From NCBI GenBank assembly GCA_945902805.1, contig CAMDMZ010000001.1:124001-188000 (forward strand): 64,000 nucleotides of DNA. Direction: 5' to 3'. Numbering within the stretch: position 1 is the stretch's first letter; each line of letters begins with the position of its first letter. The notes beneath the pieces are model-generated. The model made no database searches. It saw nothing but the letters and a program-made list of their open reading frames with translations, and was not told the origin of the DNA. The position numbers and the translations under genes were made by a program. Positions 1 through 64,000 of the stretch are shown piece by piece. The stretch is from Propionivibrio dicarboxylicus (lineage in GTDB: Bacteria; Pseudomonadota; Gammaproteobacteria; Burkholderiales; Rhodocyclaceae).

Positions 1-1554
<1,554 letters not shown>

Positions 1555-1572
1555 CACGGTGCGAGAAAAACT

Positions 1573-1833
1573 TCAGGCAGCCGTGATGATGCTGACAACG
1601 CGACGCTTGGTAGCGCCCTTGATGGCGAACTTGACCGTACCTTCAACTTTGGCAAACAAGGTGTGATCCTTGCCGATGCCAACATTGTCGCCCGGATGGA
1701 ATTGGGTTCCACGCTGGCGGACGATGATGCTGCCGCCGGAGACCAATTCGCCACCGTAGCGCTTTACGCCCAGTCGTTGCGATTCCGAATCGCGGCCGTT
1801 ACGGGAACTACCGCCTGCTTTTTTATGTGCCAT
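1573..1833 (-). CDS. rpmA: 50S ribosomal protein L27
   Basis: L27 lies near the peptidyl transferase centre and its N-terminal tail reaches the P-site tRNA. The 86-residue protein begins [19 protein letters not shown], the highly conserved start of the family, and has the usual [12 protein letters not shown] segment. There is no Firmicutes-type cleavable N-terminal extension. It follows rplU by 19 bases in the usual L21-L27-Obg arrangement. Confidence 0.98.
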
Positions 1834-1852
1834 GTTTCAGCTCCTGATCCGG

Positions 1853-2164
1853 TCAGACGGCAATGCCGCTGATTTCGATTTCGGTAAAGTTCTGGCGATG
1901 GCCCTGATGCTTCTGATAATGCTTGCGACGACGCATTTTGAAGATCGTGACCTTGGGATGCCTGCCTTGCGCGATCACTTTCGCCGTTACCTTGGCACCA
2001 GCCAGCAGGGGAGCACCGATTTTCACCGATTCACCCTCGCCGACCATTAGCACCTGGTCGATCGTGATTTCCGCGCCCACCTCAGCCGGTATCTGTTCTA
2101 CTTTGATCTTTTCGCCTGCAGCAACTCGATATTGCTTGCCGCCGGTTTTTATGACCGCATACAT
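1853..2164 (-). CDS. rplU: 50S ribosomal protein L21
   Basis: L21 binds 23S rRNA. The 103-residue protein starts [14 protein letters not shown] and carries the C-terminal signature [17 protein letters not shown] chose the ATG at 2164 because it gives the universal MYAVIKTGG start and has GGAG at 2174-2177. A TTG five codons upstream in the same frame is ignored. First gene of the rplU-rpmA-obgE-proB run, behind the promoter at 2204-2232. Confidence 0.97.
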
Positions 2165-2203
2165 GATTGTGGACTCCAAAGGGATGTTGCAAAAGAACCG
2201 CGC

Positions 2204-2232
2204 AGTATAGTGACAAGCACGGGTTCAGTCAA
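2204..2232 (-). promoter_or_regulatory. Sigma70-type promoter for rplU
   Basis: Read leftward: TTGACT, a 17-base spacer, TATACT. Both hexamers differ from consensus at one position and the spacing is optimal. It lies about 40 bases upstream of the rplU start, between rplU and the iclR-type gene, and should drive the ribosomal protein genes independently of the regulator. Confidence 0.8.
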
Positions 2233-2254
2233 AGGACTTTTGCGCGGCCTCCAT

Positions 2255-3052
2255 TTACGGCAAGCCGGCGACGAATTCGGGGCGATAGCCAATTGCGCCG
2301 GATATTTCATCGGCCGCCGCCTTTACCAAGGTCGCCCACTCCGGATTGTGCCGATCAGCCGGCGCTGAAACCGAGATTCCGGCAATCAATTCACCATCAT
2401 CATCGCGGATCGGAGCCGCAATGCAACGCAAACCTTGCTCGATTTCCTCGTTGTCAAAGGCGACTCCATGGCGGCGCACATGCTCTACCTCCTTCTCGAG
2501 GGCGCTGAAGGTCGTCAAGGACGTCGGCGTATAGCCAGGAAGCCCTGTCCGTTTGGCGTACTCGCGAAGTTTTTCACTACTGTCTTCTGCCAGATAGAGC
2601 TTGCCTACCGCAGTCACATGCAGCGGCGCACGGGCACCCACCAGATGGACCACCCGGACCGACGAGCGCCCGCTTGAAGTCCGGTCGACATACACGATAT
2701 CGTCGCCTTGTCGAACACCCAGATTGACACTTTCGCCCAGCTTCAGATGCAAGGCCTGCATGGACGGCATCGCCGATTCACGGATGTTGATGCGCGATTT
2801 GACGACGTTACCCAGTTCGAGCAAACGAATACCGAGACAGTAAGTGCCCGGGTCGCCGCGCTCAACAAAACCGGCGCGCGTCATCGCGGCCAGGATTCGG
2901 TGCGCAGTCGATGGGTGCAAACGAGTATCCAAAGCAAGTTGCTTCAAGCTGACCTGACCCGGATGACGGGACAGGCAATCAAGAAGCGACATCATGCGTG
3001 AAATGACTTGTATGCCTCCCTTGGCATCAGGATCGGCGACGGTTTGGGGCAC
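2255..3052 (-). CDS. IclR-family transcriptional regulator
   Basis: The 265-residue protein has an N-terminal winged helix-turn-helix (about 12-75, with SLKQLALDTRLHPSTAHRIL as the recognition region) and a C-terminal IclR effector domain (about 85-260), including GLRCIAAPI and the AGISVS segment. IclR proteins usually control catabolism of aromatic or organic acids in response to a metabolite. No catabolic operon lies beside it, so its target cannot be named. It ends 90 bases upstream of rplU. Confidence 0.9.
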   Translation of the reverse strand: MPQTVADPDAKGGIQVISRMMSLLDCLSRHPGQVSLKQLALDTRLHPSTAHRILAAMTRAGFVERGDPGTYCLGIRLLELGNVVKSRINIRESAMPSMQALHLKLGESVNLGVRQGDDIVYVDRTSSGRSSVRVVHLVGARAPLHVTAVGKLYLAEDSSEKLREYAKRTGLPGYTPTSLTTFSALEKEVEHVRRHGVAFDNEEIEQGLRCIAAPIRDDDGELIAGISVSAPADRHNPEWATLVKAAADEISGAIGYRPEFVAGLP

Positions 3053-3139
3053 AGGCTTCCTTGGCTAGGTTTGGTTGGGTCGGGGTGATCTATCTTAACA
3101 AACTGGAATGGAGATCTTTTGAGAACAGGGAAGACGCTC

Positions 3140-3910
3140 CTATGACTCCGTCTTGGCATCGAAGTGGTAGCCAAGAGCGATCACTTCCTGTCGCATTTCG
3201 GCCATGGCCAGCGGAACTTGTTCGGGCGTTCCACGCACCCCGAGCTCGATATGACGGCGCACGTCCGGGGAACCCAGCGTTGGCAGACTGAATACCTTAA
3301 TCTCGGGATAGTCGGCCTCGATTCGTCGCATCATTGGTGTCAGCACACTCTCGATGCCATCCCACACCAAAACCGCGTCGTCGGCGCTGGGCTTACGGTT
3401 GAATCGATCGGCGTAATAGGTATCCAGCACCCACTCGACCATCGGCCATGCCATCTGTGGAAAACCGGGCACGAAGTGGTGATTGCCCACTGAAAAGCCG
3501 GCGATACGATTAAACGGGTTGGGAATGAGCTTGGCACCACGCGGAAAGTTGGCCATGCCAAGCGAGGCCTCGGTAACGTCGCGCTTGATCTCGAAAAAGC
3601 GCTCGCGGATCAGGCGTTCGGCTTCGGGATGTAACTCAAGTTCGACACCCAACGCTGCGGCGGCGGCCTGGCGCGTATGGTCGTCCGGTGTATTTCCAAT
3701 GCCGCCACAACTGAAGACAATATCGCCACTGGCGAGAGTTCGGCGCAGTGTGTCGGTCAGGCGTTCGCGATCATCGCCGAGATACATGGCCCAATCCAGC
3801 ACCAAACCACGGGCACCGAGGATCTCGACAATCCTGGCGAAGTGCTTGTCCTGCCGGCGGCCAAGCGTGATTTCGTCGCCGATGATGAGCGCGCCAATAC
3901 CCGGATTCAC
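3140..3910 (-). CDS. CinA-type molybdopterin-binding domain protein
   Basis: A 256-residue MoaB/MogA-fold (MoCF_biosynth) protein: VNPGIGALIIGDEI at the N terminus and FSCGGIGNTPDDHT, matching the SGGIGPTPDD signature of CinA N domains. It lacks the C-terminal nicotinamide-nucleotide amidase domain of full CinA, so it resembles the stand-alone YfaY/competence-damage A proteins. The start is taken as GTG at 3910, overlapping the stop of the upstream EI24 gene (GTGA). No molybdopterin synthesis gene is nearby and its substrate is not known. Confidence 0.8.
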   Translation of the reverse strand: MNPGIGALIIGDEITLGRRQDKHFARIVEILGARGLVLDWAMYLGDDRERLTDTLRRTLASGDIVFSCGGIGNTPDDHTRQAAAAALGVELELHPEAERLIRERFFEIKRDVTEASLGMANFPRGAKLIPNPFNRIAGFSVGNHHFVPGFPQMAWPMVEWVLDTYYADRFNRKPSADDAVLVWDGIESVLTPMMRRIEADYPEIKVFSLPTLGSPDVRRHIELGVRGTPEQVPLAMAEMRQEVIALGYHFDAKTES

Positions 3911-4620
3911 AGCTGTACCCCCTGCGTTGAACGCAGACGACGCAATGCGCCAAGGCCAAGATGAACAAAGACTACGGCGGTAAAGGTGGGCGCCAGGATG
4001 TTCAGCAAGGGCACATGGGCGATGATCGCGGTACCGATGCCGGCGCCGAGAAAGCTGCCGCGCTGCTCGCTGACCAGTTGTTTCAACTCGGCACGGGTGG
4101 CGTGTTCGGCCAGAGCATCGAAGCGAAACGTGCGCTGATTGAGCCACGCAGCCCACGCCAGCGGCAGAACCAGAATCACCCCGGGAAGCAGCAGCAACGG
4201 CAAGGTGGCCAGGCCGCCGACAACAAAGATCAGGCCCGCCAACAGGGTGTTGCCCAAGCTGCCCATGAACACGTTTTCGCCACGCCGAACGAGATCCGGG
4301 TAATCGCGCGCTGCGATGCGGGTGATCAGCAGCGGCAAGGCCACGACCGCGACCAACATCAGGGCCGTGACATACGTCAGGGTGGCAAAGCCAGCCAACA
4401 ACAGGAAGACGGCGGCCCAACGCGCGATGAGTTCCCAACCCGACCAGGGCAGAGACGGCAACACCCGATCCATGGCGGCAACTCCATCGGCCCAGACCAC
4501 AATCGCTACCGTCACCCACAACAGCGCCGACACCAGTGCCGGCCAGATGGCGTGCCACAACACGCCGGCTCGCGTCAGATCGCGCGCCGCACGGCCGAAT
4601 ACCTTCACCAGTTCATTCAT
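3907..4620 (-). CDS. EI24/CysZ-family integral membrane protein
   Basis: The 237-residue protein has several long hydrophobic segments (about 25-50, 70-95, 135-165, 200-225), the pattern of the EI24 domain family, which includes the sulfate transporter CysZ. The sequence FLLLAGFATLTYVTALMLV is an example of a membrane stretch. There is no neighbouring cys gene, so a sulfate role is only a possibility. Its start overlaps the hrpA stop by four bases (ATGA) and its stop overlaps the CinA-type start. Confidence 0.75.
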   Translation of the reverse strand: MNELVKVFGRAARDLTRAGVLWHAIWPALVSALLWVTVAIVVWADGVAAMDRVLPSLPWSGWELIARWAAVFLLLAGFATLTYVTALMLVAVVALPLLITRIAARDYPDLVRRGENVFMGSLGNTLLAGLIFVVGGLATLPLLLLPGVILVLPLAWAAWLNQRTFRFDALAEHATRAELKQLVSEQRGSFLGAGIGTAIIAHVPLLNILAPTFTAVVFVHLGLGALRRLRSTQGVQL

Positions 4621-7600
4621 CGTTCACGACCCTCCCACATTTTTTGCAGACGCTTGACCGAGACCGGTGACGGCGTCTTGAGTTCCTGGGCAAACAGCGC
4701 GACGCGCAATTCTTCCAGCAGCCAACGGAATTCGTCGAGGAACGGATCACCGCCGTGCACATATGCCGACTTTAGCAGGGCGTGGTGCTCGCGTTCCCAC
4801 GGCTTGCCCAGCGCCTGCCAATCAGCCATCAGGCGCGCATCGCGGGCGGCGTCGTTGCGCGCCTTGTCCAGGCGTAACGCGGCGGCCTTCAGGTAACGAG
4901 GGAAGTGCTGCAGCCGCTCGAACGGGGTCGCGGTGATAAACCGCTTTGGCATCAGCGCCGCAAGCTGTGTACTGATATCAGTGCAGGTCTGCGGAAAGGC
5001 TTTCTGCATGCCATGGAGCTTCTTTTGCAGGCCATTGTGTTCCGTGAGGATAAGGCCGACCAGGCGCGCAATTTCCTGCGCCACCAGGAGCAGGCGGCCA
5101 CGTGCAGCTTCGCGTCGCGTCGAAAACGTGGCTTCGTTGGTGGGCAGCGGGTCCATCAGACAGGTACGCTCCAGGGTCGCCGCGACGAGTTGCTGCTTGA
5201 GCTCAGCCTCGGTGCCGAGGGCGATGAACTGCATCGCGATATCGCGCAAGCCGGGAATGCGTTCGATGGCCTTGACCTGCTCCTTGAGCTGCAGAGCGAA
5301 CAAGCGGGCGAGGCCTTTGCGGTGCTCGACTTGCGCCTTATCTTCGGTATCGAAGGCGGTAAGCCGCACGCCGTCAGTCTCGTCGATCAGCGCCGGGAAG
5401 CCAATCACTGTGCGGCCGGCAACTTTCATCTCCAGTAGCTCGGGCAGACTGCCGAAGGTCCAGGTCGTCGATTTCTCCTCGATTACCGCCGTCTCGCCAG
5501 CACCGACTTTTTGCTCGCTTGCCGCGAGATCGGCTGCGGCAAAGGCCTTGGCCACGCGATCGCCAAACTGCGCACGCAATTCCGACAAGTTGCGCGACAA
5601 TGCCAGCGTGCCGCCATGCTCGTCAAGCAGCCTGAAATTCATGAACAGGTGCGAACGCAATTCGCCGCTGCGGAAGGCATCGAGCGGCAACTTGAGCGCG
5701 ATTTTCTCTTCTGCGCTTCGCGTCAGCGCCCGCACTAGCGACTCATCCCGATCATGCTCTGCGTCGGCAAAGGTGTCGGCGAATTCGTCGATCGGTTGCA
5801 GGCGATGGCGGTATTTCTGCGGCAAGGTCTTGATCAGGGCGACGACCTTTTCCTTCAGCAGGCCCGGCACCAACCATTCGCAGCGCGTTGCCGGCAGTTG
5901 GTTGAGCGCCGCCAGCGGCAGCGACAAGGTAATGCCATCATCCGCCGCGCCCGGATCGTGATGGTAGGCGAGCTTGAAATTCTGGCCGCGATGCTCAAGC
6001 TGTGGCGGAAACGCGCTGGTCGTAATGCCCGCCGCATCGTGGCGCATGAGCTGGTCTTTTTCCAGGCACAGCAGCTTCGGGTTCTCGCGCTCCGCCTCGC
6101 GCCGCCAGTGTTCAAAAGCGACCAGCGTCGTGATGTCGTCCGGAACGATGGCGTCGAAGAAGGCAAACACCAACTCGTCATCGACCAGCACATCCGGCCG
6201 CCGCGACTTGTGTTCCAGCTTTTGAATCTCGGCCTTGAGCTTCTGGTTGTGCTGAAAGAAGCGCCACTTCTTCACCCAATCCTCGCCGATTTCGCCTTCG
6301 ACCAGCGCCGCACGGATCAGGATTTCACGAGCGAGCTTGGGATCGAGCGGCCCGTAGTGGATGCGCCGTTTGGCATGCAGCATCAGCCCGTGCAAGGTGA
6401 CGCGCTCCCAGGCCACGACCTGGCCCGGTCCTTTTTCCCAATGCGGTTCGTAGACGTGACTGCGCACCAAATGACCACCGACCTGCTCCAGCCACTCCGG
6501 TTCGATCTTCGCCACGCAACGCGCAAACAGGCGCGAGGTCTCGACGATTTCCGCCGCCACCATCCAGCGCCCGGCCTTCTTCAGCAGCGATGAACCGGGG
6601 TGAATATAGAAGCGAATCCCGCGCGCGCCGAGGTAGTTTTTGTCTTCTTCGCTGATCAAGCCGATGTGACCGAGCAGCCCCGTCAGCAGCGCCTTATGGA
6701 TCGCCTCGTAGCTGGCCGGAAGCTGATTTTCCTTCCAGCCGTGCTCGTGGCACAGGGTCATCAACTGCCCATGCACGTCGCGCCATTCGCGCAGCCGCAG
6801 CCAGTTGATGAAATTCTGCCGACACCACTGGCGCTGCTTGTTGCTTGTCTCATGCTTCCAGATTTCGTCGCCGGCCGCCCACAGCTTCAGATAGGAAAGG
6901 AACTCCGATTTTTCGTCCTTCCATTTTGAATGCGCCTGATCTGCGGCAGCGGCCTGTTCCTGCGGCCGGTCGCGCGGATCCTGGGTGCCGAGGGCGGCGG
7001 CGATGATCAGCACTTCCTTGAGGCAATTGTGCTCGCGTGCGGCCAGGATCATGCGTCCGATTTTCGGATCGAGCGGCAACTTGGCCAGCTCGACGCCATC
7101 CTGAGTCAGCGCCTTGCTCGTCTCATCAATGGCGCCAAGTTCGGCAAGCAACTGGTAGCCGTCGGTAATCATTCGCGGCAGCGGCGCTTCGAGGAATGGA
7201 AAATCCTCGACGTCGCCCAGATGCAGCGATTTCATGCGCAGAATCACGCCCGCCAGACTGGAACGCAGGATTTCCGGTTCGGTGTAAGGCAGGCGTTTGT
7301 TGAAATCGTCTTCGGCATACAAGCGAAAACAGACCCCGGCCGACACCCGGCCGCAACGACCGGCGCGCTGATTAGCAGCGGCGCGCGAAATCGACTCAAC
7401 CTGCAACTGCTCAATTTTGTTGCGATGCGAATAACGTTTGACGCGAGCCACGCCGGAATCGACCACATAGCGAATCCCCGGCACGGTCAGCGACGTCTCG
7501 GCCACGTTGGTTGCCAGAATCACGCGGCGGCCCTGGTGCGATGAGAACACCCGTGCCTGCTCGACGGCGGTCTGGCGCGCAAACAGCGGCAGCACCTCCA

Positions 7601-8375
7601 GGCCGGGCGGATGGTGCTTACGCAAGGCTTCCGCCGCCTCGCGAATCTCGCGCTCGCCGGGCAAAAACACCAGCACATCGCCAGGACCGGTGCGATGCGC
7701 TTCGCTCACTGCATCGACGATCGCGTCGTTGAGATCAGCATCCTTTCGTTCGTCGAACGGCCGGTAGCGCGTCTCGATCGGGTAAAGCCGGCCGGACACT
7801 TCGATTACTGGCGCGTTATTGAAGTGCTTGCTGAAGCGCTCGGCATCCAGCGTCGCCGAGGTGACGATCACCTTCAGGTCGCGCCGCCTCACCAGCACCG
7901 ACTTTAGGTAGCCGAGCAGAAAGTCGATATTGAGCGAGCGCTCGTGCGCTTCGTCGATCAGGATCGTGTCGTACTGGCGTAGCAACGGATCAGTCTGCGT
8001 TTCTGCCAACAAAATGCCGTCGGTCATCAGCTTGATGTAGCTTGATGGAGTGCTCTTGTCGGTAAAACGAATCTTGAAGCCGACATGCTGGCCAAGCTCA
8101 GATTTCAGTTCCTGCGCAATCCGCGTGGCGGTAGCCCGCGCCGCGATCCGACGTGGCTGCGTGTGGCCGATCAAACCATTCAAACCGCGCCCGAGCTCCA
8201 GGCAAATTTTCGGCAACTGCGTGGTTTTGCCTGACCCAGTTTCGCCACAGATGACCACCACCTGATGCTTCTGAATCGCAGCGGCAATCTCCGCGCGCCG
8301 CACATTGATCGGCAGCGTCTCGTCATACGTGATCGCCGGACGCGCCGCCCGGCGGGCTTCGACATCAAACTTCAA
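4617..8375 (-). CDS. hrpA: ATP-dependent RNA helicase HrpA (DEAH box)
   Basis: A 1252-residue DEAH/RHA helicase acting on RNA; in E. coli HrpA processes fimbrial mRNA and helps resolve stalled ribosomes. Motifs: GETGSGKTTQLPK (I), DEAHERSLN (II), SATLDAERF (III), QRAGRCGR (VI), then HA2, OB-like and a long HrpA-specific C-terminal domain. Length is normal for the family. Two copies of the dispersed 24-base repeat lie inside: near residue 157, read as KSVLVRRR between motifs II and III, and near residue 955, read as KVGAGETA in the C-terminal region. Start overlaps the acetyltransferase stop (ATGA). Confidence 0.97.
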   Translation of the reverse strand: MKFDVEARRAARPAITYDETLPINVRRAEIAAAIQKHQVVVICGETGSGKTTQLPKICLELGRGLNGLIGHTQPRRIAARATATRIAQELKSELGQHVGFKIRFTDKSTPSSYIKLMTDGILLAETQTDPLLRQYDTILIDEAHERSLNIDFLLGYLKSVLVRRRDLKVIVTSATLDAERFSKHFNNAPVIEVSGRLYPIETRYRPFDERKDADLNDAIVDAVSEAHRTGPGDVLVFLPGEREIREAAEALRKHHPPGLEVLPLFARQTAVEQARVFSSHQGRRVILATNVAETSLTVPGIRYVVDSGVARVKRYSHRNKIEQLQVESISRAAANQRAGRCGRVSAGVCFRLYAEDDFNKRLPYTEPEILRSSLAGVILRMKSLHLGDVEDFPFLEAPLPRMITDGYQLLAELGAIDETSKALTQDGVELAKLPLDPKIGRMILAAREHNCLKEVLIIAAALGTQDPRDRPQEQAAAADQAHSKWKDEKSEFLSYLKLWAAGDEIWKHETSNKQRQWCRQNFINWLRLREWRDVHGQLMTLCHEHGWKENQLPASYEAIHKALLTGLLGHIGLISEEDKNYLGARGIRFYIHPGSSLLKKAGRWMVAAEIVETSRLFARCVAKIEPEWLEQVGGHLVRSHVYEPHWEKGPGQVVAWERVTLHGLMLHAKRRIHYGPLDPKLAREILIRAALVEGEIGEDWVKKWRFFQHNQKLKAEIQKLEHKSRRPDVLVDDELVFAFFDAIVPDDITTLVAFEHWRREAERENPKLLCLEKDQLMRHDAAGITTSAFPPQLEHRGQNFKLAYHHDPGAADDGITLSLPLAALNQLPATRCEWLVPGLLKEKVVALIKTLPQKYRHRLQPIDEFADTFADAEHDRDESLVRALTRSAEEKIALKLPLDAFRSGELRSHLFMNFRLLDEHGGTLALSRNLSELRAQFGDRVAKAFAAADLAASEQKVGAGETAVIEEKSTTWTFGSLPELLEMKVAGRTVIGFPALIDETDGVRLTAFDTEDKAQVEHRKGLARLFALQLKEQVKAIERIPGLRDIAMQFIALGTEAELKQQLVAATLERTCLMDPLPTNEATFSTRREAARGRLLLVAQEIARLVGLILTEHNGLQKKLHGMQKAFPQTCTDISTQLAALMPKRFITATPFERLQHFPRYLKAAALRLDKARNDAARDARLMADWQALGKPWEREHHALLKSAYVHGGDPFLDEFRWLLEELRVALFAQELKTPSPVSVKRLQKMWEGRER
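5487..5510 (-). repeat. Dispersed 24-base motif, copy 1 (in hrpA)
   Basis: Exact match to the consensus AAAGTCGGYGCTGGCG-RB-ACGGCG, read leftward. It is in gene sense in hrpA and encodes KVGAGETA in the variable C-terminal part. Confidence 0.9.
7882..7905 (-). repeat. Dispersed 24-base motif, copy 2 (in hrpA helicase core)
   Basis: Two mismatches to the consensus. It encodes KSVLVRRR directly before DLKVIVTSATLD, a conserved stretch where E. coli HrpA, from memory, has a segment of equal length, so this copy does not look like an insertion. Confidence 0.65.
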
Positions 8376-8884
8376 GGCGAAGTACCGGAATCTGGGCTCG
8401 CCTGCGCCAGAATCGCCAATGGCAGAATCATATTCAGCGGATCATCACGTCCCGCCAGAAAGCCCAGCCGAAGATAGAAGTCACGGGCGGCGATATTCTT
8501 GGCCTCGACCGCAACACCGTAGATGCCGACATGCGCCGACCAGTCCAGGGCCAATCCCAAGGCGAACCGAAGCAGTTCCTTGCCTATCCCACGTCCCCGA
8601 TGCCGACTATCCACGGCGAGCCGACCAACACGCATCACCGGCACCGGATAACGCGGTAATTTGAGTCCCACCGGCAGGTTGGCGGTTGCCACCTGACCAG
8701 CGCTGACTGTGACGAAGCCAACGACGGTCAGCCCATCTTCAGCCAAAGCTACATAGGTACGGCCAAAGTTCCTGCGTTGCTGTTGCCCCGCCAGATTCGT
8801 CAGGAAAACATCGAGCGCCGGCTCGCCGCAATTGAAGCCCGTGCGTCGATGTCGATCTCCCAATAACTCGATGCGAAGGGACAT
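8372..8884 (-). CDS. GNAT acetyltransferase, TacT-like toxin
   Basis: A 170-residue GNAT protein with the layout of type II toxins of the TacT/AtaT group: FNCGEPALDVFL near the N terminus, RTYVA, LPRYPVPVMRVGRLAVD, then the acetyl-CoA loop RHRGRGIGKELL and a FYLRLGF C-terminal motif. Known members acetylate the amino group of charged tRNAs and block translation. It begins immediately after the stop of the ribbon-helix-helix gene, as in known pairs. Its stop overlaps the hrpA start, so toxin and helicase are likely on one transcript. Confidence 0.85.
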   Translation of the reverse strand: MSLRIELLGDRHRRTGFNCGEPALDVFLTNLAGQQQRRNFGRTYVALAEDGLTVVGFVTVSAGQVATANLPVGLKLPRYPVPVMRVGRLAVDSRHRGRGIGKELLRFALGLALDWSAHVGIYGVAVEAKNIAARDFYLRLGFLAGRDDPLNMILPLAILAQASPDSGTSP

Positions 8885-9172
8885 TCAGCGCCGCGCCATC
8901 AAATCGCGCAGCGCCTGGGTGGGTTGCGGCGGATTCTCGCAAGCGGCGATGAAGGCCTCGAAGTCCCGTTGCGACAACATGATCGTATCGTTATCGCTCA
9001 CGACTCGCCGCGCCGCCTCGTAAGCGTTCTGTAACATGAAACCTGACACCGTAGTGCCCATTAGCGCGGCAGCCCGCTCGATCAGCGCTTTGGCCTCGGG
9101 ACTGGTACGCAGGTTGATGCGGGCAGATTCGGTGGATCGGGGCGGGCGATCATCAAGCGTCGCGGCAGTCAT
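8885..9172 (-). CDS. DUF1778 ribbon-helix-helix antitoxin, TacA-like
   Basis: A 95-residue protein with an RHH DNA-binding segment (about 15-60: INLRTSPEAKALIERAAALM then SGFML) and a C-terminal tail that in TacA-type antitoxins wraps the acetyltransferase. GTTVSGFMLQNA is typical of DUF1778. The start ATG at 9172 has a strong AAAGGAGC upstream (9179-9185). Directly abuts the GNAT gene. Expected to bind its own promoter, in the 36-base gap to the upstream HTH gene or further upstream. Confidence 0.85.
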   Translation of the reverse strand: MTAATLDDRPPRSTESARINLRTSPEAKALIERAAALMGTTVSGFMLQNAYEAARRVVSDNDTIMLSQRDFEAFIAACENPPQPTQALRDLMARR

Positions 9173-9208
9173 GGCATGGCTCCTTTGTGCTAAGAAGCGA
9201 ATTGTACG

Positions 9209-9631
9209 TCAATTTGCCACAATAGCACTCACCGGCAGCACTCCATTTGCTTTCGCCAGCGCCAGAATCACCTCGCGCGCCACCTTCCGCTGCGGCACCG
9301 GAAGCTTGAGGAAGAGTTCGAATATTTCACGTTCCTGATAGCCGATGCCTTCGTCCCATGTCTTGCGGCGAGCGCGCACCGCTTTCGGCACCTCATCGCC
9401 ATAACGCAATACCGAGGGCTCCACTCCGAGCCATTCGGCGAGGCAGAGAACCTTGTCATGGGTAGGGATGCTCTCGCCGCGTAGCCAGCGACGCACGCCG
9501 TGTAGTGTTACGGGCTTACCCCAAAAACGTTGATTGAACTCCCGTTCGATTACAGCCGGCTTCGCCGGTACGCCCACACGCAGCAGCGCATCCTGTAGAC
9601 GCTGGGCAAATTCGGCCTTGGCTTTTTCCAT
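9209..9631 (-). CDS. HTH (Cro/CI-type) transcriptional regulator
   Basis: A 140-residue protein with an N-terminal helix-turn-helix region (about 25-72: KPVTLHGVRRWLRGESIPTH, then KVLCLAEWLGV), like regulators that choose a helix by reading operators near their own gene. The C-terminal half is helical with no family I recognise. Its start lies 17 bases from a perfect 11-base inverted repeat (9648-9670), a likely autoregulatory operator. The gene heads the antitoxin-toxin-hrpA run. Confidence 0.75.
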   Translation of the reverse strand: MEKAKAEFAQRLQDALLRVGVPAKPAVIEREFNQRFWGKPVTLHGVRRWLRGESIPTHDKVLCLAEWLGVEPSVLRYGDEVPKAVRARRKTWDEGIGYQEREIFELFLKLPVPQRKVAREVILALAKANGVLPVSAIVAN

Positions 9632-9647
9632 GAGCCGAAATTAAGCA

Positions 9648-9670
9648 TGCAACGTAATTATTACGTTGCA
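9648..9670. promoter_or_regulatory. Perfect inverted repeat, probable operator of the HTH gene
   Basis: TGCAACGTAAT, one central T, then ATTACGTTGCA: 11-base arms with no mismatch. A related half-site (TACGTAAT) follows at 9684-9691. It lies just upstream of the leftward HTH gene and about 100 bases upstream of the rightward lipoprotein, so a bound dimer could affect both. Confidence 0.75.
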
Positions 9671-9766
9671 ATACATAATAAAGTACGTAATATGATTGAT
9701 TAGTAGTCACGTTACTGTCTTGAATCTAGGCTGATGCACCCCATGACGTCTTACAAGGAGCCCAAA

Positions 9767-10531
9767 ATGGAAATCACAAGTAATTTCAAAGCCTGCCTCA
9801 CGGTTGTCGCCGCCATTGCGTTAAGCGCTTGCAATAGCGATGGCGGCGACAACTCAACGGGGACCGTAACGATCACTACGCCCCCGACAACAGCCGAAGG
9901 TTTTTGGAGTGGAACGACGTCGAATGGTACATATAGCGTAAAAACCGCTCTCGCCATTTTGGAAAACGGCGAGACGTGGGGAATCTACACGTCAGGTAAC
10001 GTCCTCGCCGGCGCTTTTTATGGCAACACATCGTCCACGAACACAACACTTTCAGCCTCCGGTCTGGATTTTAATTTCTCCAGTCATAAGGTTTATCCAT
10101 TGACATTTTCAGGCGCTTATATTGCAAAGACATCACTAAACGCCACGATGTCGGAGGGATCGAAATTCATCGGGACCTATGGCACATCGTATGACACTCC
10201 AGCGTCACTCCCAATCCTCGCCGGTAGCTTTTCCGGATTCGGAGTGACTGGAGCCACACCAGCTCAAACGGCTGATGTCGGTATCAGCTCACTGGGTGCC
10301 ATTACCTCTGTTGGCAACAATTGCAGCGCCGATGGCACCGTCACCCCACGCGCCTCCGGTAAGAATGTGTTCGACGTTTCCGTGAAATTCACCGGCACAA
10401 ATTGCGCCCTCGGAAACGGAACTACGGCAACAGGGAACGCCTACTACGACACGGAAATTCGGCAGATCGTCGTTCTGGCGCTCAATCCCGCGAAAACCGA
10501 TGGCTTCATCTACATCGGCACCAAGCACTGA
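9767..10531 (+). CDS. Putative lipoprotein of unknown function
   Basis: A 254-residue secreted protein. The start ATG at 9767 is chosen for its AAGGAG at 9755-9760 and because it gives a lipoprotein signal: a short basic N terminus, TVVAAIALSAC with the lipobox cysteine near residue 21. After a Gly/Asp/Asn/Thr-rich linker the mature part is rich in Ser, Thr, Gly and Asn, suggesting a beta-rich outer-membrane or surface protein. I do not recognise a family. Its base composition is visibly more AT-rich than the neighbours, a hint of transfer. It stands alone on the plus strand. Confidence 0.75.
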   Translation: MEITSNFKACLTVVAAIALSACNSDGGDNSTGTVTITTPPTTAEGFWSGTTSNGTYSVKTALAILENGETWGIYTSGNVLAGAFYGNTSSTNTTLSASGLDFNFSSHKVYPLTFSGAYIAKTSLNATMSEGSKFIGTYGTSYDTPASLPILAGSFSGFGVTGATPAQTADVGISSLGAITSVGNNCSADGTVTPRASGKNVFDVSVKFTGTNCALGNGTTATGNAYYDTEIRQIVVLALNPAKTDGFIYIGTKH

Positions 10532-10552
10532 TTGACATAGGCAAACAGCGCA

Positions 10553-10581
10553 ACCGCCTGCCGACTTCAACAGCAGGCGGT
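10553..10581. terminator. Hairpin between convergent lipoprotein and benE-like genes
   Basis: ACCGCCTGC and GCAGGCGGT form a 9-base perfect stem with an 11-base loop, 21 bases after the lipoprotein stop. No T-run follows on either strand, so it is at most a weak bidirectional terminator. Confidence 0.4.
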
Positions 10582-10611
10582 CGCAGCAAACCTTCCCTCA
10601 CCGAACCATTC

Positions 10612-11793
10612 TCAGCCGCGCATCTTGGCCTGAGTACCCACACGCCCTATCACCAACGCCAACACACCGGCAATTAGGCCCCAGAACGCCGACCCGATGC
10701 CGAACAATGTCAAGCCGGATGCCGTCACCAGAAAGGTGATCAACGCCGGTTCGCGGTCCTGTTCATTGGCGAGTGCTGTGGCCAAACCGCTGCCGATGGT
10801 GCCAAACAATGCCAGCCCGGCGATGGCCATCACCAACTCTTTGGGCAGAGCGGCGAACAGCGCACCGACGGTAGCACCGCTCAAGCCGATGAGGATGTAG
10901 AACACGCCGGCAGCGACGGCAGCGACATAGCGCCGCGCCGGGTCTTCGTGGGCTTCGCGACCCATGCAGATCGCGGCGGTGATCGCAGCGAGATTCAGCG
11001 CGTAGCCGCCAAATGGTGCCAGCAGGAGATTGGCGACACCCGTCCAGCCGATCACCGGCGAGAGCGGCACGCTGTAGCCGGAACTGCGAATGACCGCGAC
11101 GCCGGGCACGTTTTGCGAGGCCATGGTGACAATGAATAAGGGAATCGCCACGCCAATCGCCGCCGACCATGACCAGCTGGGCGTGGTCCACACCGGGTGC
11201 GCCCATTGCCAGCCAAACTCGACGGCGGCGAGTCGCCCCTGACCTGCGGCAACCGCCAGTCCGACGGCCAGGGTAACCAACACGGCGTAACGCGGTTTGA
11301 GGCGGCGCGTGATCAGGTAGCTGAAGAACATCGCCAGACCGAGTCCAAGTGCGGTTTTCATGGCGATGAAGACATCCATGCCAAAGCGCACCAATACGCC
11401 GCCGAGCATGCCGGCGGCGATGGCGATCGGAATGCGGCCGAGCAAACGCTCGAATAGACCGGAAAATCCGGCCAAGGTAATCAACGCGGCGGAAAGCAGA
11501 AAAGCGCCAATGATTTCGCTCATCGGCAAGCCAGCGACGGCTGTGATCAGCATCGCCGCACCCGGCGTGGACCACGCGGTCACGACCGGCACGCGGTAAC
11601 GCAAGCTCAAGCCAATACAGGTGATCCCCATGCCCAAGCCCAGCGCCCAGATCCACGATGCAAGCTCTGCCGGTGTGGCCCCGGCCGCTTGCGCGGCCTG
11701 CAAAACAATCGCGGCAGAGCTGGTGAAGCCCACCAGAACGGTTACGAAACCGGCGGCAACTGCGGCCGGTGACACATCACGCAAGAGAGGCAT
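10612..11793 (-). CDS. BenE-family benzoate/H+ symporter-like transporter
   Basis: A 393-residue membrane protein with about 11-12 hydrophobic segments and the BenE/YdcO pattern: FTSSAAIVLQAAQAAGAT near the N terminus, WSTPGAAML, and ASQNVPGVAVIRSSGY. Founding members import benzoate with protons. No aromatic degradation gene is close, so the substrate is uncertain, as for YdcO of E. coli. The gene ends facing the lipoprotein and starts 18 bases from the crcB stop, on the same strand. Confidence 0.88.
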   Translation of the reverse strand: MPLLRDVSPAAVAAGFVTVLVGFTSSAAIVLQAAQAAGATPAELASWIWALGLGMGITCIGLSLRYRVPVVTAWSTPGAAMLITAVAGLPMSEIIGAFLLSAALITLAGFSGLFERLLGRIPIAIAAGMLGGVLVRFGMDVFIAMKTALGLGLAMFFSYLITRRLKPRYAVLVTLAVGLAVAAGQGRLAAVEFGWQWAHPVWTTPSWSWSAAIGVAIPLFIVTMASQNVPGVAVIRSSGYSVPLSPVIGWTGVANLLLAPFGGYALNLAAITAAICMGREAHEDPARRYVAAVAAGVFYILIGLSGATVGALFAALPKELVMAIAGLALFGTIGSGLATALANEQDREPALITFLVTASGLTLFGIGSAFWGLIAGVLALVIGRVGTQAKMRG

Positions 11794-11813
11794 GGGCTAT
11801 TTCGACGACGAAA

Positions 11814-12197
11814 CTACTGCGCCAGCTTGTGAATGGTGAGAATGCCCAGCCCGGTCATCAGTAGCGAGCCAAACAGATGCAAGGAAGCCGCGCCGAGTGC
11901 CCAGGCATAGCGACCATGCTGGATCAGCGAAACCACTTCAGCGGAAAAGGTGGAGAAGGTGGTTAGCGCGCCGAGGAAGCCGGTAACGAAAAACAGGCGC
12001 AATTCCGGCGAAAGATCGACGTTGATATGAAAAATCGCCACCGCAGCACCAATCAAATAGCCGCCGCTTAGATTGGCCACCAGGGTGCCCAACGGTACGG
12101 TAACAAACAGTGGATTGAGCCAAAGACCGAGTCCCCACCGCAACCAGGCGCCCAGCGTGGCGCCGACGGCGATAGCGAACAACGCAGACAGATTCAC
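11814..12197 (-). CDS. crcB: Fluoride ion channel CrcB/Fluc
   Basis: A 127-residue protein with four membrane helices and the family signatures [14 protein letters not shown] and [15 protein letters not shown] (the Phe/Ser/Thr track for fluoride). Works as a dual-topology dimer that exports fluoride. I saw no fluoride riboswitch upstream, where an AtaL-like gene overlaps by four bases. Confidence 0.95.
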
Positions 12198-12679
12198 GAC
12201 CGTGTCGCCGTCGCGACAGGCAAACCCGCCGCGAGCTCGCGAAGAACGCGCACGGTATCAACATCGGCAGCCTCATACGCCTGGCGCAAATAGTCTTCAT
12301 AGGCGGCATCCTCGGCCTCGGCGCCGATGGCATGCTCGGTTTCGTAGATAAAGCGCAGTACCAGCCAGCCCGGCCCCGGCTCCTCGATGTGGATGGTGAG
12401 CACGCCACCGCCGTGCAGCGCTGTGGCCGGCGTCTCGAAACGCACCCAGTCGCTTGCGGCAAAGAGCGCGCGGTCGTGAACCTGCGCGGAACCGAAGTGC
12501 AAACGCCGCTCGACATGGGCTGCACCGCGCACCAGGATATGGCAATGATCAAGACCCGGCAGGAACGGACGCGCATCCTCGACGCGCTGCATCAACCCGG
12601 ACCACACCTGCTCCCGGCTGAGAACGGCGGCGAGGGCGATGCCCGGCTCGTTGATGGCGATCAGATGTTCGAAGTGCAT
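12194..12679 (-). CDS. AtaL-like (DUF1857) SRPBCC-fold protein
   Basis: A 161-residue protein beginning [12 protein letters not shown], followed by [17 protein letters not shown], matching the AtaL/DUF1857 family of START-like proteins. The function is unknown; the fold normally binds a hydrophobic ligand. The ATG at 12679 is chosen because the extra 27 residues upstream have no family similarity. Divergent from glnS, overlapping crcB by ATGA. Confidence 0.78.
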
Positions 12680-12765
12680 GGCCGAATTATGCCCCGTCAA
12701 CTCGCGCTTGAACGACGTCCGCCGGTAGAATCGACGCTTTGCAGCAGGCAATCGGACCATTATTC

Positions 12766-14529
12766 ATGTCGGACATTGACACCAAGGCCACGGACGCCAA
12801 ACCCTCCAATTTCATTCGCCACATCATCGATGATGAGCTCGCCGCCAACAAGTTCGCCCGCCGAACCTGGTCCGGCGCGCCCGGCCCGGCGGCACAGCAA
12901 AAAGTCGGCGCTGGCGACACGGCGAAGATACGCACCCGTTTCCCGCCGGAGCCCAACGGCTACCTCCACTTCGGTCACGCCAAGTCGATCTGCCTGAACT
13001 TTGGCTTGGCGCGCGACTACGGCGGGGTGTGTCATCTGCGTTTCGACGACACCAACCCGGAAAAGGAAGAGCAGGAATACGTCGACTCGATCATCGATGC
13101 CGTGAGCTGGCTGGGTTGGAGCTGGGGCGATCACCTGTACCAGGCCTCGAACTATTTTCAATGGATGTACGATTTCGCCGAGAAATTGATCGAATCCGGC
13201 CACGCCTACGTCGATTCGCAATCGGCCGACGAAATGCGCGCGAATCGCGGCACCTTGACCGAAGCCGGCAAGAATTCGCCGTTCCGTGACCGCACGCCGG
13301 CCGAGAACCTCGACCTTTTCCGCCGCATGAAAGCTGGCGAGTTCGCCGACGGCACGCACATCCTGCGCGCCAAGATCGACATGGCCTCAGGCAATATCAA
13401 TCTGCGCGATCCGGCCATTTATCGCATCCGCAAGGCCACGCACCACAACACCGGCGACACCTGGTGCATCTACCCGATGTACACCTACGCGCACCCGATC
13501 GAGGACGCGCTGGAGAACATCACGCACTCGATCTGCACGCTGGAGTTCGAAGATCAGCGCCCGTTCTACGACTGGCTGCTGAACACACTGGCCGAGCTCG
13601 GCTGCATCGACCAGCCGGTACCACGCCAGATCGAGTTCGCCCGGCTCAATCTGTCCTACGTCGTACTCTCCAAGCGCAAGCTGATCCAATTGGTCGAAGA
13701 AAAGCATGTCGACGGTTGGGATGACCCGCGCCTGCCGACACTCGTCGGTGCACGCCGCCGTGGCTTCACGCCCGAAGGTTTCCGTCGCTTCGCCGACATG
13801 ATTGGTGTCGCCAAATCGGATTCGTGGATCGACTTCAGCGTCCTTGAAGACTGCATGCGCGAGCATCTAAACGAAACCGCGCCGCGCCGCATCGCTGTAC
13901 TCGACCCGGTCAAGCTGATCATCGACAACTATCCGGAAGGACAGGAAGAAGAATGTCTGGCGCCGAACCATCCGCAAAAGCCCGACTGGGGCAAGCGCCC
14001 GGTGCCATTGTCCAAGGAACTCTGGATCGAACGCGAAGATTTCATCGAAACGCCGCCCAAGGGCTACTTCCGTCTCTTCCCCGGCAACATGGTGCGCCTG
14101 CGCTATGGCTTCGTCGTCAAGTGCATTGGTTGCGATAAAGACGCCGCCGGCCACATCACCGCCGTCCATTGCGACTACATGCCGGATTCAAAGAGCGGCA
14201 CGCCAGGCGCCGACACCTACAAGGTCAAAGGCAACATTCATTGGGTCTCGGCCAAGCACGCCTATGCCACCGAAGTGCGTCACTACGACCGCCTGTTCGC
14301 GGTCGAAGCACCCGGCAGCGGTGGCCGTGATTTCCTTGAGGACATCAACCCGAACTCCAAGCAGGTCATCACCGCCCAGCTTGAAGCCGCGTTGAAGGAC
14401 GCGGTGGCCGAAGAGCGCTTCCAGTTCGAGCGCCACGGCTATTTCGTCGCCGATCGTGTGGATTCCAAAGCGGGAGCTCCGGTATTCAATCGGGCGGTCA
14501 CGCTGAAAGATTCGTGGAGCAAGAAGTGA
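12766..14529 (+). CDS. glnS: Glutaminyl-tRNA synthetase
   Basis: Charges tRNA-Gln. The 587-residue class I synthetase has [16 protein letters not shown] (HIGH variant), [10 protein letters not shown], and VLSKRKL (KMSKS equivalent), then the beta-barrel anticodon-binding domains. The ATG at 12766 is preferred over an upstream one because relatives begin near MSDxxTK. Between the N-terminal helix ([12 protein letters not shown]) and the catalytic core there is a loop, about residues 30-55, holding a copy of the dispersed motif read as KVGAGDTA; other betaproteobacterial enzymes also have a loop there. Confidence 0.96.
12901..12924 (+). repeat. Dispersed 24-base motif, copy 3 (in glnS)
   Basis: Exact consensus match (AC variant at the RB positions), gene sense, encoding KVGAGDTA in the loop before the HIGH region. 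Confidence 0.9.
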
Positions 14530-15344
14530 CTTTCATCGAACAATTGAGCACCGCCTGGCAGACGAACAATTCCCTGCTCTGCGTTGGCCTCGACCCCGAC
14601 CCGGCGAAGTTTCCGGCGCATCTGAAAAATGCACCGGACGCCATCTTCCGCTTTTGTAGCGAAATTGCGGATGCCACCGCCGATCTGGCCTGCGCTTTCA
14701 AACCACAGATTGCCTATTTCGCCGCCCGGCGTGCCGAAGATCAGCTCGAAGCCTTGATCGCGCATATCCACGAGAAGCATCCCGGCGTGCCGGTGATCCT
14801 CGACGCCAAACGCGGCGATATCGGTAGCACCGCCGAACAATACGCAATCGAGGCCTTCGAGCGCTACCAAGCCGATGCCGTGACGGTGAATCCCTACATG
14901 GGCCGCGACTCGGTTGAGCCCTGGCTGGCGTACAAAGACAAAGGAGTAATCCTGCTGTGCCGCACCTCGAACCCGGGTGGCAGCGATTTGCAGTTTCAAA
15001 AAGTCGGTTCTGGCGAGACGGCGCTTTATGAACTGGTGGCCGAAAAAGTCGCCACCGAGTGGAACACCAGCGGCCAATGCGCGTTGGTAGTCGGCGCCAC
15101 GTTCCCCGGCGAGATCGCCCGCGTGCGCCAGATCGTCGGCGACATGCCCTTACTGGTGCCCGGCATCGGCGCCCAGGGCGGCGACATCGAAGCCACCCTC
15201 ACCGCAGGCAAGACCAGCGCCGGCACTGGCCTCATGATTAATTCCTCGCGCGCCATCCTCTATGCCGGAAAAGACGAGAACTACACGGCAGCGGCCCGGC
15301 GCGTCGCCCAGGAAACGCGCGACGCCATCAACCTCTGGCGTTGA
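14526..15344 (+). CDS. pyrF: Orotidine 5'-phosphate decarboxylase (PyrF type 2)
   Basis: Makes UMP in the last step of de novo pyrimidine synthesis. The 272-residue protein is the longer class 2 form: LCVGLDPDP near the start, [14 protein letters not shown] with the catalytic Asp-Lys-Asp, and [10 protein letters not shown] near the end. I chose GTG at 14526, which overlaps the glnS stop (GTGA) and gives MTFIEQL as in relatives; an in-frame GTG exists at 14514. A motif copy is read as KVGSGETA near residue 159, in the loop after GGSDLQF. Confidence 0.95.
15000..15023 (+). repeat. Dispersed 24-base motif, copy 4 (in pyrF)
   Basis: One mismatch (TCT for GCT). Gene sense, encoding KVGSGETA. Confidence 0.85.
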
Positions 15345-15396
15345 GATCGGAATAGCGCGAGAATCAGGCTTCCCATCGTCATTTCAGGAGCCAATC

Positions 15397-15906
15397 ATGC
15401 GCCGCGCCCTCCTTCACCTGCTTCCCATCGTTCTGTTGCTTGCCACCGGTGCCCAGGCCCAGATGAAACCGGGTCTGTGGGAAATCACCTCACAAATGAG
15501 CGGCGCCGGCATGCCGGCCATGCCAAAGATGTCAGAACAACAACGCAAGCAAATGGAATCGATGGGCATCAAAATGCCCGGAGGTGGCGGCGCCGGCGGG
15601 CCGATGACCATGGCGATCAAAACCTGCATCACCAAAGAACAAGCCGAACGCCGCACACCGCCGCAAACTGACGAAGACAAGCGTCAAAAGTGCGAGCAGA
15701 AGGAAATGAAGGTGACGGGCAACACGACGACCTGGAAGATCGAGTGCACCGGCGAACAGAAGGTGTCCGGCAGCGGCTCAATGACGTTTAACGGTCCGGA
15801 AAGTTACAAAGGCGAATCGACCATGACCACGCAAGATCCAAAACGTGGGCCGATGACCATGCAGCAGAGCTATTCCGGCAAATGGTTGGCGGCGAACTGC
15901 AAGTAG
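15397..15906 (+). CDS. DUF3617 family exported protein
   Basis: A 169-residue protein with a Sec signal peptide (about 1-21, ending AQAQ) followed by MKPGLWEITSQM, the N-terminal hallmark of DUF3617. It has a Met/Gly-rich loop (about 30-70) and four cysteines in the second half, probably two disulfides in the periplasm. AGGAG (15386-15390) precedes the ATG at 15397. Function of the family is unknown. Confidence 0.85.
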   Translation: MRRALLHLLPIVLLLATGAQAQMKPGLWEITSQMSGAGMPAMPKMSEQQRKQMESMGIKMPGGGGAGGPMTMAIKTCITKEQAERRTPPQTDEDKRQKCEQKEMKVTGNTTTWKIECTGEQKVSGSGSMTFNGPESYKGESTMTTQDPKRGPMTMQQSYSGKWLAANCK

Positions 15907-15924
15907 CGCCGACGACAACCCACC

Positions 15925-17016
15925 ATGAACATCGCCGCCCTGATTCAGCCGCGCATTACCGATCGCGAAGCCCTCGAAGAATTCAGCGATGTCCTGACCG
16001 ATCAGATCCCGAATCTGGAACGTGTCATCGCCCAGTTGCGCCGCCAGCCGCGCGACCGTGACCTGATCGCCACCTTGTTCCGCGGTCTGCATACGATCAA
16101 GGGCGACGCAGCGATGTGCAAGGTCAGCGCCGGCGTCATGATTGCGCATCCGATCGAGACGTTGTTAGCGCGGCTGCGGGAAGGTGAATTTGCGTTCGAT
16201 GACCTGTTGGCCGAGGTCGTCTTGCTGGCACTTGATCGCCTTGAACTGACGGTAGAGGCGCTGATCGCCGGGCGGAGTACGACACCATTGCGCCTGCCCG
16301 AACTGGTCGGCGGACTCGAAGCCCTGGCCGCCAAGCCGGCGGAAATGCTCGACGCCGAATCGGTGCGTCTGATCGAATCCGTGACCGGATTTCGCCCCAG
16401 TCAGGCGCAGATCTCCAGCCGGACCAAACAGATCAATGCCCCTTTCGATCGCGCCGCCGACCTGCAGTTTTTTCAAAGCCTGGCATTGCAGTTCGAGGCC
16501 CGCTCACCGCTATTCAAGGGCCGCAACGCCCGCTTGTTGCGTCTTGCATTGGATACCAATGCCCAAGCTGGCAAGCCAATCGATCCCGTACAGTTAGAGG
16601 CTGCCGTCTATCTTCACGATTTCGGCATGATGCTGATTCCGGAATCGGTTTGGCTGAAAGTCGGCAAGCTGAACGAAGCCGACCGCCTGCAGATGCATGG
16701 ACATCCCTCAATTGCCGCCGCCTTATTGCAGCGCATTCCAGGCTGGAATGATGCCGCTGAAATGATCGCGCAGCATCATGAAATGCCCGATGGTGGTGGC
16801 TATCCGCTCGGCTTGAAAGGCGAATCAATCTGCGCCGGTGCCGAGGTGCTGGCCATTGTCGATGCCTTCGAAGCGGTGACACTCAAGCACAGCCATCGCG
16901 GCCAGACCCGTTCGCTGGTGCGGGCGATCGCCGAAATCAATGCCTGCGACAACCAGTTCGCCACTGACTGGATTCACCATTTCAACGCGGTGATCCGGCG
17001 CACACTGGAGGCTTGA
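15925..17016 (+). CDS. HPt domain fused to a degenerate HD-GYP-type domain
   Basis: A 363-residue cytoplasmic protein. The first 110 residues form a histidine phosphotransfer domain with LHTIKGDA, phospho-acceptor His56. The rest (about 180-360) is an HD-GYP-like domain: HD at 231-232, HGHP at 258-261, HHE at 284-286 and DGGGYP at 289-294. Active c-di-GMP phosphodiesterases have HDxGK and an upstream GHSxRV histidine; here these are HDFGM and KGRNARL, so metal binding and catalysis are doubtful. Probably a phosphorelay output or sink working with the receiver and kinase genes downstream. Confidence 0.8.
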   Translation: MNIAALIQPRITDREALEEFSDVLTDQIPNLERVIAQLRRQPRDRDLIATLFRGLHTIKGDAAMCKVSAGVMIAHPIETLLARLREGEFAFDDLLAEVVLLALDRLELTVEALIAGRSTTPLRLPELVGGLEALAAKPAEMLDAESVRLIESVTGFRPSQAQISSRTKQINAPFDRAADLQFFQSLALQFEARSPLFKGRNARLLRLALDTNAQAGKPIDPVQLEAAVYLHDFGMMLIPESVWLKVGKLNEADRLQMHGHPSIAAALLQRIPGWNDAAEMIAQHHEMPDGGGYPLGLKGESICAGAEVLAIVDAFEAVTLKHSHRGQTRSLVRAIAEINACDNQFATDWIHHFNAVIRRTLEA

Positions 17017-17114
17017 GTTTGCTTTACGCGCTAGACGAAGGCCCCCGATGACTGAATTTCACAGCGTAAACTTTTTTCACCCTACTAATTTGACATAACC
17101 GGAGCATTTCGACC

Positions 17115-18113
17115 ATGCGCTCAATCAGCCTCTCCCGCTTCCTCATCGAGGAACAACGCGAAAAACAAGTCATCTCCTCTGATCTCCGCCTCCTGATCGA
17201 GGTGGTGGCCAGTGCCTGTAAGGGAATTGCCCTGGCCATCGGCAAAGGCGGCCTCGCCGACGTGCTCGGTTCGGCCGGCAGCGACAATGTTCAAGGCGAA
17301 GTCCAAAAAAAATTGGACGTGATTTCCAACGAAATCCTGCTCGACGCCAACGAATGGGGCGGCCATCTGGCCGGCATGGCCTCCGAGGAAATGGAAGGCC
17401 CGCACGCCATCCCGAACCGCTATCCGAAAGGCGAATACCTGCTGCTGTTTGATCCGCTGGACGGCTCATCGAACATTGACGTCAATATTTCGGTCGGCAC
17501 AATTTTTTCCGTACTGCGTTGCCCTGAAGGTAAGGAACCGACTGAAGCAGCCTTCCTCCAGCCCGGAACGCAACAAGTCTGTGCTGGCTATACGGTGTAT
17601 GGACCGAATACCTTGTTGGTTTTGGCGCTTTCCGATGGTGTCCACGCCTTCACCCTGAACCGCGAAACCGGTAACTTCGTGCTGACTCAGGAAAACATCC
17701 AAATACCCGCCGAAACGCGTGAGTTCTCGATCAACACTGCGAATGCACGCCACTGGGAAGCTCCGGTCAAGCGTTATATCGACGAGCTGCAAGCCGGCGT
17801 AGACGGTCCGCGCGCAATGGACTTCAACATGCGCTGGGTCGGTTCGATGGTTGCCGATGTACATCGCATCCTGGCCCGTGGCGGCGTTTTTCTCTATCCG
17901 ATCGACGAAAAAAATCGTGCTCAGGGCGGCAAGCTGCGTCTGATGTATGAAGCCAATCCGATGGCCTACGTAGTCGAGAAAGCCGGCGGTGCGGCGACGG
18001 ATGGTTACCAGCGGATTCTTGATCTTGTGCCGCACCGATTGCATCAGCGCGTGGCCGTGATGCTCGGCTCAAAAGACGAAGTTGAGCGCCTCAACCGTTA
18101 TCACGCTGAGTAA
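17115..18113 (+). CDS. fbp: Class I fructose-1,6-bisphosphatase
   Basis: Hydrolyses fructose 1,6-bisphosphate in gluconeogenesis, and in the Calvin cycle where present. The 332-residue protein has the metal-binding signature [14 protein letters not shown] (about 113-126) and [15 protein letters not shown] near the active site. Length and motifs are normal. It is preceded by a 98-base gap containing a likely ribosome site (CCGGAG). It sits between two signalling genes. Confidence 0.96.
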
Positions 18114-18127
18114 GCGATTCGTTGGCG

Positions 18128-19747
18128 ATGGATCTACGCGGCAAGTATGGCCTGCTGATTGACGATATTGCGGAGATGCGCACGACGGTGCGCATCCAGT
18201 TGGCCGATTCCGGGCTGGAAAAATGCGATGCCGCCCGCAATATCAAGGAAGCCATTGAGCGCTTGAGTCAGCGCCGTTACGATCTGATCGTTTGTGATTA
18301 CAACCTTGGTCAGGGTGCCGATGGTCAGCAGTTGCTGGAATTGGTCCGGCGCCGTCAATTGTTGCCCTTGTCCTCGGCTTTCCTGATGATTACTGGCGAG
18401 ACCGGTTACGAGCAAGTCTCCACCGCCGCCGAATATGCGCCAGACGATTACCTGATCAAGCCCTTTACGTCGGAATTGCTGCGTTCGCGTCTGGAGCGCA
18501 TTCTCGAAAAAAAGGAAGCGCTGCGCCCCCTGTATCAAGTGCTAACCGACAAAGTCGACCGCGCGAAAGCCTTGGCCATCTGCGACATCTTGCTTGCGGC
18601 CAAGGGACGCTACGTACTCGACATCTTGCGCCACAAGGGTCAATTGCTACTCGAATCCAAGCGCAACGACGAAGCCCTGGCCCTCTATCAAGGCGTTCTC
18701 GACCAGCGTGCGACACCCTGGGCCGAAGTGGGCAAGGCGCGCGCGCTGGCGGCGACCGGAAATGAAGAGGAAGCGCGGCAGCATCTGCAACGCGCCCTTG
18801 ATGCCTACCCGAACTACCTGGCCGCCTACGATTCGCTGGCGCTATTACTCGAAAAGACCGACAAAACCGCCGCTCAGGAAGTCGTAGAGAAAGCGCTCAA
18901 GGTCGCCCCGTCGACGCAGCGACAACGACGATTGGGTGGCCTGGCGCTGGAAAACAAAGATTACCCGCGCGCCGAATCAGCGTTTCGCCGCGCCACGGAA
19001 AAAGACCGCACCGGTTTCTTCAAGAGCCATGACGACTATGCCGGTCTGGCCAAGAGCTGCGCCGAGCAAGGCAAGATCGACGATGCTTTTGCGGCAGTGA
19101 AAGACATGGGTAACCACTTTGGCCGCAGTTCTGATTTGCTGGCGCGACAAGCGGCGGTCGAAAGCCTGGTGCATGTCAAGGCTGGCAATCCGCTCGCGGC
19201 GAAAGCTGCTCTGGCGCGCGCCCTGGCCCTCAATGATGACCAGGCCCTGGACCCCACCACGGCACTGGAGATCGCCACCGCTTGTTTTGCCACGGGCGAT
19301 GCGGAAACGGCCAAGGGCATCATTCAGTCGGTCGCCGAAGACCATAATGAAAACGAGACGGTGATCCAACTCGCCCAAGGGGTTTTCCTTGCTGCCGGGC
19401 ATGGCGAAGAAGGCGCGGTCTTCCTCGAAGCCACTCGCAAGCGCATGATCAAGCTCAACAACGATGCCGTGGCGATGGCCAAGGCCGGCGATCTCGATCA
19501 CGCTATTGCCATGCTTACGGAGGCCGCCGACCGCCTGACCAATAATTGCCAGGTGTCGGTCAATGCCGCCCTGGCGATCCTGATGGATGTGCAAAGAAAC
19601 GGGGCGGCGCCGGAGAAATTTTCACGTGCTCAAACCTACATTCTGCAAGCACGACGAGCCAATCCCGAGCATCGCCAACTGGCTGATCTGGCCAAGTTTT
19701 ATCGCAAGCTGGCGCCACCAGGCACGCCGATTATCGAGGAAACGTAG
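18128..19747 (+). CDS. Response regulator receiver domain with TPR repeats
   Basis: A 539-residue protein. Residues 1-125 are a receiver domain with the acidic pair Asp12-Asp13, phospho-acceptor Asp57 (IVCDYNLG), Thr89 and Lys111 (LIKPF). About 150-530 is a helical TPR array (ALALYQGVLDQ, AYPNYLAAYDSLALLLEK and similar). There is no DNA-binding or enzyme domain, so output is by protein contact. Resembles receiver-TPR proteins seen in several betaproteobacteria and Vibrio. ATG at 18128 is preferred to TTG at 18122. Next gene starts 8 bases on. Confidence 0.85.
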   Translation: MDLRGKYGLLIDDIAEMRTTVRIQLADSGLEKCDAARNIKEAIERLSQRRYDLIVCDYNLGQGADGQQLLELVRRRQLLPLSSAFLMITGETGYEQVSTAAEYAPDDYLIKPFTSELLRSRLERILEKKEALRPLYQVLTDKVDRAKALAICDILLAAKGRYVLDILRHKGQLLLESKRNDEALALYQGVLDQRATPWAEVGKARALAATGNEEEARQHLQRALDAYPNYLAAYDSLALLLEKTDKTAAQEVVEKALKVAPSTQRQRRLGGLALENKDYPRAESAFRRATEKDRTGFFKSHDDYAGLAKSCAEQGKIDDAFAAVKDMGNHFGRSSDLLARQAAVESLVHVKAGNPLAAKAALARALALNDDQALDPTTALEIATACFATGDAETAKGIIQSVAEDHNENETVIQLAQGVFLAAGHGEEGAVFLEATRKRMIKLNNDAVAMAKAGDLDHAIAMLTEAADRLTNNCQVSVNAALAILMDVQRNGAAPEKFSRAQTYILQARRANPEHRQLADLAKFYRKLAPPGTPIIEET

Positions 19748-19755
19748 GCGAGTCG

Positions 19756-20400
19756 ATGGATGCCTTGATTGCCGCCGCGATTCACGATGCCAAGAATGGA
19801 TTGAGTGCACTCAACACCTGGCTCGCCGAAGCCCAGCGCGAACATCCGAGCCAGGCCCTGACCGAAGCCCAATCGGTGGCGATACGGGTCAGCGCCCAGA
19901 TGGTGGAGTTGCTTGCTCTCTATCGTGCGGCCGAGGGCAGTTTGCGTTTGGCCATCGACGACCACGATCTCACCGATTTCTGTCAGGATTTGGGCGCCGG
20001 CCGCGTCCTTCCACCACAGTCAGCGTTGCGCCTTGAGACCAAACTGGCCGCCGCCGCCGACATTGGCGCTTGGGCCTTCGATGCCTACCAAGTGAACTTG
20101 GTGTTGCTCGATGCGCTGCGTAACGCGGTGCGCTTCGCCCGTCGAGTTGTACGGCTTAGCGTAGAGAAGACAATCGACGGCATTTGCTTCACGGTCGCCG
20201 ATGATGGCCCGGGATTTCCGGCCGAGATACTCGACGGCGCTGAAACGACGATGGATTCCGGCAGCAGTGGCCTTGGGCTACGCTTCGCCCGCCTGATCGC
20301 ACAGCGTCACGCCACGCCCGATGGGCGACACGGACGGATTGAGCTGGGGAACGACAGCGGTGCCAACGGCGGCGCGGTTTTTCGGCTGTTTCTGCCGTAA
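19756..20400 (+). CDS. Small soluble histidine-kinase-like protein
   Basis: A 214-residue protein with AIHDAKNGLSAL near the N terminus (His10 as candidate phospho-site) and an HATPase domain: DALRNAVRFA (N box), DDGPGFP (G1) and SSGLGLRFA (G2). No membrane segment or sensor domain, so input must come from a partner. It follows the receiver-TPR gene by 8 bases and is its obvious kinase, with the HPt protein upstream as another partner. Confidence 0.8.
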   Translation: MDALIAAAIHDAKNGLSALNTWLAEAQREHPSQALTEAQSVAIRVSAQMVELLALYRAAEGSLRLAIDDHDLTDFCQDLGAGRVLPPQSALRLETKLAAAADIGAWAFDAYQVNLVLLDALRNAVRFARRVVRLSVEKTIDGICFTVADDGPGFPAEILDGAETTMDSGSSGLGLRFARLIAQRHATPDGRHGRIELGNDSGANGGAVFRLFLP

Positions 20401-20424
20401 TGCAGCAGCAGGTATCGGCGGGTA

Positions 20425-21075
20425 TTAGCTCTGCTGGCCGTAGCTGACGAATTTTTCGATCACACGCTGCATCTCGTCGTCCGGTAGCAATTTCGCCGTG
20501 CCGAGCTGCAAAACCCGCCAGTATTGTTCGCACAGCGTTTCCAGCTCTATCGCCAGATCCAGCGCCTGGCGCAAATCCTTGCCGAAGACGAGCATGCCGT
20601 GATGCGCCATCAGGCAGGCTTGGCGTTGATCCAGCGCGACGAGGATCGCGTCGGAAAGCGCCTGCGTGCCAAAGGTCGCGTAATCGGCGCAGCGCACGCT
20701 GTCGCCACCAAAGCGCGCCACCATGTAATGAAATGCCGGCACGCCCATGTCCTGGCAGGCGAGCGCTGTCGCAAATGAAGAATGCGTATGCACGATGGCA
20801 CCCGCGTGCGGATGAGCGGCATAAATATCGTGGTGAAATCGCCATTCGGACGAGGGTTTGCGAGTGCCAAGCGCCGTCCCGCCAGCACCGACTTTTACCA
20901 TGTCGTCAGCACTACAGTCGGCGTAAGCCATCCCGGTCGGCGTGATGATGAAGGCCAATTCATCGTCCGGACAGCGGACGCTGACATTACCGGCCGCGCC
21001 GCGATTGATGCCGCTGGCGTTCATTGCCCGCGCTGTCGCCAGCACAGTCGCCGCTAGGTTATTCAGCTCCGCCAT
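20425..21075 (-). CDS. Class II (zinc) aldolase of the 5-deoxy-sugar phosphate type
   Basis: A 216-residue AraD/FucA-family aldolase: GNVSVR, PSSEW (catalytic Glu region), HTHS (two zinc His) and AHHGML (third His region). It overlaps mtnA by 13 bases. In the DHAP shunt described in Rhodospirillum rubrum and E. coli, MtnA product ribulose-1-phosphates are cleaved by such an aldolase to DHAP and an aldehyde; that role is inferred from the pairing. MtnB dehydratase shares the fold and remains possible. A motif copy encodes KVGAGGTA near residue 61, without lengthening the loop before PSSEW. Confidence 0.82.
   Translation of the reverse strand: MAELNNLAATVLATARAMNASGINRGAAGNVSVRCPDDELAFIITPTGMAYADCSADDMVKVGAGGTALGTRKPSSEWRFHHDIYAAHPHAGAIVHTHSSFATALACQDMGVPAFHYMVARFGGDSVRCADYATFGTQALSDAILVALDQRQACLMAHHGMLVFGKDLRQALDLAIELETLCEQYWRVLQLGTAKLLPDDEMQRVIEKFVSYGQQS
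20872..20895 (-). repeat. Dispersed 24-base motif, copy 5 (in the class II aldolase)
   Basis: Exact consensus match (GG variant), gene sense, encoding KVGAGGTA. Confidence 0.9.
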
Positions 21076-22103
21076 TGTGTGATTTGCGACGGTGGCAAGA
21101 CGCCGCGTTCGGAAATGATGCCAGTAACCAGCGCCGCCGGTGTCACGTCGAAAGCCGGATTGGCGACGGGCACCCCATCCGCCCCGAGTTCCGCGCCATC
21201 GCGCTCCTCGATCGGAATCTGTCGCCCTGTCGCGCAGGAGAAATCAATCGTAGACACGGGTGCGGCGACGTAAAACGGAATCCCGTGTGCCTGCGCCGCC
21301 AGGGCCTTAAGGTAGGTACCGATCTTGTTCGCCACATCACCATTGGCCGCGACGCGGTCAGCACCGACGATCACCAGATCGATCTTCCCCTGCATCATCA
21401 AAAGGCCGGCGGCGTTATCCGCGATCAGAGTATGCGGCACGCCGACTTCGGCCAATTCCCAGGCGGTCAGTCGTCCCTGATTACGCGGACGTGTCTCGGA
21501 CACCCAGACATGGACGGGAATTCCTGCAGCATGCGCGGCATAGACGGGAGCCAGAGCCGTACCATGCGCCACGGTGGCCAGACGTCCGGCATTGCAATGG
21601 GTCATCACTTGCACGAAGGCGCTGTTCACTTCAGCGCGATAGTGTGCGGCGAGCAAGGGCAAACCATGCTTACCGATGGCGGAATTTGCGCTGATGTCCT
21701 CGCGTGCGATGGCGCGCGCCTCGTTCCACGCCGCCTCCCGCCGTCCCGCCAGCGCCGACTTTTTGAGTACCTGCGCCATTCGCGCCAAGGCCCAATGCAA
21801 ATTGACCGCCGTCGGGCGAGTCGCGCCAAGGGTATCCAGAACTCGGTCAAGTTGAGCATCGGAAACGTCATTGCGCAAACCCAGAGCCACGCCATACGCT
21901 GCCGTAGCACCGATCAGTGGCGCGCCACGAACCTGCATGACGCGAATCGCGTGAGCCGCGTCTTCGAACGTGGAAAGTCGAATCAGTTCAGCCGCATGCG
22001 GTAAGCGGGTCTGATCAAGGATGAGGATGCCAGGTTCGCCCTGGTTGTCATCCTCGATCAGCGTCGGGTACTGCGTGACGCTCAACTCAGTTTGCCATGA
22101 CAA
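21063..22103 (-). CDS. mtnA: 5-methylthioribose-1-phosphate isomerase
   Basis: Converts 5-methylthioribose-1-phosphate (and 5-deoxyribose-1-phosphate) to the ribulose form. The 346-residue protein has [10 protein letters not shown], the catalytic cysteine in THCNAG (Cys170) and Asp249 in [18 protein letters not shown]. The start is uncertain: TTG at 22103 overlaps the secA stop by 22 bases; TTG at 22087 is an alternative. No mtnK or mtnP is in the window. A motif copy is read as KKSALAGRR (about 114-122). Confidence 0.93.
21739..21762 (-). repeat. Dispersed 24-base motif, copy 6 (in mtnA)
   Basis: Exact consensus match (GG variant). Gene sense but in a different frame from most copies, giving KSALAGRR. 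Confidence 0.9.
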
Positions 22104-24808
22104 TGTTTATATTTTTTCCCGCTACCACACGGGCAAGCATCGTTACGACCAATCTTGGGCATGTGGCGCTCGACCGGAACAGCGGCCTTTTCTTCGTTGT
22201 TGCTGGCCAATGCTTCGTCATAATCGGCATGGTGGTACTGGACATTCTCGAGTTGCGGTGGCACTTCAGCCTGCTCGATTTGCTCTTCAGTACGAACCTC
22301 GACGGTCATCAATAACTTGGTGACATCGGTACGCACGGCTTGCAGCAAATGCTCGAACAGTTCAAAGGCTTCGCGCTTGTACTCCTGCTTCGGATTCTTT
22401 TGGGCATAACCCCGCAGATGGATGCCCTGGCGCAAATGGTCAAGCGCCGCCAGGTGCTCGCGCCATTGCGAGTCGAGCGTCTGCAACATGACATTGCGCT
22501 CGAACCCGGACCACGCCTGGGCGTCAACATGAGCGACTTTCTCGACGTATTTCACGTCGGCCGCATCCAGCAGGCGCTTGAGAATTTCGCCATCATCAAT
22601 CTGCGGCTCGTTCCGAACCCATTCAGCGGCCGGAACCTTGATCTGCAATTCAGCCGCAAAGGCCGCCTCAAGACCCGGCAAGTCCCATTGCTCTTCAACA
22701 CTTTCTGCCGGCACATAGGTACGGAAAGTGTCATGAACCAGGCCTTGACGCATGGCGGCGATGGTTTCGGCAATTTCGGGCGCATCCAGCAACTCATTCC
22801 GCTGCTGGTAAATGACCTTGCGCTGATCGTTGGAGACGTCGTCGTATTCGAGCAACTGTTTGCGGATATCAAAATTGCGTTGCTCGACCTTGCGCTGCGC
22901 CGACTCCAAAGAACGACTGACCAGAGGATGCTCGATGGCCTCGCCCTCGGGCATCTTGAGGCGAACCATAATGCTGTTGAGACGGTCGCCAGCGAAGATC
23001 TTGAGCAACGGATCGTCCAGCGCCAGATAAAAGCGTGATGAACCCGGATCGCCCTGACGACCAGAACGGCCACGCAACTGATTATCGATGCGGCGCGATT
23101 CGTGGCGCTCGGACCCGATGATGTGCAGGCCGCCGGCGGCCAGCACTTTGTTATGCACCTCTTGCCATTCGGCACGTAGCGCGGCGATGCGTTGCGCCTT
23201 GTCGTCGGCAGAGAGGCCTTGGTCATCACGGACTGCGCCGATGACTTTGTCGATGTTGCCGCCGAGCACAATGTCAGTGCCGCGGCCGGCCATGTTGGTG
23301 GCAATCGTGATCGTTCCCGGACGCCCGGCTTCGGCGACGATTCCGGCTTCGCTGGCGTGTTGCTTGGCGTTCAGCACCTGATGCGGCAACTTTTCCTTTT
23401 TCAGCAAGTCGGATAGCAGTTCCGAATTTTCGATCGAGGTGGTGCCCACCAATACCGGCTGGCCACGCTCGTGGCAGTCGCGAATATCGGCAATGATCGC
23501 CGTATGTTTCTCATGCGCAGTGCGGTAGATCTGATCGTTGTTGTCTTTGCGGATCATCGGCCGGTTGGTCGGAATGACGACCGTTTCAAGACCGTAAATC
23601 TGCTGGAACTCGTAGGCCTCGGTATCCGCCGTTCCCGTCATACCGGAAAGCTTGCCATACATGCGGAAGTAATTCTGGAAGGTGATCGAAGCCAGCGTCT
23701 GGTTCTCGGACTGGATCGACACGCCCTCTTTCGCCTCAACGGCTTGATGCAGGCCATCGGACCAACGTCGGCCGGACATCAGGCGGCCGGTGAATTCGTC
23801 GACGATGATGACTTCACCGTTCTGCACCACGTACTGCTGATCGCGGTGGAACAGGTTGTGCGCACGCAAGGCCGCATAAAGATGGTGAATCAACAGAATA
23901 TTGGAAGGTTCGTACAGACTACTACCTTCAGCCAGGATACCAAGACGGGTGAGGATTTCTTCGGCCTTCTCGTGGCCGGCCTCCGTCATCAAAACCTGAT
24001 GGGCCTTGAGGTCGACCGTGTAGTCACCGGTTTCGGGATCTTCGGGATTCTGCTGTAGCTCGCCTTTGGTCAGCAAAGGCGGTACGGCGTTCATGCGCAG
24101 ATAAAGCTCGGTGTGATCCTCGGCTTGACCCGAAATAATCAGCGGCGTCCGCGCTTCGTCGATCAGGATCGAATCGACCTCATCGACGATGGCGAAGTTC
24201 TGTCCGCGCATGACCCGTTCTGACGACGAATACACCATGTTGTCGCGCAGATAGTCAAAACCAAACTCGTTGTTGGTACCGTAGGTGATGTCGGCGGCGT
24301 AAGCTTTCTGCTTTTCGTCATGCGGCATCTGCGACAGATTGACACCAACCTCGAGCCCGAGGAAACGGTGCAGGCGCCCCATCCATTCGGCGTCGCGACT
24401 GGCCAAGTAATCATTCACTGTGACGATATGCACACCTTTGCCGGACAGCGCATTCAAGTACGCCGGCAAGGTCGCCATCAGCGTCTTGCCTTCGCCGGTG
24501 CGCATTTCGGCAATCTTGCCGGAATGCAGCACGATACCGCCTATCATCTGCACGTCGAAGTGACGCATCCCAAGCACACGGGTACCGGCTTCACGGACCA
24601 CCGCGAACGCTTCGGGCAAGAGCGCATCCAGGGTTTCGCCATTCGCGAACCGGGTACGAAACTCGTCGGTTTTGGCGCGCAAATCATCGTCCGATAAGGC
24701 CTGCATCGCGCCTTCAAAGGCATTGATTTGCTTGACGGTCTGCGAATACTGCTTGATCAGTCGGTCATTGCGACTGCCAAATATTTTTTTAAGTAAGCCG
24801 GAAATCAT
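22082..24808 (-). CDS. secA: Preprotein translocase ATPase SecA
   Basis: Motor ATPase of the Sec export system, cycling between cytosol and the SecYEG channel. The 908-residue protein has [17 protein letters not shown] (Walker A), [13 protein letters not shown] (Walker B region), the preprotein-binding domain, [15 protein letters not shown] (motif V/VI region), and a C-terminal zinc finger [14 protein letters not shown] that binds SecB and phospholipid. Full length for proteobacteria. Located downstream of the dcw cluster and M23 gene, as often in betaproteobacteria. Confidence 0.98.
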
Positions 24809-24937
24809 TGAGATAACTGCGTGTAGCAGCCAAAGTGGCGGCCCAAGTCGGGCAAAGATGGGATTTTAACATGTCGCCAAACGGCGTCCGAAGTGGGCCG
24901 GACGCCCCATGGCAAGACCGGGTTGCATTGCTGCAGC

Positions 24938-25876
24938 TCAGTTCTTGACAACGTTCTGGGCCATGCGCAGGAAGCGATCGGGGTTCTGGGGGATACCGTG
25001 AACGCGCACTTCAAAGTGCAAATGCGGGCCGGTGGAACGCCCCGTGGAACCGACTTCCGCTATCAATTGACCGCGCTTGATGAACATACCTTTCTTCACC
25101 AGCATCTTGGACGTGTGAGCGTAACGTGTGGTCAAGTCCTTGCCATGGTCGATTTCGATCAAATTGCCATAGGCCGGGTGGTACTCGGCCGAGACGACGA
25201 CTCCCGCAGCCGCAGACTTGATCGGCGTGCCGGGAACCGAGACAAAATCGACGCCTTCATGCATGGCGCGGTCGCCGGTGAACGGGTCAAAACGCCAGCC
25301 AAAAGCGGACGCGTTCCATTGGGCATCGATCGGCAGACTGGTCGGCAGCAAACTTTTGCGGATTCGATCTTCGAGAAGTTGGGATTCGATCAAAGAAAGA
25401 GTGTCTGCCTTGACTTCAACTTGGCGTTCGAGCAAGGCCAGTGCCTTTTGCAAATCGCCTGAGCTGACTTGAGTCGGTTGCAATAGCGGCCCACCGCGGC
25501 CATCCTTGATTGTGGTTGCTTCGATGGCCTTGAGGTCTTGGGGCTTGACGCCGGCGAACCCGGCCAGACGTTGCCCCAAAGTATCGAGCCGGGTCAATTG
25601 AGCTTGCATTTCGCCGAGCTTGATCGCCATCACGTTGAGATTCTCGCGCACAAACTCGGTTGAACGCTGGCGCTCTTCCGCTGTCATGGCGCGCAATACG
25701 TCCTCAAGGAAGGGCAAACGGATTTCGGCGGCGTAACGCACGGTCATGTACGAAAAAAACGAGGAAAGGCCGATGACCACGGCGGTGAGTAAACTCAATG
25801 CGCCAAACAGATGCTGCGGTGTCAGACGGATGGTCTTCGCGGTTGCCAGCCGGTCCGAGACGAGAATAAGATGCAC
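24938..25876 (-). CDS. M23-family metallopeptidase
   Basis: A 312-residue protein with one N-terminal membrane segment (about 28-48), a periplasmic coiled-coil-like stretch (about 50-150) and a C-terminal LytM/M23 domain with HEGVDFVS, HGKDLTTRYAHTSKM and TGRSTGPHLHFEV (zinc ligands in HxxxD and HLH). Such proteins cleave or regulate cleavage of peptidoglycan cross-bridges. I chose GTG at 25876 because TCCTCC on the plus strand (GGAGGA, 25884-25889) sits just upstream; a GTG eight codons earlier lacks this. Confidence 0.9.
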   Translation of the reverse strand: MHLILVSDRLATAKTIRLTPQHLFGALSLLTAVVIGLSSFFSYMTVRYAAEIRLPFLEDVLRAMTAEERQRSTEFVRENLNVMAIKLGEMQAQLTRLDTLGQRLAGFAGVKPQDLKAIEATTIKDGRGGPLLQPTQVSSGDLQKALALLERQVEVKADTLSLIESQLLEDRIRKSLLPTSLPIDAQWNASAFGWRFDPFTGDRAMHEGVDFVSVPGTPIKSAAAGVVVSAEYHPAYGNLIEIDHGKDLTTRYAHTSKMLVKKGMFIKRGQLIAEVGSTGRSTGPHLHFEVRVHGIPQNPDRFLRMAQNVVKN

Positions 25877-25908
25877 GCTTGTCTCCTCCAGGTTAGTCAC
25901 TAGTCAAG

Positions 25909-26349
25909 ATGCGGGCGCGCAGTCTCCAGGATCACCTTTCGACTGCGGAAGGCACGGCGCAATTTGCGGCGCATGCCCAACGCCTGCTGCGTTTGCAACG
26001 TTTACTTGAAACTGCACTTCCACCCACCCTGCGTAGTCACGCCCGGGTAGCCAATCTTCGTCAGGGGAAGCTGATCATTCACGCTGCGAACAGCGCGGTC
26101 GCTGCGAAGCTGAGGCAATTCGGGCCGCGCTTCACTGAGCTTTTTTATAAGGATGGCGCGCAGATTAACGAAATCGACGTCCGAGTGCAAGCCAAGCCTC
26201 CTGTCGTTGCTCGTGAGCGACCAAAACCCATTGATTTACCGAGCGAAGAACGTAAGCAGGCACTTACACAATTAGCCGACACCTTGCCCGAGGACTCCGC
26301 CTTGAAGGCATCGCTGCGGGGATTGCTGCAAAGCCTTAAAGGACGATAA
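25909..26349 (+). CDS. DciA-like (DUF721) protein
   Basis: A 146-residue protein of the DUF721 family: LRLQRLLETALPPTLRSHARV and a KLIIHAANSAVAAKLRQF core with the KH-like fold. DciA is the ancestral loader or operator of replicative helicase DnaB in bacteria without DnaC. Divergent from the M23 gene with 32 bases between starts, the same arrangement seen beside secA/lpxC in other betaproteobacteria. Its 3' end overlaps the small gene on the other strand by 14 bases. Confidence 0.8.
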   Translation: MRARSLQDHLSTAEGTAQFAAHAQRLLRLQRLLETALPPTLRSHARVANLRQGKLIIHAANSAVAAKLRQFGPRFTELFYKDGAQINEIDVRVQAKPPVVARERPKPIDLPSEERKQALTQLADTLPEDSALKASLRGLLQSLKGR

Positions 26350-26518
26350 GGCGTTCGGCGGCGAATAGGGTCATCACTGCCAATGCCAGAATCAGGCTAC
26401 CTTTACCGATGCGCCAAGCGACTTGCAGGTAGCGGACATCGCGTGTCACAACCCAAGCCAGGATGCTGGCGCCAATCGCGAACACCGCAAGTATGGCGAC
26501 AAAGCGGAGCAGCAACAT
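26336..26518 (-). CDS. Small inner-membrane protein downstream of lpxC
   Basis: A 60-residue protein with two hydrophobic segments (about 3-25 and 40-57) separated by a short basic loop (TRDVRYLQVAWRIGKG). Its ATG overlaps the lpxC stop by one base, so it is translationally coupled to lpxC, which supports it as a real gene. No family recognised. Confidence 0.65.
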   Translation of the reverse strand: MLLLRFVAILAVFAIGASILAWVVTRDVRYLQVAWRIGKGSLILALAVMTLFAAERLIVL

Positions 26519-27441
26519 CAGACGGTTTGCGGGATGAGTGCTGGGTAAAGGCGGGCGACGCTACCCGGCGCATTGGCAGCCTCAAAACTGACTAACTCCC
26601 ACGCCGACTGGTTGGCCAGCAAGGCGCGCAACAATTTGTTATTCAGCGCATGGCCCGACTTATGTGCGGTAAACGCTGCCAGCAGCGGATGCCCGGCGAG
26701 ATACAGATCACCGATCGCATCCAGGATCTTGTGTTTGACGAACTCGTCGGCAAACCGCAGGCCGTCGGCATTCAACACCCGATACTCATCCATCACGATG
26801 GCGTTTTCCAGACTGCCACCGAGGGCCAAGCCTTGATCGCGCATGGATTCGACATCCTGCATGAAGCCGAAGGTGCGTGCGCGGGCGACCTCCTTGACAT
26901 AGGATTGTTCGGCAAAGTCCATCCGGGCGCGGCATCCCGATTGCGCCACTGCGGGATGACTGAAGACAATGGAAAACTCGAGACTGAAGCCATCGTAAGG
27001 TTCCAGGCGAGCCCACTTATCGCCTTCACGAACTTCGACAGTTTCTTTCACGCGAAGAAACTTTTTCGCCGCTTTTTGTTCTTCGATTCCGGCTGATTGC
27101 AACAGGAAAACAAACGGGGCGGCCGAACCGTCCAGAATGGGTAGTTCGGCGGCATCGACATCGACGTAAGCATTGTCGATGCCCAAACCAGCGAGTGCGG
27201 ACATCAGATGTTCGACCGTGGCTACCTTGACGCCATCCCGCTCCAGGCATGACGCCAGTCGCGTATCACCGACAGCGAGCGGGTCCGCCTTGAGATCAAC
27301 CGGAGGCGTCAGATCCACACGACGAAATACGATCCCGGTATCCGGCTGTGCCGGGCGCAGCATCAAGGTGACTTTGGCCCCGGAATGAAGCCCGACACCT
27401 GTCGCTTTGATTATGGTTTTGAGGGTACGTTGGCGCAGCAT
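26518..27441 (-). CDS. lpxC: UDP-3-O-acyl-N-acetylglucosamine deacetylase
   Basis: Zinc enzyme for the committed step of lipid A synthesis. The 307-residue protein begins [21 protein letters not shown] and has [16 protein letters not shown] (zinc His near 79), [17 protein letters not shown] (zinc His and Asp) and HKSGHALNN (catalytic His). The ATG at 27441 gives the usual N terminus. Last large gene of the dcw cluster, 156 bases after ftsZ with a large hairpin between. Confidence 0.97.
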
Positions 27442-27539
27442 AAGGAGTATCGAAAACAGACGACAGGTTGCATAATCTGGCGATTTTAGCAGGTCGGATT
27501 TTCCGAATTGGTTTGCCAAAACTAAAGCAAGCGGAACCA

Positions 27540-27584
27540 TCAGCGGTAGGTACCAGGGGAGACTGTCCTGGGACTTACCGCTGA
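27540..27584 (-). promoter_or_regulatory. Large imperfect hairpin between ftsZ and lpxC
   Basis: TCAGCGGTAGGTACCAGG and CCTGGGACTTACCGCTGA pair over 18 positions with two mismatches, around a 9-base loop. It begins 13 bases after the ftsZ stop. There is no T-run on the leftward strand, so it may be an attenuating or RNA-processing structure that sets lpxC expression apart from ftsZ, or a partial terminator. Confidence 0.55.
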
Positions 27585-27597
27585 ATGGAAATATCGC

Positions 27598-28803
27598 TCA
27601 ATCAGACTGACGAATCAAGAATGCTGGAACGTCGTAGTCCTTGTTTCTGAGTACTGCAGGGATATCCGAAGTGACCATGCCGGCATTGGTCATCGCTTGT
27701 GCGGCCGGAGTACCGGTAGCGAAGCTCTGGCGGCGTCCACCAATGATGAATCTATCGATGTCAGCCGAGCCAGCGATGGCGTTGATTATCGGCGCATCGT
27801 AGGTTCCCGTCCGCTCACCACGGCCCTCGACGATCCGCATCTCAGGCTTGCGCACGCCGCCCAAACCGGTCGCGACAACGGTAACGCGCAGGCTGTCTTC
27901 CATCGATTCATCGAACACCGCGCCGCAGATGACGGTGGCCTCAGCGGCAGTGTATTGACGAATGGTCGACATAACCTCCTTGTACTCTTTTAGGCCGAGT
28001 GAGTTGCTGGCGGTGATATTCACCAGTACACCGCGGGCACCGGACAGTTCGACGCCCTCCAGCAACGGGCTGGCAACCGCTTTTTCAGCGGCCAACCGCG
28101 CACGATCGACACCTGATGCACTGGCCGAACCCATCATCGCTTTTCCGACTTCGCCCATCACGGTACGCACGTCTTCAAAGTCGACGTTGACCAGCCCCGG
28201 TACATTGATGATCTCGGCGATCCCACCGACGGCCTTGCTGAGCACGTTGTCGGCTTCCTTGAAGGCTTCCAGCATCGTGACGTCGTCGCCCAAAACCTCT
28301 TCAAGCTTCTCGTTGAGGATCACGATCAGGGAGTCCACATGTTTTTGCAGTTCCGCGACGCCCTCTTCGGCCAAGCGCTTGCGCTTACCTTCATATTCGA
28401 AGGGCTTGGTGACGACCGCCACGGTCAGAATCCCGAGCTCACGGGCAACCTCCGCCACCACCGGGCCAGCGCCGGTTCCAGTGCCGCCGCCCATGCCAGC
28501 GGTGATAAACACCATATGTGCACCGGTCAGCGCTTCAGCGATCCGTTCACGGTCGATGATTGCCAGCTCGCGTGCTTTTTCTGGCTTGCCACCTGCACCC
28601 AAACCCGGCCCAAGCTGAAGTTTGACTGCTGCGCTGCTTCGCTTCAGCGCCTGACCATCGGTATTGCAACAGATGAATTCGACACCACCGACGTCTTCGC
28701 GGATCATGTGCTCCACCGCGTTGCCGCCGGCGCCGCCGACACCCACCACCTTGATCACCGTTGAACGCTCCGGCGCTTCCTCAACTTCTACAAAATTAAT
28801 CAT
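27598..28803 (-). CDS. ftsZ: Cell division protein FtsZ
   Basis: Tubulin-like GTPase that forms the Z ring. The 401-residue protein has the GTP signature GGGTGTGAGPV (about 104-114), NTDGQAL, the T7 loop NVDFEDV with catalytic Asp, a variable linker and the C-terminal peptide DYDVPAFLIRQSD that binds FtsA and ZipA. Starts 51 bases downstream of ftsA. Confidence 0.99.
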   Translation of the reverse strand: MINFVEVEEAPERSTVIKVVGVGGAGGNAVEHMIREDVGGVEFICCNTDGQALKRSSAAVKLQLGPGLGAGGKPEKARELAIIDRERIAEALTGAHMVFITAGMGGGTGTGAGPVVAEVARELGILTVAVVTKPFEYEGKRKRLAEEGVAELQKHVDSLIVILNEKLEEVLGDDVTMLEAFKEADNVLSKAVGGIAEIINVPGLVNVDFEDVRTVMGEVGKAMMGSASASGVDRARLAAEKAVASPLLEGVELSGARGVLVNITASNSLGLKEYKEVMSTIRQYTAAEATVICGAVFDESMEDSLRVTVVATGLGGVRKPEMRIVEGRGERTGTYDAPIINAIAGSADIDRFIIGGRRQSFATGTPAAQAMTNAGMVTSDIPAVLRNKDYDVPAFLIRQSD

Positions 28804-28853
28804 CCTCGTCTCCTGTTTAACCCGCCGTCAAAACAAACCAACCATCAGAACTT

Positions 28854-30086
28854 TTAGAAATTTTTGCTGAACCACGCTTTCATGCGGGCAAGAACTTGCT
28901 TGAAGTTCTTTGGCCCGCGAATTCTCTCGCCGCGCTTCTTTTGCGCTGCGCCTTCCACCAGCAGCCCCATCGCCGTCGAATAGCGCGGATTCCGCACGAA
29001 GTCGCGCAGGTTCCCGTCGTAATGCGGCGAACCCAGCTTGACCGTGTTATGGAAAATTTCTTCGCCCAGCTCGACCATCCCGGTCATCTGGGCGCAACCT
29101 CCAGTGAGCACGATGCCGGCCCGCAACAAGCGCTCGTAGCCGCTGCGCACCAGCTCTTCCGCGACTTTCTGAAATATCTCTTCGGCGCGCGGCTGAATGA
29201 ATCCAGCCAGTGTTTGCCGCGACAATTCTGTGGACGGCCGATCACCCACGCCAGGCACTTCAATCATCTCGTTGGCATCGGCCAATTGCTGCAGCGCCAC
29301 CCCGTAGCGCACCTTGATCTCTTCAGCATCCTGCGTGGAGGTGCGCAGCATGATGGCGATATCGTTGGTCAACTGATCACCGGCAATCGGGATCACCGCC
29401 GTATGGCGAATCGCACCCTGGGCAAAAATCGCAATGTCGGTTGTGCCGCCCCCGATATCGACCAGGCAGACGCCGACATCCTTTTCATCCTCGGTCAGTA
29501 CCGCGTAACCCGACGCCAATGGCTGCAACACCAGATCGACCACTTCCAGACCACAACGATGCACGCACTTGACGATGTTCTGCACCGCCGTGACTGCACC
29601 GGTAACGAGATGCACCTTGACATCGAGACGCCGGGCATCCATCCCGATGGGCTCCTTGACGCCATCCTGTCCATCAACGATAAATTCCTGAACCAGGGTA
29701 TGCAGAATCTGGTCGTCGGCCGAGATCGGAGTCGCATTGGCGGCTTCGATAGCGCGCTCGACATCAAATGGCGTGACCTCCTTCTCGCGCACCACGGCCA
29801 TGCCGGAGGAATCTTTGCTCTTGATGTGGCTGCCGGCAATTCCGGTGTAAACCTCGCGCACCTTGCAATTGGCCATCATTTCGACTTCCGCGATGGCTTT
29901 GGAAATCGAGTTCACGGTCGCCTCGATATTGATCACCATGCCACGCTTCAGTCCAGTGGATTCCTGGGTGCCAAGACCAAGAATGGACAGACGGCCTTCC
30001 ATGTCGAGCTCACCGACGATCGCCACGATCTTTGAGGTCCCGATGTCAAGACCGACGATCAGGTCGCGTTTCTGTTCCTTGCTCAT
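28854..30086 (-). CDS. ftsA: Cell division protein FtsA
   Basis: Actin-like ATPase that anchors FtsZ to the membrane and recruits later division proteins. The 410-residue protein has VGLDIGTSKI (phosphate 1), DIGGGTTDIA (phosphate 2), LTGGCAQM (adenosine) and a C-terminal amphipathic helix (about 396-410, LARMKAWFSKNF). Start overlaps the ftsQ stop by ATGA. Confidence 0.98.
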   Translation of the reverse strand: MSKEQKRDLIVGLDIGTSKIVAIVGELDMEGRLSILGLGTQESTGLKRGMVINIEATVNSISKAIAEVEMMANCKVREVYTGIAGSHIKSKDSSGMAVVREKEVTPFDVERAIEAANATPISADDQILHTLVQEFIVDGQDGVKEPIGMDARRLDVKVHLVTGAVTAVQNIVKCVHRCGLEVVDLVLQPLASGYAVLTEDEKDVGVCLVDIGGGTTDIAIFAQGAIRHTAVIPIAGDQLTNDIAIMLRTSTQDAEEIKVRYGVALQQLADANEMIEVPGVGDRPSTELSRQTLAGFIQPRAEEIFQKVAEELVRSGYERLLRAGIVLTGGCAQMTGMVELGEEIFHNTVKLGSPHYDGNLRDFVRNPRYSTAMGLLVEGAAQKKRGERIRGPKNFKQVLARMKAWFSKNF

Positions 30087-30913
30087 ATTTTTCCTGATGC
30101 CGCAGATCCGCCCGGTCGCAGGGCGAATCCATTCGGATAGCGCATATCGATTGCACCCAACGCCGCCTGGAAACGGCCGCGTGCGGTGTTGTAAGTCGCG
30201 ACGAAACGCTCGATGCGTTCGGTCACGGGATGTTTCGGCTGGTCGCGTCCGAGTTCAAGCACGACTCCATCATCAAGCTTGAGTTGCCAGGCTTCGCGTG
30301 GCGAGAGGGTCACCGCTACCGGGCGCCGGCCAAGTGCCCGCAAGCCCTCGGTGAAGTCGCCGTAACGCTCCAGGACGCGGTCGGCGGCCCCTTCCGGACC
30401 GGCAAAAGCCGGCAGGGTTTCGCTGGATGACGCGGCAAACACCTCGCCATGATGATTGACCAAGCGGGGCTCGCCTTCAAGCGCCGGCCAATGCGCAACG
30501 GCTTGATGTTCCTCGACATTCAATTCCACGGTATCGGGCCAAACCCGGCGCACGTCGGCATGACGTACCCAGGGCAAACGCTCAAAGCTTTCGCGCACCC
30601 CCGTCAAATCGACGGTAAAGAAGTTGCCACTGATCGAGGTTCGTGTCGTGTGTTCGATCTGGGCACGACTGACCTGCGTCAGTGGCGCCGTCACGACCAA
30701 TTGCCGCAACGGAAAAACCGGCAGACGTTGTAGCGCGTTCACTGCCGTCCAGGCCAGCAAGACGCTGCCGCCCAGGAGTAGCAAATCCGAGAGCAGGTTA
30801 AGCAGCAAGGGCCGCTCCCACAGTCCGCCAGACTCCTCAGTGGCAGTGCGGCGGACATTGCCGCCGCGACCGGGTTTGACTGCCTTCGTCTTCTTCGCGT
30901 CAGCATCAGCCAT
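30083..30913 (-). CDS. ftsQ: Cell division protein FtsQ
   Basis: Bitopic divisome protein that links FtsA/FtsK to FtsB-FtsL. The 276-residue protein has a basic cytoplasmic N terminus of about 35 residues, one membrane helix (about 38-58), a POTRA domain (about 65-140, with [21 protein letters not shown]) and the FtsQ domain beyond ([14 protein letters not shown]). Overlaps ddlB upstream by eight bases. Confidence 0.95.
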
Positions 30914-31829
30914 GGCGCGCCTCCGACAGAATTTTCAGCACCAACTGCGGAAATTCGATCCCGGCCGCGCGCGCGGCCATCGGCACCAGAGAGTGATCAG
31001 TCATGCCCGGCGAGGTGTTGGCCTCAAGGCAACTCGGGCGCCCGTCGTTATCGACCAGGAAGTCGACGCGACCCCAGCCACGGCCACCCAACGCGTCAAA
31101 CGCCTCCAGCGCCAGCGCCTGCATTGCCTTTTCTTCGGGTGCGCCAAGTCCGCTGGGAATCAAGTATTTGGTGTCGTCGCGCAGATACTTGGCATCGTAG
31201 TCGTAGAACTCCGTTGCCGGGATGATACGAATCACCGGCAGAGCTTCTCCGGCGAGAATACCCACGGTAAATTCGCCACCCGCCAGATAGCGCTCGACAA
31301 TCACACAGCTATCGTACTTGGCCGCTGCATAGTAGGCAGCCTCGAGATCCGAAGTCTGCTTGACTTTGCTGATACCGATGCTTGAGCCCTCGTTGGCCGG
31401 CTTGACGAAACACGGCAACCCTAGTTGCGCCGTGACGGCTGCAAAATCGGTCGATTCACACAGCAACGAAAACTCGGGCACTGGCAGGCCCATCGCCTCC
31501 CATAGGAGCTTCGTGCGCCACTTGTCCATCGCCAACGCGGAAGCCAGCACGCCGCTACCGGTATAGGGAATGCCCAGCCAATCCAAAGCGCCCTGCAAAG
31601 TGCCGTCTTCGCCACCACGGCCGTGCAAGGCGATAAAGACGCGGTTATAGCCTTCCACGTGCAGTTGCTCCAGCGGCTTCTCGGCCGGATCAAAGGGGTA
31701 GGCATCAATTCCGAGCGAGCACAAAGCAGCGAGCACCGCACGACCGCTGCGCAGCGATACCTCACGCTCGGCGGATTTGCCGCCCAACATGACTGCCACC
31801 TTGCCGAATGAGTGCTCCAACTGCGTCAA
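30906..31829 (-). CDS. ddlB: D-alanine--D-alanine ligase
   Basis: Makes the D-Ala-D-Ala dipeptide for peptidoglycan. The 307-residue ATP-grasp enzyme has [17 protein letters not shown] (N-terminal), [12 protein letters not shown], the serine loop [13 protein letters not shown], and [18 protein letters not shown] with metal ligands at the end. Normal DdlB length. ATGA overlap with murB upstream. Confidence 0.97.
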
Positions 31830-32737
31830 AACCCGCTCCCTTGCTGCGTTTGCGCGCCAACGATGCGCACTTCGCGCACCAGTTCGACGTCGAACTTTTC
31901 CCTCACGGCACGCTGAACATGGCCGATTAGCATTTCTATCGCAGCCGCTGTGGCTTCACCCTCGGGATTAACGATGAAATTCGCATGCTTTTCGGACACC
32001 TGCGCACCACCGATTCGTGTCCCCTTCAATCCTGCCGCCTCGATCAGGCGCGCCGCGTGGTCACCCGGTGGATTGCGAAATACGGAACCGGCGTTTGGCA
32101 AATCGAGTGGCTGGGTGGCGACGCGCTTTTCCAGCAGTTCGTGAATACGCGCGCGCGCCGCAGTGCCATCACCGGCCGGAAAGCGAAACCAGGCGGCGAC
32201 GAAGATCTCGTCCAATGACTCCTTAAGTCCGGCGTGACGATAGCCAATGGCAAACTCCTCCGGCCGACGCTCGATCCGACGACCGCCGCGATCCAACATC
32301 AACACACGCTCAACATAGTTCCAGGTTTCACCGCCATAACAGCCGGCATTCATCGCCAGCGCCCCGCCCACCGTGCCGGGAATGCCAGCCAGAAACTCGG
32401 CCTCGACACATCCGGCATTCGCCGCAAAGCGCGCCAGCTTGGGCGAGGCGACCCCGGCTTCAGCGTAGATCGTGCCATCCGGCTCCTGACGCAACTCACG
32501 CAACGCACCATGCAGGAAGAGCGCAGTACCCTCAAAGCCGCCATCACGAATCAAGAGGTTGCTGCCCAGACCGACGGCCAGCACCGGTTCATCGTGCCGC
32601 ATGCGCGAAAGAAACACCGCCAGATCATCCAGATTGGCCGGCATGTAGGCACGCGCCACAGCCCCGCCAGCGCGCCACGAAACATGGCGCGACGTCGCCT
32701 CGTGTTCAGTCAGTGTGCCACTGCAGGCGTCAGCCAT
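31826..32737 (-). CDS. murB: UDP-N-acetylenolpyruvoylglucosamine reductase
   Basis: FAD enzyme that reduces the enolpyruvyl group to make UDP-MurNAc. The 303-residue type I form lacks the Tyr-loop insert of the E. coli enzyme: [16 protein letters not shown] and [14 protein letters not shown] (FAD binding), [34 protein letters not shown] (catalytic Ser region). Start ATG at 32737 overlaps the murC end by eight bases; 12 residues upstream are ignored as they have no family similarity. Confidence 0.96.
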
Positions 32738-34130
32738 GATCCGCCTTTCCGGCCAACTTGGCGGGCACGCCACCGATCGAGCCAGCGCCCATGGTAATGA
32801 TCACATCGCCATCACGTGCAGCGGCGCGGATCGCGGTCGGCATGTCGGCGATAGCCTCGACGAACACAGGTTCGACCTTGCCAGCCACGCGTACCGCCCG
32901 CGCCAGGGTGCGGCCATCCGCCGCCACGATGGGTGCTTCGCCGGCCGCATAGACATCGGCCAGGACGAGGCCATCGACAGAACTCAGCACTTTGACGAAA
33001 TCTTCGAAGCAATCGCGCGTGCGGGTATAGCGATGCGGCTGGAAGGCCAGCACCAGGCGCCGACCCGGGAAGGCGCCGCGCGCGGCAGCAATCGTCGCCG
33101 CCATCTCCACCGGATGATGGCCGTAGTCGTCGATCAAGGTGTATTCGCCACCATTCGCCGCCGTGAGTTCGCCATAGCGCGTGAAACGCCGGCCGACGCC
33201 CTTGAATTCAGCCAGGGCCTTGATGATCGCCGTATCGCCAACACCGACTTCTGTCGCCACGGCAATCGCTGCCAGCGCATTCAGCACATTGTGCCGGCCC
33301 GGCAGATTGAGCACGATGGGCAGACGCGAGACGCTGCCATTGGTGCGCACGCAGGTGAAGCGCATGGTGCCGGCATCGGCAACGATGTCTTCGGCGCGGA
33401 AATTCGCCTCGCGGTCGATACCGTAGGTCACCACCTGCTTCGCCACCCGTGGAATGATTTCGCGCACATTGGCGTCGTCGGCACAGACCACGGCGACCCC
33501 ATAAAACGGCAGGCGCTGCAGGAAATCGACAAAGGCGGTCTTGAGCCGCTCGAAGTCGTGGCCGTAGGTTTCCATGTGATCGGCGTCGATATTCGTGACG
33601 ACTGAAATCACCGGTGACAGGAAGAGGAACGAGGCATCCGACTCGTCGGCTTCGGCGACGAGGAATTCACCGCTGCCCAGGCGCGCGTTGGCGCCGGCAG
33701 AATTCAACCGGCCGCCGATGACGAAGGTCGGATCGAGACCGCCTTCCGCCAGGCAACTCGCCGCCAGACTGGTGGTCGTAGTCTTGCCGTGCGTGCCGGC
33801 AATCGCGACGCCCTGCTTGAAGCGCATCAATTCGGCCAGCATCTGCGCCCGTGGCACCACCGGCAGCTTGCGTTCGCGCGCGGCGATTACTTCCGGGTTG
33901 CTTTCCTTCACGGCGGTCGACACCACCACGGCGTCAGCGGCATCGACATTGGCCGCCTGGTGACCGATGTCCACGCGGATGCCCTGCTCGGCCAGGCGTT
34001 GCGTGGTCGCACTGGCCACGAGGTCGGAGCCGCTGACCTCGTAGCCCTGATTGGCCAGCACTTCGGCGATGCCCGACATACCGGAGCCGCCGATGCCAAC
34101 AAAATGTATGCGCTTGACTTTATGTTTCAT
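32730..34130 (-). CDS. murC: UDP-N-acetylmuramate--L-alanine ligase
   Basis: Adds L-Ala to UDP-MurNAc. The 466-residue protein has [17 protein letters not shown] (Rossmann loop), [12 protein letters not shown] (ATP), [10 protein letters not shown] and [12 protein letters not shown]. Start ATG at 34130 overlaps the murG stop (ATGA). A motif copy in gene sense is read as VGVGDTAI just before [13 protein letters not shown], a conserved region where family members have a segment of the same length. Confidence 0.97.
33228..33251 (-). repeat. Dispersed 24-base motif, copy 7 (in murC)
   Basis: Two mismatches to the consensus. Gene sense, encoding VGVGDTA in a conserved part of the protein with no extra length. 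Confidence 0.65.
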
Positions 34131-35182
34131 TGAGCGAGTTCCTTGCAAATGACGGCCACGCCGGCGGTCGCCTCCGGCCGCGCCAGTGCGCGCGCCTTTT
34201 CGGCCATCTGACACAGCTGTTCGCGCGAGAGGCGGCGGATTTCGGTCAGCCGCTCCGGCGTCAATTCGGTTTGTGGCAACAGAATCGCGGCGCCGGCGTT
34301 GGATAGAAAGCGGGCGTTCGATGTCTGATGGTCATCCACGGCATGCGGAAACGGCACCAGCAGACTGGCGACTCCCGCTGCCGCCAGTTCGGCGATGGTC
34401 AGGGCACCCGCGCGACAGATCACCAGATCGGCCCAGGCATAGGCGCCGCCCATATCCTTGATGAAGCTCACGCAGTTGGCGCGTACACCAGCGCTGGCAT
34501 AGTCGGTATTGAGCTGGGTCAGGTGCTTCTCGCCGGCCTGATGAACAATTTCCGGCCGTTCTGCTTCAGGAATCAGCGCCATGGCCTTGGGCAAGGCTTC
34601 GTTCAAGGCCAGCGCCCCCAGGCTGCCGCCAATCACCAGGATGTGTAAGGGGCCACTACGTTCGGCATAGCGAAAAGTCGGTGCTGGCAGGACGGCGATT
34701 TCGGGCCGCACCGGGTTGCCGATCCATTCGGCCTTTTTCAACACATCGGGGAATCCGGTTAAAACGCGATCAGCGACGCCGGCCAGGACGCGATTGGCCA
34801 GTCCGGCCACGGAATTTTGCTCATGCAGTACCAGCGGAATCCCTTTCAACGCCGCCATCATGCCGCCGGGAAAGGTGATGTAACCACCGAAGCCGAGCAC
34901 GACATCCGGCTTCACTCGCTTCAGCGCGCGCAAGGCGAGGAGGAAACCACGCAACAGGTTGAATGGCAGCAGCAACTTGCGCATCAGGCCTTTGCCACGC
35001 AAGGCAGCAAACTGCACCCAGGCCATTTCGTAACCGCGTCCAGCGGTCAGCTTGACTTCCATGCCGTCCGGATTTCCCATCCAGGCGATATGCCAGCCGT
35101 CAGCTTTCATGACTTCGGCCACGGCGATGCCCGGCATGATGTGCCCGCCCGTGCCACCCGCCATGATGAGGATCGTCTTCAT
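34127..35182 (-). CDS. murG: Lipid II synthase MurG (GT28 glycosyltransferase)
   Basis: Transfers GlcNAc to lipid I at the inner face of the membrane. The 351-residue protein has [39 protein letters not shown] (G loop 2), [15 protein letters not shown] and [20 protein letters not shown] at 35182 overlaps the ftsW stop. A motif copy lies in antisense orientation and gives [10 protein letters not shown] near residue 170, where relatives have a segment like ALPAPAERFA of equal length. Confidence 0.97.
34674..34697 (+). repeat. Dispersed 24-base motif, copy 8 (in murG, antisense)
   Basis: One mismatch (GGCA for GGCG). Opposite orientation to murG, where it encodes AVLPAPTF. Confidence 0.8.
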
Positions 35183-36345
35183 ACCTGCTGGCCCCGCATC
35201 AGCTGACGATTTTCCCAATCCACCCGCAGCAGGATTCCCAGCGCCAGGCAGTTCGCCATGATGCCCGAGCCGCCGAAACTCATCAGCGGCAAGGTCAAGC
35301 CCTTGGTCGGCAGCAGGCCCATGTTGACGCCCATATTGATGAAGCCCTGAACGCCGAGCCAGATCCCGACGCCCTGCGCCACCAGGCCGGCATAGACGCG
35401 ATCGAGGACCAGCGCCTGACGACCGATGGCGAAACAGCGATGGACTAGCAAGGCGAACAAGCCAACGACCAGCGCAACGCCGACAAAGCCAAGTTCCTCG
35501 GCGATGACGGCAAGCAGGAAATCAGTATGGGCTTCGGGTAGATAGAACAATTTCTCGACGCTGGCGCCGAGACCCACGCCGAACCATTCGCCACGACCAA
35601 AGGCGATCAGTGCGTGCGAGAGTTGATAGCCCTTGCCGTAAGCGTCCTGCCACGGATCCATGAAACCAAAGATACGCTCGCGGCGGTAGGGCGATGACCA
35701 GATCAGGATCACGAAAGCGATCGCCATGACGATCATCAGCCCGCCAAACAGGCGCGCATTGATGCCGCCGAGAAACAGAATGCCGACCGCAATCGCGACG
35801 ACCACGACAAAGGCACCGAAGTCCGGTTCGCGCAGCAACAGGCCGCCCACCAGCACCATTACGATGGCCATGGGCACAAAGCCTTTGCGGAAGCTGGCCA
35901 TGTCATCGAGCTTGCGTGCGGTGTAATCCGCGGCGTAAAGCACGGCAAAGACCTTCATCAATTCGGAGGGCTGCAAGTTGATCGGACCGAGCCCGATCCA
36001 GCGCTGGGCGCCATTCACCGAACGGCCGATGAACGGCACCAGGACCAGGATCAGCAACACGACGCCGGCAAGGAAAAGCCAGGGTGCCGCCTGTTGCCAC
36101 AAACGTAGCGGAATCTGAAAGGCCATCACGCCGGTGACCAGACCGACAGCGAGAAAGACGCTGTGGCGGATGAGAAAGTAACTCGGTTGGTTGCCGGTGA
36201 AGCGGCTGGCTTCTGCAGTGGCGATCGATGACGAGTACACCATCACCAGCCCGATCAGCAGAAGCGCCAGCGCCGGCCACAAGGTCAGGCTGTCGAGCTC
36301 TTCGCGTCCGCCCGTATCGATGCCCCCGGCGAAGCGGCTCAACAT
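35179..36345 (-). CDS. ftsW: Septal peptidoglycan glycosyltransferase FtsW
   Basis: SEDS-family polymerase that works with FtsI in septal wall synthesis. The 388-residue protein has about ten membrane helices, [21 protein letters not shown] with the family's conserved substrate-cavity residues, and the C-terminal [19 protein letters not shown] signature. Its start overlaps the murD end by seven bases. Confidence 0.97.
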
Positions 36346-37739
36346 GGCAGGCTCCGAACAGCGGCGATGAAGGCTTCGGCCCGGTGTTCATAGTTGCGGA
36401 ACATGTCGTAACTGGCACAGGCCGGCGACAGCAGTGCGGCGTCACCCGCTTGGGCATGCCGCGCCAGACGATTCACGGCATCGCTCATGTCGGTCGCGGT
36501 TTCCAGACACACGCCGGTAGCAGCCAGCACTTCTCCAATCGCCGGACCATCACGACCAATCAGGACCACCGCCCGCGCGTGACGCGCTACCGCCGACGCC
36601 AATGGGGAAAAATCCTGGCCCTTGCCATCGCCGCCAAGGATCACCACCACTTTGCCACCCATGTCACCCAGGCCACCGAGTCCATTTAGCGCCGCGACGG
36701 TGGCACCTACGTTGGTGCCTTTGGAGTCGTCGTACCAGGTCACGCCACCAATTTCGGCGACCTTTTCGACGCGATGTGGCAGGCCACGAAATGCTCGCAG
36801 TGCCGGCAGCAATGCGCTCACGGAAAATCCCAGAGTGCCGCACAAGGCCAAGGCAGCCATCGCGTTGGCGGCATTGTGCAGCCCACTGAGCGGTAACTCG
36901 GAGACGGGCAGTAGAAAGCGATCACCCTGCACGAGCCAAGGTTCGCCGCGATTGTCGCGCAGGCCAAAGTCATGGGTATCGCCCGGAGCGTCGAATCCGA
37001 AACTGACGATCTGACGACCCGCAATAGCCATGCTCTTGACGCGCGCATCGTCACGATTCAGCACCTGCACACCCTCGCCGCAGAAGACGCGCGCTTTGGT
37101 CCTGCTGTAGTCATCGAGGTCGATGTAGCGATCGAGATGGTCGTCAGAAATATTCAGGACGGTGGCCGCCAGCGGGTTCAGCGTTGCCGTGGTTTCAAGC
37201 TGGAAACTCGACAGTTCCAGCACCCAGACCTCGGGCAGCGCCGCCGCATATTCGGCATCCATCAAGGCCGTGAGTGCGGCCGGGGAAATATTGCCGGCCA
37301 CCCCGACGCGCTTGCCGGCAGCAGCGACCAGATGTCCGGTCAGCGCCGTGGTGGTGGTCTTGCCATTGGTGCCCGTAATCGCCAACACCGGCACACTGGG
37401 CGAGAGTTCCTGCACACCCCAGGAAAACAATTCAATCTCGCCAATCACCGGAATTCCAGCGGCGCGGGCGTGGATCACGGCCATCAAGCCACCAGACAAA
37501 CCCGGCGAGAGCACCAGCAGATCGACCCCGGCCAGCAAGATCTTGTCGAATCCCTCGTTCAAGGGCGTACTGAAAAAGTCGGCTCTGGCGACACGGCGCT
37601 TGAGCTCGCCCAGGTAGGGCGGTTCGGCGCGGCTATCGACCACGCGCACCTGGGCGCCACGGCGCGCGCACCAGCAGGCCGCTGCGAAACCGGATTCGCC
37701 GAGGCCAAGAATCAACACGTGTTTGCCGGCCAACTTCAT
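36339..37739 (-). CDS. murD: UDP-N-acetylmuramoylalanine--D-glutamate ligase
   Basis: Adds D-Glu to UDP-MurNAc-L-Ala. The 466-residue protein has [13 protein letters not shown] (N domain), [17 protein letters not shown] (ATP), [10 protein letters not shown] and [20 protein letters not shown] at 37739 overlaps the mraY stop by one base; a long in-frame extension upstream lies inside mraY and is rejected. A motif copy in antisense gives [11 protein letters not shown] near residue 50, in the variable N-terminal domain. Confidence 0.97.
37575..37598 (+). repeat. Dispersed 24-base motif, copy 9 (in murD, antisense)
   Basis: One mismatch (TCT for GCT). Opposite orientation to murD, where it encodes RRVARADF. 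Confidence 0.85.
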
Positions 37740-38908
37740 CAGCGGATTTTCAGCGTCGACAGACCAAACAAGACCAACAGGATGGTGATGATCCAGAAGC
37801 GCACCACCACCTGCGTTTCCTTCCAGCCGGTTTGCTCGAAATGATGATGCAGCGGCGCCATCAGCAAAATGCGGCGGCCGGCGCCATAGCGCTTCTTGGT
37901 GTACTTGAACCAACCGACTTGCAACATGACCGACAAGGTCTCGGCAACGAAGACGCCGCCCATGATGAAGAGCACGATTTCCTGGCGAGCGACGATAGCC
38001 ACCGCGCCCAGCGCCGCGCCCAGCGCCAGCGCTCCCACATCGCCCATGAAGACTTCCGCCGGATAGGCGTTAAACCAGAGAAAGCCCAGCCCCGCACCCG
38101 CCAGCGCACCACAGAACACAGCCAGTTCGCCGGCACCGGGAATATGCGGTAGCAAGAGATATTTCGAAAACACCGCATTACCGGCGACATACGTGAAGAT
38201 GCCCAAGGCCGCGCCGACCATCACCGTTGGCATGATCGCCAGGCCGTCGAGGCCGTCCGTCAGATTCACGGCGTTGCTGGTACCGACGATCACCAGATAG
38301 GAAAGCACGATGAAGCCGAAGATTCCCAGCGGGTAGGACACACTTTTGAAGAAGGGCACGATCAGGTCGATCTTGCTCGGCAATTCCAGCGTAAAGCCGC
38401 TGCCGACCCATTGGAAAAACAGTTGCACCACCTTCTCGTTGTTCGGCGCCGAAATCGAGAAGGCGAGATAGATCGCGGCAATCAGTCCAATCACTGACTG
38501 CCAGAAAAACTTGCTCCGCGCCGAAAGACCGTCCGGATTGCGATACACCACCTTACGCCAGTCGTCGACCCAACCCACCGCGCCATAACCGAGGGTCACG
38601 ATGAGGATGATCCAGACAAAACGATTGGAAAGATCGGCCCAGAGCAAGGTGGAAATACTCATCGAGATCAGGATCAACGCCCCGCCCATGGTCGGCGTAC
38701 CCGACTTGACGAGGTGCGTTTGCGGACCATCCGTGCGTACCGATTGGCCAATCTTCTTTTCGCTCAGCCAGCGGATCACGCGCGGGCCGAAGACGAACGA
38801 GATCGTCAGTGCCGTCATGGTCGCCAGCACCGCGCGCAAGGTGATGTAGGTAAAGACGTTGAAGCCACGGTAATCCTTGGCCAGCCATTCGGCCAGATCA
38901 AGCAGCAT
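37739..38908 (-). CDS. mraY: Phospho-MurNAc-pentapeptide transferase
   Basis: Makes lipid I from UDP-MurNAc-pentapeptide and undecaprenyl phosphate. The 389-residue protein has about ten membrane helices, [10 protein letters not shown] near the N terminus, [15 protein letters not shown] and [15 protein letters not shown], with the catalytic aspartates of the family, and [14 protein letters not shown] near the C terminus. Longer than the Gram-positive form, as usual in proteobacteria. Confidence 0.98.
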
Positions 38909-40265
38909 GGGTTGCCTCCGTCAGGGCGTCGGCCACGCGTTCCATTTTCATGAAACGTGAGCCCTTGATCAAAAACGTGGTGTCTGGCGCGAGCTCGGTT
39001 TCGACGGCCGCGATCAGGTCGTCGATGCGCTCGTAGTGTTCGCCGCCGGCACCGAAGTTATAGGCTGCCGCGCGCGATGCGTCGCCGATACAGAGTAGAC
39101 GATCGATGCCGTGGCTCTTGGCGTAGCCACCGATTTCATCGTGCATCTGGCCGGAGTTGTCACCCACCTCACCCATGTCGCCCATGATGAACAGGCGGCG
39201 ACCGGGAAGCTGCGCCAACACGTCGATCGCCGCGCGCATCGAATCGGGATTGGCGTTGTAACTATCGTCGATGACGCGGGCACCGCGCTTGCCAGGACGT
39301 TGCTGCAAGCGTCCCTTGACCCCGTTGAACTCGGTCAGGCCGCGCGCCACGGCATCCAGCGTGACGCCGACCGCCAGACAGGCAGCCGCGGCACCACAGG
39401 CGTTGCGGGCATTGTGCACGCCCGGCACACGCAGTTCGGTCACAATCGGCCCCCACGGCGTCGCCAGACTCAATTGGCCGCCCAGCAAGGACGGCACAAA
39501 ATCGCCGCGAACTTCGCCGCGCTCCAGCCCGAAACCCAGTGCCTGACGATTTCCAGCGCGCAAACGCCACAGCGGCGCATGCTCGTCGTCGGCATTGAAA
39601 ACGGCGACGCCGTACTGGGGCAGGGCTTCAATCATGATCGCGTGTTCCTCGGCGACGGCACGCACCGACTGCATAAATTCCTGGTGTTCACGCTGGGCGT
39701 TATTGATCAAGGCCACGGTCGCTTGCGCCACGGCTGCCAGGGCCAGGGTTTCGCCAGGATGATTCATGCCGATCTCGAGCACGGCGGCACGATGCGTGTC
39801 GCGCAGGCGCAGCGCCATCGTTGGCAAGCCGATGTTGTTATTGAGATTCCCCGTGGTGGCGAGTACCGCCGCGTCGCCGAAATGTGCACGCAGGATGGCG
39901 GCACACATCTCCTTGGCGGTGGTTTTGCCGTTACTGCCGACCACTCCGATCACCGGGAGCGTAAAGCGTGCACGCCAATGGGCGGCCAGTGCCGCCAGGG
40001 CGTGCCGCGTATCAAGGACGCCGACAAGTGGCTGGCCGGGATGCTGGGCGGCGAAACTGGCCTCAACCAGTGCCCCCGCCGCACCGCGCGACAAGACGTC
40101 GGCGACGTACGCATGGGCGTCGAAGCGCTCGCCTTTGAGGGCAATGAACAGCTCGCCGGGTTGAATCGCGCGCGAATCGGTCGACACGGCGGAAAAGCCC
40201 GCATCACTGGCCGGCGGCGCGACGCCAAGCGCGTGTGCTACGTCAGATAATCGCATCATGCTCAT
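38898..40265 (-). CDS. murF: UDP-MurNAc-tripeptide--D-Ala-D-Ala ligase
   Basis: Completes the UDP-MurNAc-pentapeptide. The 455-residue protein has [18 protein letters not shown] (N domain), [14 protein letters not shown] (ATP), EIGMNHPGE and [18 protein letters not shown]. Overlaps mraY downstream by 11 bases and murE upstream by four (ATGA). Confidence 0.97.
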
Positions 40266-41779
40266 GGGCGCCGTCCTCCCATCCGCAACGGCGAGGAGAG
40301 CGTTTTTTGCTCGACCGCCTTGTTGCGCAGTAGCTTCATCAGCGCCGACTTTGCGGCCTCAAGATCGGAATAGGGAATTCGCACGCCGGCGATCTCCTGA
40401 TAGGGTTCGTGGCCTTTGCCGGCCACCAAAATGACGTCACGCACGTCGGCCGTTGCAATCACCGCCGCCAGCGCCTGGGCTCGATCGACTTCGACCTTTG
40501 GTGACGTAGACAAGCCAGCCAGAATCATGTCGATGATCGCTTGCGGAGTTTCGCTGCGCGGATTGTCGCTGGTGACCCACACGGTATCGGCATGGCGCTC
40601 GGCCATGGCGCCCATCTGCGGACGCTTGCCCGGATCACGATCACCACCACAACCGAAGACGCAAACCAACTTGCCGCCACGGGCGGTGGCGGTATCGCGC
40701 AAGGCGGTCAGGGCCTTCTCCAGTGCGTCCGGCGTGTGCGCATAGTCAACGATCACCAGTGGTTGCGCTTCGCCGCCCAGCGCCTGCATGCGTCCCGGTG
40801 GCGGCTCGATGTGGCGCAGAACCACCGCGATATCGTCCAGCGTTTCGTCGCCGGCCAGCAGAGCACCGATCACGGCCAGTAGATTGGAGGCGTTGAAACG
40901 CCCCACCACCGGCGCCGCGATCGCCACGCCATCCAGGGTGAATTCAACGCCGCGCGGACCGGCACGCAAATCGGTCGCCTGCAGCACATGATCCGTTCCC
41001 GTGCGTCCCTCCAGACTGTAACCGATGGTCCTGATCGAGCCGTGCAGACGCGCGGCAAGCTCACGACCGAAGTCGTCATCGAGATTCAGCACGGCAGTCT
41101 TCAAGCCCGGCATAGCAAACAGCTTGGCTTTGGCTTCACCGTAAGCCGCCATGGTGCCGTGATATTCCAGATGATCGCGCGTCAGATTGGTGAAAACGGC
41201 GACATCAAACTGCGCCCCATTCGCCCTCCCCTGATCGATGCCAATCGACGAAACCTCCATGGCACAAGCGACCGCGCCGTGACGGACATAGTCGGCCAGG
41301 GCGGCATGAAAGCCAACCGCGTCGGGCGTGGTGTTCGGGCTCGGGTCCAGATGGGGCGGAAAGCCATTGCCCAGCGTGCCGATCACCGCGCATTTGCATT
41401 CAAGCCGATTCATGGCCTGCGCAATCCATTGCGACACCGAAGTCTTTCCATTGGTGCCGGTGATGCCCGCCAGCCAGAGCTGTTCCGAGGGCTTGCCATA
41501 CACCAGATGAGCAATTTCGCCGGCCAACCGGGCCAGATTCTCGACCGCAATCACCGGGACCGCCGTCCCGCCAGCGCCGACTTTTTCGCCGTGCTCGGCC
41601 AGAACCGCAACAGCGCCGTTGGCCAACGCCTGGGCGATGTACTGACGCCCGTCCACGCGCGCACCGGGGTAGGCGAGGAAAACGTCGCCCGGCTTGACGC
41701 GGCGCGAGTCAACAGCCAGTCCGGCCGGCCTGATGCCACGCTGGTGAAGTTGCGCAATGATCGCCTGCGCTGCGCTCAC
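40262..41779 (-). CDS. murE: UDP-MurNAc-L-Ala-D-Glu--2,6-diaminopimelate ligase
   Basis: Adds meso-diaminopimelate to the stem peptide. The 505-residue protein has [30 protein letters not shown] (ATP), HLEYHGTMAAYGEAK with the carbamylated-lysine region, and the diaminopimelate signature TSDNPRSETP (DNPR). A motif copy gives KVGAGGTA at residues 66-73 in the N-terminal domain, in a loop whose length seems normal for the family. A 13-base partial match is present near the 3' end (40341-40353). ATGA overlap with ftsI. Confidence 0.97.
   Translation of the reverse strand: MSAAQAIIAQLHQRGIRPAGLAVDSRRVKPGDVFLAYPGARVDGRQYIAQALANGAVAVLAEHGEKVGAGGTAVPVIAVENLARLAGEIAHLVYGKPSEQLWLAGITGTNGKTSVSQWIAQAMNRLECKCAVIGTLGNGFPPHLDPSPNTTPDAVGFHAALADYVRHGAVACAMEVSSIGIDQGRANGAQFDVAVFTNLTRDHLEYHGTMAAYGEAKAKLFAMPGLKTAVLNLDDDFGRELAARLHGSIRTIGYSLEGRTGTDHVLQATDLRAGPRGVEFTLDGVAIAAPVVGRFNASNLLAVIGALLAGDETLDDIAVVLRHIEPPPGRMQALGGEAQPLVIVDYAHTPDALEKALTALRDTATARGGKLVCVFGCGGDRDPGKRPQMGAMAERHADTVWVTSDNPRSETPQAIIDMILAGLSTSPKVEVDRAQALAAVIATADVRDVILVAGKGHEPYQEIAGVRIPYSDLEAAKSALMKLLRNKAVEQKTLSSPLRMGGRRP
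41561..41584 (-). repeat. Dispersed 24-base motif, copy 10 (in murE)
   Basis: Exact consensus match (GG variant), gene sense, encoding KVGAGGTA. Confidence 0.9.
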
Positions 41780-43509
41780 ATGCCCTCCTTGACCAATTCG
41801 ACATTGGCCATCTGCAAGGGTTTGAGCGGTGCGTCGGAACCGACGCCCAGCGTTCGCAGCGCTCCGGCCATAACCTCGGCAAATACCGGCGCGGCCACTT
41901 CGCCGCCGTAGTGTTTGCCTGCCGACGGTTCATCGATCATCACAGCCACAATCAGGCGCGGATCAGACACCGGGGCAAAGCCCACAAATGACGACACATA
42001 CTTGTTCGCGTAAGCACCGCCTTCGAGCTTGTGTGCGGTGCCGGTCTTGCCGGCGACGCGATAACCGGGAATCTGCGCCTTGGGTGCCGTGCCGCCGGGT
42101 TGCACCGCCATTTCGAGCATGGCGCGGACTTCGCGCGCGGTTTGCGCGGAAAAGATTTGCTCGCCAGCTGGCGGCGGATTGTCGAGGCGCGTCAATGACA
42201 GCGGCACAATATCGCCATCACGGGCAAACACCTGATAGGCCCGCGCCATTTGCATCAGCGTCACCGAAATGCCATGGCCGTAGGACATCGTCGCCTGCTC
42301 GATCGGCTTCCAGTATTTGGCCGGGCGTAAACGGCCGCCCACCTCGCCGGGGAATCCCAGTTTGATCGGCGAACCGAAGCCGATGTGATCGAACATTTCC
42401 CACATCTCGGCCGGCGTCATCGACAGGGCCAGCTTGGCGGCGCCGATATTGGATGACTTCTGGATCACCTGTGCGACGGTCAGCAATCCATGCGCGTGGG
42501 CATCCGATATCGTCGCCGAACCAATCGTCAGTTTGCCGGGCGAGGTCTGGATCGGTGTATCGAAACGCACCTTGCCTTTGTCCAGCGCCAGCGCCGCCGT
42601 GAACGGCTTCATGGTCGACCCCGGCTCGAAGGTATCGGTCAGCGCGCGATTGCGCAATTGCGCACCAGCCAGACGATTGCGATTATTCGGGTTGTAGGTC
42701 GGCAAATTCACCAAGGCCAGAATTTCGCCATTCCGGGCATCCAGCACGACCATGCCGCCAGCCTTCGCCTTGTGTTCGGTGATGGCTTTTTTCAAACTGG
42801 CATAAGCGAGATATTGCACCTTGGAATCGAGCGCCAGAACAATGTCTTTGCCCTCCTGCGGACCGTGGATACTTTCCACGTCCTCGACGATGTTGCCGCG
42901 TCTATCCTTGATCACGCGGCGGCTACCCGCGCGGCCCGTCAACTGGTCGTTGAACGCTAGCTCGATGCCTTCCTGCCCTTTGTCCTCGATGCCGGTAAAG
43001 CCCAGCATGTGCGCCATCACATCGCCGGCCGGGTAGTAGCGGCGGTATTCGTTCTGCAGATGAATGCCAGCCAACTTCAATCCCGCGACTTGCGTCGCCA
43101 GCTCCGGCGGGATCTGGCGTTTGACGAAAACGAAATCACGGTCAGCAGCGAGCTTGCGATTGAGGTCGCGGACATCCAGATCAAGCATCTTGGACAGGTC
43201 ACGCGATTGCGCTGGGCTCAGTTTGACATCCTCGGGAATCGCCCACACCGACTTGACCGGCGTCGACACCGCCAGCACATCGCCATGGCGATCGACGATA
43301 CGGCCACGCGTGGCGGAGATCTCGATCACGCGCTCGTAGCGGGCGCGGCCCTTGTCGCCGAGAAACTCATTGTTGATGCCTTGCAAATACACCGAGCGCC
43401 CCAGAAGAACCAGGAAGCCGCCCAGTAGCAAACCCAGCAACAGACGCTGCCGCCAGGCGGGCAAGCGCTGCGAGAGCAAGGGGCTGCGCGAGAATTTCAC
43501 CGGACGCAT
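41776..43509 (-). CDS. ftsI: Septal penicillin-binding protein 3 (transpeptidase)
   Basis: Cross-links septal peptidoglycan together with FtsW. The 577-residue protein has a short cytoplasmic tail, one membrane helix (about 22-45), a dimerisation domain and a transpeptidase domain with SxxK in PGSTMKPF (near 297), SxN in KSSNIGA (near 350) and KTGTAHK (near 487). ATG at 43509 overlaps the ftsL stop by one base; the 54-residue in-frame extension upstream lies inside ftsL and is rejected. Confidence 0.97.
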   Translation of the reverse strand: MRPVKFSRSPLLSQRLPAWRQRLLLGLLLGGFLVLLGRSVYLQGINNEFLGDKGRARYERVIEISATRGRIVDRHGDVLAVSTPVKSVWAIPEDVKLSPAQSRDLSKMLDLDVRDLNRKLAADRDFVFVKRQIPPELATQVAGLKLAGIHLQNEYRRYYPAGDVMAHMLGFTGIEDKGQEGIELAFNDQLTGRAGSRRVIKDRRGNIVEDVESIHGPQEGKDIVLALDSKVQYLAYASLKKAITEHKAKAGGMVVLDARNGEILALVNLPTYNPNNRNRLAGAQLRNRALTDTFEPGSTMKPFTAALALDKGKVRFDTPIQTSPGKLTIGSATISDAHAHGLLTVAQVIQKSSNIGAAKLALSMTPAEMWEMFDHIGFGSPIKLGFPGEVGGRLRPAKYWKPIEQATMSYGHGISVTLMQMARAYQVFARDGDIVPLSLTRLDNPPPAGEQIFSAQTAREVRAMLEMAVQPGGTAPKAQIPGYRVAGKTGTAHKLEGGAYANKYVSSFVGFAPVSDPRLIVAVMIDEPSAGKHYGGEVAAPVFAEVMAGALRTLGVGSDAPLKPLQMANVELVKEGM

Positions 43510-43808
43510 CAGCGGGCGCCTCCGACGACAGTCGATGTACCGCCGTGATCCGCGTCGACGGAAATGATCTGACCGGGAAGTGGCGGCCTCATCCCCAATT
43601 TCTCGCGGGCAATCTTTTCGATACGGGCGTGCGAGGCCCAGGTGCTTTGTTCGAGCTGCAACTGACCCCATTCCACGTCCAGATCACGCATCCGCTTTTG
43701 CTCGGATTCCAGCTCGATAAATAGCTTGCGCGCGCGATGCGTCGAACTGACGGCTGACAGTGCGCAGCCGACGGCGATGATCAGCAGAATGAGATTAAGG
43801 CGGGCCAT
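43509..43808 (-). CDS. ftsL: Cell division protein FtsL
   Basis: Small bitopic divisome protein that pairs with FtsB and activates FtsWI. The 99-residue protein has one N-terminal membrane helix (about 3-21), then a heptad-like coiled coil (HRARKLFIELESEQKRMRDL, about 25-60) and IEKIAREKLGMRPP. Overlaps rsmH by one base. Confidence 0.92.
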   Translation of the reverse strand: MARLNLILLIIAVGCALSAVSSTHRARKLFIELESEQKRMRDLDVEWGQLQLEQSTWASHARIEKIAREKLGMRPPLPGQIISVDADHGGTSTVVGGAR

Positions 43809-44731
43809 CAGAGTTTTTCGGCGACTCGCAACACGGCACTGCGAGATCGCGGATTCACCGCGACCTCGGCAGACGAGGCAAAAACCGGTTTGCCGACCAG
43901 GCGAATGGCCGCCGACGGCAGATCAGCCGCGCGCACCGGTACCCCCTTGGGCGGCTGGGCTGGCGTCGCGGCCTCTTTGAGGAAGCGTTTGACGATACGG
44001 TCTTCGAGGGAATGAAAGCTGATCACGGCCAGGCGTCCACCCGGCTTTAGCCGGAACAGGCATTGCGGCAAGCTTAGCGACAGCTCCTCAAGCTCCCGAT
44101 TGACGTGAATCCGTAGAGCTTGAAAGCTGCGCGTCGCCGGGTGTTGGCCCGGCTCGCGCGTCCGGACGACTTGCGCCACGAGCGTGGCAAGCTGTCCTGT
44201 GCTTGAAATACGTTGCTCGCCCCGAGCAACAACAAGCGCCTTTGCAATCGCATTAGCAAACCGTTCTTCGCCATAGTCTCGTATCACCCTCTCAATTTCA
44301 GATTGTTCTGCCCGCGCCAGAAAATCGGCTGCGGTCTCCCCCTGTGTCGTATCCATGCGCATGTCCAGCGGCGCATCGAAACGAAAACTCATGCCCCGTT
44401 CGGGCGTATCCAACTGCGGCGATGACACGCCGATATCCAGCAGAATCCCATCCACCTGCCCCACGCTCAGATCGGCCAGGACCGCATCGAGCTGACTGAA
44501 AGCGGCGTGCACCAGCGTGAAGCGTGGGTCGGCAATCGCATGACCGGCCTCGATGGCGACCGGATCGCGATCCAGTGCAATCAGCTTTCCCTGCGGCCCG
44601 AGTGCCTCGAGAATCTTCCGGCTGTGCCCGCCGCGACCGAAGGTGCCATCCACGTAGATACCGGCGGGCTTGATGGTCAATGCAGCCACGGCCTCGGCCA
44701 GCAGCACGCTGACGTGCGCACCGGTACTCAC
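43808..44731 (-). CDS. rsmH: 16S rRNA m4C1402 methyltransferase RsmH (MraW)
   Basis: S-adenosylmethionine enzyme that methylates C1402 in the ribosomal P site. The 307-residue protein has [24 protein letters not shown] (SAM site), [19 protein letters not shown] and [20 protein letters not shown] overlap with mraZ. Confidence 0.97.
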
Positions 44732-45174
44732 AACGCCAGGTTTTCAAGGCCAGACGGCAACAGCTTGTCGCCCAGCGCGAAGATCGCCTCCTGCTGCGCC
44801 TTCCAACCGGCATCGGACCAAATTTCGAAATGACTTCCCTGCCCGACCAACCAGATTTCCTTTTCCAGGCCGGCGTACTGGCGTAGCGCGGGGGAAATCA
44901 GCACTCGACCGGCGCCATCCAGCTCGACATCTTCGGCAAAGCCCACCAGCAGACGCCGCACCATGGCGGACTCGATCTGCAGACTGGGTGCGGCGAGGAT
45001 CTGGGCGCGAATCGGCTCCCAGGCGGGTTGCGGATAAAGCAGCAAGCAACGATGAGGATGGGCGGTAACGACCAGACGGCCGCTTCCAGGTGCGCCAAGC
45101 GCATCACGATGCTTGCTCGGGACCGCCATGCGGCCCTTGGCATCGAGATTCAGCACGGCGGCGCCCTGGAACAT
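44728..45174 (-). CDS. mraZ: Transcriptional regulator MraZ
   Basis: Double AbrB-fold protein that binds the dcw promoter and, in E. coli, represses it. The 148-residue protein has two repeats: [17 protein letters not shown] (about 7-23) and [19 protein letters not shown] (about 82-100), each with the DxxGR motif. First gene of the cluster, with the matching MraZ box just upstream. Confidence 0.97.
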
Positions 45175-45212
45175 CTCTCCCTCCTAAGGTGGATTGGGGA
45201 ATTGGCTTTTTT

Positions 45213-45238
45213 CACCACTTTTCCCCACTGTTTCCCAC
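45213..45238 (-). promoter_or_regulatory. MraZ box: three GTGGGN repeats spaced ten bases apart
   Basis: Read leftward: GTGGGA (45238-45233), GTGGGG (45228-45223) and GTGGTG (45218-45213), each start exactly ten bases after the last. This is the known MraZ operator pattern (GTGGG repeats with N5 spacers). The first repeat overlaps the -10 hexamer, consistent with repression. Confidence 0.88.
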
Positions 45239-45265
45239 TTTAGGACACTAATTGCGAGTGGTCAA
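45237..45265 (-). promoter_or_regulatory. Sigma70-type promoter of the dcw cluster
   Basis: Read leftward: TTGACC (45265-45260), 17-base spacer, TAAAGT (45242-45237). It lies about 60-90 bases upstream of mraZ and its -10 touches the first MraZ repeat. Confidence 0.7.
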
Positions 45266-45314
45266 GAGGGATTGCCGAATTTTCCTTGCCGTAACAATGG
45301 CTTAAGAAACTTTC

Positions 45315-45343
45315 TTGACGTCAATGCGCAAATTATTTATCTT
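45315..45343 (+). promoter_or_regulatory. Candidate sigma70 promoter for the SulP gene
   Basis: TTGACG, 17-base spacer, TATCTT on the plus strand, about 140 bases upstream of the SulP start. The -35 is good and the -10 matches four of six positions. Confidence 0.45.
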
Positions 45344-45484
45344 GAAAAATCAACGTAGATAGAATTCAAACTGAATGTGCTTTATGAGAACCTTGGGCCA
45401 AATTCACGGGCACTTTCACGACACTTGAAACTTCATGCGTAATTTCTTGACCTGATCTTCAAGCTGCGTGAACATGCAAAGACA

Positions 45485-47710
45485 ATGAGTACGGCCCATA
45501 CCCCTGTCACCCTGCTGACGCCCGCGCCACGGCGCACCCTCCCCGGCGACTTGTGGGGTGGCTTGGCGGCAATGCTGGTGGCGCTGCCTTCGGCAATTGC
45601 CTTCGGCGTCACCATCTTTGCCCCTCTGGGCGGCTCGCTCGCTGCACAGGGGGCGATGGCAGGCATACTCGGCGCCACGGCACTCGGCTTGGTCGCCCCC
45701 GCTTTTGGCGGTAGCCAGCGCCTGATCACCGCACCTTGTGCGCCAGCCGCTGCCGTGCTTTCCGCACTGGCGATCAGCTTTACGCAACAGGGCATCGAAC
45801 CGCGCGCGGTGATGTTGATGCTGGCGCTGATCGGCCTGCTGGCCGGTGGAATACAGATCGGGCTGGGGTTCGCCCGCGTTGGTCAGCTGATCAAGTTCAT
45901 CCCATTCCCTGTCGTCAGCGGCTATCTGTCGGGTGTCGGCTTGATCATCATCGGCAGCCAGATTCCGAAACTTTTGGGCGCGCCCAGCGGTTCCACCCTG
46001 CTTGGTGCGTTGAGCGCGCCGACGGACTGGTCCTGGCAAAGTATCGTCGTCGGCAGCGTGGCCATCGTCACCATGCTGTTGGTGCCACGAATTACCCAAG
46101 CCATACCTGCCGCCATACTCGCGCTACTGGCCGCCATCCTCAGTTACCTCGGTCTCGGTTTGCTCGATCCCACTCTGATGGTGACCAGCAATAACCCCTT
46201 GCTAGTTGGCGATCTGGCCGCCGAGGGCGGTCTCGCCGATGCCATCCGCGAGCATTGGCGCGCCTTGAGCGGGTTGGGCTTGGATATTGTGATCAAGGTC
46301 TTGGTGCCGGCCCTGACCCTGGCCGTACTGCTTTCAATCGATACCTTGAAAACCTGCCTGGTGATCGACGCGATGACCAACTCGCACCACGACTCGGATC
46401 GCGAACTGATCGGTCAGGGACTTGGCAACATGGCATCGTCGCTGGCTGGTGGCATCCCCGGCGCTGGCACCATGGGCGCCTCGCTGATCAATATTTCCAG
46501 TGGCGGTACCACGCGCGCCTCGGGGCTGATGTCCGGGGTTTTTTCTCTCGCTGCCTTTCTGCTGCTGGCGCCCCTGATTGCCTGGGTTCCTGTTCCTGCG
46601 TTGGCTGCCATCCTGATCGTGATCGGTTTCCGCATGATCGACAGCCACAGTCTTTCCTTTTTCTACTCGGAGACCACCCGTCTCGACTTTGTCGTCATCA
46701 TGGCCGTCATCTTGGTCGCCATCTTCGGCAACCTGATCGCGGCCTCGGGCGTTGGCGTGGCGCTGGCAATCATGCTGTTCATCCGCGAACAAACCCGCAG
46801 TTCCGTGGTCCGCACCAAGGTCGAAGGCCACGAGATTTTTTCCAAGCGCATTCGTGCCGAGAAGGAATTATCGACGGCCGAGCGCGACGGTGACGACACC
46901 GTGGTATTCGAGTTGCAGGGCAGTCTTTTCTTCGGCACCGCCAACCAGTTGCTGACCGCGCTGGAGCCAGAAACAGCCAACCGCAAATATGTCATCCTGA
47001 GCATGCGCCGGGTGCAATCGTTGGATGTCACCGCCACGCACGTTCTTGAGCAAATCAAGGACCGTCTTGAGGAAAACAACGCGTACCTGGTGTTTTGCGA
47101 TATTCCCAAAGGGCTACCCAGCGGCCTCAAGATGAAGCGTTTCCTCAAAGACACCGGTGTGGTGCGGACGACCAACAAAGCCTTTGCCTTCCGTCAATTG
47201 GATGAAGCGCTGGAATGGGTCGATGCGCAGGAGCGGCAACAGGCATTGGAGAACACCACCGAGTCGATTCCTCTTGAGCTGCAGGACATGCCGGTCTTTG
47301 CTCGCCAATCCGCTGAAGCCATTGCCGCACTCGAGGCGGCGATGGAGTTACGTCTTATCAAGGCCGGCAAGAAGGTATTCAAGGCCGGTGCGGCCGATAC
47401 CGATCTCTTTATTATTCGCCGTGGCACGGTCAAGATTACCGTGCCGATACGCAAGAAGGAAAGTTACCACCTGGCCACCAGCAGTCGGGGCGGCATCATC
47501 GGCAACATGGGCTTTCTTGATACCGAGGGGCACGCAGCGGATGCCCTGGCCTTGACCGACACGGAAGTTTACGTCTTGTCCCGCGCCAATTTCGAGGCGC
47601 TCGCCGCCAATCAGCGGGGCATCGCACTCACGGTCATGAAAGCCGTGGCGCGCAATCTGTCGACGCGCCTGCGCGTCACGATTCAGGAGTTGCAGGCGCT
47701 ACGGGGCTGA
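45485..47710 (+). CDS. SulP anion transporter with STAS and cyclic-nucleotide-binding domains
   Basis: A 741-residue protein. Residues about 20-410 are the SulP membrane domain (GGLAAMLVALPSAIAFGV at its start, with a later helix KVLVPALTLAVLLSIDTL); about 465-570 is a STAS domain (FELQGSLFFGTANQ, SLDVTATHVLEQ); about 610-740 is a cNMP-binding domain (VFKAGAADTDLFIIRRG). SulP proteins move sulfate, bicarbonate or dicarboxylates. Fusion to a nucleotide-sensing domain suggests gating by cAMP or a related ligand. The conserved Arg of a true cyclic-nucleotide pocket is not clear (GNMGFLDTEGHAADA), so binding is unproven. Confidence 0.88.
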   Translation: MSTAHTPVTLLTPAPRRTLPGDLWGGLAAMLVALPSAIAFGVTIFAPLGGSLAAQGAMAGILGATALGLVAPAFGGSQRLITAPCAPAAAVLSALAISFTQQGIEPRAVMLMLALIGLLAGGIQIGLGFARVGQLIKFIPFPVVSGYLSGVGLIIIGSQIPKLLGAPSGSTLLGALSAPTDWSWQSIVVGSVAIVTMLLVPRITQAIPAAILALLAAILSYLGLGLLDPTLMVTSNNPLLVGDLAAEGGLADAIREHWRALSGLGLDIVIKVLVPALTLAVLLSIDTLKTCLVIDAMTNSHHDSDRELIGQGLGNMASSLAGGIPGAGTMGASLINISSGGTTRASGLMSGVFSLAAFLLLAPLIAWVPVPALAAILIVIGFRMIDSHSLSFFYSETTRLDFVVIMAVILVAIFGNLIAASGVGVALAIMLFIREQTRSSVVRTKVEGHEIFSKRIRAEKELSTAERDGDDTVVFELQGSLFFGTANQLLTALEPETANRKYVILSMRRVQSLDVTATHVLEQIKDRLEENNAYLVFCDIPKGLPSGLKMKRFLKDTGVVRTTNKAFAFRQLDEALEWVDAQERQQALENTTESIPLELQDMPVFARQSAEAIAALEAAMELRLIKAGKKVFKAGAADTDLFIIRRGTVKITVPIRKKESYHLATSSRGGIIGNMGFLDTEGHAADALALTDTEVYVLSRANFEALAANQRGIALTVMKAVARNLSTRLRVTIQELQALRG

Positions 47711-47719
47711 ACATCGCCG

Positions 47720-48208
47720 TCAAAAATCAGACAGGGTGAGCGATTGCCCGCTGGCGTCTTTAACGTCCATCTTGCCGATCAAGGTCTTGAGCGAGGCGAC
47801 GAGCGAGGTGAGTTCCTTGGGACTCAGTTTTTCCAGGCCATCCATCAGCACCCCGCGCACCGGCATCGGCGCCTTCTTGACCAAGCGCGAGCCCTTGGGT
47901 GTCGGGAAAAGCTGAACCACACGCTGATCCTTGGCGGAACGCTCGCGCCGCATCAAATCGGCCTGCACCAGGCGCTCGACCAGATTGCTGGTCGTCGATT
48001 GATGAATCGCCATCGACTTGCCGAGTTCCGTCACGCGAATGCCCGGTTGCCCGACCACGGCAGCCAGCGCCCAGAGCTGCGCGCCGCTGATTCCCGTCTG
48101 CTTTTCCACCCACTGGAAATGACGTTTCATCGACTTGAAAATCAGCCGAAACTCTTTAAGAACTGTCATCACATCTTCAGATGTTTGATTTGCAACTTCA
48201 GCTGACAT
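47720..48208 (-). CDS. MarR-family transcriptional regulator
   Basis: A 162-residue winged-helix protein: QTGISGAQLWALAAVVGQPG, then VTELGKSMAIHQSTTSNLVERLVQ as the recognition helix region and RSAKDQRVVQLFPTPKG as the wing. MarR dimers usually repress transporters or stress genes and respond to phenolic or oxidant ligands. ATG at 48208 is chosen for GGAG six bases upstream. Ends 9 bases from the SulP stop, convergent; its target could be the divergent OmpA-like gene or itself. Confidence 0.88.
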   Translation of the reverse strand: MSAEVANQTSEDVMTVLKEFRLIFKSMKRHFQWVEKQTGISGAQLWALAAVVGQPGIRVTELGKSMAIHQSTTSNLVERLVQADLMRRERSAKDQRVVQLFPTPKGSRLVKKAPMPVRGVLMDGLEKLSPKELTSLVASLKTLIGKMDVKDASGQSLTLSDF

Positions 48209-48446
48209 GAGAAACTCCACAATGAGTACTGCAATAGGATTGACGAGAACAAAGACGCAAAGCGGTAAGGAGTTAAGCCGGCCAGCGGTTTCTGACTTTA
48301 CCGTATTTGCCGAATTCTAATTCAATCTCGTCACTTTCTGGCGAGCTACCTCTGATTGTTCCGACTTTTTGGGCTAAATTGCGCCTCATTCCCGACAAAA
48401 ACCCTGATCTTTGCCCGGCTATTTCGCGGCGGAACCCAAATTACTC

Positions 48447-49031
48447 ATGATCCATCTCACCCGATTAATTTTTGCCAGCGTCGCCTCAGGGCTGTTTCTG
48501 GCAGCTTGCAGCACCCTACCGCCGGACGCCATGCCAGCAACCGAAGACTCGCGCACCGAAGGAATCACACCGGCACTCGGTGCCAGACCCCTGCGTAACT
48601 TACCGCGCGCGACAGTCAATCCTCCGCCGCTAGAGGCATCGCGGCTACCGGTAGCAGATGCGCCACCGCCGGCCATGGAACCGCCGCCGCCCGATCCGGC
48701 GAACAATATATTCTTCGCCTCTGGCTCGGATACCATCACGCCGGCCGGACGGCGTCAGTTATCGTTGATTGCGGAAAAGATGAAGTCCAAGCCGCGCGCC
48801 GATGTCACCTTGATTGGCCACACCGATGATGCCGGCAGTTCGGAATTCAATTTGGCCCTGGCGCAGCGACGGGTCGAAGCCGTTGCCACGGAACTCCAAT
48901 CTTTCGGAATTTCATCGCGCCAGATCCGTCGTGTCAGCTATGGCAATGAGGCGTCCGGAGCCTATACCTGTGCCTCGGCAAGCTGCCGTCAAAATGAACG
49001 ACGCGTGGAGCTCCGCTTGTCCGGCGACTAA
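48447..49031 (+). CDS. OmpA-family lipoprotein
   Basis: A 194-residue outer-membrane lipoprotein. The signal (about 1-17) ends in the lipobox LAAC. A Pro/Ala-rich linker (about 40-85) leads to an OmpA C-terminal peptidoglycan-binding domain (about 88-192): NNIFFASGSDTITPAGRR, IGHTDDAGSSEFNLALAQRR with the Asp and Arg that hold diaminopimelate, and NERRVEL. Pal-like proteins tether the outer membrane to the wall; this one is not near tol genes. Two cysteines near residues 176 and 181 may form a disulfide. Confidence 0.85.
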   Translation: MIHLTRLIFASVASGLFLAACSTLPPDAMPATEDSRTEGITPALGARPLRNLPRATVNPPPLEASRLPVADAPPPAMEPPPPDPANNIFFASGSDTITPAGRRQLSLIAEKMKSKPRADVTLIGHTDDAGSSEFNLALAQRRVEAVATELQSFGISSRQIRRVSYGNEASGAYTCASASCRQNERRVELRLSGD

Positions 49032-49054
49032 TTCGCGCCGCCGCCAACGCGCCG

Positions 49055-50107
49055 TCAGTCGTCGTTGAAGTCGGTTTGCTGCAGGGCTATTTCGAGTTCC
49101 AGACGGCCGTGAGGCGAAGCCATGGCGATCAGCGTGAATCCGGGTTGGACGACGAAATCTAACGGTGGGTTAAACAGCCAGTCACCGCGCGTCCGCACCG
49201 CCAGTAGCACGTAGCTGTTGCTCTGCAATTTCAGCTCACCGAGAATCTGCGGCTGAAAGTTGGAAGGAACGACTACCTCCTCGACCCGTAGCTTGTGTTC
49301 CGAGCGCAACATTTCGTCCAGAAACGAGACGACATGGGGTCGAATCATCGCCGAGGCAATGCGCATGCCGCCGGTGAAATTGGGCGAGACGATGGCATCG
49401 GCCCCGGCTTTGCGCAGTTTTTCGACGTTACGCAGATCGTTGCAGCGCGCCACGATACGGACACTGCCCGACATTTGCCGTGCCGTCAGTGCGATCATCA
49501 GATTCCGGCTGTCATCGCCGGTGACGGCAAACAGGCCACGTGCCTCATGGATATTCGCCTCGGTCAGAATATCTTCATCGACCGCATCGCCGTGGATGTA
49601 ATACATACCGGGTTTCTTTTCGGCATACTGCTCCAGCAGATCGAGTTTTTCATCAATCGCGATGTAATGACGATTGGTCGCCTCAAGCTCCTGTCCGACA
49701 TTCCGTCCCACGCGCCCGTACCCGCAGAGGATGTAGTGCTTGTGGAGCTTCTTCATTGTTTTTTCCATCCGCCGCCTCCGTATCGTTTTGTCGAAATCGC
49801 TGGCCAATACGATGGCCGTGACGCTTGAAAAGAAATAGGTCATCAGGGCGATCCCGGAGAATGAGATCAACATGGTGAAGATTTCGGTTTCCGGCTTGTG
49901 CCAGATTTCCACTCCTGCGCCGTAGCCGATGGTGGCCACCATCAGGAAGGTCATGTAGAGCGCATCAATCCAGCTTGTATCCGGACCGCCAAGATAACGG
50001 TAGCCGATCATCCCGACTACCAGGATGGCGCAAAACAGCAGTAACGCAATACCCATCGAGTGCCGTGCGCGGCGGAAGACGTCTTGAGTATGGGTGCTGT
50101 AATCCAT
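49055..50107 (-). CDS. Two-helix potassium channel with RCK (TrkA-N/TrkA-C) domains
   Basis: A 350-residue protein: membrane helix about 18-38, pore helix and selectivity filter TIGYG (near 60), second helix about 75-97, then a Rossmann NAD-binding TrkA-N domain ([18 protein letters not shown]) and a TrkA-C domain (about 255-345). The arrangement is that of MthK/Kch-type channels gated by ligand at the RCK ring. ATG at 50107 is used. Divergent from the CPA2 antiporter, whose start is 119 bases away. Confidence 0.88.
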
Positions 50108-50226
50108 TGCGTGAACAGAGTGTGTGGGTTTCGGCGGGCGCGGCAATTTCCGCTATTCCAGTAGATTGTATCCGTAGGGCATCGCGTGAAACCAACGCGT
50201 GTGCATCCAAAGGTATCATCACCGCC

Positions 50227-51945
50227 ATGCACTTCAATCTGCTCGCCTTGCTGTTGCTGCTTTCCACCGGAGTTCTTGGGGTGGCCATCGCGCGCCGGTT
50301 TGGTTTGCCCAGCATGCTGTCCTACCTCGTCATCGGGATTGCCGTTGGTCCGCACGGCGTTGGCCTGCTGCAGGAAACCGAGGAAGTAAAGACGCTCGCC
50401 GAATTCGGCATCGTTTTCTTGATGTTTTCGATTGGGCTCGAATTCAGCCTGCAGCACCTCAAGGCCATGCGCAGTCTGGTCTTCGGCTTCGGTTCGGCAC
50501 AGGTCGTGCTCACCGCCACAGGTGCCGGTCTCATCACCTGGTTCGGTTATCAGCAGGGCTGGAAGGCTGGCATCGCGGTCGGGCTCGCGGTGGCGATGTC
50601 GTCGACGGCTATCGTCGCCCGCATGCTCTCCGAGCGCTTCGAATTGCACTCGCGCTCAGGACGACAAACCATGGGTGCGCTGCTGTTTCAGGATCTGGCC
50701 GTGGTGCCCAGCCTGATTCTGCTGCCGGCGCTGGCGGACCCCAGCGGCGACCTGGTACGGTCACTCACAATCGCCAGCATGCAGGCCGCCGCAATGCTGT
50801 TCCTGATGATCTGGATCGGCCAACGCCTGATGCGGCGCATGTACGACTCGGTCGCTCATCACCGCTCCGAAGAGTTGTTCGTCCTCACCACGCTATGGAT
50901 CGTGGTCGGGCTTTCGTATGCCACCGAACAGGCCGGCCTGTCACTCGCCGCCGGCGCGTTTATCGGTGGCATGCTGATATCGGAAACCGCCTATCGACAT
51001 CAGGTGGAAGCGGACATTCGCCCCTTCCGCGACATTCTGCTGGGCTTCTTTTTTATCACCGTTGGCATGATGCTCGACCTGGGTTTCGTTCTCGACAATC
51101 TGCACAAGCTTGTTCTTGCCGTCCTTTTGCTTATCGGTGGCAAGGCGATCGTTGTCCTGTTGCTGGCCTATATCGCCAAGAATCCGATGGATACCGCCTT
51201 GCGCACCGGTGCCCAGTTGGCACAGGCTGGTGAATTCGGTCTGGTGCTGATCGAGGTGGCCCGCCAACTCAAGCTGATCGAGCCTGACGTGTTCCAGGTC
51301 ACGCTTTCGGCGATGCTGATCTCGATGTTTGCCGCCCCTTTCCTGATCGAGCGCACCGCTCGACTTTCCGGTGAACTGGGCAAGGGCGACTGGGCGCACA
51401 AAGCCAAGACCATCCACGATATTTCGACCAAGAGTTTTGGCCTGGAAGATCACGTCATCATCTGCGGCTACGGCCGCACCGGCGAGCAGATTGGCGAATT
51501 TCTTACCATCGAGGGCATTCCCTTTCTGGCACTCGACATTGATCTGCAACGCATTTCACGCGCCGCCGCGCGTGGTGGTGCGGTCGTGTTCGGTAATGCC
51601 GACCGCAGCGAAGTGCTGCAGGCCGCCGGTTTATCGCGGGCGCGCGGCGTCGCCATCGCCTACCCGGACCGTCATTCTGCCGAGCGCGTGCTCAAAGCCG
51701 TGCGACGCAAGCGCGAAGATATTCCCGTCATCGTGCGCACCGCCGACGATGCCGATGTTGCCCGCCTAAAGGCCGCAGGTGCCACCGAAGTGATCCCGGA
51801 AACGCTCGAAGGCAGTTTGATGATCGCCGCCGAAACCCTGGCCCAGATTGGAATTCCGATGGAACGCGCGATTGCCCATGTGCGTGACGCGCGGGCGGAA
51901 CGCTATGCCTCGCTGCGTGAGTTTTATGGCAAACGCGGCAAGTAG
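50227..51945 (+). CDS. CPA2 (KefB/KefC-type) cation:proton antiporter
   Basis: A 572-residue protein with about 12 membrane helices (1-380) and a C-terminal TrkA-N domain (about 410-530: HVIICGYGRTGEQIGEF). GLSYATEQAGLSLAAGAFIGGML and LFQDLAVVPSLILLPAL are typical of KefB/KefC/YbaL. Exports K+ or Na+ for protons. Residues 540-572 are a short helical tail. Divergent from the K+ channel, so this pair likely balances potassium. Confidence 0.9.
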   Translation: MHFNLLALLLLLSTGVLGVAIARRFGLPSMLSYLVIGIAVGPHGVGLLQETEEVKTLAEFGIVFLMFSIGLEFSLQHLKAMRSLVFGFGSAQVVLTATGAGLITWFGYQQGWKAGIAVGLAVAMSSTAIVARMLSERFELHSRSGRQTMGALLFQDLAVVPSLILLPALADPSGDLVRSLTIASMQAAAMLFLMIWIGQRLMRRMYDSVAHHRSEELFVLTTLWIVVGLSYATEQAGLSLAAGAFIGGMLISETAYRHQVEADIRPFRDILLGFFFITVGMMLDLGFVLDNLHKLVLAVLLLIGGKAIVVLLLAYIAKNPMDTALRTGAQLAQAGEFGLVLIEVARQLKLIEPDVFQVTLSAMLISMFAAPFLIERTARLSGELGKGDWAHKAKTIHDISTKSFGLEDHVIICGYGRTGEQIGEFLTIEGIPFLALDIDLQRISRAAARGGAVVFGNADRSEVLQAAGLSRARGVAIAYPDRHSAERVLKAVRRKREDIPVIVRTADDADVARLKAAGATEVIPETLEGSLMIAAETLAQIGIPMERAIAHVRDARAERYASLREFYGKRGK

Positions 51946-51977
51946 AATTTGCAACGCTTTAGTCAGGAGAGTTGACC

Positions 51978-52460
51978 TTGCATACACGTTTCCCCGCACT
52001 ATTCGCCACCCTCACGGCGCTGCTGAGCGCCCCGCTGATGGCCCAGGAGCCGCAGCTTTCCTCCGGCCAGACAATCTACCTGCCGGTGTATTCGCATGTT
52101 TATCACGGTGACGTGAACAAACAGGGCAAGCCGGCCGAGACGCTGGTCTCGACCCACGTCAGCATTCGCAATACCGATCCTGCGGTTGCCATTCGCCTCA
52201 CGAGTGCCCGCTACTTCGATACGCAAGGTAAACAAGTGCGCAACTATCTGCCGGCAGCCGTCACGGTGCCGCCGTTGGGCACGCATGAACTGTTCGTACC
52301 GCGCAGCGATACGGCCGGTGGCTCGGGCGCCAATTTCCTGATCGTATGGACGGCGGAAGCGCCAGCGAATCCCCCGCTCGTCGAAGCGCTACACGCCGAC
52401 ATTCGCGAAGCCCGCACGTTGATGCTGCATACCTCAGGCGTGGTCATCAAGGTACGCTGA
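51978..52460 (+). CDS. DUF3124 family exported protein
   Basis: A 160-residue protein with a Sec signal peptide (ending near LMAQEPQ) and the DUF3124 core: GQTIYLPVYSHVYHG, LVSTHVSIRNTD and ANFLIVWTAE. Function unknown. TTG at 51978 is chosen because AGGAGA (51965-51970) lies seven bases upstream; the in-frame TTG at 51972 is too close to it. Follows the antiporter by 32 bases and may share its transcript. Confidence 0.78.
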   Translation: MHTRFPALFATLTALLSAPLMAQEPQLSSGQTIYLPVYSHVYHGDVNKQGKPAETLVSTHVSIRNTDPAVAIRLTSARYFDTQGKQVRNYLPAAVTVPPLGTHELFVPRSDTAGGSGANFLIVWTAEAPANPPLVEALHADIREARTLMLHTSGVVIKVR

Positions 52461-52475
52461 GTCCGGACTATTCAA

Positions 52476-52499
52476 AAAGTCGGCGCTGGCGACACGGCG
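52476..52499 (+). repeat. Dispersed 24-base motif, copy 11 (intergenic)
   Basis: Exact consensus match (AC variant), 15 bases after the DUF3124 stop and about 90 bases before the AHSA1 start. Shows that the signal is not tied to coding. Confidence 0.9.
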
Positions 52500-52591
52500 C
52501 ATCGCCTCTCACCTGATGCTGGTCCCATCAGCCCTTTACCGACGCCCCCCAGCCATCGGATTTCACCTTGCGATTTAGAAAGGATCCCTCC

Positions 52592-53038
52592 TTGACAGCA
52601 CAAATCAGCGCAGACGGTGTTTTCTCATCCAGCCGTTTCTTCCCATTCACTCCCGAGCAGGTTCTTGCCGCGTTTGCCGATACAAACCGGCTTGCCACAT
52701 GGTGGGGACCGGACGGGTTCACCAACACATTCGAGATTTGCGAGTTCAAGCCTCAGGGTCGATGGCACTTTGTGATGCACGGTCCGGATGGCAAGAATTA
52801 TCGGAACGAAAATGTCTTCCTCGAAACCTCACTACCCAGAATCGTCATTCGGCACAACTCACAGCCAAACTTCACCCTGACCGTCACATTGACGGAAGAT
52901 GCCGGGAACACGAACCTTGTCTGGCACCAAGCCTTCGACGATCCCCGATTCGCTGCGAACGTGGCACACATCATCGTTCCGGCGAACGAGCAGAACCTGG
53001 ATCGTCTTCAAACCGTACTCTCGGTGACGACCAGGTGA
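52592..53038 (+). CDS. AHSA1/SRPBCC-domain protein
   Basis: A 148-residue START-like protein: FFPFTPEQVLAAFADTNRLA, WWGPDGFTNTFEICEFKPQG and WHFVMHGPDGKNY, all typical of the AHSA1 family (Aha1 C-domain fold), whose members bind hydrophobic ligands. Function unknown. TTG at 52592 is preferred because AGAAAGGA (52577-52584) sits seven bases upstream. Ends eight bases from the ubiC stop, convergent. Confidence 0.8.
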   Translation: MTAQISADGVFSSSRFFPFTPEQVLAAFADTNRLATWWGPDGFTNTFEICEFKPQGRWHFVMHGPDGKNYRNENVFLETSLPRIVIRHNSQPNFTLTVTLTEDAGNTNLVWHQAFDDPRFAANVAHIIVPANEQNLDRLQTVLSVTTR

Positions 53039-53046
53039 CGTGCCTT

Positions 53047-53670
53047 CTATCCGCCGGCACCCACGAGCGGTGGCAGAAAGACCTCCGTAACCAGTAGCCG
53101 CGCCGTGCCGCGCGCGAACAAGGCCCGCCGGGCCATCAGCGTCAAAGGCAGGCCATACGACGATTCGCCATACCACGATTGTGCGGCCGCATAGAGCGGA
53201 TGTCGAATATCGATCCGCCGATATTGGAGCGGCCCGGCACTGACTTTCGGATCGGTGAATAACACCATGGCAAGCGCATTGCGGCCGGCGCGGCGCAAGA
53301 GGCGCGTGGCCGGGGCATTCGCCAAGGTATGGGCAAACACCCACGGCACACCGGCGACGGTGAGCACGACCTCGCGCACCATCACCGACCGGCCACAATG
53401 CCCGCTACCGGGCGCGCCGATAAACCATTCCTCATCACGATTCGGCCGGGCTCTGGTTTGACGCACGCGCAGCACCTTGGTCGCACCAAATCGCTGCAAA
53501 CGGGCCGTCAACGAGGCACTTTCGCGTAACCATGGGGCGATTCCCGCTGACCGAGCAATACGCTCACCCACACCCGGGCGCAAATCAAGTGGCAGCAGCG
53601 GCAACCAACCGCCCGCATCAGGCGAATGAGCGCGGCGGTCGGGGCGGCGACGGTGAGTGCTAAGTTTCAT
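53047..53670 (-). CDS. ubiC: Chorismate lyase
   Basis: Makes 4-hydroxybenzoate from chorismate for ubiquinone. The 207-residue protein has the UbiC pattern: WLRESASLTARLQ, VREVVLTVAGVPWVFAHT, SSYGLPLTLMARRALFARG and LLVTEVFLPPL with the catalytic Glu. ubiA is not next to it here. The ATG at 53670 is used; an alternative lies five codons upstream. Confidence 0.88.
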   Translation of the reverse strand: MKLSTHRRRPDRRAHSPDAGGWLPLLPLDLRPGVGERIARSAGIAPWLRESASLTARLQRFGATKVLRVRQTRARPNRDEEWFIGAPGSGHCGRSVMVREVVLTVAGVPWVFAHTLANAPATRLLRRAGRNALAMVLFTDPKVSAGPLQYRRIDIRHPLYAAAQSWYGESSYGLPLTLMARRALFARGTARLLVTEVFLPPLVGAGG

Positions 53671-53690
53671 AGGGACAAAACCCAATCAGG

Positions 53691-54659
53691 CTATGGTTTG
53701 GCGACGCACTTTTCGGCATTGAGTTCCTGAATCCGACGGACACTAAAACTGTCCGCCGGGCGCTCGGTGCGCTTCAAGGCGATTTCGATATCGCGTAGCT
53801 GAGCGCAATCCAGTGTCGGGTTGTGCAACAGGCGCTGGACGACAAAGCTTTCCTTGGTGCTGGCGATGATTGCCTGGATGATTTCTCGCGGCGTGGCCGG
53901 ATTGTCGGCGAAGGAGCGATCGAGCCCCATGATGGTCGGCGGCCGGCGGAATAGCTCGGTCAGGATCTCCGGCGGCGTATTCGGATGACTGGCAAGCGCC
54001 TGAAAGAAATAGTCCGGATACGAATGCGTGCGGTAAATCCGCGTCAGTGTCTCGGCCCGACAGTTCGGGTTTCTGACGGCGGACAAGGCAATGCCGAGAT
54101 CGTCGTGGGCCGCGAGTTGATCCAGCGTGTCGGCTGCAACAAAGGGGCTTTCCAGAATTGGCAACAGATAATTTCGGTCATCCGCGTGCTCACGGATCAG
54201 TCGGGCAAGGGTTTCCGTTTCGTGACCGGGGGCTTGCGGGAGCGCCGCGCGAATCGCCTGCCGATTGCGATCGATCGCAGCAAGACTCGCCCGATGCTGT
54301 TCGTCTCGGCTGGCGTTGAGTGCAATGCTCTGAAAACCCTGAAACACCAGCAGCGCCGGCACCGCCAGCGCGAGGACCAGGCAAATCCAGGCCAGCAGCC
54401 GTAACAGCGGCCGCTGGGCGCCACGCAAGTTGCCAAACAGCCAGGCCATTACTGCGGCAAACAGGGCGTAGAAGGGTAAAAACAAAATGCCGATAGCGGC
54501 GGTGGATGAGCGCGACTGAAAAATTGCCCATACGCCGACGCCGGCGACGGCCAGAAACATTCCCGTCGCCAGACCGAGCCCGCGCCAGCGCTTTTTCAGC
54601 GCCAGAAAAACCCCGCCACCGAGGATGAACAGCAGGAACGCGATCAGCAATCCGGGCAT
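53691..54659 (-). CDS. Membrane protein with LRV-like repeats
   Basis: A 322-residue protein with four hydrophobic segments in the first 140 residues (about 3-20, 27-45, 52-78, 85-110) followed by a soluble domain of about 180 residues with degenerate repeats: NPNCRAETLTRIY, HPNTPPEILTELF and DNPATPREIIQAI. These resemble the leucine-rich-variant (LRV) repeat seen in some bacterial proteins. Function unknown. Lies 20 bases upstream of ubiC on the same strand. Confidence 0.65.
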   Translation of the reverse strand: MPGLLIAFLLFILGGGVFLALKKRWRGLGLATGMFLAVAGVGVWAIFQSRSSTAAIGILFLPFYALFAAVMAWLFGNLRGAQRPLLRLLAWICLVLALAVPALLVFQGFQSIALNASRDEQHRASLAAIDRNRQAIRAALPQAPGHETETLARLIREHADDRNYLLPILESPFVAADTLDQLAAHDDLGIALSAVRNPNCRAETLTRIYRTHSYPDYFFQALASHPNTPPEILTELFRRPPTIMGLDRSFADNPATPREIIQAIIASTKESFVVQRLLHNPTLDCAQLRDIEIALKRTERPADSFSVRRIQELNAEKCVAKP

Positions 54660-54842
54660 ACGAGTCGTAGCGTTATGGCGTGTGAGGGGGAATTGATCCG
54701 GAAAAATAGCCCAAATCCGAGGCTTTGGCACGAAATCTGCAATTTGTTGCTCAAGCACCCAAAAGATACGTGCGAAATGACCGTTAATCCAGTTATTGCC
54801 GCCACTCTTCTAAAAAGGCGGCATCCTTTGCCGGAGATCTTC

Positions 54843-55208
54843 ATGCAAAAAGCCAGTTCGAGAAAATCAGCAGTTCTCCCCCTTGGGATCAAGAATCGGA
54901 TTCAAACCGAATTGCCGGCCCTGGTGGCGTTGACCGCGATCGGCGAGCCGTGGTTTTCTGGCCAACACCAGTCGGATTTGCTCGCAGTTGGGTTGGTCGT
55001 CGGCGTGATGGCGCCGGAAGACAGTCTGCAAACGCAGTGTGCCGCCGAATTGCAGCGCCTGTGCGAACAAGTGATCACGATCGAGAACAAGGTCGAGATC
55101 GCCCTCAACCTCGCCGAATGTCTACCGTGGCTGCAGATGCAGCCCAATCATCGGGTTCAGCGCGCGTTACAACTTGTCATTTCGCAGCGTTGCCGGCAGG
55201 CGGCTTAA
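54843..55208 (+). CDS. Conserved-looking hypothetical protein
   Basis: A 121-residue, mostly helical soluble protein with no signal or family I know (IKNRIQTELPALVALTAIGE, then a C-terminal helix pair). ATG at 54843 is chosen for GGAG at 54833-54836; an earlier in-frame ATG at 54777 has no ribosome site. It is convergent with darP, 16 bases between stops. Confidence 0.55.
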   Translation: MQKASSRKSAVLPLGIKNRIQTELPALVALTAIGEPWFSGQHQSDLLAVGLVVGVMAPEDSLQTQCAAELQRLCEQVITIENKVEIALNLAECLPWLQMQPNHRVQRALQLVISQRCRQAA

Positions 55209-55224
55209 GTCAGAAAACAACCTT

Positions 55225-55821
55225 TCAATCAGCGTCATCAGCGTCTGTAACGTCTCCGGCCGCCGTCTCGCCAGCACCGACTTTTTCAGCCCCTTCGACC
55301 AGTTGTCGCAGTTGGCGAAATAGTTCGCGAAAGGCGCGCGGCGGCTTTTGCTGCTCGATTTCCTTTAACGCGTTGCGGCGCAATTGACGTAAATACTGGA
55401 TATCGGCATCCGGGTAGTCGCGGCCAATCTCGGCGAACACGGCATCGTCTGCCATCAGACGTTCGCGCAGCTTTTCCAGATGATGCTGGCGCGCGGTGGC
55501 AGCCGCCGAGACACCCTTGACTTCATCCAGCGCCGCTTGCAGCGGTTCGGTATCGACACTGCGCATAAGCTTGCCGATCAATTGCATCTGGCGCCGTCGG
55601 GCGCCGTGCTGGGTGAAGCGCTGGGCATCGCGCAAGGCTTCACGCAGATTGTCGGGGATGTCGATTTTCTTCAGGCGTTCCGGCGATAAGGCGACCAGTT
55701 CCTCGCCCATATCCTGCAGCGCGGTACTCTCGCGCTTGCGCTGCGATTTGCTCGGGCCGGCCCAAAAAAATTCGGTTTCAGTATCGTCAGATTCCACGGG
55801 TAAGATTCGGGTCTTGTTCAT
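55225..55821 (-). CDS. darP: Ribosome biogenesis factor DarP (YjgA)
   Basis: Helps late 50S subunit assembly. The 198-residue helical protein has KSQRKRESTALQDMGEELV, HGARRRQMQLIGKLMR and DYPDADIQYLRQLRRNA, all DarP signatures. The acidic C-terminal tail (about 178-198) includes a copy of the motif read as KVGAGETA followed by a run rich in Asp; this tail is outside the family core. Divergent from pmbA, the usual arrangement. Confidence 0.92.
   Translation of the reverse strand: MNKTRILPVESDDTETEFFWAGPSKSQRKRESTALQDMGEELVALSPERLKKIDIPDNLREALRDAQRFTQHGARRRQMQLIGKLMRSVDTEPLQAALDEVKGVSAAATARQHHLEKLRERLMADDAVFAEIGRDYPDADIQYLRQLRRNALKEIEQQKPPRAFRELFRQLRQLVEGAEKVGAGETAAGDVTDADDAD
55261..55284 (-). 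repeat. Dispersed 24-base motif, copy 12 (in darP tail)
   Basis: Exact consensus match (AG variant), gene sense, encoding KVGAGETA in the C-terminal tail. Confidence 0.9.
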
Positions 55822-55836
55822 GGTGAGGATTGTCGC

Positions 55837-57174
55837 ATGTCCCAAGGGTTCAGCCATTCCCGGCCGGTGCTGAAAGCGCTTGCCCAGCAAGTACTCGATT
55901 ACGCTGCCAAAGCAGGCGCTACCGCGTGCGAGGTGGATGTTTCAGAGGGTTTTGGACAATCGATCACCGTGCGCCGGCAAGCGGTCGATACCATTGAGTA
56001 CAACCGCGACAAGGGGCTCGGCATCACGGTCTACCTCGGTCAGCGCCGTGGCCACGCCAGCAGTTCGGATTTTTCCGAACATGCCATGCAGGCCACCGTC
56101 GATGCGGCCCTGGCGATTGCCCGCTTCACGGCCGAAGATGATTGTGCCGGCTTGCCTGACGCCAGTTTGCTGGCGAAAAAGTCGATGAATCTCGACTTAT
56201 TCCATCCCTGGGATGTTTCGGTCGAGCAGGCCATCGATATTGCGGCACGCTGTGAACAGGCCGCGTTCGATGTCAGCCCGCTGATCAAGAACTCCGAAGG
56301 CGCGAGCGTTTCAGCGCAGCAGTCACAGTTCATCTCGGCCAACAGCCTGGGTTTCATGGACGGCTTTGCGACCACGCGCCATTACGTTTCCTGTTCGGTA
56401 ATCGCCGGCGAAGGCGACGACATGCAGCGCGACGACTGGTACGTTTCCGAGCGTGATGCGGCCTTGTTCAAGGATCCCGCCGCGATTGGCGATTACGCCG
56501 CGCGCCGTGCGCTCTCTCGCCTGGGTGCGCGCAAACTGTCGACGCGCAAATGCCCGGTGATCTTTGAAGCGCCGCTGGCGACCGGTCTGATCGGCAATTA
56601 CGTGTATGCCGTATCCGGCGGCTCGCTGTACCGCAAGACCTCGTTCCTGCTCGACAGCCTGGGCAAACAGATATTCCCCGACTTCATGCAAATCAGCGAA
56701 CGGCCACATCTGAAAGGCGCCATGGCATCCTCGCCCTTCGACGATGACGGTGTCGCCACGAAAAATCGAGAAGTGGTCAAGAATGGCCATGTCGAGGGCT
56801 ATTTCCTCTCAACCTACTCGGCGCGCAAGCTGGGCATGCAGACGACGGGTAACGCCGGCGGTTCGCACAACCTCTTGGTCAAATCGGGAAAACACAACCT
56901 GGACGGCCTGTTGCGGGAGATGGGCAAAGGACTTTTGGTCACCGAATTGCTTGGCCAGGGCGTGAACTACGTAACCGGTGACTACTCACGTGGCGCGGCG
57001 GGATATTGGGTCGAAAACGGCAAGATCGCTTATCCGGTGCATGAGATCACCATCGCCGGCAACCTCAAGCAGATTTTTGCAGACATCGCCGAGATCGGCA
57101 CGGATACCGTGGCCCGTGGTTCGAAGCAAATCGGGTCGGTGCTAATCGATCGCATGACCATCGCCGGAAATTGA
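55837..57174 (+). CDS. pmbA: Metalloprotease-related protein PmbA (TldE)
   Basis: Partner of TldD in a zinc protease that trims peptides, for example microcin precursors and the CcdA antitoxin. The 445-residue protein has VDTIEYNRDKGLGITVYLGQ, SQFISANSLGF and GNAGGSHNLLVKSG, typical of the TldE subunit, which lacks the catalytic HExxxH of TldD. No tldD in the window. Starts 15 bases from the darP start on the other strand. Confidence 0.95.
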   Translation: MSQGFSHSRPVLKALAQQVLDYAAKAGATACEVDVSEGFGQSITVRRQAVDTIEYNRDKGLGITVYLGQRRGHASSSDFSEHAMQATVDAALAIARFTAEDDCAGLPDASLLAKKSMNLDLFHPWDVSVEQAIDIAARCEQAAFDVSPLIKNSEGASVSAQQSQFISANSLGFMDGFATTRHYVSCSVIAGEGDDMQRDDWYVSERDAALFKDPAAIGDYAARRALSRLGARKLSTRKCPVIFEAPLATGLIGNYVYAVSGGSLYRKTSFLLDSLGKQIFPDFMQISERPHLKGAMASSPFDDDGVATKNREVVKNGHVEGYFLSTYSARKLGMQTTGNAGGSHNLLVKSGKHNLDGLLREMGKGLLVTELLGQGVNYVTGDYSRGAAGYWVENGKIAYPVHEITIAGNLKQIFADIAEIGTDTVARGSKQIGSVLIDRMTIAGN

Positions 57175-57179
57175 GCTTC

Positions 57180-58520
57180 TTACGGCGACAGGGCGCTATC
57201 GATATCGGCCCGATTGCGCTCGTCAACGTAAACATGGCTCGGCTCTGACTTGCTGTCGGGGAAGCAACTAACCACCACATTGCTGATCGGGGCTGCTTTG
57301 CTTAGCACCTCAACGGCACAGCGGCCGTAGGCGCTCTCAATCGTCGCCAGCAGGTTGCGCGCATACGGCGTCGCCAGCCGACCGTCGAGTATCAGATTAG
57401 CCAGCAGCACACCGCCGGGTTTTAGCGCGCGGCGCGTCGTGCGCCAGAATTCGCGAGTGACCAAATCCGCCGGAATCGAGGTGCGGGCGCTGAACACATC
57501 GACGACGATGGCATCGTAGTATTGGGTGGTCTTGGCCACATGGGCGCGCGCATCGCCGACAATGAATTCGCCCTGTATCGGCTCCTTGAGAAACTGCGTT
57601 TCGGCGATTTCGCGAATCGATGGATCGATGTCGATGTAGGTATAACGGTTGGTCGGTTCGCGATGCGAAAGTGTAAAGCCGCCGGCACCCAGAACCAGAA
57701 TATCGCGGTCAGCAAACGCCAGGTCCTTGAGCAGAATATGGCGCATGTGTTCGATGTACCGCGCATACGCCGGCGGCGTGCTTTCGTCGATCATCGAGGC
57801 GATCTGCTGGTTGACGCTGAAGGAACGCGGCGCCGTCATGTCATTGCGACCCACCGCCTCGACGGCGTAATCGGCATAGGCGGTATCGGCGCGGTTGCGG
57901 TCGCGCAGATTGACGACGACGGCGATGGCCGCGACGATGATCAGCAAGAGGGCACTGGCCACACGGGGCGGTTGCACCAACGCCGCGCCCAGCACCAGCA
58001 GCAGGGCGCCGAACAAAACGGCTGACCAAACGCCGAAGGCCTGCATCATGCCCAACGAGAGGGTGATCGAACCAAGAAAACTCCCCAGGGTGGACCAGTA
58101 CAACGCTCGCCCGGCCGCTTCGCCACTGCGCTCGGCGTGCATCAGGTTGGTGAGTATCGGCACCGTCTGACCCAGTAGCCAGGCCAGCGGGCCGAGCACC
58201 GTCGCGATGAACAGCAGGTAGGCCAGCAGCGTCGGCGCGCTGGCAAAAATCGCATCGACACTGCCACCGGCCAATCCGGCACCCATCAGAGTCGCCGAAA
58301 TCATGAGATTGCGCGCCACGACGCCACGGAAGTCGGTTGCCACGCGGCTGCCTGAGTGATAGCCAAGCGCCAACGCGAGCAGGAAAAATCCGATGGTCGG
58401 CGCAGTCACGACGATCGAACTACCAACGTGTGGAATCAGGCGCCGCAGGGCGATGACTTCGGCGCCGAGAGAGCAGTAGCCTTCGATGAAAACGATGGTG
58501 AACAGGAGGTGCGGCGACAT
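57180..58520 (-). CDS. Membrane-fused spermidine-synthase-like protein
   Basis: A 446-residue protein: about seven membrane helices (1-205) joined to a SpeE-type Rossmann methyltransferase-like domain (about 215-440) with ILVLGAGGFTLSHR, YIDIDPSIREIAE, DARAHVAKT and IVVDVFSA. The GGG/D signatures of true aminopropyltransferases are only partly kept, so polyamine synthesis is not assured; such fusions may modify an unknown substrate at the membrane. Convergent with pmbA, five bases apart. Confidence 0.82.
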   Translation of the reverse strand: MSPHLLFTIVFIEGYCSLGAEVIALRRLIPHVGSSIVVTAPTIGFFLLALALGYHSGSRVATDFRGVVARNLMISATLMGAGLAGGSVDAIFASAPTLLAYLLFIATVLGPLAWLLGQTVPILTNLMHAERSGEAAGRALYWSTLGSFLGSITLSLGMMQAFGVWSAVLFGALLLVLGAALVQPPRVASALLLIIVAAIAVVVNLRDRNRADTAYADYAVEAVGRNDMTAPRSFSVNQQIASMIDESTPPAYARYIEHMRHILLKDLAFADRDILVLGAGGFTLSHREPTNRYTYIDIDPSIREIAETQFLKEPIQGEFIVGDARAHVAKTTQYYDAIVVDVFSARTSIPADLVTREFWRTTRRALKPGGVLLANLILDGRLATPYARNLLATIESAYGRCAVEVLSKAAPISNVVVSCFPDSKSEPSHVYVDERNRADIDSALSP

Positions 58521-58671
58521 GGCGGCAGGATACCTTGCGGCGACACGAAATCGTCTTGACGAGTGCCGTTAGCTATATCCTTTGGTGTAGTATTTCAAAA
58601 CGGTCCGCAACCGGGACCGCCGCTGTTGAAAGTCGTCAATACGAGAACACAAAACCAAGGAGACGCAAACT

Positions 58672-59754
58672 ATGGAACGACGGAAATTTTTGCAACACGC
58701 TGGCTTGACCGGCATCTTGGCTGCGGGCGCCGCGCCGGCGATTGCCCAGTCCGCCCCCACGATCAAGTGGCGTTTGACCTCAAGCTTCCCCAAGAGCCTG
58801 GATACGATTTACGGCGGTGCCGAGGTGCTGGCCAATCGCGTCAAAGCCATGACCGGTGGCAAATTCGACATTCAGGTTTTCGCCAGCGGCGAAATCGCCC
58901 CCGGTCCGCAGGCGTTGGACGTTACCCAGAACGGTACTGTCGAGTGCTGCCATACCTGCTCCTATTACTTCGTCGGCAAGGACAAGACCTTCGCCTTCGG
59001 CACCGCCGTACCCTTCGGCATGAACGCTCGCCAGATGAACGCCTGGATCTACTACGGCGGTGGCCAGAAGCTGCTTGATGACTTTTACAGCAACTACAAC
59101 GTCGTCTCCTTCGCTGGCGGCAACACCGGCGTGCAGATGGGCGGCTGGTTCCGCAAGGAGATCAAGACGCTGGCTGACGTTAAAGGTCTCAAGATGCGCA
59201 TCGCAGGCCTCGGCGGTGCCGTATTTTCCTCGCTGGGTGCCGTGCCGCAGCAGATCCCGGGCTCGGATATCTACCCCGCACTGGAAAAAGGTACTATCGA
59301 TGCGGCCGAATGGGTCGGCCCCTATGATGACGAGAAGCTGGGCTTCTTCAAGGTCGCCAAGAACTACTACTTCCCGGGTTGGTGGGAGCCGGGTCCGGTC
59401 ATTCACTTCTTCGTGAACAAGGATCAGTGGGCCAAGCTGCCGAAGGAATACCAGGAAATCTTCCAGGCCGCTGCGTACGAAGCCAACGTGACGATGATGG
59501 CTGAATACGACCACAAGAACCCGGCGGCGCTGCGCCGCCTGGTCGGTCAAGGGGTCAAGCTCAAGAAGTATTCGAAGGATATTCTCGAATCCGCCTACAA
59601 GGCCGCCGTCCAGCTCTACTCCGACGAGTCGGCAAAGAACCCAGCCTTCAAGAAGATCTATACCGAGTACCTCGCCTACCAAAAGACGCAGAATCAGTGG
59701 TTCAGCGTCGCAGAGCTGGGTATGGATGACTTTCTGCAGAAAAAAATCCGGTAG
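58672..59754 (+). CDS. dctP: TRAP transporter substrate-binding protein, TakP-like
   Basis: A 360-residue periplasmic DctP-family protein with a twin-arginine signal (MERRKFLQHAG, cleaved near AIAQ). WVGPYDDEKLGFFKV, YYFPGWWEPGP and the RIAGLGGAVFSSLG region match the subgroup that includes TakP, which binds 2-oxo acids such as pyruvate. Substrate here is inferred to be lactate or a 2-oxo acid given LutB/LutC nearby. It converges on dctM across a strong terminator, so it has its own promoter in the 151-base gap upstream. Confidence 0.9.
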   Translation: MERRKFLQHAGLTGILAAGAAPAIAQSAPTIKWRLTSSFPKSLDTIYGGAEVLANRVKAMTGGKFDIQVFASGEIAPGPQALDVTQNGTVECCHTCSYYFVGKDKTFAFGTAVPFGMNARQMNAWIYYGGGQKLLDDFYSNYNVVSFAGGNTGVQMGGWFRKEIKTLADVKGLKMRIAGLGGAVFSSLGAVPQQIPGSDIYPALEKGTIDAAEWVGPYDDEKLGFFKVAKNYYFPGWWEPGPVIHFFVNKDQWAKLPKEYQEIFQAAAYEANVTMMAEYDHKNPAALRRLVGQGVKLKKYSKDILESAYKAAVQLYSDESAKNPAFKKIYTEYLAYQKTQNQWFSVAELGMDDFLQKKIR

Positions 59755-59780
59755 CAATCCATCCGGTAGTTTCGCTTGCC

Positions 59781-59818
59781 CCAATAAAAATCCCCGCTGC
59801 GGCGGGGATTTTTATTGG
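59781..59818. terminator. Bidirectional Rho-independent terminator
   Basis: A perfect 17-base stem (CCAATAAAAATCCCCGC and its complement) around a four-base loop, with the T-run inside the stem on both strands. It sits 26 bases after dctP and 52 bases beyond the dctM stop, serving both genes. Confidence 0.95.
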
Positions 59819-59832
59819 CCTTTGAACGGATA

Positions 59833-59856
59833 AAAGTCGGCGCTGGCGAGACGGCG
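59833..59856 (+). repeat. Dispersed 24-base motif, copy 13 (intergenic)
   Basis: Exact consensus match (AG variant) between the terminator (ends 59818) and the dctM stop (59870). Confidence 0.9.
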
Positions 59857-59869
59857 CCGACCCTCGTTG

Positions 59870-61603
59870 CTACTGCTTTTTGTTGGCGTCCTGGAGCGAT
59901 TTCGTCAGGGCATCGCCATCGTCGTCCTCGTCTTTATTTTCCTCGTCGGAAGTGTTGGACTGGTCAGCATCTGCGTCCTCCTGCAACATTTTCTCGATGT
60001 TGATGGACTCGCCTTGCAGGTTCATTTCCGCTTCCGTCATTTGCTTGTCGTGACCAACCAGTTCGGGGAAGGCGATGACCAGGCCGACCATGATGATCTG
60101 GATCACCACGAAGGGAATCGCGCCCCAATAGATCTGGCCGGTGGTGACCGGTTCGGTGAGCTTGCCGGTGTGACTATCCTTGTACGGCGAGTTGGGTGCC
60201 ACCGAGCGCAGGTAGAACAAGGCAAAGCCAAACGGCGGGTGCATGAACGAAGTCTGCATGTTGATCGCCAGCAGGATGCCGAACCAGATCAGGTCGATGC
60301 CGAGTTTGTCCGCGACTGGTCCGAGTAGCGGCACGACGATGAAACACAACTCGAAGAAGTCGAGGAAAAAGGCGAGGAAGAAGATCAGCGCATTCACGAC
60401 GATCAGGAAGCCGATCTGTCCGCCGGGGAGATCGCTGAGCAGATGTTCGACCCACTTGTGACCGTCGACGCCGTAGAAGGTCAGGCTGAAGACACGGGCG
60501 CCGACGAGAATAAAGACCACGAAGGTAGTGAGCTTGGCGGTGGAATCCATCGCCTGTTTGAGGAGACTCCAGCTCAGGCGCCGTCTGGCGACGGCCATGA
60601 TCAGTGCACCGGCGGCACCCATGGCGCCGCCCTCGGTCGGAGTGGCGATACCGATGAAGATGGTACCGAGCACCAGGAAGATCAGTGCTAGTGGTGGAAT
60701 CAGGACGAAAGTCACCTTTTCCGCCATCTTCGACAGCAAGCCGAGCTTGAGCACCCGGCTGGCAACGGCCAGCGAAAAGGCAACGGCCATGCCGATACTC
60801 ATGGCGATGACGATCAACTCATCGGTCGGCTTGTCCGCCGGCTGTTGCAGCGACCAAAACATCGCCGCACCGACTGAAATCACCGTCAGGACAAACAGCG
60901 AAGCTCCGCCGGATTTGCCGCTGGCCTCGCGGAAGACGCGCGCCTCAGGGGGGAGCGCGGGGGCGGCTTTGGGGAAGAAAATGGTGATGCCCATCACATA
61001 CGCGAGGTACAGACCGGTCAGTACGAAGCCTGGTACGAATGCACCCTTGTACATATCGCCAACCGATTTCCCGAGTTGGTCGGCAATGATGATCAGCACC
61101 AGCGATGGCGGAATGATCTGCGCCAGCGTACCGGAGGCAGCAATGACGCCTGAAGCGAGGCGGCGGTCATAGCCGTAGCGCAACATGATGGGCAGCGAGA
61201 TCAGGCCCATCGAGATCACCGACGCTGCCACCACGCCGGTTGTCGCAGCGAGCATGGCGCCGACCAGGATGACCGCGTAAGCCAGACCACCGCGCACCGG
61301 ACCGAACAACTGGCCAATGGTTTCGAGCAGGTCTTCGGCCATGCCGGAGCGTTCCAGAATCAAGCCCATGAAGGTGAAAAACGGGATCGCCATCAGCGTG
61401 TCGTTGTTCATCACGCCGCCGAAGATGCGCTCCGGCAAAGCCTGGAAGAAGGTGGGCTGGAACAGGCCCAGCTCGATGCCGATCCAGCCGAAGATCACGC
61501 CATTGGCGGCCAACGAGAAGGCCACCGGAAAACCGACCAGCAGGAAAAAGATCAGCGAGGCAAAAATGATCGGCGCCATGTTGGCGATCAGAAATTCGGT
61601 CAC
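59870..61603 (-). CDS. dctM: TRAP transporter large permease DctM
   Basis: A 577-residue membrane protein of about 12 helices: GFPVAFSLAANGVIFGW, MAIPFFTFMGLILERSGMAEDL, GVVAASVISMGLISLPIML and PTEGGAMGAAGAL are DctM signatures. It is longer than the usual 420-450 residues, with a longer central segment and a tail after the last helix (about 515-577) that is very acidic (e.g. SDEENKDEDDDGDA). Overlaps dctQ by four bases. Confidence 0.94.
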   Translation of the reverse strand: MTEFLIANMAPIIFASLIFFLLVGFPVAFSLAANGVIFGWIGIELGLFQPTFFQALPERIFGGVMNNDTLMAIPFFTFMGLILERSGMAEDLLETIGQLFGPVRGGLAYAVILVGAMLAATTGVVAASVISMGLISLPIMLRYGYDRRLASGVIAASGTLAQIIPPSLVLIIIADQLGKSVGDMYKGAFVPGFVLTGLYLAYVMGITIFFPKAAPALPPEARVFREASGKSGGASLFVLTVISVGAAMFWSLQQPADKPTDELIVIAMSIGMAVAFSLAVASRVLKLGLLSKMAEKVTFVLIPPLALIFLVLGTIFIGIATPTEGGAMGAAGALIMAVARRRLSWSLLKQAMDSTAKLTTFVVFILVGARVFSLTFYGVDGHKWVEHLLSDLPGGQIGFLIVVNALIFFLAFFLDFFELCFIVVPLLGPVADKLGIDLIWFGILLAINMQTSFMHPPFGFALFYLRSVAPNSPYKDSHTGKLTEPVTTGQIYWGAIPFVVIQIIMVGLVIAFPELVGHDKQMTEAEMNLQGESINIEKMLQEDADADQSNTSDEENKDEDDDGDALTKSLQDANKKQ

Positions 61604-62256
61604 TTGGCGGCTCCTTCGTGGTGACGATCGGCAACCATTTCATGGTTGGCCTCGACATAGCTGACGACTTCACCGCCAACATGGTGCTTCTTGATGGCTT
61701 CCGCCAACTCATCCTCGGCACTGGGGCCGGCCTGCTTGAGGAGCGAGTTAGGTCCGGCACCGGTCAGGAAAGCGATGCGCTTGGTCAGCTCTGAGACGGC
61801 TTGCAGGATCAGCAAGGCGAAGCCGACCGGAAGCATGAGCCGCACCGGCCAGCGGATGAGGCCGCCCGGATTCGACGACATTTCGCCCGAGTTCCACGCA
61901 TTCATGAACACCGGCCACGAAAAGTACAAAATGATGGCGGCCATTGGCAACAGGAAGACGACGAAGCCGAAGACATCGATCCAGTTCTGGGCGCGCTCGG
62001 AAAAGCGGCCAACAACGACGTCGATGCGAATGTGCTCGTTGCGCTTCAGCACATAGCCGGAGGAAAACAGAAAAATCGCCGAGAACAAATACCACTGAAT
62101 TTCCAGCATGCCATTTGAACTGAGATTGAAGGCGAAACGGAAGAGCGCATTGCCGGCACTGATCACCACCACGATCAGCACCAGCCAGATGGTGGCGCGG
62201 CCGACGCGTTCGTTGAGGCCATCGATCAGGCCAGATAACTTCAATAGTCCTTGCAT
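61600..62256 (-). CDS. dctQ: TRAP transporter small permease DctQ
   Basis: A 218-residue protein with four membrane helices (about 17-38, 50-70, 90-115, 140-160) and the DctQ pattern ALFRFAFNLSSNGMLEIQWYLFSAIFLF. It is longer than typical because of a polar C-terminal tail of about 50 residues. Works with DctM and the DctP protein. Follows lutB by 82 bases on the same strand. Confidence 0.92.
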   Translation of the reverse strand: MQGLLKLSGLIDGLNERVGRATIWLVLIVVVISAGNALFRFAFNLSSNGMLEIQWYLFSAIFLFSSGYVLKRNEHIRIDVVVGRFSERAQNWIDVFGFVVFLLPMAAIILYFSWPVFMNAWNSGEMSSNPGGLIRWPVRLMLPVGFALLILQAVSELTKRIAFLTGAGPNSLLKQAGPSAEDELAEAIKKHHVGGEVVSYVEANHEMVADRHHEGAAK

Positions 62257-62338
62257 CGTGTGTTTCTCCTCTCGGATACCTTGAAAAGCGTACCGCTGAT
62301 TTACAAACTGCCGCCAAGTTTAACCACAACTGCTCCCT

Positions 62339-63754
62339 TTAATCTCGGGTTGTGGAAAGCCGCATTCGTTCGTGCAGGGTTTGCGCGGCGGGGCGCAAAG
62401 GTGCACGGGAATTTGTCCACGCGCCCTGCCATTTTGGCGTCAAGCCACGCAATCGCGTGGCGAAAAAGCCGAAGATCCGATACAGCAGTGGCCGCGCATA
62501 CAACCCGGCCCAGAGTTTGAAAGCCATCGATTGCAGCGGCCTGCGCCCACTGCCGGCAGCGGGCAGTTGTATGCCGCCGGCGGTGCCTTGGCTCTGGCGC
62601 CGCAACTGCATCAGGATGTCCGGAATCGGGATCTTTACCGGGCAGACTTCGCCGCAGGCGCCGCACAGGCTAGAGGCGGTGACCAGATCCTTGGTCGCGT
62701 CGAGCCCCAGCATGTGCGGCGAAACCATCTTGCCGATCGGGCCGGGATAGGTGGTGCCGTAGGCGTGGCCGCCGATGCGGGTATAGACGGGGCAGTGGTT
62801 CATGCAGGCACCGCAGCGGATGCACTGCAGCGTGGCGCGCAGGCGTTCGTCGGTGTACATCTGGCTGCGGCCGTTGTCGAGCAGCACCAGGTGCACTTCC
62901 TTCGGCCCGTCCAGTTCCCCTTCGCGGCGCGGCGAGGAAATCCAGTTGAAATAGGTGGTGATCGCCTGCCCGGTGGCCGAGCGGGTCAGCAGGGCCATCA
63001 GCGGCGGTAAGTGTTCCAGCTTTTCCACCACTTTCTCGATGCCGGTGATGGCGATATGCACCTCGGGTACGGTGGTGCACATGCGGCCGTTGCCTTCGTT
63101 CTCGACCAGACACAAAGTGCCGGTCTCCGCAATGGCGACATTGACGCCGGAGAGTCCGACTTTGGTGTCGCGGAACTTCTCGCGCAGCACGCGGCGGCCG
63201 ATCTGGATCAGCTCGTCGACCGAGTCGGTGTAAGCGACGCCCGGTACCTTCTCGGCAAACAAGCGCGCGATTTCTTCCTTGGTCTTGTGGATCGCTGGCA
63301 TGATGATGTGCGACGGTTTCTCACCGGCGAGCTGGACAATGTATTCGCCCATGTCCGATTCCAGTGCACCGATCCCGGCGGCTTCCAGCGCGTGGTTCAG
63401 CTCGACTTCCTCGCTGACCATGGACTTGCCCTTGACGACGAGATCGCCACCTGCTTTGCGCGTGATGTCGATGATGATCTGGCAGGCTTCTTTCGGCGTT
63501 TCGGCCCAATGCACCTGAATCCCATTTCTGGTCAGATTGGCCTCAAGTTGTTCCAGGAGATCAGGCAGGCGTGCCAGGCTGTATTGGCGGATGGCTTCGC
63601 CTTGGGTGCGAAGGGCTTCGAAGGCATCGAGGTCGGGAAACTGCGCCGCGCGCTTGGCCATGAGGAAATCCATGGCGCCACGGAAACTGGCACGCAGGAC
63701 CGGATTGGCGACGACGCGGCGGGCGTTCTCGTGGAAGGTGATGGGGGCGTTCAT
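62339..63754 (-). CDS. lutB: Lactate utilization iron-sulfur protein LutB
   Basis: Part of the LutABC complex that oxidises L-lactate to pyruvate. The 471-residue protein has an N-terminal LUD domain and two ferredoxin-type [4Fe-4S] motifs: CIRCGACMNHCP (near 310) and CGACGEVCPVKIP (near 363). A C-terminal DUF3390-like stretch follows. Overlaps lutC by ATGA. Confidence 0.94.
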   Translation of the reverse strand: MNAPITFHENARRVVANPVLRASFRGAMDFLMAKRAAQFPDLDAFEALRTQGEAIRQYSLARLPDLLEQLEANLTRNGIQVHWAETPKEACQIIIDITRKAGGDLVVKGKSMVSEEVELNHALEAAGIGALESDMGEYIVQLAGEKPSHIIMPAIHKTKEEIARLFAEKVPGVAYTDSVDELIQIGRRVLREKFRDTKVGLSGVNVAIAETGTLCLVENEGNGRMCTTVPEVHIAITGIEKVVEKLEHLPPLMALLTRSATGQAITTYFNWISSPRREGELDGPKEVHLVLLDNGRSQMYTDERLRATLQCIRCGACMNHCPVYTRIGGHAYGTTYPGPIGKMVSPHMLGLDATKDLVTASSLCGACGEVCPVKIPIPDILMQLRRQSQGTAGGIQLPAAGSGRRPLQSMAFKLWAGLYARPLLYRIFGFFATRLRGLTPKWQGAWTNSRAPLRPAAQTLHERMRLSTTRD

Positions 63755-64000
63755 GCGGCGCCCTCCGTCAATAGCACAACGAGTTCTTTTGGACCATGCG
63801 CGCCGTAGGCCAGGGTTTGCTGGATGTCCGCGGTTTTCGAGGGGCCGGTGATGAAAACCAAATTACTCGGCATCGCCACCTGCCAGCCCTCGCTGGCTAC
63901 GGCGGACTGCAGCGTGGGCAGAATGCGATTGACGTTGAGTACGCAGAAATGGATAGGCGGCACCAGCGAGAGTGTGCGCGGCGTGGTGCGTGGATCGATC
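63751..64000 (-). CDS. lutC: Lactate utilization protein LutC, C-terminal part (runs off the right edge)
   Basis: LUD-domain partner of LutB. The visible 82 residues include DPRTTPRTLSLVPPIHFCVL, the region near VITGPSKTADIQQTL and GPKELVVLL at the end, all typical of LutC. The start and any lutA lie beyond base 64000. Confidence 0.9.
   Translation of the reverse strand, partial: IDPRTTPRTLSLVPPIHFCVLNVNRILPTLQSAVASEGWQVAMPSNLVFITGPSKTADIQQTLAYGAHGPKELVVLLTEGAA

Follow-up and report, generated by a model that had tools for sequence, protein, structure and literature searches.

The motif with the consensus AAAAAGTCGGYGCTGGCGRGACGGCG probably serves a group of Rhodocyclaceae genera as a DNA uptake sequence; a surface protein belonging to the type IV pilus/competence machinery would bind it, and molecular drive would spread it. 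Motif-bearing DNA would be taken up preferentially by means of this protein, and recombination of the DNA taken up would spread and restore the motif where genes tolerate it. The 4.86-Mb genome contains 835 copies (439 forward, 396 reverse), while the reversed pattern, used as a control, has 1 match in the whole genome (1 and 0 by strand). Origin by substitution, the absence of strand bias, even spacing, intergenic enrichment, clade limits and the presence of copies in phages are all features that fit DNA uptake sequences.

Form of the motif and its dialects

The consensus was derived from a matrix of 93 copies found in 464 kb of one genome. Two additional A residues (86% and 57% A) precede the 24-base motif, which gives a length of about 26 bp and an information content of about 40 bits. 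In these copies GTCGG is invariant, TG and ACGG are present in 99–100%, and the flanks carry near-zero information. According to the matrix, the motif is not palindromic and is without terminal repeats. Counts of copies with 0, 1, 2, 3, 4, 5 and 6 mismatches in the 464 kb (45, 28, 17, 3, 2, 4 and 33, respectively) form a two-peaked distribution; the reversed pattern gave 2 matches at 4 mismatches and 21 at 6.

The original prediction divided the motif into constant blocks separated by one pyrimidine and by two variable bases. The pyrimidine at position 9 was recovered (T in 66% and C in 34% of the 93 copies), and 98% have a purine at position 17. The second of the supposedly variable bases, position 18, is G in 78% of the copies and is thus not freely variable in this genome; the two upstream A are to be added to the layout. 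The position weight matrix contains fixed variable positions and does not show the uniform decay that could have spoken against a block structure. Two other expectations were not borne out. None of 55 position pairs gave convincing covariation between blocks (the lowest p, 0.033, is uncorrected), and intergenic copies are no better conserved than coding ones (18/36 and 27/55 exact, respectively; p = 1).

The outer arms, AAAGTC and ACGGCG, start 18 bp apart with a 12-base gap between them and are kept, whereas the middle block deviates about four times more often. The proposal of constant blocks at fixed gaps is borne out most clearly between genera: in another genus the middle block is replaced, while the AAAGTC/ACGGCG arms and their 12-base spacing are retained. 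The dialects, the seeds of which were taken from 9-mer counts, are clade-specific and have constant arms; none was seen among the 9-mers of genomes G022, G028, G289 and G294 (47 to 113 kb each). A reader making two constant contacts and one changeable contact would be expected to leave such a pattern, and we infer that a protein reads the motif in this way. During uptake this role could be performed by a pilin-like receptor contacting the two arms, and the middle block would determine the dialect.

Distribution of copies and the terminator question

The window, i.e., the whole 64-kb stretch of DNA analysed, contains 13 copies versus 0 in 100 shuffles. On the minus strand, an exact copy (5487–5510) and a copy with 2 mismatches (7882–7905) lie in the helicase/DUF3418 gene (4617–8375, minus strand). 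Further exact minus-strand copies are located in a class II aldolase gene (20872–20895), in an IF-2B family gene (21739–21762), in murE (41561–41584) and near the 3' end of darP (55261–55284; gene 55225–55857, minus strand). On the plus strand, an exact copy is found in a class I tRNA synthetase (E/Q type) gene (12901–12924) and a copy with 1 mismatch in the OMP decarboxylase gene (15000–15023). The copies in murC, murG and murD and the two intergenic ones are discussed below.

The density in the whole genome is 1 copy per 5.8 kb. Of 87 cases of neighbouring copies in the 464 kb, 44 share a strand, so that no strand bias is present. The copies are spaced more evenly than random: the coefficient of variation of the spacing is 0.63, a value reached by none of 5000 random placements, versus a random mean of 0.95. 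Even spacing, a long asymmetric site and distribution over the whole genome could also be properties of a chromosome-organising or repair site, copies of which an intracellular DNA-binding protein would use for compaction, segregation or recombination. This alternative is unlikely. Chi and KOPS, which are oriented motifs, likewise occur genome-wide as short motifs, but the motif described here is longer and, unlike them, has no strand bias. A role in chromosome organisation was proposed by Karlin et al. for the known uptake sequences, given their even spacing (PMC1939737). The motif is largely confined to some Rhodocyclaceae genera, and genomes G289 and G294 have low copy counts among rich congeners, with 7 and 10 mismatches, respectively, at the murD site. 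These low counts and mismatches fit a dispensable mark better than a chromosome-organising site.

Intergenic sequence, which makes up 8% of the total, holds 36 of 91 copies (about fivefold enrichment, p 1e-16). Convergent gaps contain 15 copies versus 5.0 expected by length, while divergent gaps are avoided (2 versus 12.9 expected). In the window, an exact plus-strand copy preceded by AA (52476–52499) lies, as originally claimed, 15 nt past the stop of the DUF3124 gene (ending at 52460; Pfam E 6e-36) and 92 nt ahead of an AHSA1-like gene (52592–53038, plus strand). The second intergenic copy, exact and also on the plus strand (59833–59856), is located between the convergent dctP (58672–59754, plus strand) and dctM (59870–61603, minus strand), both assigned by Pfam. 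A separate strong terminator-like hairpin (59781–59818, fold z −6.1) is situated between the same genes; the copy had been placed 15 bases after this terminator, but the distance is 14 bases. Copies are single and not inverted pairs, as stated earlier, the closest two of the 93 being 215 bases apart.

Together with its flank (to 59861), the 59833 copy forms a terminator-like hairpin, GTCGGCGC-N10-GCGCCGAC, and TTTT comes next on the minus strand; the structure lies 8 bases past the dctM stop. Judged by sequence and folding, the copy with its flank is likely the dctM terminator on the minus strand. The original view that the copies do not act as terminators is probably wrong for this copy but stands in general. 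A general terminator function was considered because the 59833 copy folds well, and was rejected: 2 of 36 intergenic copies have CCGAC no further than 14 bases from the motif on its 3' side, and the folding energy of intergenic copies does not differ from that of coding copies (p 0.48). The hairpin at 59833 and the share of intergenic copies that lie in convergent gaps (15 of 36) could suggest that the motif as a whole is a transcription terminator or regulatory site. The two results just given speak against this, as do the 55 of 93 copies lying wholly within called genes on either strand, which makes such a function highly improbable.

Origin of copies and their presence in phages

The copies in murC (33228–33251, minus strand, 2 mismatches), in murG (34674–34697, plus strand, antisense, 1 mismatch) and in murD (37575–37598, plus strand, antisense, 1 mismatch) occupy positions shared by most motif-rich genera, being common to 6, 6 and 7 of the 7 motif-rich genomes compared, respectively. 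Each of the three sites aligns without gaps to all 13 other genomes, with 7–16 mismatches. Since genomes lacking the copies align gap-free at these sites, the copies in these genes arose by substitution and not by insertion. The murE copy is uninformative in this respect, as it sits in a stretch varying in length between genera. Hundreds of near-identical copies could be produced by a mobile or copy-pasted repeat (MITE or REP-like element). This origin is contradicted for murC, murG and murD by the alignments, and the absence of conserved flanks and of a palindrome is against it as well; its probability is close to negligible.

Some phages carry copies of the motif. Phage contig L444 has 4 copies in 18.8 kb, and contig L270 has 6 copies in 8.6 kb, while relatives of two phage genes are mostly without a copy (none at 21 of 22 loci for one gene and at 74 of 80 for the other). 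The array on phage contig L286 is a tandem duplication. Copy-rich contigs among relatives lacking the motif could mean that it is a self-recognition mark by which DNA is shielded against a nuclease or defence system of the host, and which phages carry in order to pass as self. However, Pasteurellaceae temperate phages accumulate USS, which is explained by a long stay in a host with biased uptake (PMC6776037), and the same could hold here; the shielding function is very unlikely.

Receptor candidates and relation to known uptake sequences

With respect to the machinery of the proposed uptake, type IV pilin gene clusters are present in all 4 motif-rich genomes searched. The ComEC domain is found in 25 of 25 genomes tested, including motif-poor ones, and is not specific to motif carriers; G289 and G294 also have it, so its loss was rejected as the reason for their low counts. 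ComP-type minor pilin (PF16732) was rejected as a discriminating receptor: it is present in 138 of 150 family genomes regardless of the motif, motif-poor ones included, which makes it uninformative, and was not found in motif-bearing G044 and G185. A pilin that we take to be MshO-like was rejected too; it occurs in 79 of the 150 genomes, motif-poor ones included, does not follow the motif and was not found in motif-rich G045 and G173. No receptor tracking the motif was found among PF16732 pilins and the MshO-like pilin (150 genomes).

DUS of Neisseriaceae, read by ComP, resemble the motif in having many copies on both strands and clade-specific dialects. They form close inverted pairs at gene ends, whereas inverted pairs are absent here; the length (12 versus about 26 bp) and the family also differ. 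The AG variant, in reverse complement, presumably shares the 7-mer GCCGTCT with DUS, perhaps by chance. All DUS dialects are reported to have CTG and A at fixed positions (PMC3630211). The motif departs from this rule: in the main dialect CTG is confined to the middle block, and the AAAGTCAGTC dialect has none.

USS of Pasteurellaceae, with PpdA/ComN as the predicted receptor, are similar to the motif in their even spacing, lack of orientation bias and copies in temperate phages, and presumably also in having an A-rich part and in being contacted outside the core. The USS core is AAGTGCGGT; AAAGTCGG of the motif differs from it by one base, a closeness perhaps due to chance. It also differs from ACAAGCGGT, the form in which the core is given in PMC3630211. 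Even spacing without orientation bias is described for known uptake sequences generally (PMC7811141, PMC1939737). The motif is unlike USS in its GC-rich second arm and lower density, 1 copy per 5.8 kb being sparser than in H. influenzae, where USS lie about 1 kb apart (PMC7811141), and is much longer than the DUS and USS cores of 9–12 nt (PMC12616744).

A 2025 paper restricts the known uptake sequences to Neisseriaceae and Pasteurellaceae (PMC12616744). In open-licence literature, neither an uptake sequence for Rhodocyclaceae nor natural transformation of Sulfuritalea was found, and only the 10-letter motif string was present among the matches listed; the listed matches of wider searches did not mention such a sequence either. 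Somewhat short of an even chance, the motif may represent a third, independently evolved bacterial self-DNA code, with constant AAAGTC/ACGGCG arms, a two-part receptor other than ComP/ComN and a replaceable middle block giving rise to dialects and genetic isolation between genera. If the uptake reading is true, environmental bacteria would supply a third uptake-sequence case, one in which the code is longer and bipartite and in which dialects and low-copy congeners occur. It would offer an independent test of how uptake codes and their receptors arise, and the motif would mark natural transformation at the genome level in bacteria that are common in wastewater, as reported for Rhodocyclales (PMC7054561).

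Block architecture and dialects of the motif

The exact sequence AAAGTCGGYGCTGGCGNNACGGCG is present at both intergenic coordinates examined in the window, 52476 and 59833. Thirteen copies with three mismatches or fewer occur in the window (none in 100 shuffles), and 835 are found genome-wide (439 forward, 396 reverse; 4.86 Mb, 129 contigs), compared with a single match for the pattern read backwards. A matrix of 93 aligned copies, drawn from 464 kb (20 genome stretches plus the window), gives the consensus AAAAAGTCGGYGCTGGCGRGACGGCG with about 40 bits (41.0 in one calculation) and almost no information in the flanking sequence. Since mismatch counts are two-peaked (45, 28, 17, 3, 2, 4 and 33 copies at 0 to 6 mismatches), the copies are kept sharp; the reversed control pattern gives 2 matches at 4 mismatches and 21 at 6.

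The original prediction divided the motif into constant blocks with fixed gaps. Among copies with three mismatches or fewer, the per-site deviation is 1.7% and 2.0% in the outer blocks 1 and 3 and 7.2% in the middle block 2. In genus g10, a loose motif search finds only 50, 43 and 23 copies in genomes G009, G072 and G168, and the arms-only pattern (AAAGTC, 12 free bases, ACGGCG) finds 441, 376 and 425, respectively, with 0 to 2 matches for reversed controls. In the sequences listed for G009 and G168, AAAGTCAGTC or a near variant replaces AAAGTCGGYG. Genome G044 has AAAGTCGACGCTGG (6 copies); G018 shows no conservation at position 4, and its copies end in ACGGCA (13 copies). From this comparison, the arms and their spacing are therefore the constant part and the middle is the changeable part, which is the strongest support for the predicted architecture. 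Two related checks were negative. None of the 55 position pairs checked for covariation between blocks is convincing (smallest p 0.033), and intergenic copies are no more conserved than coding ones (18/36 and 27/55 exact, the two copies overlapping gene edges being left out).

The arm pattern was also surveyed across the order, in 399 genomes that include 13 from the family. Outside the family the highest count is 14 (G377), all others being 5 or fewer, with reversed controls reaching 12 in one genome. The copies of G377 represent both dialects together and are perhaps due to contamination or transfer. Separately, 9-mers like GCCTCTGCG / GCGCCTCTG are over-represented in two genomes of genus g2, G068 (L094, L095, L106) and G289 (L428-L431), and are perhaps another dispersed repeat.

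Position of the copies and the terminator question

Genes were called with a simple purpose-made gene caller (92% coding). The 93 copies comprise 55 within genes, 36 intergenic and 2 spanning a gene edge, an approximately fivefold intergenic excess over the length expectation (p 1e-16). Gaps between convergent genes hold 15 copies versus 5.0 expected by length, and gaps between divergent genes 2 versus 12.9. An AHSA1-like gene at 52592 was overlooked by the caller, and the 52476 copy was therefore scored as convergent; it is actually flanked by two forward genes, so the convergent count becomes 14. The caller may have overlooked further genes. Within genes, 33 copies run along the gene direction and 22 opposite, one of the three reading frames being unused in each direction.

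The copies are spaced more evenly than expected at random (CV 0.63 versus a random mean of 0.95; 0 of 5000 placements as even in the 464 kb), the largest interval being 13.2 kb. Of 87 neighbouring pairs, 44 lie on the same strand; overall, 54 copies are on the plus strand and 39 on the minus strand. Exact copies in G068, a single contig, number 60 forward and 53 reverse; a hand count over the first 1.9 Mb in contig coordinates gives 33 and 23.

It had been proposed that the copies are single rather than inverted pairs and do not act as terminators. The first part holds, no two copies being closer than 215 bases. The second holds in general: of the 36 intergenic copies, just 2 have CCGAC within 14 bases on their 3' side, and the intergenic set folds no differently from the coding set. 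It probably fails for the 59833 copy, one of these two, which with its flank (59833-59861) forms an 8-pair stem with a 10-base loop and a TTTT tail on the minus strand, 8 bases past the dctM stop. This stretch looks like a terminator hairpin serving dctM. A separate, stronger hairpin is located at 59781-59818.

Distribution and origin of the copies

At least 100 copies are carried by 37 of 297 family genomes, which by hand count represent 7 of the 68 genera. Motif richness is nearly constant within genera (rich genomes: g2, 11/12; g19, 10/11; g64, 9/9; g46, 4/4). Two genomes depart from this pattern, G289 with 59 copies and G294 with a single copy (87% complete genome); their murD sites show 7 and 10 mismatches, respectively, without gaps. 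Other families of the order, sampled by 48 genomes, reach at most 6 (G106) and 4 (G083) copies. In a midpoint-rooted tree of eight proteins, six rich genomes form one clade and G018 branches deeper; because poor genomes lie in between, the motif was gained or lost more than once. Among the matches listed (80 loci), most motif-bearing named contigs have Rhodocyclaceae, Rhodocyclales, Sulfuritalea, Sulfurisoma or Rugosibacter in their titles; some others, mainly metagenome bins, carry the names Thiobacillus, Casimicrobiaceae, Burkholderiaceae, Gammaproteobacteria or beta proteobacterium.

The origin of copies was followed in a cell-wall gene cluster of 20 genomes, 7 of them motif-rich, the partial G044 stretch being left out (murC, murD, murE and murG are named from Pfam and gene order). 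Motif-rich genomes have the motif at a common position in murC (6/7), murD (7/7) and murG (6/7). At these sites all 13 other genomes (11 motif-poor, G009 with the other dialect and G022 with few copies) align gap-free, with 7 to 16 base differences; the gap-free replacement excludes insertion at these three sites, and the sharing of positions across genera shows long retention. In a second genome set, the murD copy occurs with one mismatch in G198, G148 and G160 and is absent from G289, G294 and the other-dialect G009, G072 and G168. No information on origin comes from the murE copy, because the length of the surrounding stretch varies (0/13 genomes gap-free). Two more sites, each in one genome, have 3 mismatches each. 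In motif-rich G173 (L439), the murD site is interrupted by an in-frame 36-base insertion. The murE stretch in which G000 and G068 carry the motif has very different lengths in different genera (G001, G045 and G063; L107, L109, L111).

Phages and putative function

IMG/VR contigs carry at least 122 copies among the matches listed (80 loci, 731 kb; each locus was picked for having a copy), and 24 stretches contain the other dialect. Nine of 10 proteins scanned from four motif-bearing stretches match phage families, including DNA polymerase, primase, exonuclease, terminase, RNA ligase and tail fibre J. Locus L444, which shares its contig with L344, carries 4 copies over 18.8 kb (3 inside genes), and L270 carries 6 over 8.6 kb. 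Most relatives retrieved by protein only have no copy; it is present in 1/22 and 6/80 loci, query loci counted. Locus L286, whose contig also has a phage tail gene, has five same-direction copies at 883-2239 (intervals of 316, 316, 316 and 385 bases; no called genes), which are not independent because they form a tandem array. USS accumulate in temperate Pasteurellaceae phages (PMC6776037).

Pilin and ComEC searches revealed no uptake receptor for the motif; a ComEC domain is present in 25/25 genomes. PF16732 minor pilins occur in 138/150 genomes and an MshO-like pilin in 79/150, neither distribution tracking that of the motif.

According to a 2025 article (PMC12616744), selection of DNA at binding through short motifs is known in Neisseriaceae and Pasteurellaceae only, and no uptake-sequence report for the Rhodocyclaceae group was found among the open-licence papers listed. 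Of the classes considered, DUS and USS match the features of the motif best, although its sequence is neither the DUS of Neisseriaceae nor the USS of Pasteurellaceae. The motif probably has an uptake-sequence-like function, outside the DUS and USS families.
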